DNA of 64,000 nt from Chitinophagales bacterium. GTDB taxonomy: Bacteria > Bacteroidota > Bacteroidia > Chitinophagales > JADIYW01. The notes beneath the pieces were generated by a model. The model was not told the DNA's origin and ran no database searches. It saw only the letters and a list, made by a program, of their open reading frames with translations. The position numbers and the translations under genes are program-made. How positions within the stretch are numbered: the first letter of the stretch is position 1; each line of letters opens with the position of its first letter. Positions 1 to 64,000 of the stretch are shown here, piece by piece. The stretch is from positions 1 through 64,000 of the forward strand of contig JAIBAX010000005.1 in NCBI GenBank assembly GCA_019694955.1, read 5' to 3'.

Positions 1-314
1 TACACGATTTTCTGCATTACTGCAATCAGTGACTAATTCTTTGCCGACACATGTTTTTAAATCAGGCACATATGCCGTGTTTGATCCACATGTGAACAAG
101 ACTCTTAGATTATGAAAGCAACGTATGAATCGTTGACAATTGGAACGGTCGCCGGCAAAATCCCGGCACTGCAGTCCTTTCATATAGATTAACAGATAAA
201 TGAATTCGAAAGAAAGAAAACAGCTAACTTACTTTTTAGTGATCCATCAACATATGTAACACTGATAAGCAGACAAACAAGAGTGATTAAAAGTCGAGTA
301 GATTCGACTCTCAT
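1..314 (-). CDS. 5' part of a eukaryotic-type secreted chitin-binding (peritrophin-A/CBM14) gene with one intron; runs off the window
   Basis: Read on the minus strand, an ATG at 314-312 opens a 27-codon exon encoding a typical signal peptide (MRVESTRLLITLVCLLISVT...). At 232 a GTAAGT donor begins a 56-nt intron that ends in AAAG at 177. The intron is phase 1. Splicing restores the frame into an exon that stays open to base 1. Its cysteines are spaced C-x9-C-x5-C-x9-C-x12-C-x8-C (from LQCRDFAGDRSNC to TDC), the pattern of chitin-binding type-2 domains of invertebrate peritrophins and chitinases. Unspliced, no bacterial signal peptide joins the domain. The start codon lies only 64 bp from the stop of the bacterial gene at 379, so the bacterial/eukaryotic boundary should fall in 315-378. 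The exon-intron model is read directly from the sequence; invertebrate origin is inferred from the family. Confidence 0.75.
177..232 (-). other. Predicted 56-nt spliceosomal intron in the chitin-binding gene
   Basis: The minus-strand sequence starts GTAAGT, has a pyrimidine-rich stretch with several TTTCTTTC-like runs, and ends GAAAG. It interrupts the codon after residue 27 in phase 1. Removing it joins signal peptide and chitin-binding domain in frame. Its length fits short-intron invertebrates. An alternative acceptor at CTGCAG eight bases further on would break the frame of the domain. Confidence 0.65.
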
Positions 315-378
315 GTTATACTTTATATTATCTCATTACCCCTAGTTCAAGGATAATCTTAGAATAAGAACATAAATG

Positions 379-3300
379 CTAAAGTTTTATCAACTGCTTT
401 GTAACTACAGATTCATTGTTTTTGACAACAATATAATAAGTTCCCTTAGCTAAACCATGGCAAGAAATAGCTAATTCGTTCATGCCCTTTTTGAGATCAT
501 AATTTGCTGTTGTTATTTGCTGCCCCAAATCATTCAATATACTAAGTTCTATCGTTATTTGTTCAGCTGAAAACATGGTAAGTGTAGTAATTTCTGTTGC
601 CGGATTGGGATGTAAGCTTATCCATTCAAAATGCTCCGGTATCAGTTCTGCAGATACAATTTTGGTCAAATATGTTTTACCATCTAAATCTATCTCATTC
701 AACCTATAATAATATAAGACGCCCGGCTGAACTTGTTTATCACTAAAACTATAATGCACAGGTTGCGTTGAATGACCAGCAGCGGTAACATTTCCTATTG
801 GTGCAAAATGTACTCCATCAGAACTTCTTAATACTTCGAATGATTTTGTATTTACCTCTACGCCCGTCACCCAAAGCACGTCGATATATTTATTCATCAT
901 CGGCTTAGCTTCCAGGCTAAGTAATTCAATTGGTAAAACACCCGAACAATCCCCCAGTTTATAACTGGTATCTTCACAGCCAATTACTCCGGTCACAGTA
1001 TTTATTACATGTGCATATATATAAGGATCTTGAAAAATGCCCACACTATCAGTGGTCCATGTATATCCACCATTATATGAATATTCAATATCGTAGGGTG
1101 CAACACAACCTACGCAGGATGGATTAGTATTAACTGTAGGTGGCGTTACACAACTCACGGCTGGCGCAATAGAAACAGCAGGAAATACATCTAACGGTCC
1201 GCAAATGGTTTTTGTACAACCATACTGATCTGCATAGGTGTATTGAATGGAATAAGAATTGCCGGGAAGGATTCCGGCGGCATTCGTATTAATCGTGCCA
1301 GTACCATCTGAATTTAAAGTAATCGCTCCGGCAACCGTCGTTCCTGTACACGTTCTATTATTTTCCAACGTTACAGTAACACCAGCTGTAAACGTTCCTG
1401 TTGGCGTTCCTAAATCTACTTCCTTTAGTCCGAAAACGGAACTTATGGGACCTACACAATACAATGAGGTACAAAATCCATAATATTGGCTAAAGAGTGT
1501 ATCTATGGTTCCATCTGCATGAATCTCTTGTATTTTTATAAAATTCACTGAAGTAGAGCCCCCATTATTTGAAGAACCTCCACCGGATCCGAATCCATCA
1601 TCAAAGCCATCATATAAAACAAACTTATAAGGTCCATTATTGGGGTCTATGGTTGCCGGAGTGGTATATGTATTTGCACCAACAGTTGTGCCATAACCTC
1701 CACCTGAGGCCACAACTGCATTATTGCCATCATAGATAAACCAAGATACATCCTGAGGATAAGAGTCAAAATCTAATATAACGCGATATTGCGAAAACTT
1801 AGGTATGGGATTGGAAGTAGTAAAAGGAACAACGACACCATCACAAACATTTGTATCCAACACAACAGTTCCCGGATTAGGCCGATTATAATTTCCGCCA
1901 ATTTCACTTTCACATCCTTCAGTATCTACAAACCTGACATTCCACGCTTGCCCATCTCCCACATTAAATGAGTTTGATACTTCCGATTCTCCGACAGGTG
2001 GAGAAGGGAATGAAATTCCGGAAGCGGCACCAGTACCGGTAACGGTATAAAAATTTGTTGGAGCGGCAGGTGCTAAACCCGTTAAACTCAACGACCAGCT
2101 TGCCAACGTTCCGGCATCGCCAGAACCATTATCCCTAATTTGCAGGCGCCATAATCCATTTAACAGCGAATTATTGATATTATTGTAATTGCCCGACCAA
2201 TCATAAGTACCCGTATTAAGGTTGCCGCCAGAAGAAGTTCCAGCTTCCAACAACACCGTTCCCGAAATTGCAAAGCAATACTGACCATTCAAATCATTAC
2301 CGTTTGAGCCTGAACCGGGCGTAAGTTGCAATATTCCGCCATTAGGCGCAATCAATTGAGCATCAATATCTGAAACATAAGTATGTTCCGGATTAAAAGT
2401 TAGGCACGCTGTAATATTAGCATTAGAAGTGAGCGTTGCTGTTGGGTCAAATCCACTTACGGTAATATCTCTATTATTCCATGTTGTATTATTGTCAGGA
2501 ATAGCCAATGCGGTATTATTAGAAAAATTCAGCGTTGAAGAAACAGGTGCTCCAGGTAAACCGGGAAGCCCGCCAGTTGGGGAGGTTACCGTTAATGAGA
2601 TACCATTGCTACCATCTCCAGGCGCAGCACAAACAGGTGTTACCAGTGGTGTGGTCACACGCTCCAATAGTGTAATCTTAACAGGAGGCCCATAATCATA
2701 GCAGGTGGTATCTTTGGTAAATGTTCCCGTCGACGTATTATAATCAACCATCGTTACAGGAGTAAGCCAAAACTGTTGTGGACCATATTTGAAAGGGTCA
2801 TTATTAATAATGGTATAATCTCCGTGATGTGTGCCAACGACAGGTGGACCTGTCAATGTTTGTGTATAAGACAAATCCAATGTCCAACCGAAAAACCAGA
2901 ATCCTTCAAAATCTGCGTCATCATCATTGATGGTTAAACGCCAGGTTCCATTTAACAAGTCTCCAACAAACGTAGAAAAATTACCTTCCGGACGAAAATC
3001 GCCTTTTAATTCATCATTCAATGCGCCCGATTGAGGTACACCTCCTGCCGGAGTACACGATGCGCCTATGGTTGTGGCTGCTCCAGAAGAGAAACAAACA
3101 CTTAAACCCCCAGATGCCTCATTGCAAACATCCGTAAAGAGGTCTATAACATCACCCGCAGGATTGGTCAGTGTTACATCGATGGATCCCATGTCTTCAA
3201 ATCCAAAATACACACATACCTTCATATTACTTGTATTTTGCAATGTTGCTCCCGTTGGGAAACCACTTATGACAATATCTTTCGTTATGGGCGTTTCATT

Positions 3301-6300
3301 ATATCCATAACTGGCACTAGTATATCCATTACTTGGACTTCTTACAATGTTTTCTTTAAAAACACGTATGGTATCATTATAACTTGTCCCTGGTGTTGTA
3401 ATATCAATTTGACCTGGGAAATAGCCCTTTCCCGAATTTGAAGAATGGAATGGATCTAGAGATGCGCCAGTTGGTTGGGTGGTTGAAAACTGCCAAGCGA
3501 TAACGGGGTTGTCTTCAGCATTGCTGCCAAAAAGAATTGGATCAGCAGAAACACCTAAAGTTGTCCGCTCACCGAAACATAAAACGGTGTCTCCTTTTTC
3601 TACGGCGCCCAAGTCTGCCACACAACACAAAGGATTGTCAATTTGAAATTTATATGTACACTCATTACCTGCAAAGCCATCAATCATAATATAATACTTC
3701 TGTCCTTCGGTAAGGTTTACAGTCACTTGTCCGTTAACTTGACCTGTACTAACCACACTACCAGAAACCTCCGTAAAGGTACCATTACAATCGTTGGTAG
3801 AAGACGTGTACATCGTAAACTGTATACCGGCACCACCTGAGGAAAAAGGTTCTTCAAACAAGGTTTGACTAAGATGACCCATACAATCATAGCCAGTAGC
3901 ATTCAAGTACCTGATTGTGTGAGGACCTGTAAATGAAGGGACATAGGTATACCATACCGAATTCTCGGTTGTTGCTCCAGTAAATATGGGATCGGCACTA
4001 CATTTTGACGTTCCGTAAACATTACTGCCCGGAATTTCACCACATCCAATATTAGATAAATCAATTGCACTACTACACTCATCATTAGTAGGTCTTGTAG
4101 GACCACTTCCGGCATCTACTACTTGAATACTGAAGTTACCTGTCCATCTCGAACTGGTACCACTCTCAAATCCGTCAATCATAATATAATACTTCTCATC
4201 CGGCCATAGCCCTCGCATTTGCAACGTTTCATTCGCATTTACGCCAAAATCATCTGAACACCAACCACCATGATCCAGAATATTACAATCGTCCAACATG
4301 TCATTACAATCAGAACAATAGTCGGAATAAACATCTCCATCGGCGTCGCAATCCGGCATATCTGCTGCTTCACGGCTGGATATCCAATATATTTGAGCAT
4401 CTAAATCATTCCCAGAGCCAACACCTGTCAATAAAATATCTACATTTCCAGAAACAGGAGCTATAAATGAAAACCAAACACCATAACCCGCAGAATTACT
4501 TGAACCACAGGCTATTTGCTCATATGATTGATAGGCTACCACATTATTGGAAGCCAAAGCAGCACCACCAATCGTCAAGGGTCTTGCCTGACAAGCATTG
4601 GTGGATGTTGGAGCAGGGCAAAATATCGGTGTTTGAATAGTTCTACTGGCACATGCAGGTGCACCAGTATTATAAGGAGACGCCCACGAAACGGTAACGG
4701 CGGTAAAATTTCCACCCACTGTTCCTTGGGCTACGGTCTGATTTGTATTTCCTGTCAACGTAAGAGCAGCAGGGCAACTTCCTGATTTGGTGACCGTTTG
4801 CTGGCATCCATTAGCGACAACGGTAATGTAGTTATCAAGATCAGGATATATGTTAAAGGTACAGGCATTCGTTTGTCTCGTACATCCGGCTGTTGCAGGC
4901 TGTGGAAGTGGATAAGAAGGATATCCCGGTATGGATGTTTGTCCATTATCCGCTAAAATATATCCTACAAAAGTATAGGTCGCAGGTGTACATCCCGGAT
5001 CGGGCAATCCTTGTACAGGATTGTAAACAAAATAAGTAGTAGGATCATCTAAGTTTATCGTACATGCCGACCCATATACCCCAGACTTGCAATATGCCCA
5101 TCTTGTTCCAGGATTAGAACCATAATATTGTATTGTCATGGATGCACCAAGTGGATCGCCTGAACACACCGAACCGCCAGCACAAGTTTGCGCTGTTACA
5201 CGTGGTCGCTTTAATTCTATGGTAAATGTACAGTTAGCCCCGGCATCTCCATCAATAACAAAATAATATGTCTGACCTGAAACAGGCGTAAACGTCACAG
5301 AATATGTACCCTGACTTATAGGTGTTAATGAGGCGCAACTACCAGAAAAGATACCAAACTGTATTCCGTTGCTACCATCAACACCGGAAGTGCATGAAAC
5401 GCCCGTCACGGTCAGCGTGATTTCGCTATTGCCATTATTGGCGGGTGCTGTCCATTTGTACCAGACATCATTTTCTAAGGTTAAGGCATCAACATATTCA
5501 GGGTCGGGATCCGTACATTCTGCTGTCGCTCCAATATTATTTGCGGTTACTGCAACACAAAGATTCAAGGAGGTGGCATTTGAACATAAATCATTTGAAG
5601 GAATTGGATCTGGCGCACCAACAATATCCGGACCCGGTGCAGGAATGGCATTGCTGGTGATCGTTTCTGTAACCTGTATAGTAAAGGTTGCTGAAGGTCT
5701 TGAGTAGGTACCACTTACCCAAACATAATATGTTTGACCGGGTACAACGAATGCAAAAAGCCTTTCCACTCCGCTAACACCAGCCTCATCATTACATCCT
5801 GCCACCACATTGCTTTCGCCAAGGGCGCTGCAAGAAAGGTTGCAATCATTCACACCTTCATCTAATCCTGCCATTGGACCTATTACACTTACTTTAACAT
5901 CAGACGATGCATTAGGTGTTACATTGATTTGCACCCTTCCTGAAGCAGGCGCTACGAAACGATAATAAACATCTTGATATCCGGTGCATCCTGCATCTAA
6001 ATCTGATGCGGCACCTGCGGTTGTTCCACTTACGGCTGCTGCATTTACGGTTAGTGGAGTAGCACTACATATCACATCATTCGGAACAATAGTCCAAAAG
6101 GGAAGACAGATTCTATTGAGCCAGCAATCTGTCCCAGTTACTGTAATCGTTTTACAAACCTTGTAGGTGGTAACATTATTCAATCCCGAATAAATACCAG
6201 GGGAAACAGGTGTTAGCGCTGCCGAAGCACAATTATCCCAAACCTGATAGGTGATAACGGCACTATTGAGGCAGGTAGTTGTATTTGCACCATTGGTGGT

Positions 6301-7101
6301 TACTATTTCATAACCCCTATTTGTTGGAAATTGCACCGAAGTAAATGGAGCAGGAACGGTAAAATTGCCGCACACTGTCGCTGTTTTGACAGTAGCATAG
6401 CCAAAATTAGAGTGACAAGCACCGTTTGCTGCCGTTTCATCATATGTATAATCATCCGGACTCGCAAAATAATAGGACTTACAATCTGCGTCATTACAAG
6501 AAGTACATTGATTTACACTTGTACAAGAGAAAGTTGCAGTAGTTCCAGTACCCGAACCCGGAGTTCCTCCAAAAAAGTCAAGATAAAAACCCTCTTGTGT
6601 TCCATCGTAGTTATCCACTAAAATATAAATAACCTGACCAACGGATACAGACATATTATTGGAAAAAAGGTTACCGGAGGCTGGTTCAGAATTATTGCCT
6701 GATGTACCACGAATCCCGGTTGGCGCTTGTGGTGAAGCAAAATTACAACGATCAGGTGTGCTAAGTCTGCTCCCTGTTGGACATGTTCCTCCTACCCCTT
6801 GATTCCAGACTGAAAAATCATAATCTGCCGTTCCATTATATGGCCGCAAGGTAAACTCCAAAGTTCCGGCTGTAGCAACTGTAATTCGAAACCAACGCGT
6901 ATTCTTCTCTCCTGACAACATGCAACCACAACCACCACTTGGACACTCTTGCGTACCCGGTCCGTCGTCCAATTGTTCTGCCAATTGATTATTACAAACA
7001 TTAACGGCATTTACACAGTTATTATTCAATTGTGCAAAGACATTGTCATGAAAAACTACCGCAATAAGTAGTAAAAAACTAATTCGTAAAAATGTAGTCA
7101 T
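379..7101 (-). CDS. Giant T9SS-secreted surface protein with repeated PPC-like modules and two P-domains (2240 aa)
   Basis: The protein starts with a Sec signal peptide (residues 1-24, ending VFAQ). Several repeated modules follow, opening with N-D-x-C-x-x-A (for example SNDLCSNATSLNLC and TNDECSSAIDLSNIGC). Each carries VWYKW/VWFSF and YYIMIDG-type strands typical of extracellular beta-sandwich domains of Bacteroidota. Residues about 1265-1420 and 1520-1675 look like proprotein-convertase P-domains. An Asp/Cys-rich, thrombospondin-3-like stretch (DCDADGDVYSDYCSDC) lies near 920-945. The last ~85 residues (HPNPATEITTLTMF ... KGTYYIVVKNN) are a type A T9SS sorting domain. It is likely an exported adhesin or surface protein. 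It is very rich in cysteine, which suits an oxidised extracellular protein. It sits 9 bp downstream of the small secreted gene 7111-7707 and is probably cotranscribed with it. The specific ligand is unknown. Confidence 0.85.
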   Translation of the reverse strand: MTTFLRISFLLLIAVVFHDNVFAQLNNNCVNAVNVCNNQLAEQLDDGPGTQECPSGGCGCMLSGEKNTRWFRITVATAGTLEFTLRPYNGTADYDFSVWNQGVGGTCPTGSRLSTPDRCNFASPQAPTGIRGTSGNNSEPASGNLFSNNMSVSVGQVIYILVDNYDGTQEGFYLDFFGGTPGSGTGTTATFSCTSVNQCTSCNDADCKSYYFASPDDYTYDETAANGACHSNFGYATVKTATVCGNFTVPAPFTSVQFPTNRGYEIVTTNGANTTTCLNSAVITYQVWDNCASAALTPVSPGIYSGLNNVTTYKVCKTITVTGTDCWLNRICLPFWTIVPNDVICSATPLTVNAAAVSGTTAGAASDLDAGCTGYQDVYYRFVAPASGRVQINVTPNASSDVKVSVIGPMAGLDEGVNDCNLSCSALGESNVVAGCNDEAGVSGVERLFAFVVPGQTYYVWVSGTYSRPSATFTIQVTETITSNAIPAPGPDIVGAPDPIPSNDLCSNATSLNLCVAVTANNIGATAECTDPDPEYVDALTLENDVWYKWTAPANNGNSEITLTVTGVSCTSGVDGSNGIQFGIFSGSCASLTPISQGTYSVTFTPVSGQTYYFVIDGDAGANCTFTIELKRPRVTAQTCAGGSVCSGDPLGASMTIQYYGSNPGTRWAYCKSGVYGSACTINLDDPTTYFVYNPVQGLPDPGCTPATYTFVGYILADNGQTSIPGYPSYPLPQPATAGCTRQTNACTFNIYPDLDNYITVVANGCQQTVTKSGSCPAALTLTGNTNQTVAQGTVGGNFTAVTVSWASPYNTGAPACASRTIQTPIFCPAPTSTNACQARPLTIGGAALASNNVVAYQSYEQIACGSSNSAGYGVWFSFIAPVSGNVDILLTGVGSGNDLDAQIYWISSREAADMPDCDADGDVYSDYCSDCNDMLDDCNILDHGGWCSDDFGVNANETLQMRGLWPDEKYYIMIDGFESGTSSRWTGNFSIQVVDAGSGPTRPTNDECSSAIDLSNIGCGEIPGSNVYGTSKCSADPIFTGATTENSVWYTYVPSFTGPHTIRYLNATGYDCMGHLSQTLFEEPFSSGGAGIQFTMYTSSTNDCNGTFTEVSGSVVSTGQVNGQVTVNLTEGQKYYIMIDGFAGNECTYKFQIDNPLCCVADLGAVEKGDTVLCFGERTTLGVSADPILFGSNAEDNPVIAWQFSTTQPTGASLDPFHSSNSGKGYFPGQIDITTPGTSYNDTIRVFKENIVRSPSNGYTSASYGYNETPITKDIVISGFPTGATLQNTSNMKVCVYFGFEDMGSIDVTLTNPAGDVIDLFTDVCNEASGGLSVCFSSGAATTIGASCTPAGGVPQSGALNDELKGDFRPEGNFSTFVGDLLNGTWRLTINDDDADFEGFWFFGWTLDLSYTQTLTGPPVVGTHHGDYTIINNDPFKYGPQQFWLTPVTMVDYNTSTGTFTKDTTCYDYGPPVKITLLERVTTPLVTPVCAAPGDGSNGISLTVTSPTGGLPGLPGAPVSSTLNFSNNTALAIPDNNTTWNNRDITVSGFDPTATLTSNANITACLTFNPEHTYVSDIDAQLIAPNGGILQLTPGSGSNGNDLNGQYCFAISGTVLLEAGTSSGGNLNTGTYDWSGNYNNINNSLLNGLWRLQIRDNGSGDAGTLASWSLSLTGLAPAAPTNFYTVTGTGAASGISFPSPPVGESEVSNSFNVGDGQAWNVRFVDTEGCESEIGGNYNRPNPGTVVLDTNVCDGVVVPFTTSNPIPKFSQYRVILDFDSYPQDVSWFIYDGNNAVVASGGGYGTTVGANTYTTPATIDPNNGPYKFVLYDGFDDGFGSGGGSSNNGGSTSVNFIKIQEIHADGTIDTLFSQYYGFCTSLYCVGPISSVFGLKEVDLGTPTGTFTAGVTVTLENNRTCTGTTVAGAITLNSDGTGTINTNAAGILPGNSYSIQYTYADQYGCTKTICGPLDVFPAVSIAPAVSCVTPPTVNTNPSCVGCVAPYDIEYSYNGGYTWTTDSVGIFQDPYIYAHVINTVTGVIGCEDTSYKLGDCSGVLPIELLSLEAKPMMNKYIDVLWVTGVEVNTKSFEVLRSSDGVHFAPIGNVTAAGHSTQPVHYSFSDKQVQPGVLYYYRLNEIDLDGKTYLTKIVSAELIPEHFEWISLHPNPATEITTLTMFSAEQITIELSILNDLGQQITTANYDLKKGMNELAISCHGLAKGTYYIVVKNNESVVTKQLIKL

Positions 7102-7110
7102 GGGTATGGT

Positions 7111-7707
7111 TTATGGTTCTAAAAGTTTCTTTAACTGATTTCGCTCCGCTTCTTTCTCGGAGAGATTATAACTTGGATTATCCTTATTTTGCGCAATTTC
7201 TGCTTCCAAAGCTTCTAAATACTGCTGTAAGTAGACCCTTTTCCCGGGAGAAACTGCTTCACTTGTCAGAATTACTTTGTTGACATTATCTTCTTTTAAT
7301 GTTTGTTCTTTATAGTTAACAGACTTGGTAACCTTTATCGGAGTAGCTTCTTTAACAGAGTTGCTAATCTGTAATGTAGGCTCAACTTTCTCATAAGTAA
7401 CATTACACTCCATACCGGAAAATATATTTGGATTTACTGGTGCAGAAGTTTGGGAAGCGCTACTATCTATTTTTTCCGTTTTGGGGAGAGATTGCTCCAA
7501 AGAAGCGCCCATTCTTTGCGCAGATCCCTCAGAAGTTGGCGTATTTGATGCATCAGGCTTATTAACATGCTCTTGCACGTTTACAGGCTTCGTCTGCTTA
7601 AGTTCTTTCTCATTTGAGGTGGCACTTCCCAAGTTAATACGTGGCGATTGACCATAAACGAAAGAAGAAATAATAAAAAGCAAAAGAGAAAAGTAAAATT
7701 TTGTCAT
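7111..7707 (-). CDS. Small secreted protein of unknown function (198 aa)
   Basis: A signal peptide (MTKFYFSLLLFIISSFVYGQ) is followed by a low-complexity, Ser/Thr/Lys/Glu-rich middle and a charged helical C-terminus (LEALEAEIAQNKDNPSYNL). I recognise no family. The gene precedes the 2240-aa T9SS protein by 9 bp on the same strand, so it may be its partner or chaperone-like companion, by position only. The tandem duplication starts inside this gene at 7436. This copy is complete, while the copy at 16044-16328 keeps only about the first 90 codons. Confidence 0.7.
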   Translation of the reverse strand: MTKFYFSLLLFIISSFVYGQSPRINLGSATSNEKELKQTKPVNVQEHVNKPDASNTPTSEGSAQRMGASLEQSLPKTEKIDSSASQTSAPVNPNIFSGMECNVTYEKVEPTLQISNSVKEATPIKVTKSVNYKEQTLKEDNVNKVILTSEAVSPGKRVYLQQYLEALEAEIAQNKDNPSYNLSEKEAERNQLKKLLEP

Positions 7708-7973
7708 GTTGGTATTTTATAGTTTAAGAATCAAGGTTAAATATAGTTAATAATACACTGATTATAAAAATATTTATGTGTATTCTTTTTGTTAAAAATG
7801 TGATTTCATCATATGCAAGTGAAGTAAAATTCATAAAAACAATATTTTTAATAATATACGTATTTAATAGTTTTAACATCTATGAATTTGATGGAAATTA
7901 TTTTATATAAACTTCGGAGTACAAAAACGTTTGGATAAATGAATAAATTCAACGCCACCAAATGCGGAACTAC

Positions 7974-9812
7974 TTACTGCTTGATTAGATGATTTTTCCT
8001 GACAATGAACCCATTATCACGTTCCAAGGTTATCCAATACACTCCTTTGCTCAAACTTGATAAGTTTATTGTTTTGAGAGTGGAGAATGAAGAAATATTT
8101 TCAGTGTAAACATTCTGTCCAAATGAATTATATACCTTTAATGCCATACTTCCTTGGTTTTCAGCCTCATTAATTTTAACAATAACGGATGTTGAAAACA
8201 CTTGGGGCATGACATCCAACAATAAATCACTCAGAACTAGGTTATTCCAATCATTTTTCTCCTCCGGCAAGTCGTAATCCCGAAAATAATTATCACCAAA
8301 AAGTACATCGCAATCATAATTACAACAACTCAATGAATGCTCACCTAATGAGTCGGGTTTTGCCAGCATTATATAATCACAAAGATTGCATTTATCACCA
8401 TCGATTTGATCATCTTTCCGATGTGCAACCAATGCGACATGAATATAATCATTTGTCTTTTTCACCGGATAATAAAACATTAAAGCCACCTTATCCTCCA
8501 TTTCCTTATAGATGTCTTGCGACTCAAAGCACTGATTGCTAAATTGAGGATTATAGCAGGAAAAATTGTGGTAGTTGAAGACACCACCATGACGCATTCC
8601 CTTTTGTGTCACCAAATGTGATACGCATCCCGGCAAATTCATAATATGGTCATGAATGGCGAAGCCCCCATAATAATAAAAACTTGAGTCCAATTCCCCA
8701 TTGTATTTAAAATTCCTCATCTGTCCACCACAAGGAGGATAAACATTATCTTCGGTGGCTTGCATGATGTGTATAGGAAACTTCTTATTCCCTACAAAAT
8801 ACTGGGTATCAGATAATTCTATCCAATTCAACTGAAGAATACCTGCACTCAATAAAAACAGTTTATCCCATTTGAGTTGAGTTGAGTCCATATTGGCATA
8901 ACGAAATAAGCTTCCGTGTTTTTCTTGCAAAGTGGTCATATTTCCGGTGCCGTCAGTACCTTCACTAACTGACACATTGGGTAAGTCATCTACGGCAAAC
9001 CCCGCCAACATTGCAAATCCGGATCCGGAACTATTCCCACATAAGGAAATACCGTTTGGGTTAATATTTAACGCCACTCTATTATTCAATAAATAGCCAT
9101 AAGCCGCAATAATGTCTTGAATATTCCTATAATTTGCTTCCAAAACCGAGTATTTATCACACTCCCCTTCACATTCACAATACTCATGAAACCAATATGC
9201 CCTTAATTCTGGCGTACCGTTCATGTTGGTAATACCTTTTACATCCCAGCCTTTTCGCATATCCAAAGCGACCACCAAATAGCCTTTCTGCGCCAAGTAT
9301 CTACATATGCTTTCATCTTGCTTTTTTATGGTAATCTCATCATTTGCAGTATTATAAATCCTATCCCAATAGCGCAAACCACCACCCAAAACAGGCTGAT
9401 CAAAGAAACCCTGCGCTCCACTCAGGTAAATAACGACATTCTTACATACTTCAGCATCGTTATCCAAAGAATATATCTTCATATTGACATTAACAGTAGA
9501 GTCCTGATCGCTGTAGCCATCTTTCATGGAGTACATTTCATAGAAATTGAAACACTTATTGCGAATGCTACTACCGGGAACGATTCCTGGAATATCAGAG
9601 GGATTATACCTATAAGGATCATCGAACTTTATAAGCTGATTCGGCTTCGGTTTATTGCCATTCTTCCAACATGTAGAGAGCGGATACGTTACATAAGGAC
9701 GATATTCAGTAATAATATTGCCGGAGAGATCATCTACATATCGAATCTGACCTTGCACCCACATACAGGGCAATAGCAAAACAGTAAAAATAACGTAACC
9801 AAGAATCTTCAT
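7974..9812 (-). CDS. Secreted alpha/beta-hydrolase-like protein with T9SS sorting domain (612 aa), copy A
   Basis: I place the start at 9812 rather than 9833, because MKILGYVIFTVLLLPCMWVQGQ is a clean signal peptide. The body resembles an alpha/beta-hydrolase: a strand-turn YLVVALDMRKGWD, a nucleophile elbow CGNSSGSGFA with Ser near residue 257, a possible acid in QATEDNVYPP (~354), and a possible His in MRHGG (~407). The C-terminal ~75 residues (ALKVYNSFGQNVYTENIS ... GVYWITLERDNG) form a type A T9SS sorting domain. It is probably an exported or surface-bound esterase or peptidase. The triad is inferred, not proven, and the substrate is unknown. The gene is duplicated intact at 16595-18433. 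Confidence 0.7.
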   Translation of the reverse strand: MKILGYVIFTVLLLPCMWVQGQIRYVDDLSGNIITEYRPYVTYPLSTCWKNGNKPKPNQLIKFDDPYRYNPSDIPGIVPGSSIRNKCFNFYEMYSMKDGYSDQDSTVNVNMKIYSLDNDAEVCKNVVIYLSGAQGFFDQPVLGGGLRYWDRIYNTANDEITIKKQDESICRYLAQKGYLVVALDMRKGWDVKGITNMNGTPELRAYWFHEYCECEGECDKYSVLEANYRNIQDIIAAYGYLLNNRVALNINPNGISLCGNSSGSGFAMLAGFAVDDLPNVSVSEGTDGTGNMTTLQEKHGSLFRYANMDSTQLKWDKLFLLSAGILQLNWIELSDTQYFVGNKKFPIHIMQATEDNVYPPCGGQMRNFKYNGELDSSFYYYGGFAIHDHIMNLPGCVSHLVTQKGMRHGGVFNYHNFSCYNPQFSNQCFESQDIYKEMEDKVALMFYYPVKKTNDYIHVALVAHRKDDQIDGDKCNLCDYIMLAKPDSLGEHSLSCCNYDCDVLFGDNYFRDYDLPEEKNDWNNLVLSDLLLDVMPQVFSTSVIVKINEAENQGSMALKVYNSFGQNVYTENISSFSTLKTINLSSLSKGVYWITLERDNGFIVRKNHLIKQ

Positions 9813-10016
9813 ATTTAAAAAACTAGCATACAAAGATAGGTTGCTATTTTAAAATCACCAGTTAAGAAGCAGTTACCCTTTTATTATTTTAGTGCTTCCA
9901 AAGTTTATGCCATGCACAAATATCTACTCGAAAAAAATGACCACTTTAGCGTCCATGCCATTCTATGAATTAATCATAATTTTAAATTCATTCTTGTAGG
10001 AAATAAAAAAAAGACT

Positions 10017-10024
10017 TAACTTTG
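10017..10024 (+). promoter_or_regulatory. Bacteroidota -7 box of tRNA-Met, copy A
   Basis: TAACTTTG matches the TAnnTTTG -7 consensus of the Bacteroidota primary sigma factor. A TTG at 9994-9996 sits about 20 bp upstream, where a -33 element is expected. Predicted transcription would begin near 10028, eight bases before the tRNA. Confidence 0.65.
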
Positions 10025-10035
10025 CGCCTCCAAAT

Positions 10036-10109
10036 GGCGAGGTAGCTCAGACGGTTAGAGCGTGGGATTCATAACCCCAAGGTCGGCGGTTCGATTCCGC
10101 TCTTCGCTA
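10036..10109 (+). tRNA. tRNA-Met (anticodon CAT), copy A
   Basis: The 74-nt cloverleaf has acceptor GGCGAGG pairing with CTTCGCT (one G-T at the first pair), a D-arm GCTC..GAGC, an anticodon loop TTCATAA with CAT at 10070-10072, and a T-loop TTCGATT. No CCA is encoded. The acceptor and D-loop look like elongator tRNA-Met, although a CAT anticodon alone does not exclude the lysidine-modified Ile isoacceptor. It is duplicated at 18657-18730. Confidence 0.92.
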
Positions 10110-10110
10110 C

Positions 10111-10144
10111 AAAAAAGGAAGTGAATATTCGCTTCCTTTTTTTT
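10111..10144 (+). terminator. Rho-independent terminator after tRNA-Met, copy A
   Basis: A hairpin with stem GGAAGTG/CGCTTCC, flanked by an A-run and followed by eight T residues, starts one base after the tRNA 3' end. The symmetrical A/T runs could make it work in both directions. Confidence 0.85.
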
Positions 10145-10240
10145 GTTATTACCGCCCGTCTCATTCCACATAAACAATAAATATTTTAGCAATTTTCTTT
10201 ACATTTTAAAAAAAATAAACGAAATTTGTAAAAAAAAGAA

Positions 10241-10540
10241 ATGGCTTTCTTTGACAATCAAACAGAAGTTTTACTGGATGAAGAGGTGGATATTCTTTTA
10301 GAAGACACCGCTCACGAGGCTGTATTGATGGTTTACAATGATGAGGTGAATACGTTTGAGTGGGTGATAGAATCTTTAGTACAAGTTTGTAAGCACACTT
10401 TTGAACAAGCAGAACAATGTTCACTTTTCATACATTTTAAAGGAAAATATGGGGTAAAGCATGGCAGCAAAAAAGACCTGCGCCCTATGAAAGACGCACT
10501 CCTTGATCGTGGCATATCTGCAACAGTAGAAGAATGTTAG
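10241..10540 (+). CDS. clpS: ATP-dependent Clp protease adaptor ClpS, copy A (99 aa)
   Basis: ClpS binds the N-terminal domain of ClpA/ClpC and delivers substrates with Leu, Phe, Tyr or Trp N-termini (N-degrons) to ClpP. The sequence has the family core VYNDEVNTFEWVIESL, where the ND turn helps form the N-degron pocket, and a later helical part ending LLDRGISATVEE. Its length is normal. The stop is one base before the aat start, so the two N-degron genes are cotranscribed. Aat makes the destabilising N-terminus that ClpS then recognises. The call is firm. Duplicated at 18862-19161. Confidence 0.9.
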   Translation: MAFFDNQTEVLLDEEVDILLEDTAHEAVLMVYNDEVNTFEWVIESLVQVCKHTFEQAEQCSLFIHFKGKYGVKHGSKKDLRPMKDALLDRGISATVEEC

Positions 10541-10541
10541 C

Positions 10542-11195
10542 ATGAAAATTCCCATAATTGGCAAAACATATACCTTCCCAAATCCAGAAAATGCTTATGA
10601 AGGAGTCGTTGCCATTGGTGGCGATTTATCTCCCCATAGATTACTAAACGCCTATAAAAATGGCATATTCCCATGGTTTTCTGAAGATGAACCCATCATC
10701 TGGTGGTGCCCCGACCCAAGGTTTGTCCTCTTTCCCAAAGATTTGATCATCAGCAAATCCATGAAAAAACTATTTGAAAAAAAAACATTTGAAATAACGA
10801 CCAATCATTGTTTTGCACAGGTCATCCAAGCTTGCGCCCAACAGAAACGCCCCGAGCAGGACGGAACATGGATAACGCAAGAAATGACAGATGCATATCT
10901 ACAATTACACAAATTGGGATATGCCCATAGTGTAGAAGTTTGGCAAGACAAACAATTGGTAGGTGGCTTATATGGTGTAATCATTGGAAAAGCCTTTTTT
11001 GGAGAATCAATGTTCTTCAAAGTGTCCAACGCTTCCAAATATGGGTTCATATGGTTGGTAAAACAACTCCAAGAACAAGGATTTCATTTTATCGACTGCC
11101 AAATAGAGACAAATCACCTAAAAAGTTTGGGAGCATCCCATATTCCCAGAAAAGAATTCTTACAGTTAGTAAAACTTGCAGTAAGAAGTGATTAG
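10542..11195 (+). CDS. aat: Leucyl/phenylalanyl-tRNA--protein transferase, copy A (217 aa)
   Basis: Aat transfers Leu or Phe from aminoacyl-tRNA onto N-terminal Arg or Lys of proteins, marking them for ClpS-ClpAP. Family signatures are visible: FPNPENAYEGVVAIGGDLSP near the N-terminus, NGIFPWFSEDEPIIWWCPDPR (split here as NGIFPWF and WWCPDPR), GLYGVIIGKAFFGESMF, and FHFIDCQIETNHLKSLGA near the C-terminus. Length is typical. It follows clpS by one base. The gene converges on the SRPBCC gene, overlapping it by 4 bp at the 3' ends. Duplicated at 19163-19816. Confidence 0.95.
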   Translation: MKIPIIGKTYTFPNPENAYEGVVAIGGDLSPHRLLNAYKNGIFPWFSEDEPIIWWCPDPRFVLFPKDLIISKSMKKLFEKKTFEITTNHCFAQVIQACAQQKRPEQDGTWITQEMTDAYLQLHKLGYAHSVEVWQDKQLVGGLYGVIIGKAFFGESMFFKVSNASKYGFIWLVKQLQEQGFHFIDCQIETNHLKSLGASHIPRKEFLQLVKLAVRSD

Positions 11196-11656
11196 TACCT
11201 ACTGTTGAACAATTCTTCCAGTTTTTTATAGCGATAATCAAAAATATCCCGAACTTGTTTATGCACAAATAAAGCTCCTGCAATTTGACCCAAAATGCCC
11301 TTTCCGATATCATAGTGTAAAATATCCGTCATTTCAACGCCATTTTCAACAGTTTTAAAGTGATGTTCATGGTGCCATAGCTTGTAAGGTCCCTGCCTTT
11401 GCTCGTCTACAAAAAAAAGGTCATCCTTAACATGTGTAATTTCTGTCACCCAATTCATGGGAAAATTTAGAAAAGGCCTAATCTTATACCGAATAAATAA
11501 TCCTTCGTAAACCTTATCAGGAAGTTCTGACAAGATTTCGAAACACATCCCATTAGGAGTAATATCGTTAAGGTTCTTCGGAGAAGTGAAAAAATCCCAT
11601 ATTCCCTCTTTTGTGCCGTTTAGTAACTGCACGCGTTTTAGGTGAACAATGCTCAT
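11192..11656 (-). CDS. SRPBCC-family (START-like) protein, copy A (154 aa)
   Basis: The single domain fits the SRPBCC helix-grip fold often annotated as a cell-division-inhibitor-like ligand-binding protein. Visible blocks are IWDFFTSPKNLNDITP near the N-terminus, FFVDEQRQGPYKLWHHEHHF in the middle, and a terminal helix VRDIFDYRYKKLEELF. The ligand is unknown. Its ATG overlaps the stop of the upstream tspO gene by one base (TAATG), implying translational coupling. Confidence 0.75.
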   Translation of the reverse strand: MSIVHLKRVQLLNGTKEGIWDFFTSPKNLNDITPNGMCFEILSELPDKVYEGLFIRYKIRPFLNFPMNWVTEITHVKDDLFFVDEQRQGPYKLWHHEHHFKTVENGVEMTDILHYDIGKGILGQIAGALFVHKQVRDIFDYRYKKLEELFNSRY

Positions 11657-12129
11657 TAATTAAGTTGATATAAGGTGAAATTTAAAAATGTGGCAAAACT
11701 CACCCAACATAAGTAAGGTATTTGCAAATAAGCAGCGGTTTTGTTAATACCATGAAAAAACACAATCATCCCTATAATGCTCAGCCACAGCAAAACAATT
11801 TCTACCAAAGCCCATCCAATCTCCTGAAAATAGAAGAATAAAAAACTCCAAATAAAATTCAGCAATAGCTGTCCACCAAAAACCAAATACGCTCGAAACA
11901 ATTGCTGCCCACGCGCTGTTTGGATAACCATATAAAAAGAAACCCCCATCAACAGATACAAGAATGTCCAAACAGGAGCAAAAACGGAATTAGGTGGATT
12001 AAAAGAAGGCTTCACCAAAGTAATATACCATGAATCGATGCCGTTGGCAGTAGCCATTCCTGCAATACCGCCTACACCGAGTGGAACGAGTATGCAAACC
12101 AATAATTTAAAGAAATTAGAAATTCTCAT
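11656..12129 (-). CDS. tspO: TspO/MBR family tryptophan-rich sensory protein, copy A
   Basis: TspO is a five-helix membrane protein that binds tetrapyrroles and sterols. The start is set at 12129 (MRISNFFKLLV), since the upstream 18 codons are not family-like. Signatures seen are WYITLVKPSFNPPNSVFAPV and WTFLYLLMGVSFYMV, followed by the conserved NFIWSFLFF helix. It is cotranscribed with the SRPBCC gene through a one-base stop/start overlap. Duplicated at 20277-20750. Confidence 0.9.
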   Translation of the reverse strand: MRISNFFKLLVCILVPLGVGGIAGMATANGIDSWYITLVKPSFNPPNSVFAPVWTFLYLLMGVSFYMVIQTARGQQLFRAYLVFGGQLLLNFIWSFLFFYFQEIGWALVEIVLLWLSIIGMIVFFHGINKTAAYLQIPYLCWVSFATFLNFTLYQLN

Positions 12130-12245
12130 GTGAACATTTGAATAAAGAACTAAAAAAGCACAAGAATGTTCAACACATAGCAATTTAAATACCGAAGGTT
12201 AAAATTCACTTAACAAACATATTCTGTTTTTTATTTCTCATTGTG

Positions 12246-12253
12246 TAAATTTG
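12246..12253 (+). promoter_or_regulatory. -7 box of the aceB-aceA operon, copy A
   Basis: TAAATTTG fits TAnnTTTG and would start transcription near 12257, giving a leader of about 36 nt before the aceB ATG. A good -33 TTTG is not obvious upstream, so this promoter may need an activator. Confidence 0.55.
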
Positions 12254-12292
12254 CGCATCTTCAATTTTGTATAGTAAAAAGTTTAAATTAAG

Positions 12293-13882
12293 ATGTATCA
12301 AGTACCACAAGGAGTAGAAATAAAAGGCGCATTTTCGCCTGAATTTGCCAGTATCATCACCCCGGAAGCATTAGACTTTGCCGTTCATCTGCAAAGAAAA
12401 TTCAACAACACTAGAAAAGAAAGACTACAAGCCCGTGTGGAGCGCCAAAAATCATTGGATCAGGGCAATCTTCCTGACTTTTTCCCTGAAACCAAGGAAA
12501 TCAGGGAGTCTGATTGGACAGTAGCTGCCTGGCCGGCAGATATGAACGACAGAAGGGTGGAAATCACCGGACCTGTAGACAGAAAAATGATTATCAACGC
12601 CCTCAACTCCGGCGCTAAAGTATTCATGGCCGACTTTGAAGACTCCAACTCCCCTACTTGGGACAATAATATCAATGGACAAATCAACCTCAAAGATGCC
12701 GTTAGAAAAACGGCTACCTTCACCAACGAAAATGGCAAAGTATATAAGCTAAACGATCAAATCGCCACCCTATTTGTGCGCCCAAGAGGTTGGCATTTAG
12801 AAGAGAAAAATGTTTTAGTTGATGGTGAGAACATGAGCGGTTCCATTTGGGACTTCGCCCTGTATTTTTTCCATAATGCAAAAGAAAGGCTGGCGCTAGG
12901 CAGCGGCATTTACTATTACCTACCAAAAATGGAGCATTATTTAGAAGCCCGCCTCTGGAACGATATTTTCGTAGAAGCACAAAACTATTTAAGCGTTCCG
13001 CAAGGTTCTATCAAAGCAACCGTTTTGATAGAAACCATCATGGCCACCTTCCAATTGCACGAAATCCTCTTCGAACTCAAAGAACACTCTGCCGGATTGA
13101 ATTGCGGAAGATGGGATTATATCTTCTCGTTCATCAAAAGACTAGTAAAAAATGAAGCATTCCTCGTTCCGGACAGAGCGCAAGTAACCATGGTATCGCC
13201 ATTCATGAAAGCATATTCAGAATTGGTCATCAAAACTTGCCATAAGCGTGGCGCCTTTGCCATGGGCGGTATGGCAGCACAAATCCCCATAAAAGACAAT
13301 CCTGAAGCCAACGAAATCGCCCTCAATAAAGTGAGAGCCGACAAAGAACGTGAAGCAAAAGCAGGACATGATGGCACGTGGGTAGCACATCCGGCCTTGG
13401 TTTCTATTGCCATGGAAGAATTCAATAAATACATGCCGACACCTAACCAAATACATGTAAAGCGTGAAGATGTACAAGTGTCCGCAAAAGATTTATTAGA
13501 AGTTCCCACCGGCACCATTACCATGAATGGACTGCGCAGCAATATCGACGTAGGCATACAGTACTTAGAAGCATGGTTGCGTGGCAATGGTTGCGTGCCC
13601 ATCCACAACTTGATGGAAGATGCTGCTACAGCAGAAATTTCCAGAACACAAGTATGGCAATGGGTACATCATCCCGATGCAAAACTCGACGATGGCACCA
13701 GGGTAACACCGGAATTGGTAAAAACCATCGTTCAAGAGTACAAAAATCAATACAAATCTGCACTTGGTGAGGCAGCTTATGCAACATCGAAGTTTGAAAA
13801 AGCGTCTGAAATCTTTGAGAAGATGAGTTTAGCAGATGAATTGAGTGAATTCCTTACACTCGAAGCGTATAACTATATTTAA
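12293..13882 (+). CDS. aceB: Malate synthase A, copy A (529 aa)
   Basis: It condenses glyoxylate with acetyl-CoA to malate, the second step of the glyoxylate shunt, which lets cells grow on acetate or fatty acids. The family signature AKVFMADFEDSNSPTW is present around residue 110, and GWHLEEKNVL and AFAMGGMAAQIPIKDNPEAN are typical of the isoform-A TIM barrel. Length is normal for the A type and too short for type G. Isocitrate lyase follows after 38 bp, forming an aceBA operon under the -7 box at 12246. Duplicated unchanged at 20914-22503. Confidence 0.97.
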   Translation: MYQVPQGVEIKGAFSPEFASIITPEALDFAVHLQRKFNNTRKERLQARVERQKSLDQGNLPDFFPETKEIRESDWTVAAWPADMNDRRVEITGPVDRKMIINALNSGAKVFMADFEDSNSPTWDNNINGQINLKDAVRKTATFTNENGKVYKLNDQIATLFVRPRGWHLEEKNVLVDGENMSGSIWDFALYFFHNAKERLALGSGIYYYLPKMEHYLEARLWNDIFVEAQNYLSVPQGSIKATVLIETIMATFQLHEILFELKEHSAGLNCGRWDYIFSFIKRLVKNEAFLVPDRAQVTMVSPFMKAYSELVIKTCHKRGAFAMGGMAAQIPIKDNPEANEIALNKVRADKEREAKAGHDGTWVAHPALVSIAMEEFNKYMPTPNQIHVKREDVQVSAKDLLEVPTGTITMNGLRSNIDVGIQYLEAWLRGNGCVPIHNLMEDAATAEISRTQVWQWVHHPDAKLDDGTRVTPELVKTIVQEYKNQYKSALGEAAYATSKFEKASEIFEKMSLADELSEFLTLEAYNYI

Positions 13883-13920
13883 TTTGAAACAACTTTTTTT
13901 AATTATAATAACAAATAAAA

Positions 13921-15204
13921 ATGGCAACAAGACAGGAAAGAATTGAAGCTCTTAAAAAAGATTGGGCTGAGAATCCAAGGTGGAAAGGTATCAAAAGACC
14001 TTACACCGCCGAAGAAGTAGTTAGCATTAGCGGTTCTGTTGAAGTAGAATATACTTTAGCAAAAAATGGTGCTAATAAATTGTGGAATTATTTGCAAACA
14101 CGTGCTTGGACAGCCGGCTTAGGTGCACTTACCGGAAACCAAGCCGTACAAGAAGTACAAGCAGGCATGCCTGCTATCTATCTTTCAGGATGGCAAGTAG
14201 CCGCAGATGCAAACCTTGGAATGGAAATGTATCCCGATCAATCTTTATACCCGGCAAATTCAGTTCCCGCTGTTGTTAGAAGAATAAACAACGCATTTGC
14301 TCGCCGCGACCAAATCCAATGGTTGAACCAAGATGGCAACATCGATTGGTTTGCACCTATCGTTGCTGACGCAGAAGCCGGATTTGGTGGCAACCTCAAC
14401 GCCTTCGAACTCATGAAAGGCATGATCGAAGCAGGTGCAGCAGGTGTTCACTACGAAGACCAATTGGCGTCCGCAAAAAAATGCGGACACTTAGGTGGAA
14501 AAGTATTGGTACCAACACAAGAAGCCATCAACAAATTGGTAGCAGCACGTTTAGCTGCCGACTCAATGGGCGTACCTACCCTATTGATCGCTCGTACCGA
14601 TGCAGAAGCAGCTACATTGATAACTTCTGACATCGACGAAAGAGACCAAAGATTCATCGTTGACACAAAAAGAACCTCCGAAGGTTTCTTCAACGTAAAA
14701 AATGGCATCGAAGCAGGTATCGACAGAGCTTGCTCCTACGCAGAATACGCAGACCTTATCTGGATGGAAACAGGAAATCCCGACTTAGGCTTAGCAAGAG
14801 AATTCGCACAAGGCGTACATGCAAGATTCCCCGGTAAGATGTTGGCATACAACTGCTCACCATCTTTCAACTGGGCAAAATACATGGACGTAAAAGCCAT
14901 GGAAACCTTCCGTGAAGACTTAGCAGCAATGGGTTACAAATTCCAGTTCATCACCTTGGCAGGCTTCCACGCATTGAACTCTTCCATGTTCAGCCTTTCC
15001 AAAGACTATATGGCAAGAGGAATGGCAGGATTCTCCGAAATGCAACAAAGAGAGTTCGCGATGGAAAAAGACGGCTTCGCAGCCATCAAACACCAGTCAT
15101 TCGTAGGTACAGGATACTTCGACGCTATCCAAAACATAGCACAACAAGGACTCTCTTCTACCACCGCATTGGCAGGAAGTACAGAAACAGAGCAATTCCA
15201 CTAG
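13921..15204 (+). CDS. aceA: Isocitrate lyase, copy A (427 aa)
   Basis: It cleaves isocitrate to glyoxylate and succinate. The catalytic signature is [14 protein letters not shown] (Cys is the general-base residue of the KKCGH motif). The Mg-binding region [20 protein letters not shown] and the barrel entry [13 protein letters not shown] are also clear. Length matches the bacterial tetrameric enzyme. It is the second gene of the aceBA operon. A strong hairpin follows the stop. Duplicated at 22542-23825. Confidence 0.97.
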
Positions 15205-15215
15205 GCATTGCTTAC

Positions 15216-15266
15216 GTATAAACAAGAATGTGCCACACCCAAAAGTGTGGCACATCTTGTTTATAC
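15216..15266. terminator. Long hairpin after aceA, copy A
   Basis: About 22 base pairs with a single bulge form between GTATAAACAAGA-TGTGCCACAC and its complement, around an ACCCAAAA-type loop. It starts 11 bases after the aceA stop. There is no long T-run after it, so it may act as an mRNA-stabilising 3' structure as much as a terminator. A related TGCCACAC/GTGTGNCAC palindrome is present at 55230-55255. Confidence 0.7.
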
Positions 15267-15951
15267 AAAACGATGTTGCAGTACAAATGCATAATACCAA
15301 TTGTATAAATAATCACAAAAGTGATTATAAAATATCCCATTATAGAACCAATTCCTTGTTCTCGTGTCTTTCTAGAACACGAGTAGACTACTTTATAATT
15401 CATCTAGTTATAATTTAAAATTCAACATTTAGCATCAAATCATGGCACCCGGGCGGGCTTTCCGCTTATATCTTTTTTGCTTAAAGGAAGTGTAATGCAA
15501 AAAAACTACACGAACCTAAAAAGTCGCAGGACGAATTACGCAAATCGCAAAACGCAAAAAAGGATACCGCTACAATCCCTGGTGCGGGAAAGTTGTTAAA
15601 AGATAAGCGTAGGTTTTAACCGAAATCAATCACTTGAAAAGACATGATAAAATTTCATATTTGAAGGTAGTTATTTGTCGACGGACGACGGTCACAGTCG
15701 ACAGATGAACGTAGTCTGTGTATAAAAGTTATCCTGAACGAACCTTCTTTAAAAACGCTGCGATACAAAAGCAAAAAATGTTTATTTTTGAGAAGTAAAT
15801 TGCTACGAAGTAGTGGGTATAAACATATTAACAGCAATGCGAAAAAGACAGTGCAATAGGACTCTGACTGATAAAAAAAAATCATATGAAAGTAAAACAA
15901 GCCTAGTGATAAACCAACTTGAATTGTCTAAAATTAGAAAAAGAGAACAGA
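15267..15951. other. About 700 bp with no convincing gene, copy A
   Basis: This stretch holds small hairpins (ATAATCAC/GTGATTAT near 15310; CTCGTGT/ACACGAG at 15360-15383), the palindromic element at 15448-15588, and a GTCGAC..GTCGAC arrangement near 15677-15701. The open frames here are short and have no family resemblance. The same sequence recurs at 23888-24572. Confidence 0.6.
15448..15588. repeat. REP-like imperfect palindrome, copy A
   Basis: A left arm CCCGGGCGGGCTTTCCGCT..ATCTTTTTTGC pairs imperfectly with a right arm GCAAAAAAGGATACCGCT..CCTGGTGCGGG across a ~70-bp loop. Elements of this look (GGGCTTTCCGC .. CCCTGGTGCGGG) are, from memory, scattered intergenically in Bacteroidota genomes. 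Its function is unknown. Confidence 0.5.
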
Positions 15952-16007
15952 ATGAAAAAGTTATATTTTTTTACCAACCCGCATATTTTGTTTTTAGTTC
16001 CGCAAGC

Positions 16008-16058
16008 TAATCATTTGGTTTTTGACTTTCTGAAAACAACCGATTATCCTCTAGCAAC
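16008..16058 (+). repeat. 51-bp templated filler at the duplication junction, copied from dndC
   Basis: The 51 bases are identical to 29517-29567, in the same orientation, inside the DndC-like gene (codons about 207-224). The first four bases (TAAT) are also the end of copy A. The last two (AC) are also the start of copy B. So 45 bases (16012-16056) are extra to the two copies. This is the pattern expected when a copying polymerase switches template twice at microhomologies. Confidence 0.9.
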
Positions 16059-16328
16059 TGGTGCAGAAGTTTGGGAAGCGCTACTATCTATTTTTTCCGT
16101 TTTGGGGAGAGATTGCTCCAAAGAAGCGCCCATTCTTTGCGCAGATCCCTCAGAAGTTGGCGTATTTGATGCATCAGGCTTATTAACATGCTCTTGCACG
16201 TTTACAGGCTTCGTCTGCTTAAGTTCTTTCTCATTTGAGGTGGCACTTCCCAAGTTAATACGTGGCGATTGACCATAAACGAAAGAAGAAATAATAAAAA
16301 GCAAAAGAGAAAAGTAAAATTTTGTCAT
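16044..16328 (-). pseudogene. Truncated copy of the 198-aa secreted protein gene
   Basis: It carries the signal peptide and first ~90 codons of 7111-7707, identical, with the native upstream region. The reading frame then crosses the duplication junction and ends after a few codons read from the dndC-derived filler (..SQTSAPVARG). The downstream 2240-aa partner gene is not duplicated. It may still be expressed as a short secreted fragment but is best called a fragment. Confidence 0.85.
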
Positions 16329-16594
16329 GTTGGTATTTTATAGTTTAAGAATCAAGGTTAAATATAGTTAATAATACACTGATTATAAAAATATTTATGT
16401 GTATTCTTTTTGTTAAAAATGTGATTTCATCATATGCAAGTGAAGTAAAATTCATAAAAACAATATTTTTAATAATATACGTATTTAATAGTTTTAACAT
16501 CTATGAATTTGATGGAAATTATTTTATATAAACTTCGGAGTACAAAAACGTTTGGATAAATGAATAAATTCAACGCCACCAAATGCGGAACTAC

Positions 16595-18433
16595 TTACTG
16601 CTTGATTAGATGATTTTTCCTGACAATGAACCCATTATCACGTTCCAAGGTTATCCAATACACTCCTTTGCTCAAACTTGATAAGTTTATTGTTTTGAGA
16701 GTGGAGAATGAAGAAATATTTTCAGTGTAAACATTCTGTCCAAATGAATTATATACCTTTAATGCCATACTTCCTTGGTTTTCAGCCTCATTAATTTTAA
16801 CAATAACGGATGTTGAAAACACTTGGGGCATGACATCCAACAATAAATCACTCAGAACTAGGTTATTCCAATCATTTTTCTCCTCCGGCAAGTCGTAATC
16901 CCGAAAATAATTATCACCAAAAAGTACATCGCAATCATAATTACAACAACTCAATGAATGCTCACCTAATGAGTCGGGTTTTGCCAGCATTATATAATCA
17001 CAAAGATTGCATTTATCACCATCGATTTGATCATCTTTCCGATGTGCAACCAATGCGACATGAATATAATCATTTGTCTTTTTCACCGGATAATAAAACA
17101 TTAAAGCCACCTTATCCTCCATTTCCTTATAGATGTCTTGCGACTCAAAGCACTGATTGCTAAATTGAGGATTATAGCAGGAAAAATTGTGGTAGTTGAA
17201 GACACCACCATGACGCATTCCCTTTTGTGTCACCAAATGTGATACGCATCCCGGCAAATTCATAATATGGTCATGAATGGCGAAGCCCCCATAATAATAA
17301 AAACTTGAGTCCAATTCCCCATTGTATTTAAAATTCCTCATCTGTCCACCACAAGGAGGATAAACATTATCTTCGGTGGCTTGCATGATGTGTATAGGAA
17401 ACTTCTTATTCCCTACAAAATACTGGGTATCAGATAATTCTATCCAATTCAACTGAAGAATACCTGCACTCAATAAAAACAGTTTATCCCATTTGAGTTG
17501 AGTTGAGTCCATATTGGCATAACGAAATAAGCTTCCGTGTTTTTCTTGCAAAGTGGTCATATTTCCGGTGCCGTCAGTACCTTCACTAACTGACACATTG
17601 GGTAAGTCATCTACGGCAAACCCCGCCAACATTGCAAATCCGGATCCGGAACTATTCCCACATAAGGAAATACCGTTTGGGTTAATATTTAACGCCACTC
17701 TATTATTCAATAAATAGCCATAAGCCGCAATAATGTCTTGAATATTCCTATAATTTGCTTCCAAAACCGAGTATTTATCACACTCCCCTTCACATTCACA
17801 ATACTCATGAAACCAATATGCCCTTAATTCTGGCGTACCGTTCATGTTGGTAATACCTTTTACATCCCAGCCTTTTCGCATATCCAAAGCGACCACCAAA
17901 TAGCCTTTCTGCGCCAAGTATCTACATATGCTTTCATCTTGCTTTTTTATGGTAATCTCATCATTTGCAGTATTATAAATCCTATCCCAATAGCGCAAAC
18001 CACCACCCAAAACAGGCTGATCAAAGAAACCCTGCGCTCCACTCAGGTAAATAACGACATTCTTACATACTTCAGCATCGTTATCCAAAGAATATATCTT
18101 CATATTGACATTAACAGTAGAGTCCTGATCGCTGTAGCCATCTTTCATGGAGTACATTTCATAGAAATTGAAACACTTATTGCGAATGCTACTACCGGGA
18201 ACGATTCCTGGAATATCAGAGGGATTATACCTATAAGGATCATCGAACTTTATAAGCTGATTCGGCTTCGGTTTATTGCCATTCTTCCAACATGTAGAGA
18301 GCGGATACGTTACATAAGGACGATATTCAGTAATAATATTGCCGGAGAGATCATCTACATATCGAATCTGACCTTGCACCCACATACAGGGCAATAGCAA
18401 AACAGTAAAAATAACGTAACCAAGAATCTTCAT
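16595..18433 (-). CDS. Secreted alpha/beta-hydrolase-like T9SS protein, copy B (612 aa)
   Basis: The translation is identical to 7974-9812, including the signal peptide, the GNSSGSG elbow and the T9SS sorting domain. Its own upstream region is included, so it should be expressed like copy A. Confidence 0.7.
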   Translation of the reverse strand: MKILGYVIFTVLLLPCMWVQGQIRYVDDLSGNIITEYRPYVTYPLSTCWKNGNKPKPNQLIKFDDPYRYNPSDIPGIVPGSSIRNKCFNFYEMYSMKDGYSDQDSTVNVNMKIYSLDNDAEVCKNVVIYLSGAQGFFDQPVLGGGLRYWDRIYNTANDEITIKKQDESICRYLAQKGYLVVALDMRKGWDVKGITNMNGTPELRAYWFHEYCECEGECDKYSVLEANYRNIQDIIAAYGYLLNNRVALNINPNGISLCGNSSGSGFAMLAGFAVDDLPNVSVSEGTDGTGNMTTLQEKHGSLFRYANMDSTQLKWDKLFLLSAGILQLNWIELSDTQYFVGNKKFPIHIMQATEDNVYPPCGGQMRNFKYNGELDSSFYYYGGFAIHDHIMNLPGCVSHLVTQKGMRHGGVFNYHNFSCYNPQFSNQCFESQDIYKEMEDKVALMFYYPVKKTNDYIHVALVAHRKDDQIDGDKCNLCDYIMLAKPDSLGEHSLSCCNYDCDVLFGDNYFRDYDLPEEKNDWNNLVLSDLLLDVMPQVFSTSVIVKINEAENQGSMALKVYNSFGQNVYTENISSFSTLKTINLSSLSKGVYWITLERDNGFIVRKNHLIKQ

Positions 18434-18637
18434 ATTTAAAAAACTAGCATACAAAGATAGGTTGCTATTTTAAAATCACCAGTTAAGAAGCAGTTACCCT
18501 TTTATTATTTTAGTGCTTCCAAAGTTTATGCCATGCACAAATATCTACTCGAAAAAAATGACCACTTTAGCGTCCATGCCATTCTATGAATTAATCATAA
18601 TTTTAAATTCATTCTTGTAGGAAATAAAAAAAAGACT

Positions 18638-18645
18638 TAACTTTG
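18638..18645 (+). promoter_or_regulatory. -7 box of tRNA-Met, copy B
   Basis: TAACTTTG at the position equivalent to 10017-10024, with the same upstream sequence. Confidence 0.65.
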
Positions 18646-18656
18646 CGCCTCCAAAT

Positions 18657-18730
18657 GGCGAGGTAGCTCAGACGGTTAGAGCGTGGGATTCATAACCCCA
18701 AGGTCGGCGGTTCGATTCCGCTCTTCGCTA
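18657..18730 (+). tRNA. tRNA-Met (anticodon CAT), copy B
   Basis: Identical to 10036-10109. The anticodon CAT is at 18691-18693. It shares the flanking promoter and terminator of copy A. Confidence 0.92.
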
Positions 18731-18731
18731 C

Positions 18732-18765
18732 AAAAAAGGAAGTGAATATTCGCTTCCTTTTTTTT
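18732..18765 (+). terminator. Terminator after tRNA-Met, copy B
   Basis: Same A-flanked hairpin and T-run as at 10111-10144. Confidence 0.85.
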
Positions 18766-18861
18766 GTTATTACCGCCCGTCTCATTCCACATAAACAATA
18801 AATATTTTAGCAATTTTCTTTACATTTTAAAAAAAATAAACGAAATTTGTAAAAAAAAGAA

Positions 18862-19161
18862 ATGGCTTTCTTTGACAATCAAACAGAAGTTTTACTGGAT
18901 GAAGAGGTGGATATTCTTTTAGAAGACACCGCTCACGAGGCTGTATTGATGGTTTACAATGATGAGGTGAATACGTTTGAGTGGGTGATAGAATCTTTAG
19001 TACAAGTTTGTAAGCACACTTTTGAACAAGCAGAACAATGTTCACTTTTCATACATTTTAAAGGAAAATATGGGGTAAAGCATGGCAGCAAAAAAGACCT
19101 GCGCCCTATGAAAGACGCACTCCTTGATCGTGGCATATCTGCAACAGTAGAAGAATGTTAG
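18862..19161 (+). CDS. clpS: ClpS adaptor, copy B (99 aa)
   Basis: Identical in translation to 10241-10540, one base upstream of the second aat. Both N-degron genes are therefore present twice. Confidence 0.9.
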   Translation: MAFFDNQTEVLLDEEVDILLEDTAHEAVLMVYNDEVNTFEWVIESLVQVCKHTFEQAEQCSLFIHFKGKYGVKHGSKKDLRPMKDALLDRGISATVEEC

Positions 19162-19162
19162 C

Positions 19163-19816
19163 ATGAAAATTCCCATAATTGGCAAAACATATACCTTCCC
19201 AAATCCAGAAAATGCTTATGAAGGAGTCGTTGCCATTGGTGGCGATTTATCTCCCCATAGATTACTAAACGCCTATAAAAATGGCATATTCCCATGGTTT
19301 TCTGAAGATGAACCCATCATCTGGTGGTGCCCCGACCCAAGGTTTGTCCTCTTTCCCAAAGATTTGATCATCAGCAAATCCATGAAAAAACTATTTGAAA
19401 AAAAAACATTTGAAATAACGACCAATCATTGTTTTGCACAGGTCATCCAAGCTTGCGCCCAACAGAAACGCCCCGAGCAGGACGGAACATGGATAACGCA
19501 AGAAATGACAGATGCATATCTACAATTACACAAATTGGGATATGCCCATAGTGTAGAAGTTTGGCAAGACAAACAATTGGTAGGTGGCTTATATGGTGTA
19601 ATCATTGGAAAAGCCTTTTTTGGAGAATCAATGTTCTTCAAAGTGTCCAACGCTTCCAAATATGGGTTCATATGGTTGGTAAAACAACTCCAAGAACAAG
19701 GATTTCATTTTATCGACTGCCAAATAGAGACAAATCACCTAAAAAGTTTGGGAGCATCCCATATTCCCAGAAAAGAATTCTTACAGTTAGTAAAACTTGC
19801 AGTAAGAAGTGATTAG
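19163..19816 (+). CDS. aat: Leucyl/phenylalanyl-tRNA--protein transferase, copy B (217 aa)
   Basis: Identical in translation to 10542-11195, with the same 4-bp convergent overlap with the SRPBCC gene. Confidence 0.95.
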   Translation: MKIPIIGKTYTFPNPENAYEGVVAIGGDLSPHRLLNAYKNGIFPWFSEDEPIIWWCPDPRFVLFPKDLIISKSMKKLFEKKTFEITTNHCFAQVIQACAQQKRPEQDGTWITQEMTDAYLQLHKLGYAHSVEVWQDKQLVGGLYGVIIGKAFFGESMFFKVSNASKYGFIWLVKQLQEQGFHFIDCQIETNHLKSLGASHIPRKEFLQLVKLAVRSD

Positions 19817-20277
19817 TACCTACTGTTGAACAATTCTTCCAGTTTTTTATAGCGATAATCAAAAATATCCCGAACTTGTTTATGCACAAATAAAGCTCCT
19901 GCAATTTGACCCAAAATGCCCTTTCCGATATCATAGTGTAAAATATCCGTCATTTCAACGCCATTTTCAACAGTTTTAAAGTGATGTTCATGGTGCCATA
20001 GCTTGTAAGGTCCCTGCCTTTGCTCGTCTACAAAAAAAAGGTCATCCTTAACATGTGTAATTTCTGTCACCCAATTCATGGGAAAATTTAGAAAAGGCCT
20101 AATCTTATACCGAATAAATAATCCTTCGTAAACCTTATCAGGAAGTTCTGACAAGATTTCGAAACACATCCCATTAGGAGTAATATCGTTAAGGTTCTTC
20201 GGAGAAGTGAAAAAATCCCATATTCCCTCTTTTGTGCCGTTTAGTAACTGCACGCGTTTTAGGTGAACAATGCTCAT
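19813..20277 (-). CDS. SRPBCC-family protein, copy B (154 aa)
   Basis: Identical in translation to 11192-11656, coupled to tspO by the same one-base overlap. Confidence 0.75.
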   Translation of the reverse strand: MSIVHLKRVQLLNGTKEGIWDFFTSPKNLNDITPNGMCFEILSELPDKVYEGLFIRYKIRPFLNFPMNWVTEITHVKDDLFFVDEQRQGPYKLWHHEHHFKTVENGVEMTDILHYDIGKGILGQIAGALFVHKQVRDIFDYRYKKLEELFNSRY

Positions 20278-20750
20278 TAATTAAGTTGATATAAGGTGAA
20301 ATTTAAAAATGTGGCAAAACTCACCCAACATAAGTAAGGTATTTGCAAATAAGCAGCGGTTTTGTTAATACCATGAAAAAACACAATCATCCCTATAATG
20401 CTCAGCCACAGCAAAACAATTTCTACCAAAGCCCATCCAATCTCCTGAAAATAGAAGAATAAAAAACTCCAAATAAAATTCAGCAATAGCTGTCCACCAA
20501 AAACCAAATACGCTCGAAACAATTGCTGCCCACGCGCTGTTTGGATAACCATATAAAAAGAAACCCCCATCAACAGATACAAGAATGTCCAAACAGGAGC
20601 AAAAACGGAATTAGGTGGATTAAAAGAAGGCTTCACCAAAGTAATATACCATGAATCGATGCCGTTGGCAGTAGCCATTCCTGCAATACCGCCTACACCG
20701 AGTGGAACGAGTATGCAAACCAATAATTTAAAGAAATTAGAAATTCTCAT
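20277..20750 (-). CDS. tspO: TspO/MBR family protein, copy B
   Basis: Identical to 11656-12129. The start at MRISNFFKLLV is chosen for the same reason. Confidence 0.9.
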   Translation of the reverse strand: MRISNFFKLLVCILVPLGVGGIAGMATANGIDSWYITLVKPSFNPPNSVFAPVWTFLYLLMGVSFYMVIQTARGQQLFRAYLVFGGQLLLNFIWSFLFFYFQEIGWALVEIVLLWLSIIGMIVFFHGINKTAAYLQIPYLCWVSFATFLNFTLYQLN

Positions 20751-20866
20751 GTGAACATTTGAATAAAGAACTAAAAAAGCACAAGAATGTTCAACACATA
20801 GCAATTTAAATACCGAAGGTTAAAATTCACTTAACAAACATATTCTGTTTTTTATTTCTCATTGTG

Positions 20867-20874
20867 TAAATTTG
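20867..20874 (+). promoter_or_regulatory. -7 box of aceB-aceA, copy B
   Basis: TAAATTTG, the counterpart of 12246-12253. The second glyoxylate operon keeps its own promoter. Confidence 0.55.
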
Positions 20875-20913
20875 CGCATCTTCAATTTTGTATAGTAAAA
20901 AGTTTAAATTAAG

Positions 20914-22503
20914 ATGTATCAAGTACCACAAGGAGTAGAAATAAAAGGCGCATTTTCGCCTGAATTTGCCAGTATCATCACCCCGGAAGCATTAGACTTT
21001 GCCGTTCATCTGCAAAGAAAATTCAACAACACTAGAAAAGAAAGACTACAAGCCCGTGTGGAGCGCCAAAAATCATTGGATCAGGGCAATCTTCCTGACT
21101 TTTTCCCTGAAACCAAGGAAATCAGGGAGTCTGATTGGACAGTAGCTGCCTGGCCGGCAGATATGAACGACAGAAGGGTGGAAATCACCGGACCTGTAGA
21201 CAGAAAAATGATTATCAACGCCCTCAACTCCGGCGCTAAAGTATTCATGGCCGACTTTGAAGACTCCAACTCCCCTACTTGGGACAATAATATCAATGGA
21301 CAAATCAACCTCAAAGATGCCGTTAGAAAAACGGCTACCTTCACCAACGAAAATGGCAAAGTATATAAGCTAAACGATCAAATCGCCACCCTATTTGTGC
21401 GCCCAAGAGGTTGGCATTTAGAAGAGAAAAATGTTTTAGTTGATGGTGAGAACATGAGCGGTTCCATTTGGGACTTCGCCCTGTATTTTTTCCATAATGC
21501 AAAAGAAAGGCTGGCGCTAGGCAGCGGCATTTACTATTACCTACCAAAAATGGAGCATTATTTAGAAGCCCGCCTCTGGAACGATATTTTCGTAGAAGCA
21601 CAAAACTATTTAAGCGTTCCGCAAGGTTCTATCAAAGCAACCGTTTTGATAGAAACCATCATGGCCACCTTCCAATTGCACGAAATCCTCTTCGAACTCA
21701 AAGAACACTCTGCCGGATTGAATTGCGGAAGATGGGATTATATCTTCTCGTTCATCAAAAGACTAGTAAAAAATGAAGCATTCCTCGTTCCGGACAGAGC
21801 GCAAGTAACCATGGTATCGCCATTCATGAAAGCATATTCAGAATTGGTCATCAAAACTTGCCATAAGCGTGGCGCCTTTGCCATGGGCGGTATGGCAGCA
21901 CAAATCCCCATAAAAGACAATCCTGAAGCCAACGAAATCGCCCTCAATAAAGTGAGAGCCGACAAAGAACGTGAAGCAAAAGCAGGACATGATGGCACGT
22001 GGGTAGCACATCCGGCCTTGGTTTCTATTGCCATGGAAGAATTCAATAAATACATGCCGACACCTAACCAAATACATGTAAAGCGTGAAGATGTACAAGT
22101 GTCCGCAAAAGATTTATTAGAAGTTCCCACCGGCACCATTACCATGAATGGACTGCGCAGCAATATCGACGTAGGCATACAGTACTTAGAAGCATGGTTG
22201 CGTGGCAATGGTTGCGTGCCCATCCACAACTTGATGGAAGATGCTGCTACAGCAGAAATTTCCAGAACACAAGTATGGCAATGGGTACATCATCCCGATG
22301 CAAAACTCGACGATGGCACCAGGGTAACACCGGAATTGGTAAAAACCATCGTTCAAGAGTACAAAAATCAATACAAATCTGCACTTGGTGAGGCAGCTTA
22401 TGCAACATCGAAGTTTGAAAAAGCGTCTGAAATCTTTGAGAAGATGAGTTTAGCAGATGAATTGAGTGAATTCCTTACACTCGAAGCGTATAACTATATT
22501 TAA
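20914..22503 (+). CDS. aceB: Malate synthase A, copy B (529 aa)
   Basis: Identical in translation to 12293-13882. With the second aceA it would double the gene dosage of the glyoxylate shunt, if the duplication is real. Confidence 0.97.
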   Translation: MYQVPQGVEIKGAFSPEFASIITPEALDFAVHLQRKFNNTRKERLQARVERQKSLDQGNLPDFFPETKEIRESDWTVAAWPADMNDRRVEITGPVDRKMIINALNSGAKVFMADFEDSNSPTWDNNINGQINLKDAVRKTATFTNENGKVYKLNDQIATLFVRPRGWHLEEKNVLVDGENMSGSIWDFALYFFHNAKERLALGSGIYYYLPKMEHYLEARLWNDIFVEAQNYLSVPQGSIKATVLIETIMATFQLHEILFELKEHSAGLNCGRWDYIFSFIKRLVKNEAFLVPDRAQVTMVSPFMKAYSELVIKTCHKRGAFAMGGMAAQIPIKDNPEANEIALNKVRADKEREAKAGHDGTWVAHPALVSIAMEEFNKYMPTPNQIHVKREDVQVSAKDLLEVPTGTITMNGLRSNIDVGIQYLEAWLRGNGCVPIHNLMEDAATAEISRTQVWQWVHHPDAKLDDGTRVTPELVKTIVQEYKNQYKSALGEAAYATSKFEKASEIFEKMSLADELSEFLTLEAYNYI

Positions 22504-22541
22504 TTTGAAACAACTTTTTTTAATTATAATAACAAATAAAA

Positions 22542-23825
22542 ATGGCAACAAGACAGGAAAGAATTGAAGCTCTTAAAAAAGATTGGGCTGAGAATCCAAG
22601 GTGGAAAGGTATCAAAAGACCTTACACCGCCGAAGAAGTAGTTAGCATTAGCGGTTCTGTTGAAGTAGAATATACTTTAGCAAAAAATGGTGCTAATAAA
22701 TTGTGGAATTATTTGCAAACACGTGCTTGGACAGCCGGCTTAGGTGCACTTACCGGAAACCAAGCCGTACAAGAAGTACAAGCAGGCATGCCTGCTATCT
22801 ATCTTTCAGGATGGCAAGTAGCCGCAGATGCAAACCTTGGAATGGAAATGTATCCCGATCAATCTTTATACCCGGCAAATTCAGTTCCCGCTGTTGTTAG
22901 AAGAATAAACAACGCATTTGCTCGCCGCGACCAAATCCAATGGTTGAACCAAGATGGCAACATCGATTGGTTTGCACCTATCGTTGCTGACGCAGAAGCC
23001 GGATTTGGTGGCAACCTCAACGCCTTCGAACTCATGAAAGGCATGATCGAAGCAGGTGCAGCAGGTGTTCACTACGAAGACCAATTGGCGTCCGCAAAAA
23101 AATGCGGACACTTAGGTGGAAAAGTATTGGTACCAACACAAGAAGCCATCAACAAATTGGTAGCAGCACGTTTAGCTGCCGACTCAATGGGCGTACCTAC
23201 CCTATTGATCGCTCGTACCGATGCAGAAGCAGCTACATTGATAACTTCTGACATCGACGAAAGAGACCAAAGATTCATCGTTGACACAAAAAGAACCTCC
23301 GAAGGTTTCTTCAACGTAAAAAATGGCATCGAAGCAGGTATCGACAGAGCTTGCTCCTACGCAGAATACGCAGACCTTATCTGGATGGAAACAGGAAATC
23401 CCGACTTAGGCTTAGCAAGAGAATTCGCACAAGGCGTACATGCAAGATTCCCCGGTAAGATGTTGGCATACAACTGCTCACCATCTTTCAACTGGGCAAA
23501 ATACATGGACGTAAAAGCCATGGAAACCTTCCGTGAAGACTTAGCAGCAATGGGTTACAAATTCCAGTTCATCACCTTGGCAGGCTTCCACGCATTGAAC
23601 TCTTCCATGTTCAGCCTTTCCAAAGACTATATGGCAAGAGGAATGGCAGGATTCTCCGAAATGCAACAAAGAGAGTTCGCGATGGAAAAAGACGGCTTCG
23701 CAGCCATCAAACACCAGTCATTCGTAGGTACAGGATACTTCGACGCTATCCAAAACATAGCACAACAAGGACTCTCTTCTACCACCGCATTGGCAGGAAG
23801 TACAGAAACAGAGCAATTCCACTAG
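22542..23825 (+). CDS. aceA: Isocitrate lyase, copy B (427 aa)
   Basis: Identical in translation to 13921-15204, including the KKCGH catalytic motif. Confidence 0.97.
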
Positions 23826-23836
23826 GCATTGCTTAC

Positions 23837-23887
23837 GTATAAACAAGAATGTGCCACACCCAAAAGTGTGGCACATCTTGTTTATAC
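23837..23887. terminator. Long hairpin after aceA, copy B
   Basis: Same ~22-bp, single-bulge stem as at 15216-15266. Confidence 0.7.
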
Positions 23888-24068
23888 AAAACGATGTTGC
23901 AGTACAAATGCATAATACCAATTGTATAAATAATCACAAAAGTGATTATAAAATATCCCATTATAGAACCAATTCCTTGTTCTCGTGTCTTTCTAGAACA
24001 CGAGTAGACTACTTTATAATTCATCTAGTTATAATTTAAAATTCAACATTTAGCATCAAATCATGGCA

Positions 24069-24209
24069 CCCGGGCGGGCTTTCCGCTTATATCTTTTTTG
24101 CTTAAAGGAAGTGTAATGCAAAAAAACTACACGAACCTAAAAAGTCGCAGGACGAATTACGCAAATCGCAAAACGCAAAAAAGGATACCGCTACAATCCC
24201 TGGTGCGGG
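24069..24209. repeat. REP-like imperfect palindrome, copy B
   Basis: Counterpart of 15448-15588. Confidence 0.5.
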
Positions 24210-24807
24210 AAAGTTGTTAAAAGATAAGCGTAGGTTTTAACCGAAATCAATCACTTGAAAAGACATGATAAAATTTCATATTTGAAGGTAGTTATTTGTC
24301 GACGGACGACGGTCACAGTCGACAGATGAACGTAGTCTGTGTATAAAAGTTATCCTGAACGAACCTTCTTTAAAAACGCTGCGATACAAAAGCAAAAAAT
24401 GTTTATTTTTGAGAAGTAAATTGCTACGAAGTAGTGGGTATAAACATATTAACAGCAATGCGAAAAAGACAGTGCAATAGGACTCTGACTGATAAAAAAA
24501 AATCATATGAAAGTAAAACAAGCCTAGTGATAAACCAACTTGAATTGTCTAAAATTAGAAAAAGAGAACAGAATGAAAAAGTTATATTTTTTTACCAACC
24601 CGCATATTTTGTTTTTAGTTCCGCAAGCTAATATGGCACATTGCCTTTTCCCCATAAACGCACTGCCCAAACGTCAGGAAAAGTCAAAGAGCCAAATTGC
24701 CAACGGATGTGGTTAACAGGTTAATAAGTAAAGCCGTTTTTCACTCAATAAAAGACAATAATTTGGTTACTTTGTAGCTTAATAAAATGGAATCTTCATA
24801 AGAAAAA
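24210..24807. other. Gene-poor stretch leading into the Dnd island
   Basis: Up to 24632 this is the right end of copy B; from 24633 it is unique. A 47-codon frame at 24573-24716 opens like a signal peptide (MKKLYFF...ILFLVP) and loses that character at the copy boundary, so it may be the stump of an exported gene cut by island insertion. The last ~50 bases contain AATTTGG and TTACTTTG, a poor match to a -33/-7 pair, as the only promoter candidate for the Dnd-like operon. Confidence 0.4.
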
Positions 24808-25692
24808 ATGATAATAGAAAATACTGAAATAACAAAATACACATTCTCTGGACACGACTCTTTTCAATGCCGACAACTATGGCTTAAAAAGGGGTATGAC
24901 TATGTACAAGAAGGGAAGAATTTTAATGACGAAGATGCGGTTGTAAAGCTTGGTGTTGGGAAGAATATGGTTTCATCCATTCGTTTTTGGTTGAAAGCTT
25001 TTAATGTTATTGATAACAAAGACATTCCAACTGAATTTGGCAAACGATTATTTGATGACGATAATGGCTATGACCCTTTTTTGGAAGATGAAGCAAGCCT
25101 TTGGCTTTTGCATTATCAGTTGGTTAAAAATGGTTTTGCTTCAATTTACTCCATCATTTTTAATGAATTCAGAAAAGAGAAACTGTTCTTTAACAAAGAA
25201 ACTTTTGTGAATTATGTGAAGAGGATTGGTGAGAGTAATCCCGATTTGAATTTCAATGAAAATACGGTTGCTAAAGATTTTATCGTTTTTGCCAATCTTT
25301 ACAAAAACGACCCTGAAAGTAAAGATGTTGAAGATAGTTTTTCTGGAATTTTGTCTGAAATAGAGCTTTTAAAAACAACAGGAAAAGGCAAGGAAGAACA
25401 ATTTTATATTGAAAATACTGAAAGAGATAATCTACCCGAAGCAGTTGTTTTATACGCAGTATTGGACAATCCAAATTATGGAAACTCTATTAGTTTAAAT
25501 TCATTGGAATTTGATTGGAATAGCCCAGGTTCAGTTTTCGCATTGAACCGCTCAGGTTTGATGAATAAAATCTCTGAAATAGTTGATGAGTTTAAAGACA
25601 TCACTTTTACTGACCAAGCAGGGATAAAAGAATTACAGTTCAAGAATAAAGCAGACGCTTACACAATTTTAGATTCATACTATGGCAAATAA
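24808..25692 (+). CDS. DUF4007-family protein, first gene of the Dnd-like operon (294 aa)
   Basis: The N-terminal block YTFSGHDSFQCRQLWLKKGY is the hallmark of DUF4007 proteins. From established observation these occur beside phosphorothioation-type PAPS-reductase genes and other defence genes; their biochemical role is not settled. After it, KLGVGKNMVSSIRFWLKA looks like a helix-turn-helix-like segment, so DNA binding is possible. The gene overlaps the next by 11 bp, and everything to 38154 runs in the same direction with spacings of -11 to +10 bp. It probably forms a functional pair with the large ATPase that follows. Confidence 0.8.
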   Translation: MIIENTEITKYTFSGHDSFQCRQLWLKKGYDYVQEGKNFNDEDAVVKLGVGKNMVSSIRFWLKAFNVIDNKDIPTEFGKRLFDDDNGYDPFLEDEASLWLLHYQLVKNGFASIYSIIFNEFRKEKLFFNKETFVNYVKRIGESNPDLNFNENTVAKDFIVFANLYKNDPESKDVEDSFSGILSEIELLKTTGKGKEEQFYIENTERDNLPEAVVLYAVLDNPNYGNSISLNSLEFDWNSPGSVFALNRSGLMNKISEIVDEFKDITFTDQAGIKELQFKNKADAYTILDSYYGK

Positions 25693-28600
25693 TTTCACGA
25701 CATCGGTAAATATTATCAGGGACACTGATAGGGATTTCAACTACATCCCAACACCTAATGCTAAGCAAGTTGTTAGCCAAATAGTCAACGACTTTAAAAA
25801 AGGTATTCGTTCTTTTAATGTAGTTGGTACTTATGGCACAGGTAAATCTTCTTTTCTCTTAGCATTTGAGCAGAGTATTAGAGAAACGAAACGCTATTTT
25901 GAACCTAATTTCCTTGCCAATCCAAAGTTTGACTTTGTAAAATTCATTGGTTCTTACGCTTCCATAGTAGAACAATTTGCGGATGCTTTTGAAGTTCAAA
26001 CGAGCAAGAATCAACAAGAAAATATTCTTTCAGAAATATTTAACCGATACCATTCCATTGGAAAAGAAAACAAAGTTTTATTTATTCTAATTGATGAGTT
26101 TGGTAAATTTTTAGAATATGCAAGTAAACATAATCCTGAGAAGGAATTATACTTTGTTCAACAATTGGCAGAATTCTGTAATAATCCTAAACATAATATT
26201 GTTCTCGTTACCACTGTACACCAAAGTTTGGAATCGTATGCTTATTCATTAAGTAAAACGCAACAACAAGAGTGGACGAAAGTAAAAGGGCGTTTTCGTG
26301 AAATCACGTTTAACGAGCCTGTTGAACAGCTTTTGTTTTTAGCTTCGGAATATGTTGCTGAGCATTTTGAACCCAAGACCTCAAAAACAGAAATTGAGAA
26401 TTGTTTAAAGCTTACTACCGAAACAAAAGCATTCAACTTTAATAGCGATTTCCTAAAAGAAATTGCTTCTAAGCTATATCCGCTTGATATTCTCTCAGCA
26501 AATATTCTCACACTTTCATTACAGAGATACGGCCAAAATGAAAGGTCATTATTTTCTTTTCTTGAATCATCCGACCATACAGGATTAGCAAAATTCAATA
26601 AGAAAGAAAATCCATTTTACAATTTGTCAAATGTTTATGATTACCTCAATTTCAATTTCTATTCGTTTTTAACTTCAAAATACAATCCTGACTTTTCTGC
26701 TTGGAGTTCCATTCGCTCATCCATTGAAGAAGTGGAAAGAGCGTTTGATTCAAATATCAATGATTACATCAAAGCGGTAAAAACGATTGGGCTTTTGAAT
26801 ATCTTCTCTGCAAGTGGTTCAATCTTAGACTTGAATTTCTTTATTGATTATTTGAAAACTGCGTGTGGTGTATCGGATGCCAAGAACATAATAAAAAATC
26901 TAGAAACAAAGAATATTATCCGATACCGTTCGCATTCAAAACGATTCATTCTATTTGAAGGAACTGATTTGGATATTCATACCGCATTAATTGAAGCAGG
27001 GAATAAGATTTCAGAAGTGAGTGATATTACAACGCTTCTTAAGAAACATATTCAATTCAGTCCAGTTTTTGCAAAACAATATTCTTTCTCAACGGGAACA
27101 CCAAGATACTTTGAGTTTATCATTTCAGACTACCCTATTCAAAAAATTCCTGAAGGAGAAATTGATGGATTTGTGAATCTTGTTTTCAATGCTAAATTGA
27201 AAGAAGGCGACATTCAAAACAAATCCAAGTTACAAGAAGAAGCAGTGATATATTGCTTTTTCAAAAACTCTACAGAGATAAAAACACTCTTATATGAAAT
27301 TGAGAAAATTCAAAAAGTTCTTGAGGAGAACAAAGAGGATAAAGTTGCCAAAAGGGAACTTGAAAATATCAATGAATCTCAAATCCGTTTATTAAATCAT
27401 TTCATAACTGACAGTATTTATTCAGGAAGTAAAGAAGTGAAATGGTACTTCAACGGTGATGAAAAGAAAATAGCAGACAAAAAAGATTTTAATAAACTAC
27501 TATCTCAGGTTTGTAGCATTGTGTATGATGCCACTCCAGCCTTCAAAAATGAATTGGTGAACAAACACAAGATTTCATCATCAATACACACAGCCAAAAG
27601 AAACTACTTCAAGGCTTTGGCAAACAACTGGGACAAAGAAAACTTAGGTTTTGAAGATTCAAAATTTCCTCCCGAAAAGACTATCTACTTATCGCTTCTA
27701 AAAGAAAACGGGATTTCTCCAATCAGAGAAAATGCAACAGATTTAATTTCAATTGACAACAATTCCTCTTTTAATAGATTATGGAGAGCATCGGAAGACT
27801 TTTTAGAAAGTGCCAAATCTGAGCAACTTAAAATATCTGAGTTATCTGAAATGCTTAGTAAGCGACCTTTCAAACTAAAACAAGGATTAATTGACTTTTG
27901 GGTTCCTACATTTTTGTTTTTGAAACGTGACGATTTTGCAATCTTTAATGAAGATAGCTATATCCCTCAACTATCCGAGGAGAATTTAGGATTAATTTCA
28001 AAATATCCCAATGATTATTCTATAAAAACATTTGATATTGAAGGTATAAAGCTTGATATTTTCAATAGTTATCGAACATTCTTAAACATTGCAACGGAAC
28101 AAAAATTCGATAACAACTCTTTTATTGAAACCATAAAGCCATTTATTGTTTTCTACAAACAATTGCCAGAATACAGTAAGAACACAAAAAGGCTTTCACC
28201 ATCAGCTATCAAGATTAGAAAAGCTATTGCAACAAGTAAAGACCCCGAAGAAACATTTTTTGATGCTTTTCCGAGTGCTTTAGGTTTAACGCTATCCACT
28301 TTACAACAAGATAAATCTAAACTTCAAAGCTTTACAACCAGTTTACAAGATTCTGTAAGGGAACTACGAACTGCTTATGATGAATTGGTTAAGCGTTTTG
28401 AGGATTTCATTTGTAGTGAATTTGTAGGGCAAACTGCCGACTTTGAAGAATACAAAGCTTATTTACAAAAACGATTCTCAAAATTGAAAAAGCATATGCT
28501 TTTGAGTAATCAAAAGACATTTGTCCAAAGATTGGATTCGCCTTTAGACGACCGAAAAGCTTGGCTGAATTCTATAGCACAAGCAGTAACAGGAAAAACA

Positions 28601-28900
28601 TTGGAAGCCTTTTCAGACGAAGATGAAATTTTGCTTTATGAAAAATTTAAAGCAATGATTTTGGAGTTGGATAGTTTGACGAAAATCTCAAAATCTGATA
28701 TTGACGAAAGTAAAGAAGAAGTGATTGGAGTTAAAATCGATTCTTTCTTTAGCAAAATTGACCCGAAAGTGGTGAGAGTACCAAAGAATAAGAGCAAAGA
28801 GATAGAGCAATTGAAAAATGAACTTAGAAATAAACTAGGTAAAGACAATACTTCAAACATTGCAGCTGTCTTAAACCTACTTAAAGAATTATTACAATGA
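25682..28900 (+). CDS. Large P-loop ATPase of the Dnd-like operon (1072 aa)
   Basis: Walker A is GTYGTGKSS (residues 49-57) and Walker B is LFILIDEF (133-140). Nearby TTVHQSLE (~190) could hold a sensor residue. The remaining ~850 residues are mostly helical and Lys/Glu-rich, without a domain I recognise. The layout (N-terminal AAA+/STAND-like NTPase and a long tail) resembles large ATPases of defence systems, such as those in BREX and Dnd-associated loci, but there is no PglZ or BrxL here to support BREX. It is likely a motor or sensor acting with the DUF4007 protein. It overlaps dndC by 4 bp (ATGA). Confidence 0.75.
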   Translation: MANNFTTSVNIIRDTDRDFNYIPTPNAKQVVSQIVNDFKKGIRSFNVVGTYGTGKSSFLLAFEQSIRETKRYFEPNFLANPKFDFVKFIGSYASIVEQFADAFEVQTSKNQQENILSEIFNRYHSIGKENKVLFILIDEFGKFLEYASKHNPEKELYFVQQLAEFCNNPKHNIVLVTTVHQSLESYAYSLSKTQQQEWTKVKGRFREITFNEPVEQLLFLASEYVAEHFEPKTSKTEIENCLKLTTETKAFNFNSDFLKEIASKLYPLDILSANILTLSLQRYGQNERSLFSFLESSDHTGLAKFNKKENPFYNLSNVYDYLNFNFYSFLTSKYNPDFSAWSSIRSSIEEVERAFDSNINDYIKAVKTIGLLNIFSASGSILDLNFFIDYLKTACGVSDAKNIIKNLETKNIIRYRSHSKRFILFEGTDLDIHTALIEAGNKISEVSDITTLLKKHIQFSPVFAKQYSFSTGTPRYFEFIISDYPIQKIPEGEIDGFVNLVFNAKLKEGDIQNKSKLQEEAVIYCFFKNSTEIKTLLYEIEKIQKVLEENKEDKVAKRELENINESQIRLLNHFITDSIYSGSKEVKWYFNGDEKKIADKKDFNKLLSQVCSIVYDATPAFKNELVNKHKISSSIHTAKRNYFKALANNWDKENLGFEDSKFPPEKTIYLSLLKENGISPIRENATDLISIDNNSSFNRLWRASEDFLESAKSEQLKISELSEMLSKRPFKLKQGLIDFWVPTFLFLKRDDFAIFNEDSYIPQLSEENLGLISKYPNDYSIKTFDIEGIKLDIFNSYRTFLNIATEQKFDNNSFIETIKPFIVFYKQLPEYSKNTKRLSPSAIKIRKAIATSKDPEETFFDAFPSALGLTLSTLQQDKSKLQSFTTSLQDSVRELRTAYDELVKRFEDFICSEFVGQTADFEEYKAYLQKRFSKLKKHMLLSNQKTFVQRLDSPLDDRKAWLNSIAQAVTGKTLEAFSDEDEILLYEKFKAMILELDSLTKISKSDIDESKEEVIGVKIDSFFSKIDPKVVRVPKNKSKEIEQLKNELRNKLGKDNTSNIAAVLNLLKELLQ

Positions 28901-30000
28901 GCAAAGTAAGACACGTATTAGGAATATCAGGTGGAAAAGACAGTGCTGCTTTAGCTATTTATGTCAAAACAAAGTATCCATCAATTGATTTGGAGTTCTA
29001 CACTTGTGATACAGGCAAAGAACTAGATGAAACTTATCAATTAATAAAGAATCTTGAGGTTTATCTCGGAATCAAAATTGAGCTTTTGCAAGGTGCTGAA
29101 AAAAGTTCAGAAGACCCATTTGACCACTTTTTAAAAATGTATGGTGGATTTTTACCTTCATCAAATGCTCGTTGGTGTACGAAAAAACTAAAATTAGACC
29201 CATTTGAAAACTACGTTGGTACAGACCTAGTGATTTCTTATGTAGGAATTAGAGGTGATGAAGAAAGAGAAGGATATATTTCTACTAAAAAGAATATTCA
29301 ATCTATTTTTCCTTTTCGAAAGAATATTTGGAGTCAAGATCTGGTGACTAAATTGCTCTCTAACCAAAATATAGAGCAACTTTTAGCAATGTCTAAAAAC
29401 ATTGACTTTGGTAAAAATCAAGAAAAAGCCATTCAAACAATTAATCGTAAGGTAGATACAAGTTTCACAATAGACCAAAAGCTCAATATTTTATTAGATG
29501 CCAATGTAAAAGCATTTAATCATTTGGTTTTTGACTTTCTGAAAACAACCGATTATCCTCTAGCAACCGAAGCTTCGTTTCCGCTTTTGGAAAATGATGA
29601 AGTATTAGTGCGTGATGATATTTTCAGGATTTTGGAAGAAAGTGGTGTGGGTGTTCCTGCCTACTACAACAAAATTGAATTTGAGGTTAACGGTAAAAAA
29701 GGAGAATATGCAAGAAGTCGTTCTGGTTGTTTCTTCTGCTTTTTCCAACAAAAAATTGAATGGGTTTGGTTGTACGAACAGCATCCTGACTTGTACAAAA
29801 AAGCAATGGAGTACGAGAAAGACGGCTATACTTGGGGACAATTTGAAAGCTTGGAAGAATTGATTCAACCTGAAAGAATGGAAAAAATCAAAGAAGAGTA
29901 TATTAAAAGAATGGAAAAAAAATCAAAAGCAAAATCACCTTACCTAGTGGACATCTTGGATGATGCAGAGGGAGAAGGTTGTGCGGCTTGTTTTATATAA
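28897..30000 (+). CDS. dndC: DndC-like PAPS-reductase-family sulfurtransferase (367 aa)
   Basis: DndC activates DNA with ATP and passes sulfur to the backbone with an iron-sulfur cluster. Visible are the PP-loop SGGKDS (11-16), ARWCTKKLKL with Cys94, and GCFFCFF with Cys278 and Cys281, which could bind Fe-S together with Cys94 and the C-terminal GCAACF. The protein is shorter than classical DndC (about 500 aa), so it may belong to a compact variant. Codons ~207-224 are the source of the 51-bp filler found at 16008-16058. It is translationally coupled to the ATPase upstream, with 9 bp to the DUF262 gene. Confidence 0.82.
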   Translation: MSKVRHVLGISGGKDSAALAIYVKTKYPSIDLEFYTCDTGKELDETYQLIKNLEVYLGIKIELLQGAEKSSEDPFDHFLKMYGGFLPSSNARWCTKKLKLDPFENYVGTDLVISYVGIRGDEEREGYISTKKNIQSIFPFRKNIWSQDLVTKLLSNQNIEQLLAMSKNIDFGKNQEKAIQTINRKVDTSFTIDQKLNILLDANVKAFNHLVFDFLKTTDYPLATEASFPLLENDEVLVRDDIFRILEESGVGVPAYYNKIEFEVNGKKGEYARSRSGCFFCFFQQKIEWVWLYEQHPDLYKKAMEYEKDGYTWGQFESLEELIQPERMEKIKEEYIKRMEKKSKAKSPYLVDILDDAEGEGCAACFI

Positions 30001-30009
30001 AAGATAAAA

Positions 30010-31035
30010 ATGAAAGTAGAAAGTATTCAATTTACCGTTGAGGAAATATTCGAGATGAAAGGGCGAATTGACCCAAAGCCTCAATATCAAAGAACACCTG
30101 TATGGAAGATTGATAGAAAGAGACTATTGATTGACTCTATTTTGAGAGGGTATGATTTGCCTAAGTTTTATTTAAATAAAATTTCCGGAAATGCTTTTTA
30201 TGATTTTGAGGTTTGTGATGGTCAACAAAGGCTTAGAACTATTTGGGAGTTTTATGAAGACAAATTTTCATTAGGAAAAAATATTTCCTTCGAAGGAACT
30301 TCACTTGATGGTAAAAAATATTCTGAACTGAATATTGACACAAAAACATTTTTCAAGTCATTTACTTTAACGATAGCTCAAATTATAGAGGCTAATCATA
30401 GTGAGATACGTGACCTATTTGCTAGGTTGCAAAAAGGAATGGGTCTAAATCAAGCAGAACTGAGAAGAGCTCTTTCAACTCATATTGGCTCTTATGTTGA
30501 ATCAATAGTTGACAACCATAACTTTTTTAAAAAATGTGGATTTCCTGATTTGAGAAACAAACATCAAGATTATATAGATCATGTAATTGCATACTTAGTT
30601 AATGATTTTAAGCATGATTTCAAGGGTCAAAGCTTAAAGGATGTATATATGAACGTTTCGCCAATACAAGCCACACAATTAATTAAAGATGTTGCTAATG
30701 TGATGGATGACATGGAAAGAATAAACTCCTATACAGTAGGGATTTTTAGAAATAAATGGGCATTTGTTGATTCGTTTATTATAATATTTCAAAATCGAAA
30801 AGAAGGAAGAAGAGTTATGTATAAAGAATTTTCAAATGCATTTAACGAGTTTGAAAAGCTAAGAAAACTTAATATAAAAAATCCAAGCTTTTTAATAGAG
30901 AAGGCATCTCCTTCAGATGAAGAAAAGAGATTGTATGAATATATAACCTCTTTCACGAAGGATGGAAGTTTAAAAGCTAACATGAAAAGACGAAATGAAG
31001 CATTCTCATTTCAATTTAAACACCTATTTAAATAA
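30010..31035 (+). CDS. DUF262 (ParB/Srx-fold) protein of the Dnd-like operon (341 aa)
   Basis: Signatures of DUF262 are YQRTPVWKIDRKRLLIDSIL (residues 26-45), the DGQQR motif (70-74) and FARLQKGMGLNQAELRRAL. In GmrS/GmrD and in SspE this domain hydrolyses nucleotide and senses modified DNA. SspE and GmrSD pair it with a DUF1524 HNH nuclease, which I do not see here. The protein may sense phosphorothioate or invading DNA and signal to the SIR2 neighbour. That link is inferred from adjacency only (6 bp apart). Confidence 0.8.
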   Translation: MKVESIQFTVEEIFEMKGRIDPKPQYQRTPVWKIDRKRLLIDSILRGYDLPKFYLNKISGNAFYDFEVCDGQQRLRTIWEFYEDKFSLGKNISFEGTSLDGKKYSELNIDTKTFFKSFTLTIAQIIEANHSEIRDLFARLQKGMGLNQAELRRALSTHIGSYVESIVDNHNFFKKCGFPDLRNKHQDYIDHVIAYLVNDFKHDFKGQSLKDVYMNVSPIQATQLIKDVANVMDDMERINSYTVGIFRNKWAFVDSFIIIFQNRKEGRRVMYKEFSNAFNEFEKLRKLNIKNPSFLIEKASPSDEEKRLYEYITSFTKDGSLKANMKRRNEAFSFQFKHLFK

Positions 31036-31041
31036 AACTAT

Positions 31042-31902
31042 ATGGCATTTGATTCAGGAAAAATACCAACAGACCTAGTTCAGTCTTTTAAACAAAGTAA
31101 AGGAGGGATTTTCATTGGTGCTGGACTTTCACAAGGTGCTGGTTTGCCAAGTTGGGAGGGATTGCTAAAGGATTTAATTCAATTAGCAGAAAGGGTAAGT
31201 TATAAACCTAACCATGACTTTATAGAAAGTTGTAAAGAATTATTGAGCCAACCTTCAAAATATTTACTTCTTGCCCAAGAATTAAAAGATTTTTTACAAG
31301 ATTCATTTCGCAAGTATATCATTGAAACATATGCCGACAATTGTCCTCCTCCAACTGATGATCATTTGAAAATCATTAATTTTCCATATCAGTTCATAGT
31401 AACTACAAATTATGATACATTACTTGAAAACGCTTTTGTTAAAGTTCATGGTAAACAAGCAAAAGTCCACTCATTTAAAGATAGTCCAGACATTGCCTAC
31501 GATTTATGGAATGGTAGACCTTTCATACTGAAAGCTCATGGAGATGCAAATAAATCTCAGCAAGGAATTATTTTAACAGAAAAAGATTATCGACAAATTC
31601 TTTTTCAAGAAAAGGGTTATCAAAGTATATTACAATCTCTATTTACAACAAAAACTATTTTATTTCTAGGTTCTTCACTTTCAGACCCAGAACTAAAATT
31701 GCTTTTAAGCTTTATCCATAGTTCCTTTCATGGTGGTGGCCCTACACATTATGCATTGATTTCTGAAAAGGAAATGAATAATGTAGAAGCAGAAAGTTGG
31801 AGAAAGAATTTTAATATTCAAATTATACCATATTCACCTGAAAACAATCATAGTGAAGTGTCGGAGTTCATTCATTTATTTGGGGAAATGCTTTCAAAAT
31901 GA
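31042..31902 (+). CDS. SIR2-family protein, putative NAD-consuming effector (286 aa)
   Basis: The Rossmann nucleotide-binding motif is GIFIGAGLSQGAGLPSW (22-38). TTNYD (121-125) and KAHGD (164-168) supply the Asn123 and His166 that correspond to the catalytic pair of SIR2 NADases such as ThsA and DSR-type proteins. LFLGSSLSDPE (208-217) is the usual third block. Bacterial SIR2 effectors deplete NAD+ during phage infection. The gene lies inside the modification operon and overlaps the cysteine desulfurase by 4 bp, so it is made together with the sulfur-transfer enzymes. NADase activity is inferred from conserved residues. Confidence 0.82.
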   Translation: MAFDSGKIPTDLVQSFKQSKGGIFIGAGLSQGAGLPSWEGLLKDLIQLAERVSYKPNHDFIESCKELLSQPSKYLLLAQELKDFLQDSFRKYIIETYADNCPPPTDDHLKIINFPYQFIVTTNYDTLLENAFVKVHGKQAKVHSFKDSPDIAYDLWNGRPFILKAHGDANKSQQGIILTEKDYRQILFQEKGYQSILQSLFTTKTILFLGSSLSDPELKLLLSFIHSSFHGGGPTHYALISEKEMNNVEAESWRKNFNIQIIPYSPENNHSEVSEFIHLFGEMLSK

Positions 31903-33044
31903 TTAACGAAACTTCAATATACTTAGACTACAACTCCACCACACCCATCGACCCAAGGGTGCTTGATGCAATGTTGCCTTTTTTACAAGAGAACTTTGCC
32001 AATTCGAGCAGTACCCACTATTTTGGTCAAAGCATCAATGAAAAAGTGAAGCACGCTCGTGAACAAATAATTGATTTCATCAATGCAGAACCCAACGAAT
32101 TGATTTTTACAAGTGGAGCTACGGAAGCCATTAATATTGCCATTAAAGGAGTTGCGGAAAGTTGCTCAAACAAAGGAAAGCACATCATCACTGTTTCAAC
32201 TGAACACAAAGCAGTTTTAGACACTTGCAAGGACTTGGAAAGAAAAGGTTTTGAAGTAACTTATTTGCCTGTTCAAACTAATGGATTGATTGATTTATCT
32301 GAACTTGAAAAAGTTATCCGATTAAATACGATTCTTGTTTCCGTGATGTATGTCAACAACGAAACAGGAGTCATTCAACCCATCAAAGAAATTGCTATAC
32401 TAGCTCACGAAAAAGGAGCATTGTTCATGACAGATGCCACTCAAGCCGTTGGTAAAATTGAAATTGATGTTAATGATTTAGGTATTGATTTACTTTGCTT
32501 TAGTGGTCATAAAATGTATGCTCCAAAAGGCATCGGAGCCTTGTATGTAAGAAATAAAACAAAACTCTCCCCACAAATTCACGGAGGCGGTCACGAACAA
32601 GGTCTGAGAAGCGGCACACTCAATGTACCTGGAATTATTGCCTTAGCAAAGGCTTGTGAAATAGCTAGTGAAGAAATGGATTTGTATAAAAGAAACATTT
32701 CGGAACTAAAAGACAAACTCGAAACTGAATTTTTAAAACTGCCAAATACTTCACTAAATGGTGATTCAGAAAACAGAATTTTCAACACCACCAACATCTG
32801 TTTCAAAGGACAGGATGCCAATGTTTTGATTGGCAGAATGAAAAATATTGCAGTTTCCAATGGTTCTGCTTGTTCTTCAGCATTAGTTGAACCCTCTCAC
32901 GTTTTGAAAGCTATGGGATTAAGTGATGATGAAGCCTTTGCCTCTCTCCGTTTTTCATTGGGAAAATACAATTCAATTGAAGACATAGAAACAGTGATTA
33001 GCAAAATCAAAGAACTAACACAACCAAATTTTAAATATGCTTAA
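31899..33044 (+). CDS. dndA: Cysteine desulfurase, DndA/IscS-type (381 aa)
   Basis: A PLP enzyme that takes sulfur from cysteine as a persulfide. Visible are SGATEAINIAIKG (72-84), STEHKAV with His103, FSGHKMYAPKGIGALY with the PLP Lys205, GGGHEQGLRSGT, and SNGSACSSA with catalytic Cys325. Housekeeping IscS/NifS share these motifs. Its place between SIR2 and helicase genes, with overlaps of 4 and 8 bp, argues for the DndA role of feeding DndC. Confidence 0.88.
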   Translation: MINETSIYLDYNSTTPIDPRVLDAMLPFLQENFANSSSTHYFGQSINEKVKHAREQIIDFINAEPNELIFTSGATEAINIAIKGVAESCSNKGKHIITVSTEHKAVLDTCKDLERKGFEVTYLPVQTNGLIDLSELEKVIRLNTILVSVMYVNNETGVIQPIKEIAILAHEKGALFMTDATQAVGKIEIDVNDLGIDLLCFSGHKMYAPKGIGALYVRNKTKLSPQIHGGGHEQGLRSGTLNVPGIIALAKACEIASEEMDLYKRNISELKDKLETEFLKLPNTSLNGDSENRIFNTTNICFKGQDANVLIGRMKNIAVSNGSACSSALVEPSHVLKAMGLSDDEAFASLRFSLGKYNSIEDIETVISKIKELTQPNFKYA

Positions 33045-35241
33045 AGATTGCGATTGGTCATTAGATAGAGATTACAAAACTGGTTCAGAAAACGAACCCT
33101 TGCAATTCTATTTGGACGGATTGGCCAATAGCAATGAGTTTAGTTTATTGTTGGGTTATTTCAGTTCGTCAGCTATTAATTTGCTTTCCGTTGGTTTTGC
33201 TACCTTTATAAGCAAAGGTGGAAAAATGAGAATGGTCATCAACCATTTACTTTCAGCGAAAGACAAAGAAGCAATTTCCCGAGTGGAAGATAATCCCAAT
33301 GAAATAAGAGTTTTTGATTTAACGGACATTGTTTCGCTAGGAAGAGTACTTGATGAATACGATACACACTTTTTTGAATGTTTGGCATATTTAATAGCTG
33401 AAAAACGTATTGAAATAAAGGTTATCAAACCCAAAAACGGAAAAGGAATAGCCCATTACAAATCAGGCGTTTTTAGTGATGGTCAAGATGCTGTTGGCTA
33501 TCAAGCATCTTGCAACTTCACCTATTATGGTCTTTCTGAAAACATAGAACAACTGGAAGCATTTTTGAGTTGGGAAAACGGTAGGTCAAATAAGCTTATC
33601 AAAAAGCAACTTAAATTAATTGACGATTATTTTACTGAAAAAGATGAAGATGTTGAATATATCTCTGTTAGTGATATTGAAGTCGTACTAAAAGACAGAT
33701 TTGGAAAGAAAGACATCAATGAATTACTTGTTCAAGAAGAACAACTTCTCAGAAAGAAACAGAGTTTAATTTCAAACCCCAAACTGAAAAAAATAATCAC
33801 GAAACTTTTTAATGAAATTGAAATCATTAGAAGAACACCAAGGTTTCCTTACTCAGAAGGTCCGAGAGAATATCAGATTAATGCTTACAACAGTTGGGTT
33901 GCGAATAACTACAAAGGAATGTTTGCAATGGCAACAGGAACAGGGAAAACGATTACTTCCCTCAACTGCTTGCTAAACGAATACAAGAAAACTGGAATTT
34001 ACAGAGCCATTATAACCGTTCCAACAACAGCTTTAGTTGAACAATGGAAAAAAGAATGTGCCAATTTCAATTTTAAAAACATCATTACAGTCAGTTCAAA
34101 AGAAAATTGGGATAACAATCTTGCATTTTTCAATACTGCTTCAAAACTGATTGACACTTCATACATTGTTATTGTAACTTATTCTTCATTACCAAGACCT
34201 AAGTTTCAAAGCTACTTTACTCAACTTCCCAAAGACACTATTTTAATTGCAGATGAAACGCACAATTTAGGTTCGCAAGGACTTTTAAGATTGTTGCCAA
34301 ACATACACCTTGAAAAACGAATTGGCTTATCTGCAACACCGCATAGAAAATTTGATGAAGCAGGAAATCAATCAATTCAAGAGTTTTTCAATGATGAACC
34401 ACCTTACATTGTTTCTTATTCAATGGAAGAAGCGTTGAATATTGGTTGGTTGTGTAAATACACATATTACCCACACATTATTAGGCTAACTGACCAAGAA
34501 ATGGAAAGGTATAAGGAGCTTTCGCTTCAACTTTTACGAATGGGAATGTTTGACAATTCAACAGGTGAATTCAAAAGCACACCTCAAATAGAAATGAAAC
34601 TTCTTGAAAGAAAACGAATCATACATAAAGCAGCCAATAAATTAGAAGCATTTAAAGCTATACTAAGAAGCGAGTTTGATAAAAGAAAGAATCTGAAATA
34701 CACATTGGTTTATGTACCTGAGGGAATTGAATCAAATTTTGATGAAACGGATTACAGCATAGAAACAGAAGACGAAAACAGATTAATTAACGAATATACA
34801 AAAGCAGTGAGCCAAACAGATGATTCTGTGATGGTAAAACAGTTTACTGCAAATTCAAGTAACCGTGAGGAAATTCTGAAAAACTTTGAAGAAAGTAAGA
34901 TTCACGTATTGACCTCAATGAAATGTTTGGACGAAGGTGTTGATGTCCCTCGTTCCGAATTAGCGATTTTCTGTGCAAGTACAGGAAATCCAAGACAATT
35001 TATACAAAGAAGAGGAAGGGTTTTGCGATTGCACAATAATAAAATTCACGCTACCATTCACGATTTAGTAGTTGTGCCGGAAGTTTCAGATGAAAGCACT
35101 TTTGAATTTGAAAAAGGGCTAATAAAAAAAGAACTTGAACGAGTGGTTGACTTTGCTAACTTAGCAATGAATAAAACAGACACTTACGAAACACTTAAAA
35201 GCATTTTAGACTACTATAATCTAAACCTTAACGATTTATAA
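33037..35241 (+). CDS. DEAD/DEAH helicase with N-terminal PLD-like nuclease domain (734 aa)
   Basis: Residues ~20-200 resemble a phospholipase-D-like nuclease fold, with HYKSGVF (H140, K142) and an ASCNFTYYGL segment like the N of the HxK..N motif. Residues ~275-700 are an SF2 helicase: Walker A ATGTGKT (299-305), DEAD-box ADETHN, the SATPH motif III, and QFIQRRGRVLR as motif VI. The architecture fits a Dnd-associated restriction or processing helicase. A single degenerate HxK motif leaves nuclease activity open. It overlaps dndA by 8 bp. Confidence 0.82.
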   Translation: MLKDCDWSLDRDYKTGSENEPLQFYLDGLANSNEFSLLLGYFSSSAINLLSVGFATFISKGGKMRMVINHLLSAKDKEAISRVEDNPNEIRVFDLTDIVSLGRVLDEYDTHFFECLAYLIAEKRIEIKVIKPKNGKGIAHYKSGVFSDGQDAVGYQASCNFTYYGLSENIEQLEAFLSWENGRSNKLIKKQLKLIDDYFTEKDEDVEYISVSDIEVVLKDRFGKKDINELLVQEEQLLRKKQSLISNPKLKKIITKLFNEIEIIRRTPRFPYSEGPREYQINAYNSWVANNYKGMFAMATGTGKTITSLNCLLNEYKKTGIYRAIITVPTTALVEQWKKECANFNFKNIITVSSKENWDNNLAFFNTASKLIDTSYIVIVTYSSLPRPKFQSYFTQLPKDTILIADETHNLGSQGLLRLLPNIHLEKRIGLSATPHRKFDEAGNQSIQEFFNDEPPYIVSYSMEEALNIGWLCKYTYYPHIIRLTDQEMERYKELSLQLLRMGMFDNSTGEFKSTPQIEMKLLERKRIIHKAANKLEAFKAILRSEFDKRKNLKYTLVYVPEGIESNFDETDYSIETEDENRLINEYTKAVSQTDDSVMVKQFTANSSNREEILKNFEESKIHVLTSMKCLDEGVDVPRSELAIFCASTGNPRQFIQRRGRVLRLHNNKIHATIHDLVVVPEVSDESTFEFEKGLIKKELERVVDFANLAMNKTDTYETLKSILDYYNLNLNDL

Positions 35242-35251
35242 AATTATTCTT

Positions 35252-35482
35252 ATGGCAAGAAAAGACGATATACTCAAAAGTTTTTTAACTCACGAGCTAC
35301 TTGAAAACAAATATGAATTCAAAAAAGAAGAACTGCCTACCACAGTTAGGGAAGCGCTCAATTCAGACAAGCCAATAATTAAAGCAATCGCTTTGATAGT
35401 TGAAGGATTGGACGGCACTTCACCAGTTACGGATCCAGTGTTGCGAAACCAAGTTACCCAATTCTTAAATGAGGCATTATGA
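35252..35482 (+). CDS. Small protein of the Dnd-like operon, unknown (76 aa)
   Basis: An acidic, helical protein (KSFLTHELLENKYEF, then KPIIKAIALIVEGLDG). It overlaps the DndD-like gene by 4 bp. In length it resembles DndE, but I cannot recognise the DndE core, so the role is unassigned. The tight spacing shows it is a real operon member. Confidence 0.6.
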   Translation: MARKDDILKSFLTHELLENKYEFKKEELPTTVREALNSDKPIIKAIALIVEGLDGTSPVTDPVLRNQVTQFLNEAL

Positions 35483-37629
35483 TAATCAAAAAAATACAAA
35501 TAGATAACTACCTCTGTTATTACGATACTAACGCCTTCGAGTTATCAGAGGGTTTGAATATTATCCTTGGTGAAAATGGTGAAGGAAAAACTAAATTCTT
35601 TGAAGCTGTGGATTGGCTTTTCAATGGAGAAAGCCGAGAATTAGAAATGTTAGTTTCTGCCAAAAAGCTGAATGAAACGGAAATTGGAGAGTCTTTTCGG
35701 GTAAGGGTTTCAATGACAGTAGAACAATATGGTGAGAAAAGTATCATCACTAAATCTTTCCTTGCAAAAAAAGAAAAAGCAAATGAATGTTCGACTTCAA
35801 GTTTTATGATTGAAGGCATTTCTGAAAATAGTTCGGGTGAAAGAACTCAGGTTGATGGTCAAGCTCTTTTGGACAGAATCTTTCCCTATCAAATTAGGAA
35901 ATATTCAATGTTCAAAGGTGAAGCGGAACTCAATATTTTTGAAAGTGATAGTGCATTAGCAAACCTTATAAATTTATTTTCGGAGGCGAAGCATTACGAT
36001 AAATATTCTGAAAAGGGAGCTTTTTTACGAGAGAAAGCAGAAAAAGCAGTAGAAGATTCTTCAAAGCTTGATAAAAAAAATGAAGTTAATTATAAAAGAC
36101 TCGAGGCAGATATTCTACAACTTGAAAATAAAAAGCACGCATTCAAAGTTCATTTAAACTCCACTGATGAAGAAATTAAGAAAATTGAAGAAAACCTACA
36201 AGATGCAGAGAGACACGTTAATAATGCAGATGCTTTAGAAACCATAAATAACAGAATAAAAAATATAGAAAATCAGATATCAAATCATTCGGCAAGGATT
36301 TATGAAAACTACACTACCTTCCTATTTGATGAAAATTGGATTCTAGTCAATTTTGAAACCTTTCATAAGGAGTTTGCAGAAAAAGTGTCAACGCATAGCA
36401 AAACTAAACGAGAACTTCAATCAGAATATGATAAACAAAAAGGAATTATTGAGGGTGTGAAAAAAGCTAAAGCAGAATTATTAAATAATGCTATTCCGCT
36501 ACCTAACAACGTACCATCAAAAGCAGTAATGGAAGAAATGCTGAATGATGAAATTTGCAAGGTTTGCAATCGGGAAGCTAAAAGAGGTTCTGAGCCATAC
36601 GAGTTTATGATGAAAAGGTTGAAAACCTATTTAGAAAGTCAAGTTATAGAAGAAAGTGAGCCAAATAAAGATGAACCTCTTTTTAAATTTGATTATATAA
36701 ATAGACTTGATAATTTGAGTATAAGTCACGAAGACAACTTAAAAAATCTTAGATTAATAAGAACAAAAATCAAAGAACTATTTGAATTTAATGATGACCG
36801 TAAAAAAGACATTGAAGAGCTAAATGAACAATTAGAAAAGGAAAAAACAGAAAGAGAAAAAATATTAGGCAATTCAAGTATTGGTGCTGAGAAATTAAGT
36901 GATGTACTAAAAAATTACAATGCTTGGCAAAGAGACCTTAAAAATCGGAATCAAGACCAAGTGGACTATACAACAAAATTGAAAAGTCTTGAATCTGAAT
37001 TAAAAGCAAAGAAGGAAGAAAAAGATAAAATTGACACAAGTTCAGCTAATTCTTTCTTGATAAAGACAAGAAACATCTTGCGTGACATTGAAACTATTTT
37101 CATAGAAACCAAAGAAAAGAAATTTGATGAATTTATTGAGAAACTTCAAACCAAATCAAACAACTTTTTCAAGTCCATCAACATTGATGCTTTCACCGGG
37201 ACGATTGTATTTAGAAGAAGAAACAAGGTAAATCGTACAATAGTAGAAGTAGAATTGCAAGAAGATGGCAGGACTTTCTATAAGCCAAACCAATCATTAT
37301 TAACTTCAATGCACATTTCAATCTTATTTGCAATTTCTGAATTGGCATCGGAAATTAAAGAAGAAAATTTTCCAATGATTTTTGATGCCCCAACTTCATC
37401 TTTTGGAGAAAACAAAACAGCTCAATTTTTGAACCTGATTTTTGAAACCGAAAATCAAAAAATTTTACTTATCAAAGATTTTCTGCACACAGACAAAACA
37501 ACAAAAACACTTTCTATCAAAAAGGAATTTGAAAATGTTAGAAGAAACAAGGCATTTTGGGTTAAATTAGAAAGACCTTTTGACCCAAATAACTTGAAAA
37601 CAATTAATTCACAAGTAATTACATTATAG
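35479..37629 (+). CDS. dndD: DndD-like SMC/Rad50-type ATPase (716 aa)
   Basis: DndD supplies ATPase activity during phosphorothioation. Walker A is GENGEGKT (31-38). Long coiled coils (~190-300 and 430-560) flank a zinc-hook-like CKVC (~358-361). Near the end SMHISILFAISELASEI serves as signature region and FPMIFDAPTSSFGENKT (~631-647) as Walker B with D-loop. This SMC-like order, together with neighbouring dndC and dndA, supports DndD. The next gene starts right after its stop codon. Confidence 0.78.
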   Translation: MIIKKIQIDNYLCYYDTNAFELSEGLNIILGENGEGKTKFFEAVDWLFNGESRELEMLVSAKKLNETEIGESFRVRVSMTVEQYGEKSIITKSFLAKKEKANECSTSSFMIEGISENSSGERTQVDGQALLDRIFPYQIRKYSMFKGEAELNIFESDSALANLINLFSEAKHYDKYSEKGAFLREKAEKAVEDSSKLDKKNEVNYKRLEADILQLENKKHAFKVHLNSTDEEIKKIEENLQDAERHVNNADALETINNRIKNIENQISNHSARIYENYTTFLFDENWILVNFETFHKEFAEKVSTHSKTKRELQSEYDKQKGIIEGVKKAKAELLNNAIPLPNNVPSKAVMEEMLNDEICKVCNREAKRGSEPYEFMMKRLKTYLESQVIEESEPNKDEPLFKFDYINRLDNLSISHEDNLKNLRLIRTKIKELFEFNDDRKKDIEELNEQLEKEKTEREKILGNSSIGAEKLSDVLKNYNAWQRDLKNRNQDQVDYTTKLKSLESELKAKKEEKDKIDTSSANSFLIKTRNILRDIETIFIETKEKKFDEFIEKLQTKSNNFFKSINIDAFTGTIVFRRRNKVNRTIVEVELQEDGRTFYKPNQSLLTSMHISILFAISELASEIKEENFPMIFDAPTSSFGENKTAQFLNLIFETENQKILLIKDFLHTDKTTKTLSIKKEFENVRRNKAFWVKLERPFDPNNLKTINSQVITL

Positions 37630-38154
37630 ATGAAGAATTTATTTGAAAAATGGAAAACTAAAGAACCAGAGTTTGATATTAAATTTCGGGAGTTATTGTT
37701 TGACAAGTTAACTAGAAAAGGTGGTGGGTCTGAGCAATCAAAAGAAGATAGAGGCAAGCAATTTGCAAATAACTATGAATTATATATATATGCATTTTTC
37801 TTGGGGCTTTATAATAATGAGTTTCAACCAATTGATAATGGAGTTCAAAAAGTTAGCTTTCGCTATCAAATTTCACTTTGGGGTAGTAAGGCGAATAGGT
37901 TAGATAGAAAAGACTTTATCAACTTACAAGAATATATATATATTGCTCTAATAGCAAAAACAGACATTGACCTAGTAGCCCTTGAAAAAGGAGAATTGGA
38001 TGAAGATGATGCGGTAAGGCTGTTGATTAAAACAATGGAGTCATACACCAACGGCGGACTGATTTTGATTAAGGAGAAATTGGAAGAAAACCCTAATTAC
38101 TTCCTTCAGCCGACTTCATTTTTAAATATGATTTTAGAGTCTGAAAAAGTATAA
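37630..38154 (+). CDS. Last gene of the Dnd-like operon, unknown (174 aa)
   Basis: It begins at the base after the DndD-like stop and ends the coupled run of genes. A basic, glycine-rich patch (KLTRKGGGSEQSKEDRGKQF) is followed by an aromatic helix (NNYELYIYAFFLGLYNNEF). The second half is acidic and helical. I recognise no family. By position it could take the DNA-binding part played by DndE, but there is no sequence proof. Confidence 0.6.
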   Translation: MKNLFEKWKTKEPEFDIKFRELLFDKLTRKGGGSEQSKEDRGKQFANNYELYIYAFFLGLYNNEFQPIDNGVQKVSFRYQISLWGSKANRLDRKDFINLQEYIYIALIAKTDIDLVALEKGELDEDDAVRLLIKTMESYTNGGLILIKEKLEENPNYFLQPTSFLNMILESEKV

Positions 38155-38164
38155 AGTTTAAGAT

Positions 38165-38338
38165 ATGCCTGAAAAAACTGTAAAATATTTAACTAGTCAA
38201 GAAGCAAAAAAAGAACTCAAAGTTCAAGATTGTGACTTGGCTCATATCAGAAATTCAGGCAAGTTACAATTTACGAAAAAGGGAAATTCCTATTTGTATT
38301 TAAAGGAATCTATTGAGAAATATAAAACAAAGAATTAA
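38165..38338 (+). CDS. Small excisionase/MerR-type helix-turn-helix protein (57 aa)
   Basis: The frame ATG 38165 to TAA 38336-38338 encodes YLTSQEAKKELKVQDCDLAH, then IRNSGKLQFTKKGNSYLYLK. This fits the HTH_17 excisionase-type DNA-binding fold (recognition helix plus KGNSYLY wing). It lies 10 bp after the Dnd-like operon in the same direction, so it could be its regulator or a mobile-element relic. It is short, but pattern and codon use look real. Confidence 0.6.
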   Translation: MPEKTVKYLTSQEAKKELKVQDCDLAHIRNSGKLQFTKKGNSYLYLKESIEKYKTKN

Positions 38339-38589
38339 GTAGATGGGAAAAGCCTACAAACAAAAAAATACACACTTGCAAACCACTCAAAGCCAGCCCA
38401 AAAGCCAAAGTTTTCAAGAGAGTATTTTTATCCCACCCCTCTACAAGTTAATAACAAAAAATCTTACTTTCCCATAAAAATAAGATTTTTTCGACTGACA
38501 AACAAAAACATACGGACAACGAAAAGGAAAAACTAGTGTGCCAATCTAGCAAACGGATAAACAGATTTCTCAACATTACGCGCAAATAA
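38339..38589. other. Intergenic stretch after the Dnd-like operon
   Basis: No gene is visible. It contains a hairpin-like pair AAATCTTAC..GTAAGATTT-type sequence at 38458-38490 (AAAAAATCTTACTTT / AAATAAGATTTTTT), a plausible operon terminator, and then leads into the first of three related repeats. Confidence 0.45.
38458..38490 (+). terminator. Putative terminator of the Dnd-like operon
   Basis: AAAATCTTACTTT and AAATAAGATTTTTT can pair through AATCTTA/TAAGATT around a CCCATAAAA-type loop, and a T-run (TTTTTT) follows. It is 120 bp downstream of the small HTH gene. Confidence 0.55.
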
Positions 38590-38706
38590 CACCACCGCAC
38601 GCACGGGTCACGCAAACGAATCACCAAGGCATGGGGATAGTTGCTGCTATGGCTTTGAAATAACACCTAATTATCCTATTTTTACCAATAGATTGTGGGC
38701 GGTTTT
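38590..38706. repeat. Cassette-type intergenic repeat R1
   Basis: It shares with R2 and R3 the core GGAT..TTGCTGCT..GGCTTTGAAATAACA, then CCTAATTATCCTATTTTTACC and GATTGTGGGCGGTTTT. The arms GGATAG..GCTG and AACACCTAATTATCC can fold into an imperfect hairpin with extrahelical bases. It ends 49 bp before the start of the next gene. R1 is the most diverged copy on its left side. Confidence 0.7.
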
Positions 38707-38755
38707 GACAATCTGGCGTTATAAGTTGACCGTGTTGCATTTTAAATTCATTCAT

Positions 38756-40192
38756 ATGAAACGAGTACTTCTATTTTTTACTTTTTGTTTATTTGGACAG
38801 GTTTCCGTTTATTCTCAAGATTTGAGCAACTCCGGAAATTGGTTTTATATACTCACAAATAAAGAACCTAAAAACCATTGGGTGCAACCACTTCCCTTTC
38901 CGGAGTCGGCAGCTGATTATAGTGGACAAATCGAATATTCAGCAATGGAAAAAAGTAAAATGAGAATCATTGCAGAAGTTCTTAGAGAAGTTTATCCCAA
39001 ACCAAAACTACATTCCAATGTTTTCCAGTTAGTGCCTTTATTCAACTCTGATAAAATGGATAAATCTAAAATTCCGACACGAGATTATCGCTTTGGTTAC
39101 CGAATAGATGTTTCGACTCATCCTATGACGGTTGAAAATGGCAAACTTCAAAATAGTTTTAAGTTGGGTTATACTGACATTCCTTTTTTTCATTTCTTAT
39201 CTGTAAATATCAATTATATTCCTGACTTTCTAGGCGGTTGGGGTTTTGAATACGATGGACCAAAAATAAATTTAGAAAAACACTTTACTTATCAAGAAAT
39301 CAACGGCAAAGAAAGTAACTAACCCAAAGACCTAAACTTGGGATATGTTGTAAGTATAACTAGTAATAATGAAACCTTTACGGAGGCACAAAAAATTTTA
39401 GGCAACAATTATGGCGTTCCATCTTTAAACTTTGGCACTGAAGCGGATAAGCATTTCGTGTTTAGGAAATTTTCTTCTACAAGCATACTCAATGGTAAAA
39501 AAATAGATAGCAATGAACCAAGGCATAAAATCCATACAGTTGACAATATGGTGGTGATGAGCCACAACGGCAAAATGCCTTTAATTCCGCTTTCAATTGA
39601 AACCTATCTAAACATTTGCGATAAAATATGCGACGAAAGAATAAACACACACAAATTGATAAAAACCCAAAATGCTTCCGACTATGCAAAAAATAAAAAG
39701 CATTATGATGATATGGAAATAAAACTCATAGCTGAAGAAGAGGCAAACAAAGAATTTGTCAAAAACTTACGACAAGAATACAAAAACCGACTACAAGAAC
39801 AAGCTATCGTAAACTTTGCATACAGACAAGTGTTTGAATACCGAAACTACTCGTCTTATGGAAAAGAAATAAGTAACAAAAATACAGGAGGTTATGAACC
39901 AACCGCTTCTGTAATTAAAAACTTTTTTATTACCAACCCCAAACTTGGCAAAGCATATTATAGCTACGACAAAGATTTCTATAAAAATATGGCAGATGGA
40001 GAAATTCGTACTATTGCAATAGTTTGGAGAGACTTTATAAGGACACCCGACCATCCAGCGTATGGCAAAGGCAACAGCATAGGTGAAAATAATGTAGTAG
40101 ATAATCGCTACAACGATAATCCTGATTTCTATTTACACTATTTTCAGCAAAATTTCAATTGGATTAAATTGGCAGAAATTTTAGGAAAATAG
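38756..40192 (+). pseudogene. Secreted orphan protein gene interrupted by an in-frame TAA (about 478 codons)
   Basis: A signal peptide (MKRVLLFFTFCLFGQVSVYS) begins at 38756. The frame is open to a TAA at 39320-39322 and continues in the same frame to 40192 without a good start codon right after the stop (first candidate TTG at 39338). The downstream part continues with protein-like composition. This is best explained by a nonsense mutation in one gene; read-through or a sequencing error are alternatives. I recognise no family. The gene sits between repeats R1 and R2. Confidence 0.65.
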
Positions 40193-40213
40193 GGTAATAT
40201 AAAAAAAGTACAA

Positions 40214-40379
40214 AATCGAGAAGAAGCCCCACCGAAACTCGACAGGGAGCGCTGCTCACACCAGCGTACGTAACGGTCACGTATACGACTGTTCGCCAAT
40301 TGATCTGGATAGGTGCTGCTTTGTCTTTGAAACAACACCTAATTATCCTATTTTTACCAAAGATTGTGGGCGGTTTTTC
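40214..40379. repeat. Cassette-type intergenic repeat R2
   Basis: The fullest copy (166 bp). From AATCGAG through GACAGGGAGCGCTGCTCACA and CCAGCGTA to the shared 3' core it matches R3 closely. GGATAGGTGCTG pairs with CAACACCTAATTATCC with an unpaired AATT, giving a hairpin. It lies 21 bp after the interrupted gene. Confidence 0.75.
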
Positions 40380-40386
40380 ATAGTCT

Positions 40387-40522
40387 TACTTTGGCGGCAA
40401 TTTCGTAGAAACCAAAATATGAACAAGACAATTCTCAAAGGAAACTTTTCTTTATTTGTATATCGTAATAACTGCCATAAACTATCACCATAGAGATTTT
40501 CGCAACTTGTCCCGCCAAAGTA
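40387..40522. repeat. 136-bp segment bounded by an 11-bp inverted repeat
   Basis: TACTTTGGCGG at 40387-40397 and CCGCCAAAGTA at 40512-40522 are exact inverted repeats. They are followed at 40527-40542 by a small hairpin TCTGAC-ATAA-GTCAGA. The segment lies between R2 and the toxin-antitoxin operon and holds no gene. It may be a small folded site or a miniature element. Confidence 0.45.
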
Positions 40523-40557
40523 GGAGTCTGACATAAGTCAGAACAAAAAAAATAATG

Positions 40558-40591
40558 TAATGTAACATTATACCAAAATTTGGTATGTTTG
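40558..40591 (+). promoter_or_regulatory. Operator/promoter of the parDE-type operon
   Basis: Two adjoining palindromes are present, TAATGT-A-ACATTA (40558-40570) and ATACCAAA-A-TTTGGTAT (40570-40586). The second overlaps a -7 box TATGTTTG (40584-40591). This is the usual layout for autorepression by the antitoxin, with repressor sites covering the promoter. Predicted start of transcription is near 40595, 16 bp before the antitoxin ATG. Confidence 0.6.
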
Positions 40592-40610
40592 CATTTTAAA
40601 TTATTTTGTC

Positions 40611-40859
40611 ATGGCAAAAAACACATCAATTTTATTGGGAGATTATTTTGATAATTTTATCAATCAGCAATTAAAAAGTGGTAGGTTTTCTTCAGCAAGT
40701 GAAGTAGTGAGAACCGCATTAAGAATGTTTGAGCAAGAAGAATCAAAAAAAGCAGAATTAATAAATGAGCTTAAAAAAGGAGAAAAATCAGGGTTTGTTA
40801 AAGATTTTAGTAAAGATACTTTTTTAAAAAATTTACATAAGAATCATTTGGATAAATGA
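40611..40859 (+). CDS. parD: ParD-like antitoxin (82 aa)
   Basis: An N-terminal ribbon-helix-helix (NTSILLGDYFDNFINQQLKS, then GRFSSASEVVRTALRMFEQE) is the ParD/CopG-type DNA-binding dimer. The Lys-rich tail (INELKKGEKSGFVKDF) should wrap the toxin. It overlaps the toxin start by 4 bp and is preceded by two palindromes over its promoter. It sits between repeats R2 and R3, as toxin-antitoxin cassettes do in large integrons. Confidence 0.88.
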   Translation: MAKNTSILLGDYFDNFINQQLKSGRFSSASEVVRTALRMFEQEESKKAELINELKKGEKSGFVKDFSKDTFLKNLHKNHLDK

Positions 40860-41155
40860 ATTACAAAATAAGTAAAGAAGCATCAAATGACCTTGAGAAA
40901 ATCTGGCTCTATACAATCGAAACTTGGTCTGTAGAACAAGCAGATAGGTATTTGAATTTACTTTTTGAGGAGATTGAATATTTATGTTTAAAACCAAAAT
41001 CAGGATCAGATTTTGGAAACATAAGAAAAGGATACTTTCGTTCGAGGGTTAAATCTCATTTCATTTTCTATATTATCAACGAGAAAAAAAACGAGATAGA
41101 AATTATTAGAATTCTCCATCAACAAATGGATATTGAGAATCGCATATTTGAATAA
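40856..41155 (+). CDS. parE: ParE/RelE-superfamily toxin (99 aa)
   Basis: It has the fold signature of ParE: YKISKEASNDLEKIWLYTIE (helices), then SDFGNIRKGYFRSRVKSHFI and FYIINEKKNEIEIIRILHQ (beta core and C-terminal strand with H-Q). ParE toxins poison DNA gyrase; RelE relatives cut mRNA. The ParD-type partner favours ParE. Both genes look intact. Confidence 0.87.
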   Translation: MNYKISKEASNDLEKIWLYTIETWSVEQADRYLNLLFEEIEYLCLKPKSGSDFGNIRKGYFRSRVKSHFIFYIINEKKNEIEIIRILHQQMDIENRIFE

Positions 41156-41173
41156 ATAAAAGGCATCTACCAC

Positions 41174-41325
41174 AATCGAGCAGACAGTTCTGCCTAAATT
41201 CGACAAGGAGCACAGCTCACCCCAGCGTAAGTATAATCGGTTCGCCAAAGGATGAATTGTTGCTGCTAGGGCTTTGAAATAACAGCTAATTATCTTATTT
41301 TTACCAAAGGTAAGGGCGGTTTTTC
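41174..41325. repeat. Cassette-type intergenic repeat R3
   Basis: 152 bp matching R2 from AATCGAG to GGGCGGTTTTTC, with a shortened middle (the R2 segment ACGGTCACGTATAC is missing) and base changes on both arms of the hairpin (GCTG / CAGCT). It starts 18 bp after the toxin gene and ends 73 bp before the next probable start. Confidence 0.75.
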
Positions 41326-41398
41326 GCAGCCTGCTGATTCCGGACAATAGGTACAGACAATGCAAAGGCAGACACTTCAGACAGATCATTTGCAGACA

Positions 41399-42346
41399 AT
41401 GAGTTGGTTCAACGACACATTGGTTGACTGGGCAATTGCCGGAAAGCAATACTCCTTAAATGAACCAATAAAGAAAATTGGCAAGTACCATTTTGGGTTC
41501 AATTTCGACAGTTCTCTTATATCCGACAGCGGAGTATACGCAGTTCTATATCAAAAATTAGGAACAAAAGGACTAATTCTAAAAAATGGTGAAATCTTAA
41601 GAGAAATTAATCGTTCATATTATCATGCTGACGTTTTCGAATATCCTGTTGCCTTTGTGACTGCTAAAAATAAGAAAACTTATTTAATTCATTGCCCGAA
41701 TAAATATTGTCAAATTGACTTTGAAGAAGTCGAAACAGGAGAAATTATTACAAAACATGCTGACCGAAATCCATCTGACTTTTTCCATTCACGCCTTGAA
41801 GTAAGCCCGAACAACACAACATTCATAAGCAAAGGATGGGCGTGGCATCCATATGACTTTGTCGAAGTATTTGATATAGAGGCATGCCTTCAAAATCCAT
41901 TGCTTCTAGACAAAAGTAAAATATCACCAGATGTTGATGCAGAAATTTGTACTGCCAGCTACATAAACGATGACTTGATTTTAATAGGTTCTCCTAACGA
42001 CACAGAATCATTCAATGATGAACCATCTGAAAAATTAAAAAACGGTCAAGTTGCAATTTGGAATATCAAGACAAACACTATTACAAATATAGTTTCTACC
42101 AACTTCCCTATTGGTGGACACTTGACAGCAATAGATGAAAAATATGCTTGGGACTTATTTGACTATCCAAAAATTGTGAACTATCAAACGGGGCAAGTGG
42201 AAGAAAAATTGGAAGACATTTCAACTGGACGGCAAGTATCTTCAATCATACATCATCTAGGAAATATACCTAAAATTGCTTTCAATCGTACGACGAAACA
42301 AGTAGCCATATCAAACAAAGACAAAATTGAAATTCTAACAAAGTAA
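41399..42346 (+). CDS. Beta-propeller-like protein of unknown function (315 aa)
   Basis: I prefer MSWFNDTLVDW at 41399 over the in-frame ATG 13 codons earlier. Repeating strand pairs such as GVYAVLYQKL, KKTYLIHCPN, TFISKGWAWHPYDFVEVFD and GQVAIWNIKTN suggest a WD40/propeller-like fold. There is no signal peptide, so it is probably cytoplasmic. It follows repeat R3 and may be a cassette passenger. Confidence 0.6.
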   Translation: MSWFNDTLVDWAIAGKQYSLNEPIKKIGKYHFGFNFDSSLISDSGVYAVLYQKLGTKGLILKNGEILREINRSYYHADVFEYPVAFVTAKNKKTYLIHCPNKYCQIDFEEVETGEIITKHADRNPSDFFHSRLEVSPNNTTFISKGWAWHPYDFVEVFDIEACLQNPLLLDKSKISPDVDAEICTASYINDDLILIGSPNDTESFNDEPSEKLKNGQVAIWNIKTNTITNIVSTNFPIGGHLTAIDEKYAWDLFDYPKIVNYQTGQVEEKLEDISTGRQVSSIIHHLGNIPKIAFNRTTKQVAISNKDKIEILTK

Positions 42347-42462
42347 AAAACAACCTCCAAATCAAATAGCCAACCCTAAAGTTGATTTAACGGAATCCGA
42401 AATACAAAATACATGTTTTACATCCATTTAGATTATATTTACACAGTCAAAAAATCATCCAT

Positions 42463-43077
42463 GTGAAATCATTTTTTTTGTTTCTATTTTGCCTTTCTTC
42501 TTTCCCTGCCTTTTCACAAGATTCCACCTTTCTAAAAGTTCATTTTTTATATGGCTCGAAACCTTTGAAAAAATATAAAGAAACAGAACCAAAATGGTTT
42601 GGCGGTATTTTAGGCGGGCATGTTGGTATCGAAGGAGATAGCAATAAAATTGTCAACTTTCTTCCCAATGGAAAAGTGCATTTTATTGCCAAAAAGAAAG
42701 ACAAACATAGTACTTATGCCATACACTCAGAAGAAAATTTCTATGCAATCCTCGGTGGCAACCCAGATAGTGTAAAAAAAGCCATTGTTTATATACCAAT
42801 ATCAGTCCAACAAAAGCAAAAATTTGATAGCATAACAAGCGATTATTTGATTGAAACACCTTATGACTATGCTTTCTTTGGCATGCGATGCGGCGCCGCA
42901 TCGCACGACATATTAGGTCAACTGGAAATTATGCCCAATTACCGATATGGAAAGACAGCGAGAAAAATATTCTATCCTAAAAAATTGAGGCGCCGCTTGT
43001 TTAAAAAAGCAACAGCCAACAACTGGATGATTCTCCGGCAAGATGGCTCACCCAAAAGAAAATGGGAACACGATTAA
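42463..43077 (+). CDS. Secreted protein, possibly papain-like/NlpC-P60-type fold (204 aa)
   Basis: The start is GTG at 42463, since an ATG two bases earlier is out of frame and stops at once. A signal peptide (MKSFFLFLFCLSSFPAFSQ) is present. GGHVGIEGD with its His, and FFGMRCGAASHDIL with its Cys, resemble the His and Cys blocks of permuted papain-like enzymes, but the match is weak. It lies 34 bp upstream of the signal-peptidase-like gene and may share its transcript. Confidence 0.55.
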   Translation: MKSFFLFLFCLSSFPAFSQDSTFLKVHFLYGSKPLKKYKETEPKWFGGILGGHVGIEGDSNKIVNFLPNGKVHFIAKKKDKHSTYAIHSEENFYAILGGNPDSVKKAIVYIPISVQQKQKFDSITSDYLIETPYDYAFFGMRCGAASHDILGQLEIMPNYRYGKTARKIFYPKKLRRRLFKKATANNWMILRQDGSPKRKWEHD

Positions 43078-43111
43078 TATCATTTTCACTCACTATATTA
43101 TCAATAAGAAT

Positions 43112-44026
43112 ATGGAAATTGCTTTAGATGAACAGCCAGAACCAATAAAAATAATACCTCGCAACGGTTTTATTGCATTTTTACTATCCCTTTTGACACC
43201 CGGGCTTGGACAAATCTATAATGGGCAGCCCAATAAAGCTGCGTGGTTTTTATTTTTCCTTTTATCCATACCAATGATATTTAATTTCGCCAAAGGGACA
43301 ACCACCTTCTATGGATTGGTAGTTTTTATTGTTTATGTGGTCAGTTGGAAAATATTTATCATTATAGATGCCATAAGAAATGCAAACCGCCAAAAAAACT
43401 TTATTCCGAAATCTTATAATACATGGTATTATCATTTATTGATTGCGATTGGCATACTTGCAATAATTGCTATTTCCAATATTCCGAATCGAACAAAACC
43501 TTTTAGGATTCCGACCACTACCAACCATCCAACTATCATAGAAGGCGATAAAGTTATAGCAGATTTAAAGGCATACAAAAATAGTCAACCGAATTATGGA
43601 GACGTAATTGTATATACAAAACCTGATGGCTTTTTATACATTTCTAGAGTAGTAGGACTCCCAAAAGACAGTATTTCAGTAGTAGACAATATAGTCAATA
43701 TCAATGGTGTACCATGTCATTCAACCTTTATAAAAAAAACATTCAGTGACAATATGCCAATGAAAATATACGAAGAAGAACTACCGAATGGGCATAAACA
43801 TTTACTACTCAAAATAAATCAACCTTTTGAAAGCGATAAAGCAAATGCCGCTATGGTTGTAGTGCCTAAAGATGCTTATTACATTTTAGGGGATAATCGC
43901 GACAATTCTTTAGATAGTAGGTATATTGGTTTTATTACTAAGGATAAAATAAAAGGACGTGTATTATATAGCTTTTGGGGTCGCACAGGTAAAAAGAGAA
44001 TGAATATAGATTTCACGCAACAATAA
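43112..44026 (+). CDS. S26 signal-peptidase-like membrane protein lacking the catalytic Ser and Lys (304 aa)
   Basis: The start at 43112 (MEIALDEQPEP) avoids overlap with the previous gene. Residues 20-90 and 107-122 form about four membrane segments. From ~130 the S26 fold is evident: IPTTTNHPTIIEGD (133-146), YISRVVGLPKD (176-186) and GDNRDNSLDSRYIGF (260-274). In active SPase I the first box is SMxPT and the second is KRVxGxPGD. Here Ser is Thr137 and Lys is Ser178, so both catalytic positions are lost. It may be a non-catalytic paralogue that binds exported proteins. Box E is intact, which argues against simple decay. Confidence 0.75.
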   Translation: MEIALDEQPEPIKIIPRNGFIAFLLSLLTPGLGQIYNGQPNKAAWFLFFLLSIPMIFNFAKGTTTFYGLVVFIVYVVSWKIFIIIDAIRNANRQKNFIPKSYNTWYYHLLIAIGILAIIAISNIPNRTKPFRIPTTTNHPTIIEGDKVIADLKAYKNSQPNYGDVIVYTKPDGFLYISRVVGLPKDSISVVDNIVNINGVPCHSTFIKKTFSDNMPMKIYEEELPNGHKHLLLKINQPFESDKANAAMVVVPKDAYYILGDNRDNSLDSRYIGFITKDKIKGRVLYSFWGRTGKKRMNIDFTQQ

Positions 44027-44065
44027 TTTTAATAACTTTATTATCAATTGACTTTTTTACAAAGA

Positions 44066-44455
44066 ATGAAAGAAGACATTCAAATATATCATAATAATCT
44101 TTCAATTACTGAGTTGGAAATATGTAGCTTACTATACGCAACTATTGAAGATGTATTAACAGAAGCAAATTACAAAATCTGGCATGCCCATCCAGTTTGG
44201 TTTATACATGACAATCCTATCGTAGGTTATAGTAAGCAAAAAAAAGGCATTAGGCTCATGTTTTGGAGTGGCAAAGATTTTCAAGAAAATAAACTAAATG
44301 TAATGGGAGAAAAATTCAAAGATGCCTCTATTTTTTACAATCATGTAACAGAAATTGACATCCATGATTTAAAATGCTGGCTAAAAAAATCCATCACCAT
44401 TCAATGGGACTATAAGAATATTGTTAAGAGAAAAGGACGATTAGAAAGACTTTAA
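44066..44455 (+). CDS. DUF1801-family protein (129 aa)
   Basis: I prefer the ATG at 44066 to the TTG at 44048. The core IWHAHPVWFIHDNPIVGYS followed by GIRLMFWSG is typical of DUF1801 (YdhG-like fold), whose function is unknown. The stop is four bases before the start of the broken DUF2200 gene. Confidence 0.7.
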   Translation: MKEDIQIYHNNLSITELEICSLLYATIEDVLTEANYKIWHAHPVWFIHDNPIVGYSKQKKGIRLMFWSGKDFQENKLNVMGEKFKDASIFYNHVTEIDIHDLKCWLKKSITIQWDYKNIVKRKGRLERL

Positions 44456-44459
44456 TAAT

Positions 44460-44904
44460 ATGAAAACGACTGCCCACCACGACGATAAAATCGCCAACCT
44501 GACTTTTGCTTCAGTATATCCACACTATTTGACTAAAATTGAAAAAAAAGGAAGAACCAAAGCAGAACTACATCAAGTGATAACATGCTAAAAGGGCAAT
44601 TACCAGTTCTGATTTGCTATATGGTGTAAAGTTTATCTCTGTCAGAACATCTCAGTTGGTATATCCATTTTGGTTAACCGGATTTGACGATCATAAGCTA
44701 CAAGAACTAATGGATAAGAAGGTAAATTTTAAGACATTCTTCGAACTGGCGAAACTACCAACTAATGCGTCACTAATAAAGGGGGTAATTTGTGGCTATC
44801 GAATAGAAGAAATTGAAAACCCGCTCACCAGACAAGTACGTTATTTAGATAAATTAATTGATGAGTTAGCCAAAGGCAAGACTATGGCGAAGATTTTGCG
44901 GTGA
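44460..44904 (+). pseudogene. DUF2200-family gene broken by an 85-bp insertion
   Basis: From 44460 the frame reads IANLTFASVYPHYLTKIEKK..KAELHQVIT and stops at 44589-44591. From 44671 another frame supplies WLTGFDDHKLQELM ... GVICGYRIEEIENPL ... LDKLIDELAKGKTMAKILR. Joined at the Trp codon these give a full-length DUF2200 protein. The 85 bases 44588-44672 are extra, bounded by TG repeats, and shift the frame. I found no source for them elsewhere in the window. A restart at 44614 would make only a 96-aa fragment. Confidence 0.85.
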
Positions 44905-44934
44905 GGTAAATGATATCAAGGAAAGGAATCTTAT

Positions 44935-45462
44935 ATGAAAATTAAGGACTATATCAGCAATATTCCATATCAATATATTGAAACTTATTCACTTTTAAGA
45001 GGTGAAACATATGTGGAATTTTACAACAACTTACATAATGAAATCAATGAACTTGAAACATCTATAAAAGAACTTAAGTTTGGTTGGATTAAACAAACCA
45101 AACGATTGGCAGAACTTAGAAAATATATAGACCAACCTCAATACATCCTTACCAATACTAGTGATTTTCATCCAACAAGCGAAAAAAAATCTGTTATTGT
45201 TAGAGATGACCCTGAAGATTTACTTTTGAATACTGCTTTATCTATTGATTATAATGAAGCAGATGACTTCGAATCAGCTTGTAGCCCAACATTTAGAGAT
45301 GCTTTAGTCTTTTATGATGAAAGAAAACAGATTATTACCGCCTTAAACATATGTTTTGAATGTAAAAAAATGGATACGAATGAATCAAAATCAATAATAG
45401 CGCACTATAAGCATTACCAAAGTTTAGCCACTTTTTTACAAAGACAGGGTCATGAAATTTAG
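44935..45462 (+). CDS. Hypothetical protein (175 aa)
   Basis: No family recognised. An N-terminal helical region (ETYVEFYNNLHNEINELETS) and an acidic middle (VIRDDPEDLLLNTALSIDYN) are followed by a second helical part. No signal peptide or membrane segment. It belongs to the run of small cytoplasmic orphan genes on the plus strand. Confidence 0.5.
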   Translation: MKIKDYISNIPYQYIETYSLLRGETYVEFYNNLHNEINELETSIKELKFGWIKQTKRLAELRKYIDQPQYILTNTSDFHPTSEKKSVIVRDDPEDLLLNTALSIDYNEADDFESACSPTFRDALVFYDERKQIITALNICFECKKMDTNESKSIIAHYKHYQSLATFLQRQGHEI

Positions 45463-45580
45463 TTAACGCTAATTATTAGCTAGATGACATTATTTTATCA
45501 ACTGACCAAGAAATACGGGATCAACAAAAACTAAAAATTCAGAAACCTAAAAACACTGAATTAAGACAAAACACGATTTG

Positions 45581-46330
45581 ATGAGATTGTACAATAGATA
45601 TATACATGGAGAAACAGAACAAGTTTATGAAGAGATTTATGCCTTGGGAAATATTGCATTTTCATCGGCAAACTTACCTGATATTGAAAAAGTTTTAATG
45701 GAGACATTCCACCGTGTATCTTTTAACCTTAATGTCATTTACAAAGAACTTAAAGCCATCAACTATTGTTTCACTGCGAACACGATGTATAATTTCCAAA
45801 AACCTTTGCATCCGCCTTTACCGAATACCAATATTTTACTCAATCAACTCGACCTATCCGTAAAGCCATTTGGATTCGTGCCACTTTCATTGAAGTATTT
45901 TTACAAAATCGTTGGTGGCGTAAATTTTGTCTGGGATTACGAAACAAATGAACACCTCATGTGGCAGATGGCCGACCCCATTCAAATAACAAGCCTAGAT
46001 GGACTAATAGAAAACGTTACTAATGGATACTGGCAGGAAGAAATGCAGCAATATTTGGATGATGCAATTTTTGAAAGTGCCTTTTTAGAATTATCCGCAG
46101 ATGATTTGCATAAAGACAATATTAGCGGTGGGCAATCTTATGCAATTCAAATTACAAGTGAACCTAGCATTGACAGTAATTTCTGGAACGAACCAAATAG
46201 AACAACATTCATTAACTACCTAAGAATATGCTTCCAAAATTGTGGTTTCCCAGGAATACTCCGACCCGATATAAACAATGACTATCAGGCGTTTTTTGAC
46301 AAAGTCAAACCGCAACTCAAGCCAATATAA
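45581..46330 (+). CDS. SMI1/KNR4-like (SUKH-type) protein (249 aa)
   Basis: The ATG at 45581 is preferred to the TTG just before it. The central part PLSLKYFYKIVGGVNFVWDY resembles the SUKH signature (P..L..FY...GG), followed by DPIQITSLDGL. SUKH proteins are commonly immunity proteins against polymorphic toxins. No toxin is seen next to it. The assignment is tentative. Confidence 0.5.
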   Translation: MRLYNRYIHGETEQVYEEIYALGNIAFSSANLPDIEKVLMETFHRVSFNLNVIYKELKAINYCFTANTMYNFQKPLHPPLPNTNILLNQLDLSVKPFGFVPLSLKYFYKIVGGVNFVWDYETNEHLMWQMADPIQITSLDGLIENVTNGYWQEEMQQYLDDAIFESAFLELSADDLHKDNISGGQSYAIQITSEPSIDSNFWNEPNRTTFINYLRICFQNCGFPGILRPDINNDYQAFFDKVKPQLKPI

Positions 46331-46498
46331 ATAATTCTTATATCTGACTAAGTAAATTCCAATATTTTGTAAAACACAATAATTATAGTCAGGGAATACT
46401 GTAATACTGTGTTTTATTTTTTATTTATATTTGGCATGAGTTAACTATACGAAGCTATATTCAACCGAAACTATTAAATCATTTAAAACAAAAATATT

Positions 46499-46918
46499 AT
46501 GGGTGCATGGGGACATGGATATTTTGATGATGATGCTGCTTTAGATTTCATGGCTGAGATCGAAGCGTCTGATTATCCGAAAGAAATTATTAAAGAAGCT
46601 TTAGAGATGGCTATTGAAACCGATTACTTGGAAGCCGATGAAGGCAATGCAGTTATAATTTCTGCAATTTATATAGATAAACAAATAAATGGTACAAAAT
46701 TTTCCGATGAAGACAGTGATGAACCTTTGGATGTAGATACTTTTCCCGAAAGGCATCCTTACATTGACTTTTCTGACTTACAAAACGATGCCGTACTAGC
46801 TTTAAAAAGATTGCTTGACAACAATTCAGAACTGAATGAGTTATGGAAAGAAAATGAAGAAGATTATCCAGCTTGGCAACAAGGAATAGTAGGACTCATA
46901 AAACGACTGCAAGAATAG
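46499..46918 (+). CDS. DUF4259-family protein (139 aa)
   Basis: The N-terminus MGAWGHGYFDDDAALDF is the DUF4259 signature. The protein is strongly acidic, which suits small immunity-like or regulatory proteins, but its role is unknown. It stands alone, with 168 bp of AT-rich sequence before it. Confidence 0.75.
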   Translation: MGAWGHGYFDDDAALDFMAEIEASDYPKEIIKEALEMAIETDYLEADEGNAVIISAIYIDKQINGTKFSDEDSDEPLDVDTFPERHPYIDFSDLQNDAVLALKRLLDNNSELNELWKENEEDYPAWQQGIVGLIKRLQE

Positions 46919-47061
46919 TTGCCTTATAATATTCCTATAACTTCATCCTATATAAATAATTCAAGAGTCTTTTCGTACCCTAATAATGAAGAAATCATAG
47001 CAAAGGTATCTTATATACTTTCATTATCTATCTTTGAAATCAAAAACAGAGTATAAAGTCG

Positions 47062-47757
47062 ATGAATTATAAAATCATACAAGACATAGACAAACTCCTT
47101 CATTTTATTGAATGGTTGCCAGAACTTCAAAAGGGAGAGGCTTTCTATTGTTCTTTGTTTGCTCGCTCTAAATACGGCAAAGATGTCGGTCTACTAAAAT
47201 CTGACAAACAGCAGCTAAAACGCTTTACTTCCACAAAAGAATTTTTATTCGAAAAAATTAAACAGTTGGAATGTGAACTTGGAACCTATTATCAAAAACA
47301 TGTTCCAATCCCACAGGAAGCATTGGCAATATACATCAATCCAAATCCAAGAAGTTACGAAAAAGCTGCAAAAGAAGGACTCAAAAGACTGGCAGAACTT
47401 ATTACTAAACCGTATGATGGGTATAATCCACATCAGGAAATAATGTCAGAGATACAAAAAGCTTGTAGTAGGAAAATATATTTTGATATTGATTTTGATG
47501 GCGTTGAATTGGAAATGGTTCGTAAAAAGGCTTGTGAAATAATCAACCCAGACTGTCTTACCTTTTTACAAACGCGCGGTGGGTTTCACTTATTGATAGA
47601 ACTTGCGAAGATTGATAAAAAATATGAAAAAACTTGGTATCCGTCCATTTCTAAAATTGAAGGCATGGATGTTCGGGGCGATAATTTGATACCCATGGTA
47701 GGTTGCTACCAAGGTGGCTTTACACCAACTTTTTATAAACAGACAAAAGAAATATAA
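47062..47757 (+). CDS. Primase-polymerase-like protein, tentative (231 aa)
   Basis: The C-terminal half has [14 protein letters not shown] followed ~35 residues later by [11 protein letters not shown]. This D-x-D then G-G-x-H order is that of motifs I and II of archaeo-eukaryotic primase-like (PrimPol) proteins. A third motif is not clear; [19 protein letters not shown] may include it. There is no helicase neighbour as in phage replication genes. The fold is an inference. Confidence 0.4.
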
Positions 47758-47901
47758 ACCAAAGGATTCACGATTTAAATACAAAAACGAATGACATAAT
47801 GGACAAGTTTCTCCCTTTAGTTACATCCTTGAGGATTATAGGGATGGAAAAAACAAACTGAATTTTAAAGATTCACTCAAATAACTTAAAAATTGATAAA
47901 A

Positions 47902-48357
47902 ATGGCAACAGAAATCATGACTCCCGATTGTGAAATTTTAAGTTCCAGGGTTTTTAATACAAATAGAGAACTTATTTACCGTGCTTGGTCAGAACTAGAC
48001 CATTTGAAAAATTGGTGGGGACCTGCCGGATTTACCAATACCTTTAATGAATTTGACTTTCGTGTAGGTGGCAAATGGCGTTTCATCATGCATGGTCCCG
48101 ACAAAGGAAACTATGTCAATGAGTGTGAGTTTATTAAAATAGAAAAACCATCACTCATTGCATGGAAGCGCCATTCAAAGCCATTGTTTCAAGTTGTGGC
48201 AACATTTGAGGAATTAGCACCCAATGAGACTAAGTTGGTCTTCAGAATGCTATTTAATACGGCAAACGAATGTCGTAAGGTAAAGGCTTTCGCCGTTGAT
48301 AAGAATGAAGAAAATTTCGACAGATTGGAAGATGAGTTAAAAAAAATGAGTCAATAA
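47902..48357 (+). CDS. AHSA1/SRPBCC-family protein (151 aa)
   Basis: The ATG at 47902 (MATEIM) is preferred to the upstream TTG. LIYRAWSELDHLKNWWGP, FDFRVGGKWRFIMHGPDKG and the C-terminal LEDELKKM are typical of the AHSA1-like START domain. Such proteins often bind small hydrophobic ligands. Nothing in the context adds to this. Confidence 0.85.
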   Translation: MATEIMTPDCEILSSRVFNTNRELIYRAWSELDHLKNWWGPAGFTNTFNEFDFRVGGKWRFIMHGPDKGNYVNECEFIKIEKPSLIAWKRHSKPLFQVVATFEELAPNETKLVFRMLFNTANECRKVKAFAVDKNEENFDRLEDELKKMSQ

Positions 48358-48391
48358 AATTAACCCATTTGAAGTCGCATACATCTCTGCG

Positions 48392-49018
48392 CTACAGCGG
48401 CCATTTATACAATTCTTTTATCTTTCCGATGATTTCAAAGCCATGCCCCCAATTGGTGAGCGCTAACATCAACAAGCATGCTATAACAAAACCCTTCACA
48501 AGTATGATTTTCGCTTGTAACGCTGGAGAAAAGCCCATTACAGTACTTTTCATTTTCTTAGCATGTATGGCAGCGATATGTGCAAAAAATGAAAACACCG
48601 CTAAGAAGTAATAAGGTATAAACATAAAAAAATACGGAAAAGTATTCAGTCCCGCAATACCGAAATAAGTATTGGTATCCAAATGAAACAACATCCTTCC
48701 GGAAAATACCGCTACCAAATGAAACAGGAGAAAAAAGGCAAGATACAAACCCGAGTAGTACTGTACTTTATCAAAAAAAGTAGTTTCGGTACGTTTACGC
48801 ACTTGTCTAATCAATTGAATACCGGAATATACCTGAAACAATGCCGCTATAACAATGAGTATTTCTACCACGATAAAGCGATACACCTTCCTAAATAATT
48901 CCATTATTTCCAAATGCTTTTCCACTCCGAATAAAATCATACAATGATTCAGCAAATGAAAACCAATAAAAATCGTCAACACAACACCTGAGTAATAGTG
49001 AAACTTTCTAGTATTCAT
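48392..49018 (-). CDS. Di-haem cytochrome b-like membrane protein (208 aa)
   Basis: About five membrane helices with His pairs placed inside them: GFHLLNH in the first, LFHLVAV in the third, and FFAHIAAIHAKK in the fourth, as in di-haem succinate-dehydrogenase-type cytochromes b. No flavoprotein or iron-sulfur subunit genes are adjacent, so the redox partner is unknown. It is divergent from rocD, and their promoters share ~60 bp. Confidence 0.6.
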   Translation of the reverse strand: MNTRKFHYYSGVVLTIFIGFHLLNHCMILFGVEKHLEIMELFRKVYRFIVVEILIVIAALFQVYSGIQLIRQVRKRTETTFFDKVQYYSGLYLAFFLLFHLVAVFSGRMLFHLDTNTYFGIAGLNTFPYFFMFIPYYFLAVFSFFAHIAAIHAKKMKSTVMGFSPALQAKIILVKGFVIACLLMLALTNWGHGFEIIGKIKELYKWPL

Positions 49019-49062
49019 AAATAAATTTGTACTTAAATTTAAGTAAAGCGCATGAAAACATA

Positions 49063-49070
49063 TACTTTTG
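49063..49070 (+). promoter_or_regulatory. -7 box of rocD
   Basis: TACTTTTG matches TAnnTTTG. Transcription would begin near 49074, ten bases before ATG 49084, which rules out the in-frame upstream start at 49027. Confidence 0.6.
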
Positions 49071-49083
49071 CCCTAAAAAAAAT

Positions 49084-50304
49084 ATGTCGCTAACAAAATC
49101 ACAACATGCCATAGCTTTAGAAGATAAATACGGTGCACACAACTACCACCCACTTCCCGTAGTTTTGGCGAAAGGAAAAGGTGTAAAAGTATGGGATGTA
49201 GAAGGCAAGGAATACTATGATTTTCTATCCGGATATTCTGCGCTCAATCAGGGTCACTGTCACCCTGCAATTGTTAAAGCGATGCAGGAACAGGCAGAAA
49301 TACTTACATTAACATCCAGGGCATTCTACAATAATATCTTAGGGGAATATGAGCAATACATCACCGAATATTTCGGCTTTGACAGAGTGTTACCTATGAA
49401 TACAGGTGTGGAAGGAGACGAAACCGCCTTAAAGCTCTGTAGAAAATGGGCATATACCGTCAAAGGCATACCTGATAATGAAGCCAAGATTATTGTCGCC
49501 ATAGACAATTTCATGGGGCGTACCATCGCAGCAGTTTCTGCGTCTACAGACCCTTCTTCCTATAAAGGTTTTGGCCCTTATGTGCCGGGGTTTATCAAAA
49601 TTCCCTTTAACGACCTTACAGCATTGGAAGAGGCGCTTCAAGACAAAAATGTCGCCGGGTTTATGGTAGAACCCATTCAGGGAGAAGCAGGCGTTAATGT
49701 TCCCGATGAAGGATATTTAAGCGCTGCGGCAGCACTCTGCAAAAAAAATAACGTACTCTTCATCGCAGACGAAGTACAAACTGGCATCGCCAGAACTGGC
49801 AAACTACTGGCATGCGATCATGACCAAGTAAAACCGGATATTTTGGTTTTGGGAAAAGCACTTTCCGGCGGTACCATGCCCGTTTCAGCGGTATTGGCAA
49901 GCGATGAAATCATGTTGACCATTCATCCCGGCGAGCATGGTTCTACTTTTGGTGGCAATCCGTTAGCTTGTAAGGTAGCAATGGCGGCGTTGGAAGTGGT
50001 GAAAAATGAAAAACTTGCCGAAAATGCCTCCGCAATGGGAGAAATATTCAGAACAGGAATTAGAAAAATTGACTCGCCTTTGGTTGAATTGGTGCGTGGA
50101 AAAGGGTTGCTGAATGCGATAGTCATCAAAGATGAAGAGAAAAATAATCTCGCTTGGGACATCTGCATAAAACTTGCTGAAAATGGCATTCTAGCAAAAC
50201 CCACCCATGGGAACATCATCCGATTTGCCCCACCACTGGTTATCACAAAGGCAGAAATGGAATATTGCGTAGGACAGATAGCCCAAACATTGTCCACTTT
50301 TTAG
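49084..50304 (+). CDS. rocD: Ornithine--oxo-acid aminotransferase (406 aa)
   Basis: It moves the delta-amino group of ornithine to 2-oxoglutarate, forming glutamate-semialdehyde in arginine breakdown or proline synthesis. [20 protein letters not shown] near the start, [40 protein letters not shown] and [17 protein letters not shown] (PLP Lys near residue 258) are typical. Length fits. The start is set at MSLTKSQHA because the promoter lies inside the longer frame. Confidence 0.95.
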
Positions 50305-50538
50305 CCATTTATGTGAAAACATCCGTATCAGTGCAAGCCTTATATGCATGTTCTCTAGAAACCCATAGTACGAATGATTTGCATCTGCGTGAACTTTGTG
50401 AAAAATCTTGGCGTACTTAGTGGTTAGAGAATATCACAAAGTCCACTAAGCATACACAAAGTTGCTCAAAGTTATCGCAAGACGCAGTACTAAAAACTCA
50501 AAACCAAAGGCTTATCACTTTTTAAGGGAAATTAATGT
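50305..50538. other. Intergenic stretch with CTTxGTGG-type repeats
   Basis: It contains GGCGTACTTAGTGGTTAG and an inverted CCACTAAG, plus ACTTTGTG and CACAAAG pieces. A relative (TTGCGACTTTGCGGTTAAAC) occurs at 54999-55018. Such CTTTGYGNCTTTGYGGTTAA strings are, from memory, dispersed in Bacteroidota genomes. No gene seen. Confidence 0.45.
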
Positions 50539-51420
50539 TCATGTCCTACGATTCCTTTCCAATAAAAACTTCCCTCCTACCGAGGCTAGAATAATAACGG
50601 CGCCTACGTAAAACCCCCAACCCATTTCCTTATTTTCATGGAAGATAAAATAAGCCAAAGTAATGCCGTACAAAGGTTCTAAGTTCACTAAAAATACGGC
50701 TGTAAAGGCAGAAATATGACGCAAAGACCATATACTGAGAATAAACGGCAAGACGGTACAAAAAACAACCATAAAAACCAAATAGTAGATATTTTGCTTA
50801 TCCGGCAATACAAAAGGCTCATTTCTCCAGAATAGCATTCCTGCAAACACGATACTAGAAAACAAAAAACCACCTGTCATCTCACTCCAAGTGACTACAA
50901 ATGGATGCTTTTCGGCACCATACTTTTTATTTAGTATAGAAAAAGTCGCCGCCAATAAAGAAGATATTATCCCTAAAAATATGCCCCATAAATAGCCTTT
51001 TGGCACCGATTGTGCTATCAATAACATAGCAGGAACCATCAACAATCCGAACAATAAATCCGTTTTAATCAATTTTCTTTGAAAAAAGAATGGCTCCATC
51101 ATCGCAGTAAAAACGGCGGTCAATGCGATCAAAACAACACCTATGGAAGCATTGGACAACTTAATACTGCCATAGAAACAGAGCCAATGCAGGCAAACTA
51201 TTGCTCCGATGCCAAAGAATCTCAAAAAATCTTTTGTACTAAAGCTTCTAACATTTCCCCAAAAGGTCGGCAGCAAAAGAAATACAGCGGCAGCCATTCC
51301 CATTCTAAAAAAGACGAGGCTGACGGCATTTAGCGTAATAATTTTGCCGAGAATAGCCGTAAAACCCCAAAGGAAAACACAAAAATGGCTGACGAGATAT
51401 GCCTTCTTTTCATTATTCAC
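50539..51420 (-). CDS. EamA/DMT-family transporter (293 aa)
   Basis: Ten predicted membrane helices in two repeats of five. The first repeat has HFCVFLWGFTAILGK and SLVFFRMGMAAAVFLL; the second has ISSLLAATFSILNKKYG and ISAFTAVFLVNLEPLYGI (the EP motif of the last EamA helix pair). These usually export metabolites or amino acids. The substrate is unknown. It is divergent from the DUF962 gene. Confidence 0.9.
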   Translation of the reverse strand: MNNEKKAYLVSHFCVFLWGFTAILGKIITLNAVSLVFFRMGMAAAVFLLLPTFWGNVRSFSTKDFLRFFGIGAIVCLHWLCFYGSIKLSNASIGVVLIALTAVFTAMMEPFFFQRKLIKTDLLFGLLMVPAMLLIAQSVPKGYLWGIFLGIISSLLAATFSILNKKYGAEKHPFVVTWSEMTGGFLFSSIVFAGMLFWRNEPFVLPDKQNIYYLVFMVVFCTVLPFILSIWSLRHISAFTAVFLVNLEPLYGITLAYFIFHENKEMGWGFYVGAVIILASVGGKFLLERNRRT

Positions 51421-51454
51421 AGGATAAATTTGAACAAAATATCAGGAATATTAC

Positions 51455-51462
51455 TATTTTTG
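51455..51462 (+). promoter_or_regulatory. -7 box of the DUF962 gene
   Basis: TATTTTTG, 23 bases before the ATG at 51486; predicted leader about 20 nt. Confidence 0.55.
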
Positions 51463-51485
51463 AATAGAAATAAAATTCAAATAAT

Positions 51486-51830
51486 ATGGCAGAGAGAAAA
51501 TATAAGACGTTGAAAGAATTTTACCCTTTTTATTTAACAGAACACAGTGACAGGGTTTGTAGAAACCTTCATTTTGTTGGCACTACAGGTTTATTTATAC
51601 TGCTGGTAAATTTCATTTTAAACCCTACTTGGTATAATTTCCTTTTCATGCCATTATGTGGTTATGGGTTCGCATGGGTAGGTCACTTCTTCTTTGAAAA
51701 GAACAAACCTGCTACCTTCCAATATCCCGGTTTTAGCTTAGCTTCAGACTTCATCATGTACTACCATATCCTTACAGGACAAATCGGCAGAAAAATGGAA
51801 GAAGCCAAAGCAATTATAGGTAAAGGGTAG
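51486..51830 (+). CDS. DUF962/Mpo1-like membrane protein (114 aa)
   Basis: FYPFYLTEHSDRVCRNLHFVG, WVGHFFFEKNKPATFQYP and SLASDFIMYYHILTG are DUF962 blocks. The conserved His residues (EHSDRVCRNLH, GHFFFEKNKP) correspond to the metal ligands of yeast Mpo1, a dioxygenase of 2-hydroxy fatty acids. The enzymatic role here is inferred from that relative. Small, with about four membrane helices. Confidence 0.85.
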   Translation: MAERKYKTLKEFYPFYLTEHSDRVCRNLHFVGTTGLFILLVNFILNPTWYNFLFMPLCGYGFAWVGHFFFEKNKPATFQYPGFSLASDFIMYYHILTGQIGRKMEEAKAIIGKG

Positions 51831-51878
51831 TACCTCCTAACCATATAGCGAAACTTTACCGCTAAGAATACAGGTACT

Positions 51879-52130
51879 TTACTTTTTCAGCACTTTTGTT
51901 TTTACAAACAATAGCAAGAATGCTCCCAGCGAGGCTATGCCGATACTTTTTATATTAAAGCCATCGATATCGCCAAAACCCACCAGCTTTGCAATAAATC
52001 CGCCAATAAAAGCACCAATAACACCGATAAGAATGGTCATTATCCAGCCTTCCTTATCATCACCGGGGTTCAGCAATTTGCCAATTGCACCTGCAATCAA
52101 CCCTACTAATATCCAAGAAACAATTCCCAT
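51879..52130 (-). CDS. GlsB/YeaQ/YmgE-family stress membrane protein (83 aa)
   Basis: Typical pattern SWILVGLIAGAIGKLLNPGDDKEGW followed here by IMTILIGVIGAFIGGFIAKL (the transglycosylase-associated protein family). It has three short glycine-rich helices. A general-stress role is known for relatives; the mechanism is unknown. Confidence 0.9.
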   Translation of the reverse strand: MGIVSWILVGLIAGAIGKLLNPGDDKEGWIMTILIGVIGAFIGGFIAKLVGFGDIDGFNIKSIGIASLGAFLLLFVKTKVLKK

Positions 52131-52276
52131 ACTATTACTTTTTGTTAAAAATAAGCAATATTTTAGTCATTCGCAATTAATAATTTAGATGTCAACAATC
52201 GTAATAGATTTGGAAATGTGGAAATTTGGAGATATGGATGTCGCAGTACGCAATACGAATATCGCTGTACGAATGA

Positions 52277-52780
52277 TTACTTGCTCCTCGCTTTTATACC
52301 CCATGTAAACGACCATTCATTGACCACTTGCCCTTCTGTATCATACCCTTTAACGTTGGTTACAAGTGTTTGCGCCTGTCCTGTTTCTACTGCTAACGCT
52401 ACGGCATTTCTAAATTGAATACCTTCTTCACAAACAAAAGTGACTTGCGTCAGGGCGCGTTTTACAAACTTTGCTTCACATGCCGTTACAAATGTTGAAA
52501 TGCTCGGCTTCGACTGATACGTGTACATCAATAATAAGGCGCCGGGTGCCATTTCTGCCGCCATGCCAAGCACCGCCCAATAGGTCGTTTTAAAAGGATT
52601 ATTATTCATCCATTGATAAGGTACGGTTGTCACACATTTTTCCTCGCTGAGTTCAATCACTTTACATCCGGCAAAAAATGCCATAGGTACCGAAGCGAAT
52701 AACCCCATCTTAAATTTTACGCTGGAAAGCATATCAGAACGATAAGCTTCCATTTTCTTTTTGTCAAACTCAACAGACAT
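52277..52780 (-). CDS. DUF4442 hot-dog-fold protein (167 aa)
   Basis: VPYQWMNNNPFKTTYWAVLG followed by MAAEMAPGALLLM is the DUF4442 signature, a thioesterase-like hot-dog family. No catalytic acid is certain. It stands alone. Confidence 0.8.
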   Translation of the reverse strand: MSVEFDKKKMEAYRSDMLSSVKFKMGLFASVPMAFFAGCKVIELSEEKCVTTVPYQWMNNNPFKTTYWAVLGMAAEMAPGALLLMYTYQSKPSISTFVTACEAKFVKRALTQVTFVCEEGIQFRNAVALAVETGQAQTLVTNVKGYDTEGQVVNEWSFTWGIKARSK

Positions 52781-52867
52781 ACACTTATTTATTGCGACAA
52801 AATACTTAAAAAATCACCTTAAAGAATGTTTTGGCATTATTTTTTCTTAATACAAGTAAAAAATATA

Positions 52868-53020
52868 ATGAAGTTTCTTTACTCGTTATTGGGTTATTTC
52901 CGTTTACAATGTCCTAAATGCCATAGTTTCTTAGGTTATTTTCGTAGAAAGGACTTGAAAAAATTCCCTATTGTTATCAATTGCAGTTGTAGTCAATCTG
53001 TTGTTGCAGAGATACAATGA
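52868..53020 (+). CDS. Small zinc-ribbon-like protein (50 aa)
   Basis: The start MKFLYSLLGYF at 52868 is preferred to an ATG 14 codons earlier. LQCPKCHSFLGYF and VINCSCSQS provide a CxxC and a CxC that could bind zinc. No family recognised. It is preceded by AT-rich sequence without a clear promoter. Confidence 0.45.
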   Translation: MKFLYSLLGYFRLQCPKCHSFLGYFRRKDLKKFPIVINCSCSQSVVAEIQ

Positions 53021-53038
53021 TTTTTAGTTCTGGATTAT

Positions 53039-53046
53039 TAACTTTG
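53039..53046 (+). promoter_or_regulatory. -7 box of the 612-aa secreted protein gene
   Basis: TAACTTTG, with predicted start near 53050, 13 bases before ATG 53063. Confidence 0.6.
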
Positions 53047-53062
53047 CAACTCAATTTTTAAA

Positions 53063-54901
53063 ATGAGAACGTTCGCATTACTTTTTTTGCTTTTCATAAC
53101 CTATTCCATCACGAATGCACAACAAGTGGAATATTTCCCTCCGGCAGTGAAATATCAATTGGATACTGCTTGGAATCGGGTAATTGACTATACTATGTCT
53201 GGAGAATATGACAACCTGCGTTCCTTCACCTACTTGGAGAATAACGACTTCCGTTTGCACATTAGCAATGAGATCATTGAAGGAGAAGCCATCAGCCAAC
53301 AAGCCATGGCGAAAGACATCGAAGATTATGCTACACAAAACAATTTCCCATATACCACCTCCCAACAAGGAGCATTTACACTCGTCAAGTATACAAAAAA
53401 GGAACAAAATCCAGCAACTGGCAAGTTGGATGAAACCCAATTGCGTTACAATGCCATGACTACCTTTGAAGGTTACTACGTGTTTGTCATGATGTGGGCA
53501 CCCAAAGAATTTGAATACTTAGCAGATATTTTAATAAAAGATGCCTTAAAAAACATACAAACATGTACTACTACCGAAATCGATAAGTACTATAACCTTC
53601 CATTGACGCAAGAGAGAGCGGATTCTTTGGTACTTTCAAAGGTTGGTATATATGAGTTTCAGATAAAAAATTATCTAAAGAATGCCTCCGTTGAAGAACT
53701 GTACTTGCTTATCCATACAGAAACACAGGAAAAACCTACCACTGAGCAATTAGATAAATTTGTACAAGATAGTGCTACTTGGTTGCCAAAATTAAATGAG
53801 CAATTTAGTCATGAACTTGAACAAGTAAAATTCCAAACCATTAATGAGGTATATGGACAATTACAGAATCAATTTAGTTTTACCAAATTTTATGGGTTAA
53901 AAAGGAAATTTCTAGCGGGCGATTTACCTTTGAATGAATACTTAGAATACCAATTTACTGATAAAACCTATGGGGAAATGGATGAACTCTTCTGGATGGC
54001 ATCCGGCAAGCTTCCTCAGGCACAGAAAGCTTTTAATAATGCGATATTAAAGAATGTCTTTAAGAATGGATTTGATGCCATTCAAGAAGCTGACCATGCC
54101 GAGGTATATCGGACATCAGGAAATTTCGTCACTTCTCTATTTTTATTGCAACAAAAAGACGATATTCAATTAAAAACCATGCAATTTCAACTATTGGACA
54201 GCATTTGGAAATACACCATTACTGATGTTGGCAACATTCCTGAACCGGGTTACTATTTATTTTCGGATAATAAAGACACCACACATGGGTATATACTGAT
54301 TAAAACAGATGCGCACGATGCTTTCATTGGGACGAAAGAATTTAATAATTCGGCTTACCTTCCGGTGCGATACAGATCAGACAAAGACAGTCTGTTTAAA
54401 CTAATATACAGCAATATTGGTGTAAAAAATGATACCCTATTGCATGAATTTGTCGGTTATGGCAAAGAGTTGTATGAGTCAAAAAGCATTAAGGCCATCG
54501 CTCCCATGATTCCCTTTGACTCTATCTATGCACCTGACCACCAATCGAAGTTTTATCAATCTGCCGAATATCGAACGCGCATTCATCAGATGGAAAGTTA
54601 TAACGATAGTCTCTTAGCCATTGAGGAAGCGGTATTAAAAGGACTCAAATCAGGGGTAACGCCTGAACAACGCCTTTATGTGAGCCATATAGCTTTTGAA
54701 GATATCAACGGAGATGGAAAAAAGGAAGCATTCTGGATAGCCGTTTCAAATGGAAACATTATTGATTTCCAGTGCTTTACCGTTTCTAAAGCGAATATCA
54801 TACAAGTGCCGGAAAATGGCTTGGAAACCAAGCTTAAACAAACAAAACTGTATAAAATGTTGGCACTTCGGTCGCAGCAGAAATCAGAGACGGAATGGTA
54901 A
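53063..54901 (+). CDS. Secreted protein of unknown function (612 aa)
   Basis: Signal peptide MRTFALLFLLFITYSITNAQ. The mature part is helical and polar with repeated aromatic-rich stretches (YGQLQNQFSFTKFYGLKRKF). Near residue 547 FEDINGDGKKEAFWIAV resembles an FG-GAP/dockerin-like calcium loop (DxNxDGxxE). There is no T9SS sorting domain, so it is probably periplasmic. The family is not recognised. Confidence 0.6.
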   Translation: MRTFALLFLLFITYSITNAQQVEYFPPAVKYQLDTAWNRVIDYTMSGEYDNLRSFTYLENNDFRLHISNEIIEGEAISQQAMAKDIEDYATQNNFPYTTSQQGAFTLVKYTKKEQNPATGKLDETQLRYNAMTTFEGYYVFVMMWAPKEFEYLADILIKDALKNIQTCTTTEIDKYYNLPLTQERADSLVLSKVGIYEFQIKNYLKNASVEELYLLIHTETQEKPTTEQLDKFVQDSATWLPKLNEQFSHELEQVKFQTINEVYGQLQNQFSFTKFYGLKRKFLAGDLPLNEYLEYQFTDKTYGEMDELFWMASGKLPQAQKAFNNAILKNVFKNGFDAIQEADHAEVYRTSGNFVTSLFLLQQKDDIQLKTMQFQLLDSIWKYTITDVGNIPEPGYYLFSDNKDTTHGYILIKTDAHDAFIGTKEFNNSAYLPVRYRSDKDSLFKLIYSNIGVKNDTLLHEFVGYGKELYESKSIKAIAPMIPFDSIYAPDHQSKFYQSAEYRTRIHQMESYNDSLLAIEEAVLKGLKSGVTPEQRLYVSHIAFEDINGDGKKEAFWIAVSNGNIIDFQCFTVSKANIIQVPENGLETKLKQTKLYKMLALRSQQKSETEW

Positions 54902-55339
54902 TATACCGCACAAAAACGTGCGCAAAGGTTTTTACCGCAGATAAGTTTCGACCAATAAATTAGGAGAAATGATTCTCATTGTGCACTTCGCACATTCCTT
55001 GCGACTTTGCGGTTAAACCCAGTATATGCGTTAGAAATTTACTGCAAGAAAATTCTACTTCATATCTATTTCTGTACTCATTTTTCTGTCCTCAACGTAG
55101 TAGCACTACGACTGCGGGAGAAAAATTCCGTGCCTCATAGCTATTTTGTATAATTTTCTTTCGTCACAAAGTCCAACGCTTATTCTGGGTTAAAAAAATA
55201 ACCAAAACCAATCTTACGACCTAACAGACGTGCCACACTTTCGAAGTGTGACACATTCATTATCAGCACTTTATCGCTTATTCGCAGTCGGATCCACATT
55301 AACATAGAACAAAAAACATCCTTCCATTTGATTTTTTGT
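54902..55339. other. Gene-free stretch with small palindromes
   Basis: It holds CGCACATTCCTTGCGACTTTGCGG-type repeat sequence (split: CTTGCGACTTTGCGGTTAA at 54998-55016), a CGTAGT-AGC-ACTACG hairpin near 55097, and the palindrome GTGCCACACTT-TCG-AAGTGTGACAC at 55230-55255, which resembles the aceA 3' hairpin. No gene is visible on either strand. Confidence 0.5.
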
Positions 55340-55347
55340 TAGTTTTG
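55340..55347 (+). promoter_or_regulatory. -7 box giving a predicted leaderless mRNA
   Basis: TAGTTTTG ends four bases before ATG 55351. With the usual spacing transcription would begin at or very near the A of the start codon. Confidence 0.5.
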
Positions 55348-55350
55348 TGC

Positions 55351-55680
55351 ATGAAAAATCTGGTACTATTCGTCGCTATCTGTAGTTTTTCTATACTTCT
55401 TGCTTTCTCGTGCAAACAGGAAGAAGCCCTTAACGACTGTGAACGCCTACAGTATGGGAAAATTATTATGAACCATTTTAATCCGGCATGTCTTGGCAAA
55501 GTCTACTATTTGGTAGACCATAAAACAGAGAAACAGGGTTTTTGCAATGATTTTGCCGTTGAATTAGATAGTATAGATGTTGGAACGAGAATTGTAGAGG
55601 TGCAGAATGGTTCAAGAAACCAGATTTTTATCGATACCATTGAGGTAGAAGTTTGTAATAATATTGTTGTTAACTGGTAA
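55351..55680 (+). CDS. Small lipoprotein of unknown function (109 aa)
   Basis: The start is set at 55351 (MKNLVLFVAICSF), since the longer frame would include the promoter. The lipobox is AFSC with Cys21. The mature part has four further Cys (NDCERL, PACLG, GFCNDF, EVCNN), probably paired. No family recognised. The gene lies 15 bp before the holin-like gene. Confidence 0.65.
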   Translation: MKNLVLFVAICSFSILLAFSCKQEEALNDCERLQYGKIIMNHFNPACLGKVYYLVDHKTEKQGFCNDFAVELDSIDVGTRIVEVQNGSRNQIFIDTIEVEVCNNIVVNW

Positions 55681-55695
55681 TTAAAATATAAATCA

Positions 55696-56085
55696 ATGAA
55701 ATTCTTATTAAAATTTATCTTACGTGCCCTTATCATACTTCTAATCTGCCATTATCTGCCCGGTACTACCTTAGACTCAGGTACACCTTTGGAGAATTTC
55801 AAAACTGCATTGATTGTTGCCATTGGATTAGGATTGCTAAATACTTTCGTCAAGCCATTATTGGTTTTGTTTACCATTCCAATTACATTCTTAACACTCG
55901 GTTTGTTTTTGTTGATTATCAATGGTCTTATCGTATTAATTGCTGCACGATTGATTCCAGGTTTCCATGTGGACGGTTTACTTTCCGGACTTATTTTCAG
56001 TGTTATTCTCTCGATATTAAGCTGGTTTGTTGAAAAATTCATCGGTGATAAAGACAAAAAGAAGAAGCAAAAAAAGGATGATTAA
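55696..56085 (+). CDS. Phage-holin-family IV membrane protein (129 aa)
   Basis: Four helices with ALIVAIGLGLLNTFVKPLLV and TFLTLGLFLLIINGLIVLIA are typical of the PF04020 'mycobacterial 4TMS phage holin' family, common in bacterial chromosomes and not proof of a prophage. The Lys-rich tail (KDKKKKQKKDD) is cytoplasmic. Confidence 0.85.
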   Translation: MKFLLKFILRALIILLICHYLPGTTLDSGTPLENFKTALIVAIGLGLLNTFVKPLLVLFTIPITFLTLGLFLLIINGLIVLIAARLIPGFHVDGLLSGLIFSVILSILSWFVEKFIGDKDKKKKQKKDD

Positions 56086-56102
56086 CCAATAATTAGAAAA
56101 CC

Positions 56103-57062
56103 ATGAGACGCTTATTCCTTATAAGTTGTTTGCTGGTCATGCATACTATTTGCGGACAGACTACATCTTCAGGAATAGATACTACAGAGATTGTTACGAT
56201 TGGAGGGATTCAGCAATTCATTAAAATTAAAGGCAAAGAAAGGGCGAATCCTATATTGCTATATTTACATGGAGGTCCAGGTGAATCGGCAATGGAAGAT
56301 GCTGATACATTCACAAATAAGCTTCAGGAGTATTTTGTTGTTGTGCAGTGGGATCAGAGAGAAACAGGGCATACATTGGAGCTAAATCTCTCACCAGACC
56401 CATTAACAGTAAAACTAATGCAGAATGACACCTATGAATTGATAACAAAACTTCTTACAATGTTTGAAGACGAAAGATTATATTTAGTGGGTCATTCTTG
56501 GGGAAATGTTTTAGGGTTTGATATCGCTGACAAATACCCACAATTTTTGTATGCATATATTGCCATAAGCCCGCACATAAAAAATTCAGATAATATTTGG
56601 CTAGATAAAGTCAAGAAGTACGAAAAAGAAAAAAACAATCTGATTGCTGTAAGAGAGTTAGATACCATACAAGTTCCGTTTAAAAATTTTGAGCAAATGT
56701 TTACAGCACGCAAGTGGTTATCCGATTTCGAAGGAGACCCAGTGCCGGATTCTATGGTTGCTACCTATATAAAAATGTTAGAACCTTGGAGAAACACATG
56801 GTTTTCAGTTGTTAAAGAAGTGGACGAAATTGATTTCTCAAAAAGTTTAAAGCGAGTAGAATGTCCGATTTACTTTTTTCTAGGTAGAAATGACCACGTT
56901 ACACCTCCAACAATTTCTGCGCATTTCTATAAAAAACTAAAAACACCAGAGAAAAAATTGTTTTGGATGGAACAATCAGGACATTTAATACCAACAACAG
57001 AGCCTCAAAGATTACAAGAAATAATTATCAACTGCATACTTTTAAAAGCTACCACGAAATAA
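56103..57062 (+). CDS. Exported alpha/beta-hydrolase, proline-iminopeptidase-like (319 aa)
   Basis: A signal peptide (MRRLFLISCLLVMHTICGQ) precedes an alpha/beta-hydrolase: LYLHGGPGES as oxyanion region, VGHSWGN as nucleophile elbow, FLGRNDHVTPP with the acid, and QSGHLIP with the His. HGGPG is typical of prolyl iminopeptidase relatives. It is probably periplasmic. It follows the holin-like gene by 17 bp. Confidence 0.85.
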   Translation: MRRLFLISCLLVMHTICGQTTSSGIDTTEIVTIGGIQQFIKIKGKERANPILLYLHGGPGESAMEDADTFTNKLQEYFVVVQWDQRETGHTLELNLSPDPLTVKLMQNDTYELITKLLTMFEDERLYLVGHSWGNVLGFDIADKYPQFLYAYIAISPHIKNSDNIWLDKVKKYEKEKNNLIAVRELDTIQVPFKNFEQMFTARKWLSDFEGDPVPDSMVATYIKMLEPWRNTWFSVVKEVDEIDFSKSLKRVECPIYFFLGRNDHVTPPTISAHFYKKLKTPEKKLFWMEQSGHLIPTTEPQRLQEIIINCILLKATTK

Positions 57063-57181
57063 AGGTCATACCATTGCTAATTCAATCAATTAATTACGAC
57101 AATCCATATAATATTTAATGCACGAATAAATATTTAGGCTTACCTAATTATTTATTAATACAAATCTAATTTACATTATTA

Positions 57182-57189
57182 TATATTTG
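57182..57189 (+). promoter_or_regulatory. -7 box giving a predicted leaderless mntH mRNA
   Basis: TATATTTG ends four bases before the GTG start at 57194, so the predicted start of transcription coincides with the start codon. Confidence 0.5.
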
Positions 57190-57193
57190 CTCT

Positions 57194-58519
57194 GTGAAAA
57201 AGAATATAGGTTGGACAAGAGAAAGAACGAGTAAATCATTAGCGGAAGTTAATGGCAGCATATCAGTCCCACTTCATTCCGGGGTTTGGAAGAAGCTTCT
57301 AGCTTTTACAGGTCCCGGTTTAATGGTGGCAGTAGGATACATGGATCCGGGGAATTGGGCAACGGACATTGCCGGAGGTGCACGATTTGGGTACACTTTG
57401 CTATCGGTAATACTAATTTCCAATATTTTTGCCATGTTCTTACAGCATTTGGCAGTAAAACTAGGCCTGGCAACGGGAAGAGATTTGGCACAAGCATGTA
57501 GGGACAGTTATAGCACCCCGGTAAATTTCATCTTATGGATTTTTTGTGAGGTTGCGATAGCCGCCTGTGATTTGGCTGAAGTAATCGGTTCAGCATTGGC
57601 ATTAAATCTCTTGTTCGGCATACCTATGTTTTACGGCGTATTGATAACAATTATGGATGTCTTACTCATATTGTTCCTCACCAACAAAGGTTTTCGCATC
57701 TTAGAAATCATCATGGCCACACTAATTCTCACCATTTTATGTTGTTTTGGCTATGAAATGCTCGTTGCGAAACCCAATCCGGGAGAAATGCTTAAAGGCT
57801 TAGTGCCTACCTCAAAAATCTTATCCAACCCAGACATGTTATATATTGCCATTGGCATATTGGGTGCAACGGTTATGCCGCATAATCTGTATTTACACAG
57901 TAGCATTGTACAAACACGTGCTATTCAAAAAACATCGGCAGGGATAAAAAGTGCCATTAAGTTTGCTACCATAGATTCTTCTTTGTCGCTATTTATTGCC
58001 TTTTTTATCAATGCTTCCATCCTCATTCTTGCTGCTGCCTCTTTTCACAAGAGTGGCTTAGAGCATGTTGGCACAATTGAAGAAGCATACAAGTTGCTGA
58101 ATCCCATTTTAGGTGTGAAATTTGCCGCCGTTTTTTTTGGAATTGCCCTTTTAGCTTCCGGGCAAAATGCTACTGTAACCGGCACCCTAGCCGGACAAAT
58201 CGTTATGGAAGGATTTTTAGATATCCGTTTAAAACCTTGGCAAAGGCGTCTAATCACGCGATTAATAGCGGTCATTCCTGCATTGATTGTTACCTATATC
58301 TCGGGGGAAAATGGCGTTACGGACTTGTTGGTATTAAGTCAGGTGATACTGTCTTTACAGCTTAGTTTCGCTGTCATTCCATTGGTTTCATTCACTTCAG
58401 ATGCTGCTAAAATGGGTGAGTTTGTCAATAAAAAATGGTTAATTATAACTGTTTGGGGCATTGCCCTTACCATCGTTTCTCTAAATATTTACTTACTTTA
58501 CCAAACATTTTTTGGTTAG
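57194..58519 (+). CDS. mntH: Nramp-family Mn2+/Fe2+ transporter (441 aa)
   Basis: It imports Mn2+ or Fe2+ with protons. Eleven or so helices are present. The metal-binding motifs are GYMDPGN (Asp51, Asn54) in the first helix and VMPHNLYLHSS in the sixth (around residue 228); ASGQNATVTGTLAGQIVMEG is the family signature. The start is GTG at 57194; no better ATG precedes DPGN. The stop is one base before the MBL gene start codon. Confidence 0.95.
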   Translation: MKKNIGWTRERTSKSLAEVNGSISVPLHSGVWKKLLAFTGPGLMVAVGYMDPGNWATDIAGGARFGYTLLSVILISNIFAMFLQHLAVKLGLATGRDLAQACRDSYSTPVNFILWIFCEVAIAACDLAEVIGSALALNLLFGIPMFYGVLITIMDVLLILFLTNKGFRILEIIMATLILTILCCFGYEMLVAKPNPGEMLKGLVPTSKILSNPDMLYIAIGILGATVMPHNLYLHSSIVQTRAIQKTSAGIKSAIKFATIDSSLSLFIAFFINASILILAAASFHKSGLEHVGTIEEAYKLLNPILGVKFAAVFFGIALLASGQNATVTGTLAGQIVMEGFLDIRLKPWQRRLITRLIAVIPALIVTYISGENGVTDLLVLSQVILSLQLSFAVIPLVSFTSDAAKMGEFVNKKWLIITVWGIALTIVSLNIYLLYQTFFG

Positions 58520-58520
58520 T

Positions 58521-59516
58521 ATGGCAAAATCTACAAGATGCAACCCGCATCTTTCATTTATCAAGGAAGGTTATGATGGCAATACCATTATCGATGGTCA
58601 ATATGTATATAAAAACAAGTTGGAAAAAGTACCTTTTGAGCATTTGGCAAAATGGTTGCTAACGAAAAATCCTCAGAAACGAGAAAAGAAAGCAGATACC
58701 TATATTCCTGAAGTAGATAAATCTAAAAAAATCCTCCACGAAAAGAAGGATTTTATAATGTGGCTAGGACATGCTACTTTTTTAATACAAGTTGACGGTA
58801 TTCGTATCATCACGGATCCGGTTTTGGATAATATTTCATTTTTCCTAAAACGGAGATGCCCGCTGCCTTGCCATATTGCTGAATTAAAGGATATAGATTA
58901 TATCATTTTATCACATGGTCATCGCGATCATTTGGACATTTCCTCACTTTGTAAACTATACGACCACAACCCAAATGCAAAAGTTTTGTGTCCGTTAAAT
59001 ATTGGGCAGATTATTCGTAAAAATACGCCTTACCATAATATTACGGAGGCGGGATGGTGGCAAAGATATGATGAAGAAGCTATAAGAATAGAATTTCTTC
59101 CTGCGAAACACTGGAACAGAAGGCATCTTACAGATTTTAATACGACTTTATGGGGAAGTTTTGGCATATATGGTTCGAATGTTTCTATTTATTTTGCTGG
59201 TGATACCGCATTAGGGGAACATTTTAAACAAATCAAGGAAACTTGCGGTGCGTTTGATTATTGTTTAATGCCTGTTGGCGCTTATAAGCCAAGATTTATC
59301 ATGGAATGGGCGCATACATCGCCGGAAGAAGCTGTGGAAGCCTTTCATCATTTAGAAGGTAAAGTCTTTATTCCCATGCACTATGGTACTTTTGACTTAA
59401 GTGACGAACCAGCCGGTGAGCCGATACAACAACTTAGGCAAATGGAGAAAGCACACGAAATCCAAGGGAAACTCCTTATACCAAAACTGGGAGAATTAGT
59501 TTATCCGGCATCGTAG
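58521..59516 (+). CDS. MBL-fold hydrolase, NAPE-PLD/RomA-like (331 aa)
   Basis: WLGHATFLIQVDGIRIITDP and LSHGHRDHLD (HxHxDH motif), FAGDTALGEHF and PMHYGTF supply the metal ligands of the metallo-beta-lactamase fold in the NAPE-PLD/L-ascorbate-6-phosphate-lactonase-like group. It starts one base after the mntH stop and is likely cotranscribed. The substrate is unknown. Its last 16 bp overlap the end of the convergent ferredoxin gene. Confidence 0.9.
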   Translation: MAKSTRCNPHLSFIKEGYDGNTIIDGQYVYKNKLEKVPFEHLAKWLLTKNPQKREKKADTYIPEVDKSKKILHEKKDFIMWLGHATFLIQVDGIRIITDPVLDNISFFLKRRCPLPCHIAELKDIDYIILSHGHRDHLDISSLCKLYDHNPNAKVLCPLNIGQIIRKNTPYHNITEAGWWQRYDEEAIRIEFLPAKHWNRRHLTDFNTTLWGSFGIYGSNVSIYFAGDTALGEHFKQIKETCGAFDYCLMPVGAYKPRFIMEWAHTSPEEAVEAFHHLEGKVFIPMHYGTFDLSDEPAGEPIQQLRQMEKAHEIQGKLLIPKLGELVYPAS

Positions 59517-59782
59517 TTTACGACACAATTATGGCTTTTGGGATGAGATTGACAGGTTAGAATAAAGCCTTCTTCTTTCTCTTCTTCTGTTAGTGGCTCA
59601 TCATCGTCCATTTCTACCTCACCTTCTTCTAAAAGTGCTTTACAACTGCAACACGCCGCTACTCGACATGCATAGGGAGGATCTATATTTGCTTCTATAG
59701 CTGCTTCTAAAATGGTTTGTCCTTCTTCAACTTTCAACTCATAGTTCTGTCCGTCAAGAATTACCTTTACTGTATAAGACAT
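59501..59782 (-). CDS. 2Fe-2S ferredoxin (93 aa)
   Basis: Plant-type ferredoxin with ligands YACRVAACCSC (C-x4-C-x2-C) and a last Cys in FILTCQSHP. The extra Cys between the second and third ligands is uncommon. The acidic stretch MDDDEPLTEEEKEEG is typical of an electron-transfer surface. Its partner is unknown. Confidence 0.92.
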   Translation of the reverse strand: MSYTVKVILDGQNYELKVEEGQTILEAAIEANIDPPYACRVAACCSCKALLEEGEVEMDDDEPLTEEEKEEGFILTCQSHPKSHNCVVNYDAG

Positions 59783-59806
59783 GTATAAAAATTAAACTTA
59801 ATAAAT

Positions 59807-60598
59807 TTAGTTCATGAGCACATTCTGTAAAACATAGACCGTATTATTGATAAAATGGTACGGTTTAGGTCTGAACAGAGGGATGGTATTGTGAATGTAA
59901 ATCGCATTTACCTGTTTGATGTTATAGGCATTTACTTGAATGATGCCCTGAGAGGAAGCCCCAAGTTCTGATAATTCTTCTTTTGTAAAAGTACAACTGG
60001 TAGAAGTACCCGTCTTAACTTTGTAAACGAACTTACCAGAAGCATTTCCAATGGCATATACTACCTCGTAAGCACCAGTTACGGGAAAATTCAGAACGGT
60101 AAAATTGGTGTCGATATCTATTACGGCTTGATTCCTAACTACTGGGGATGAAGGGAATGTACCTACCGTTATTGTATCTGGAACGATGATTCCACCGCCG
60201 CCAACAATACTCCATATAGAACCGGAAGAGAAATCAATGACTTGCTCCAATCCTTCACCTGTATTGATATTGTAGCAATTATTCGGATAAAGCGCCATGG
60301 CTTTTGCATTTATGGATACATTTCCCACATTTTTAACATTACCTCTGCTAACAAGGGTATCATAAAAACATGCTGTCCCGCTTGTTCTTTGGTACTGTTC
60401 TAATGAATCCACCACTATGGTAAGTTTATTCGCAATGCCATAACCCCAAGAGTTGGCAGGAATGGTAATACCAATTTTTCCATCACGTAAAGTATTAAAC
60501 TCAGAAGGAGTATCCGGTCCCGGCTCTTGATTACAAGCCGTAAGAACAAAAAACACGCTCAATAATAATGAGAAACGGATTAAAACTATTTTCAACAT
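59807..60598 (-). CDS. Lipoprotein of unknown function (263 aa)
   Basis: Lipobox LTAC with Cys22 after a hydrophobic signal. The mature part is beta-rich with glycine stretches (WSIVGGGGIIVPD). No family recognised. It is probably exposed on the outer membrane. Confidence 0.6.
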   Translation of the reverse strand: MLKIVLIRFSLLLSVFFVLTACNQEPGPDTPSEFNTLRDGKIGITIPANSWGYGIANKLTIVVDSLEQYQRTSGTACFYDTLVSRGNVKNVGNVSINAKAMALYPNNCYNINTGEGLEQVIDFSSGSIWSIVGGGGIIVPDTITVGTFPSSPVVRNQAVIDIDTNFTVLNFPVTGAYEVVYAIGNASGKFVYKVKTGTSTSCTFTKEELSELGASSQGIIQVNAYNIKQVNAIYIHNTIPLFRPKPYHFINNTVYVLQNVLMN

Positions 60599-60721
60599 AT
60601 TGTTATGATATTCAATTAAATAAATACAATAGTCAAAAATATAAAACTTTTACTGAAATAAAAAATCTACATCCTGTTAAAACATGTATGAACAAAAAAT
60701 ATTTTACAAAATGACAACAAC

Positions 60722-61258
60722 CTAATGCAATTCTGTAATATCAACGCCCGTTTTTGAAGAAACTGCCTGCAATTGATTATTAGGACATGAGCCAATCAAG
60801 TAATAGCGACAACAAAATACAATGGGAGGTCCCTCACCTATAAGTTGGATATGGTGCACTTCAGGGTCACAAGAATTCCAACCGGGTGGCAATGGGATAG
60901 AAAAACGAATCTCACAGCCTTTATCGGCATTTAACCCCGTTGATATGCCGTCAAACTTAAAGTCCTTAATAGATGCAGTGCTACTGGCAATAAATACTAA
61001 TTTGCTGTCCGTATTATAAACAACCAAATCCCCCTTCTTTTGCTGTTTATTGCTAAAACAACCACCCCATTTCACCACTTGACTATCATGCAACTTGAAG
61101 AAATCGTCGTTTTTAGGATTACATTGATAAGCGCATTGGTAAGTTTCTGTGTGATGTTTAGCGTCTTTGTGAATAATTTCTAACTGCTGTTGTTGATATA
61201 CAATAGAAGTCATTGTTAAGGTTATTATGGTTAAAGTTACTGACTTAAGAATTGACAT
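60722..61258 (-). CDS. Secreted hypothetical protein (178 aa)
   Basis: A hydrophobic N-terminus (MSILKSVTLTIITLTMTSIV) suggests export. Cys-containing blocks are CAYQCNPKND, WGGCFSNKQQ, GCEIRFSIPLPPGWNSCDP and VFCCRYYLIGSC. No family recognised. It stands alone between AT-rich flanks. Confidence 0.5.
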   Translation of the reverse strand: MSILKSVTLTIITLTMTSIVYQQQQLEIIHKDAKHHTETYQCAYQCNPKNDDFFKLHDSQVVKWGGCFSNKQQKKGDLVVYNTDSKLVFIASSTASIKDFKFDGISTGLNADKGCEIRFSIPLPPGWNSCDPEVHHIQLIGEGPPIVFCCRYYLIGSCPNNQLQAVSSKTGVDITELH

Positions 61259-61426
61259 AACCGACCATTTATAAAATCATTCTAATGTAACAAATATACA
61301 CTCCAAAAGGATAAGAATCAACTATTATATTATTTTTTAATCTATATTAATTTCATAATACAAATATTTACATATTAAAAAATAAATTCATAAAAATATC
61401 GCAACCGCATTTGCACAAGGTTCTGA

Positions 61427-62527
61427 TTATTTTGTTGACACATTGACAGCATTATTCATGACTTTGGTTTGGTGCCTGATAGACTCTTGATGAATGGCTT
61501 CGAACATTTCTTTAATAAACGCTTCAGTAAGATCTTTTTTCAAGCCTTTTTCTATCCTGTCGTGTACAATCTCATCCCAGCGATTGGTTTGCAGAATGGT
61601 AATATTATTATCGCGTTTAAATTCTCCGATTTGTTTGGCGATATCCATTCTTTCTGAAAGAATTTCCATTACATAATTATCCAACCTATCAATTCTGTGT
61701 CGAAGGTCGTCTAATTGATTGGCGGTTATCTCGGGTTTGCTTTGTCGAATAATCAATCCTGCAATAATTTCTCCTAACCGCTCAGGTGTAACCTGTTGAG
61801 CGGCATCACTCCACGCATTATCCGGATCTCTATGACTTTCTAACATGAGTCCGTCAAAATCCAAGTCCATCGCCTTTTGTGCTACCGAAGCCAGTAAGTC
61901 CCTACCGCCGCAGATATGGCTTGGATCGCAAAATATGGGCAAACCCGGCTCCAACCTTCTCAATTCAACGGGCAGTTCCCACATGGGTTTATTTCTATAC
62001 TTTGTTTTTTCGTAAGAAGAAAATCCGCGGTGCAACGCTCCTAATCGGGTAATTCCAGCTCTATTCATTCTTTCTAAGGCGCCTAACCACAATTGCAAAT
62101 CAGGATTTACGGGATTCTTTACAATAACCGGAATATCCACTCCTTCCAAAGCATCCGCAATTTCCTGAACAGAAAATGGATTAGCGGTGGTTCTTGCACC
62201 TATCCACAAAATATCTACTCCAGCTTTTAAGCAATCGAACACGTGTTCTCTGGTGGCAACTTCCACGGCAATAGGTTTTCCGATGGCTTGTCCGGCTTTT
62301 TTCAACCATGGCAATGCCAGTTTACCCAATCCTTCGAAACCGCCGGGGCGTGTTCTTGGCTTCCAAATTCCGGCACGCAACACATCAATACCTTTGTCAG
62401 CCAATCCCAAGGCCGTTTCCATCAATTGTTCTTCACTTTCTGCACTGCATGGACCAGAGACAATTACTGGTTTCTCGAAACTAAAACCCCACTCTATAAG
62501 CGGTTTTACATTTAATTTGCTACTCAT
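61427..62527 (-). CDS. aroF: Bifunctional DAHP synthase/chorismate mutase (366 aa)
   Basis: The N-terminal ~260 residues form a type I-beta DAHP synthase: VIVSGPCSAESEEQL, LRAGIWKPRTRPGGFEG, FCDPSHICGGRD and LMLESHRDPDNAWSD. A chorismate mutase of the AroQ type follows (LDDLRHRIDRLDNYVMEILS ... AKQIGEFKRDNN). The enzyme controls entry to and the branch of aromatic synthesis; feedback by prephenate on such fusions is known in relatives. It is the last gene of the operon, 11 bp after tyrA. Confidence 0.95.
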   Translation of the reverse strand: MSSKLNVKPLIEWGFSFEKPVIVSGPCSAESEEQLMETALGLADKGIDVLRAGIWKPRTRPGGFEGLGKLALPWLKKAGQAIGKPIAVEVATREHVFDCLKAGVDILWIGARTTANPFSVQEIADALEGVDIPVIVKNPVNPDLQLWLGALERMNRAGITRLGALHRGFSSYEKTKYRNKPMWELPVELRRLEPGLPIFCDPSHICGGRDLLASVAQKAMDLDFDGLMLESHRDPDNAWSDAAQQVTPERLGEIIAGLIIRQSKPEITANQLDDLRHRIDRLDNYVMEILSERMDIAKQIGEFKRDNNITILQTNRWDEIVHDRIEKGLKKDLTEAFIKEMFEAIHQESIRHQTKVMNNAVNVSTK

Positions 62528-62538
62528 ATCTTTACTTT

Positions 62539-63378
62539 TTATTTTAAAATCTTTTTTATTTCATTTGCTTGCGACATAAACCCTGCCAACTCGGTAAATT
62601 TATTTTTGTTCACTAAATTTCTAAAGTGGTACATTTTTTCGATATAGGTATCCATCACTTCGAGGATATTTTCCTTGTTTTGTTCAAAAATTTGCGACCA
62701 CATTTCAGGGCTTGATTTTGCTAAACGCACGGTAGATTCAAAACCACCTCCCGCCATTTCCAGTATGGCTTCCTCATCTTTTTCCTTTTCTAACACTGTA
62801 GAAGCCAACACGAATGAACTAATATGTGAAACATGCGAAATATAAGCGGCATGTATATCATGCGATTTTGCATCCATGTATTTAATATTCATCTTCAATG
62901 TGTGGAACAACTGCTCCACTTTTTCTACAGCATCGAAGTCAGCATCATTTGCATCGCAGAGTATACACACTTTATTATCAAACAATCCACTGAATGCGGC
63001 TTCGGGACCAGAATTTTCGGTTCCTGCCATGGGATGTGCGGCAACAAATCTACTGCGTTTAGGGTGACCCCTTACTGCTTCAACGATATTGTATTTTGTA
63101 GAACCCATATCCGTAACTACAGCATGGTGAACATTATCCAAGACATATTTCAATTCTTCCACCAGAATATTGACTGGAACACATAAAACAATAACATCTG
63201 CTTCTGCGATGGCTTCATCCTTTGTAACAATACGATCTACCAACCCGAGTTCGAGGGCCTTTTTTGCTGACCGCTCTGTCCGTGTGACACCGAGTACCTC
63301 TGAGGCAAATCCCCTACCCTTCAGGTCAATTGCCATTGAGCCTCCAATCAAACCAACGCCAAAGATTGCTACTTTCAT
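62539..63378 (-). CDS. tyrA: Prephenate dehydrogenase (279 aa)
   Basis: NAD-binding VAIFGVGLIGGSMAIDL at the N-terminus, TDMGSTKYNIVE, HPMAGTENSGPEAA, and a helical dimer region with HDIHAAYISHVSH. It converts prephenate to 4-hydroxyphenylpyruvate. It overlaps the aminotransferase stop by 4 bp. Confidence 0.95.
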   Translation of the reverse strand: MKVAIFGVGLIGGSMAIDLKGRGFASEVLGVTRTERSAKKALELGLVDRIVTKDEAIAEADVIVLCVPVNILVEELKYVLDNVHHAVVTDMGSTKYNIVEAVRGHPKRSRFVAAHPMAGTENSGPEAAFSGLFDNKVCILCDANDADFDAVEKVEQLFHTLKMNIKYMDAKSHDIHAAYISHVSHISSFVLASTVLEKEKDEEAILEMAGGGFESTVRLAKSSPEMWSQIFEQNKENILEVMDTYIEKMYHFRNLVNKNKFTELAGFMSQANEIKKILK

Positions 63379-64000
63379 AGTTCCAACCGTTTTATTCTTT
63401 GAAGGGCTTCCTGCAACATTGATTCCGGGCTACACAGTGAAATCCTGAGGTATCTGGCACCATTACTGCCGAAAATAAAGCCTGGTGTAATAAATACATC
63501 TGCATCATACAAAATAATATCTGCCAACTCACCGCTATCTTTATAAGAATCGGGAATTTTCGCCCATAAAAACATGCCTACTTGATGCTTGTCATATCTA
63601 CATTGTAAGGCATCCATGATGGCATAAGCCAATTCTCTTCGCTGTTCATACACTTTGTTACGCTCCTGATGCCAAGTGGATGTGTTCCTTAGTGCGCTCA
63701 CTGCGGCTTCCTGCATAGGCAAAAACATACCGGAATCTACATTGCTCTTTACCTTTAATACTGTTGATATATAATCTTTTGCACCACACAGCATACCGAT
63801 TCTCCAGCCAGCCATATTATGTGATTTGCTCAAAGAATTGAGTTCCAAACATACTTCTTTACTGCCTTCTACTTGAAATATGCTGACGGGTTTCCCTTCA
63901 TTTAAGACTAAACTATATGGGTTGTCATTCACTACAAGAATGCTGTATTTATTGGCAATTTCTATAACTTTTTCAAACATGGCCATATCTCCCTTACTAC
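63375..64000 (-). CDS. Class I/II aminotransferase, 5' part outside the window
   Basis: The frame is open to the window edge and begins internally. DNPYSLVLNEGKPVSIFQ, ELNSLSKSHNMAGWRIGML (PLP Lys) and GANGARYLRISL-type (FGSNGARYLRISLC) blocks are typical of aspartate/LL-DAP/aromatic aminotransferases. In this operon it probably transaminates phenylpyruvate or 4-hydroxyphenylpyruvate. The internal ATG at 63986 is not the true start. Confidence 0.88.
   Translation of the reverse strand, partial: SKGDMAMFEKVIEIANKYSILVVNDNPYSLVLNEGKPVSIFQVEGSKEVCLELNSLSKSHNMAGWRIGMLCGAKDYISTVLKVKSNVDSGMFLPMQEAAVSALRNTSTWHQERNKVYEQRRELAYAIMDALQCRYDKHQVGMFLWAKIPDSYKDSGELADIILYDADVFITPGFIFGSNGARYLRISLCSPESMLQEALQRIKRLEL

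Follow-up and report, generated by a model that had tools for sequence, protein, structure and literature searches.

Animal gene fragments at the ends of two contigs of a Bacteroidota draft genome, most probably joined to bacterial DNA in error

The window, the whole stretch of 64,000 nucleotides analysed here (G000:C9:1-64000), begins at the terminus of contig C9 of a Bacteroidota draft genome. Judged by its exons, intron and encoded domain, the first 314 bases of this stretch are genuinely part of an animal gene for a putative chitin-binding protein. A second animal gene fragment was found at the end of another contig, C17. By far the best explanation, to which we give a probability of about 0.92, is that both contig ends are chimeric, animal DNA having been joined in error to bacterial contigs. 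The features are listed in Table 1.

Table 1. Features at the two contig ends that carry animal-type sequence (window coordinates unless a contig is named)
Feature	Position	Strand	Basis
Second exon, incomplete at the contig end, with the six-Cys CBM_14 / peritrophin-A domain	1-176	-	Pfam match, Cys gaps; contig base 1 = window base 1
56-nt phase-1 intron, GTAAGT...AAAG	177-232	-	Sequence and shuffle test
First coding exon, ATG and signal-peptide-like MRVESTRLLITLVCLLISVTYVDG/SLK	233-314	-	Sequence; codon score
Probable animal/bacterial junction stretch, from the stop codon of the T9SS gene to the ATG of the animal gene	315-378	.	Sequence
Intact bacterial T9SS-secreted protein, 2240 aa	379-7101	-	P_proprotein, GBD_T9SS_assoc, Por_Secre_tail (Pfam)
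PIP4K exon, 132 residues, at the right terminus of C17 (43,235 bp)	G000:C17:43233-42838	-	Pfam PIP5K 2.5e-39

On the minus strand, the ATG at 314 opens a signal-peptide-like reading frame, as the initial annotation had proposed and as a re-reading of the sequence confirmed. Unspliced, this frame meets a stop at 189-191 and yields 41 residues, ending upstream of the CBM_14 domain. Once 232-177 is removed, the frame of the signal-peptide exon continues without a stop as far as base 1, and the spliced product is 86 amino acids long and open. The signal peptide and the domain lie in different frames, parted by a stop codon and the intron, and not in one uninterrupted bacterial open reading frame. 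The proposed phase-1 intron was likewise borne out, with its GTAAGT donor at 232 and its AG acceptor ending at 177; an AAAG acceptor, with A at -3, is uncommon. As a null for the intron, the 74 nt that separate the signal peptide and the domain were dinucleotide-shuffled 5000 times. Only 0.6% of the shuffles contained an intron that had a GTRAGT donor (GTAAGT or GTGAGT), kept the frame and was free of stops, which makes the intron credible.

The C-terminal part of the spliced product matches Pfam CBM_14 (PF01607) at 5.4e-9 and 36.5 bits (cut-off 22.1; 36.1 bits in the genome-wide profile search), in agreement with the peritrophin-A assignment made from the sequence alone. The six Cys had also been said to show the exact spacing of the family, and this was an overstatement. 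The gaps in the domain are 9, 5, 9, 12 and 8, and the published peritrophin-A spacing is CX13-18CX5CX9-11CX10-13CX7-8C (PMC7663561): four of the five gaps fit, and the first, 9 against 13-18, is too short. The Pfam match begins at profile position 10, beyond the first Cys. The exons, intron, domain and T9SS neighbour of the earlier description thus stand, and the exact spacing does not. With animal CBM_14 / peritrophin-A proteins the fragment shares a signal peptide, six Cys, a Pfam match above the cut-off and a spliced gene; it differs from them in its short first Cys gap, in comprising the N-terminal part only and in lying on a bacterial contig. In the genome of its animal, going by the family, its spliced transcript would encode the start of a small secreted protein with a putative chitin-binding domain. 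In the bacterium it would be no gene and have no function, and the signal-peptide start is not expected to yield a product.

Because window base 1 is also base 1 of C9, the animal-type gene is truncated by the contig end. The gene therefore has bacterial sequence on one side only, the contig ending inside it. On that one side the T9SS gene is intact, with its Por_Secre_tail; the distance of 64 bp to this gene that was first reported is correct, and that of the animal-type gene to the contig end is 0 bp. The junction between animal and bacterial DNA most likely falls somewhere within these 64 bp, from the layout of the sequence. Comparison of the C9 end with other contig ends gave no match except a chance AT-rich word of 17 bases, and the animal piece of C9 shared no terminal k-mer with the other contig ends compared, so that the comparison offered no other bacterial continuation.

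The draft assembly comprises 4,135,380 bases in 103 contigs and is estimated to be 100% complete and 0.48% contaminated. Contig ends share exact overlaps of 126-127 bases, the mark of a de Bruijn assembly with k=127. A genome search found no bacterial 16S rRNA, as in many metagenome-assembled genomes (MAGs). The neighbouring ornithine aminotransferase has named relatives only among distant Bacteroidota, mostly MAGs, the best at 74% identity. From these signs (MAG-type relatives, k-mer overlaps, no 16S found) we infer that the draft is itself a MAG.

The codon usage of the fragment is not that of the genome in which it was assembled. Exon 1 scored at the 0.36 percentile, and exon 2 at the 0.24 percentile, of native-gene stretches of equal length, although the Cys-rich composition may account for part of the low score. 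In a dicodon scan, the left end of C9 had the sixth lowest coding score (that is, the sixth least bacterial) among 187 contig ends. The genome-wide profile search gave no second CBM_14 match above the cut-off, and none of 60 related genomes had the domain. A search for the cuticle domain Chitin_bind_4 gave no match in the genome, but the controls gave no match either. Close relatives of the spliced protein were absent from the bacterial genome contigs, viral contigs and phages searched.

In a sample of 395 Bacteroidota genomes, a single CBM_14 match was found besides that of the window's genome. This gene (L250:1453-1797, minus strand, in genome G256) comes from the same class of Bacteroidota and likewise encodes a CBM_14 domain (29.8 bits). 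It is a single intronless open reading frame of 114 aa with its own signal peptide, internal to its contig and lying between bacterial genes, whereas the window fragment carries an intron and is contig-terminal. The G256 gene thus has the genuine look of a domesticated bacterial CBM_14, and the window piece is unlike it.

The second animal fragment, at the right terminus of C17, came from a survey of both ends of nearly all contigs (seven contigs shorter than 3 kb read as N), in which ends without native-like coding were inspected. Its best relatives of solved structure are type 2 beta, alpha and gamma PI5P4Ks (E 4e-45 to 3e-36), and type I PIP5Ks match it far more weakly, at 3e-14 or worse. 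Outside Holozoa no PIP4K, as opposed to PIP5K, is known (PMC6523245). The homology ends at GTTAGT, like the end of an exon, and a bacterial ORF6N gene starts some 120-140 bases further inward. The GC3 of this exon, 0.52, is above that of every native gene used for training (at most 0.476). The terminal position of the C17 fragment is in part a matter of ascertainment, since the survey was aimed at contig ends, yet a whole-genome search with PF01504 gave a match only at this same terminus. A Pfam scan that covered part of the other suspect contig ends revealed no additional eukaryotic domain, and the animal tips of C9 and C17 had no adapter remnants and no words of at least 11 bases in common. 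Together, CBM_14 and PIP4K point to a holozoan source, most likely an animal.

Two unrelated animal fragments of about 0.3-0.4 kb, both truncated by a contig terminus and both joined intergenically to intact bacterial genes, are what would be expected from chimeric contig tips. Foreign sequence stands at the terminus at both the left end of C9 and the right end of C17. The GUNC study describes chimeric contigs derived from misassembly as a known, rarer error of MAGs (PMC8201837), and the present case resembles these in that foreign sequence sits on a bacterial contig tip and recurs on a second contig of the bin. It departs from them in that the foreign partner is an animal, with fragments too short to register in the 0.48% contamination estimate. 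We infer that the join is artefactual and would picture its origin as follows. The C9 piece would derive from a metazoan gene for a secreted CBM_14 protein, by way of animal DNA that was sequenced in the same library, and the de Bruijn assembler probably lengthened the tip of the contig along a chimeric fragment, or a few of them, as far as these went.

A chimeric contig was among the three readings that the initial annotation had offered, and it is strongly supported by the terminal position, the second animal fragment on C17, the non-native codons and the intact intron. Its other two, a real transfer and bacterial DNA within a eukaryotic assembly, are not supported. Taken together, the chance that the joins are real DNA is slim. 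Bacterial pieces would then lie in host chromosomes, or animal genes in the bacterial genome, and the boundaries would fall at C9:315-378 and close to C17:42,700-42,830. If the joins were real, they would represent an unusual exchange of DNA between a bacterium and an animal. A genuine transfer would have placed an intron-bearing animal CBM_14 gene beside the T9SS gene, and the fragment is indeed contiguous with bacterial sequence in the assembly and on the same strand as that gene; the G256 gene shows that CBM_14 genes do occur in Bacteroidota. Against this, with the intron intact the signal peptide and the domain are not in the same frame, the codon usage is unadapted, the gene is truncated by the contig end and missing from all 60 relatives, and an unrelated animal fragment lies at the end of C17. 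It is very unlikely that independent transfers would both have kept their introns and ended up at contig termini, and we consider transfer highly improbable. The reverse arrangement, an insertion of bacterial DNA into the nuclear genome of an animal with the ends of C9 and C17 as true host/bacterium boundaries, is just as improbable. It would account for the pieces of animal genes, with an intron or the start of one, at two termini, as well as the intact bacterial genes at the boundary on both contigs. However, the bin is a complete and clean 4.1-Mb Bacteroidota draft, so that at most minor copies could be integrated, and at neither end does the animal sequence exceed about 0.5 kb.

Two further readings concern the C9 fragment itself. 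It could encode a native bacterial CBM_14 protein starting at the ATG at 183 (61 aa, MKGLQC...), the upstream signal peptide and intron being coincidental; the domain does lie within one open frame, and bacterial CBM_14 genes exist. But a protein from this ATG would have no signal peptide, its codon usage falls at the 0.24 percentile noted above, the 60 relatives hold no homologue, and the spliced structure would arise by chance in about 0.6% of cases, which makes this reading exceedingly improbable. Baculovirus genes seldom have introns, and this counts, as do the lack of any relative in viral contigs or phages and the cellular nature of the PIP4K gene on C17, against a fragment of an invertebrate virus. 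In favour of such an origin, some granuloviruses carry CBM14 genes. A granulovirus paper deals with CBM14 and peritrophin-A (PMC4746121). We regard the probability of a viral origin as negligible.

With the contig ends read as chimeric, a draft rated 100% complete and 0.48% contaminated still has pieces of animal genes fused to its contig tips, and an automated search would misread such tips as eukaryote-to-bacterium transfers. The animal DNA in the sample is also a lead on the habitat of the bacterium. The suggestion that the bacterium lives with an invertebrate draws some slight support from the presence of animal DNA in the library, which could be that of a host or prey, environmental DNA or cross-contamination. 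An association with an animal is plausible; that the source animal is the bacterium's host is a guess.

Several other features of the assembly and of the window were observed. The two termini of contig C42 (106,006 bp) form an exact inverted repeat of 127 bp, an overlap of k-mer length, and contig C41 has the same length as C42 to the base, with different end sequences. The region at 28897-35241 of the window resembles the neighbourhood of a DNA phosphorothioation (Dnd-like) defence system, with a PAPS-reductase-like protein encoded at 28897-30000 and, at 33037-35241, a dnd_restrict_1-like helicase (400 bits, under the cut-off of 600). The window also contains an exact tandem duplication of 8576 bp (7436-16011 and 16057-24632), which comprises a tRNA, a Leu/Phe-tRNA transferase, malate synthase A, isocitrate lyase and a T9SS esterase-like protein. 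Its 45-bp spacer (16012-16056) falls in 51 bp identical to 29517-29567 of the same contig, a segment held by the PAPS-reductase-like gene and copied into the spacer. This may be a loop artefact of the assembler, or the segment may have been duplicated very recently, with a templated insertion.
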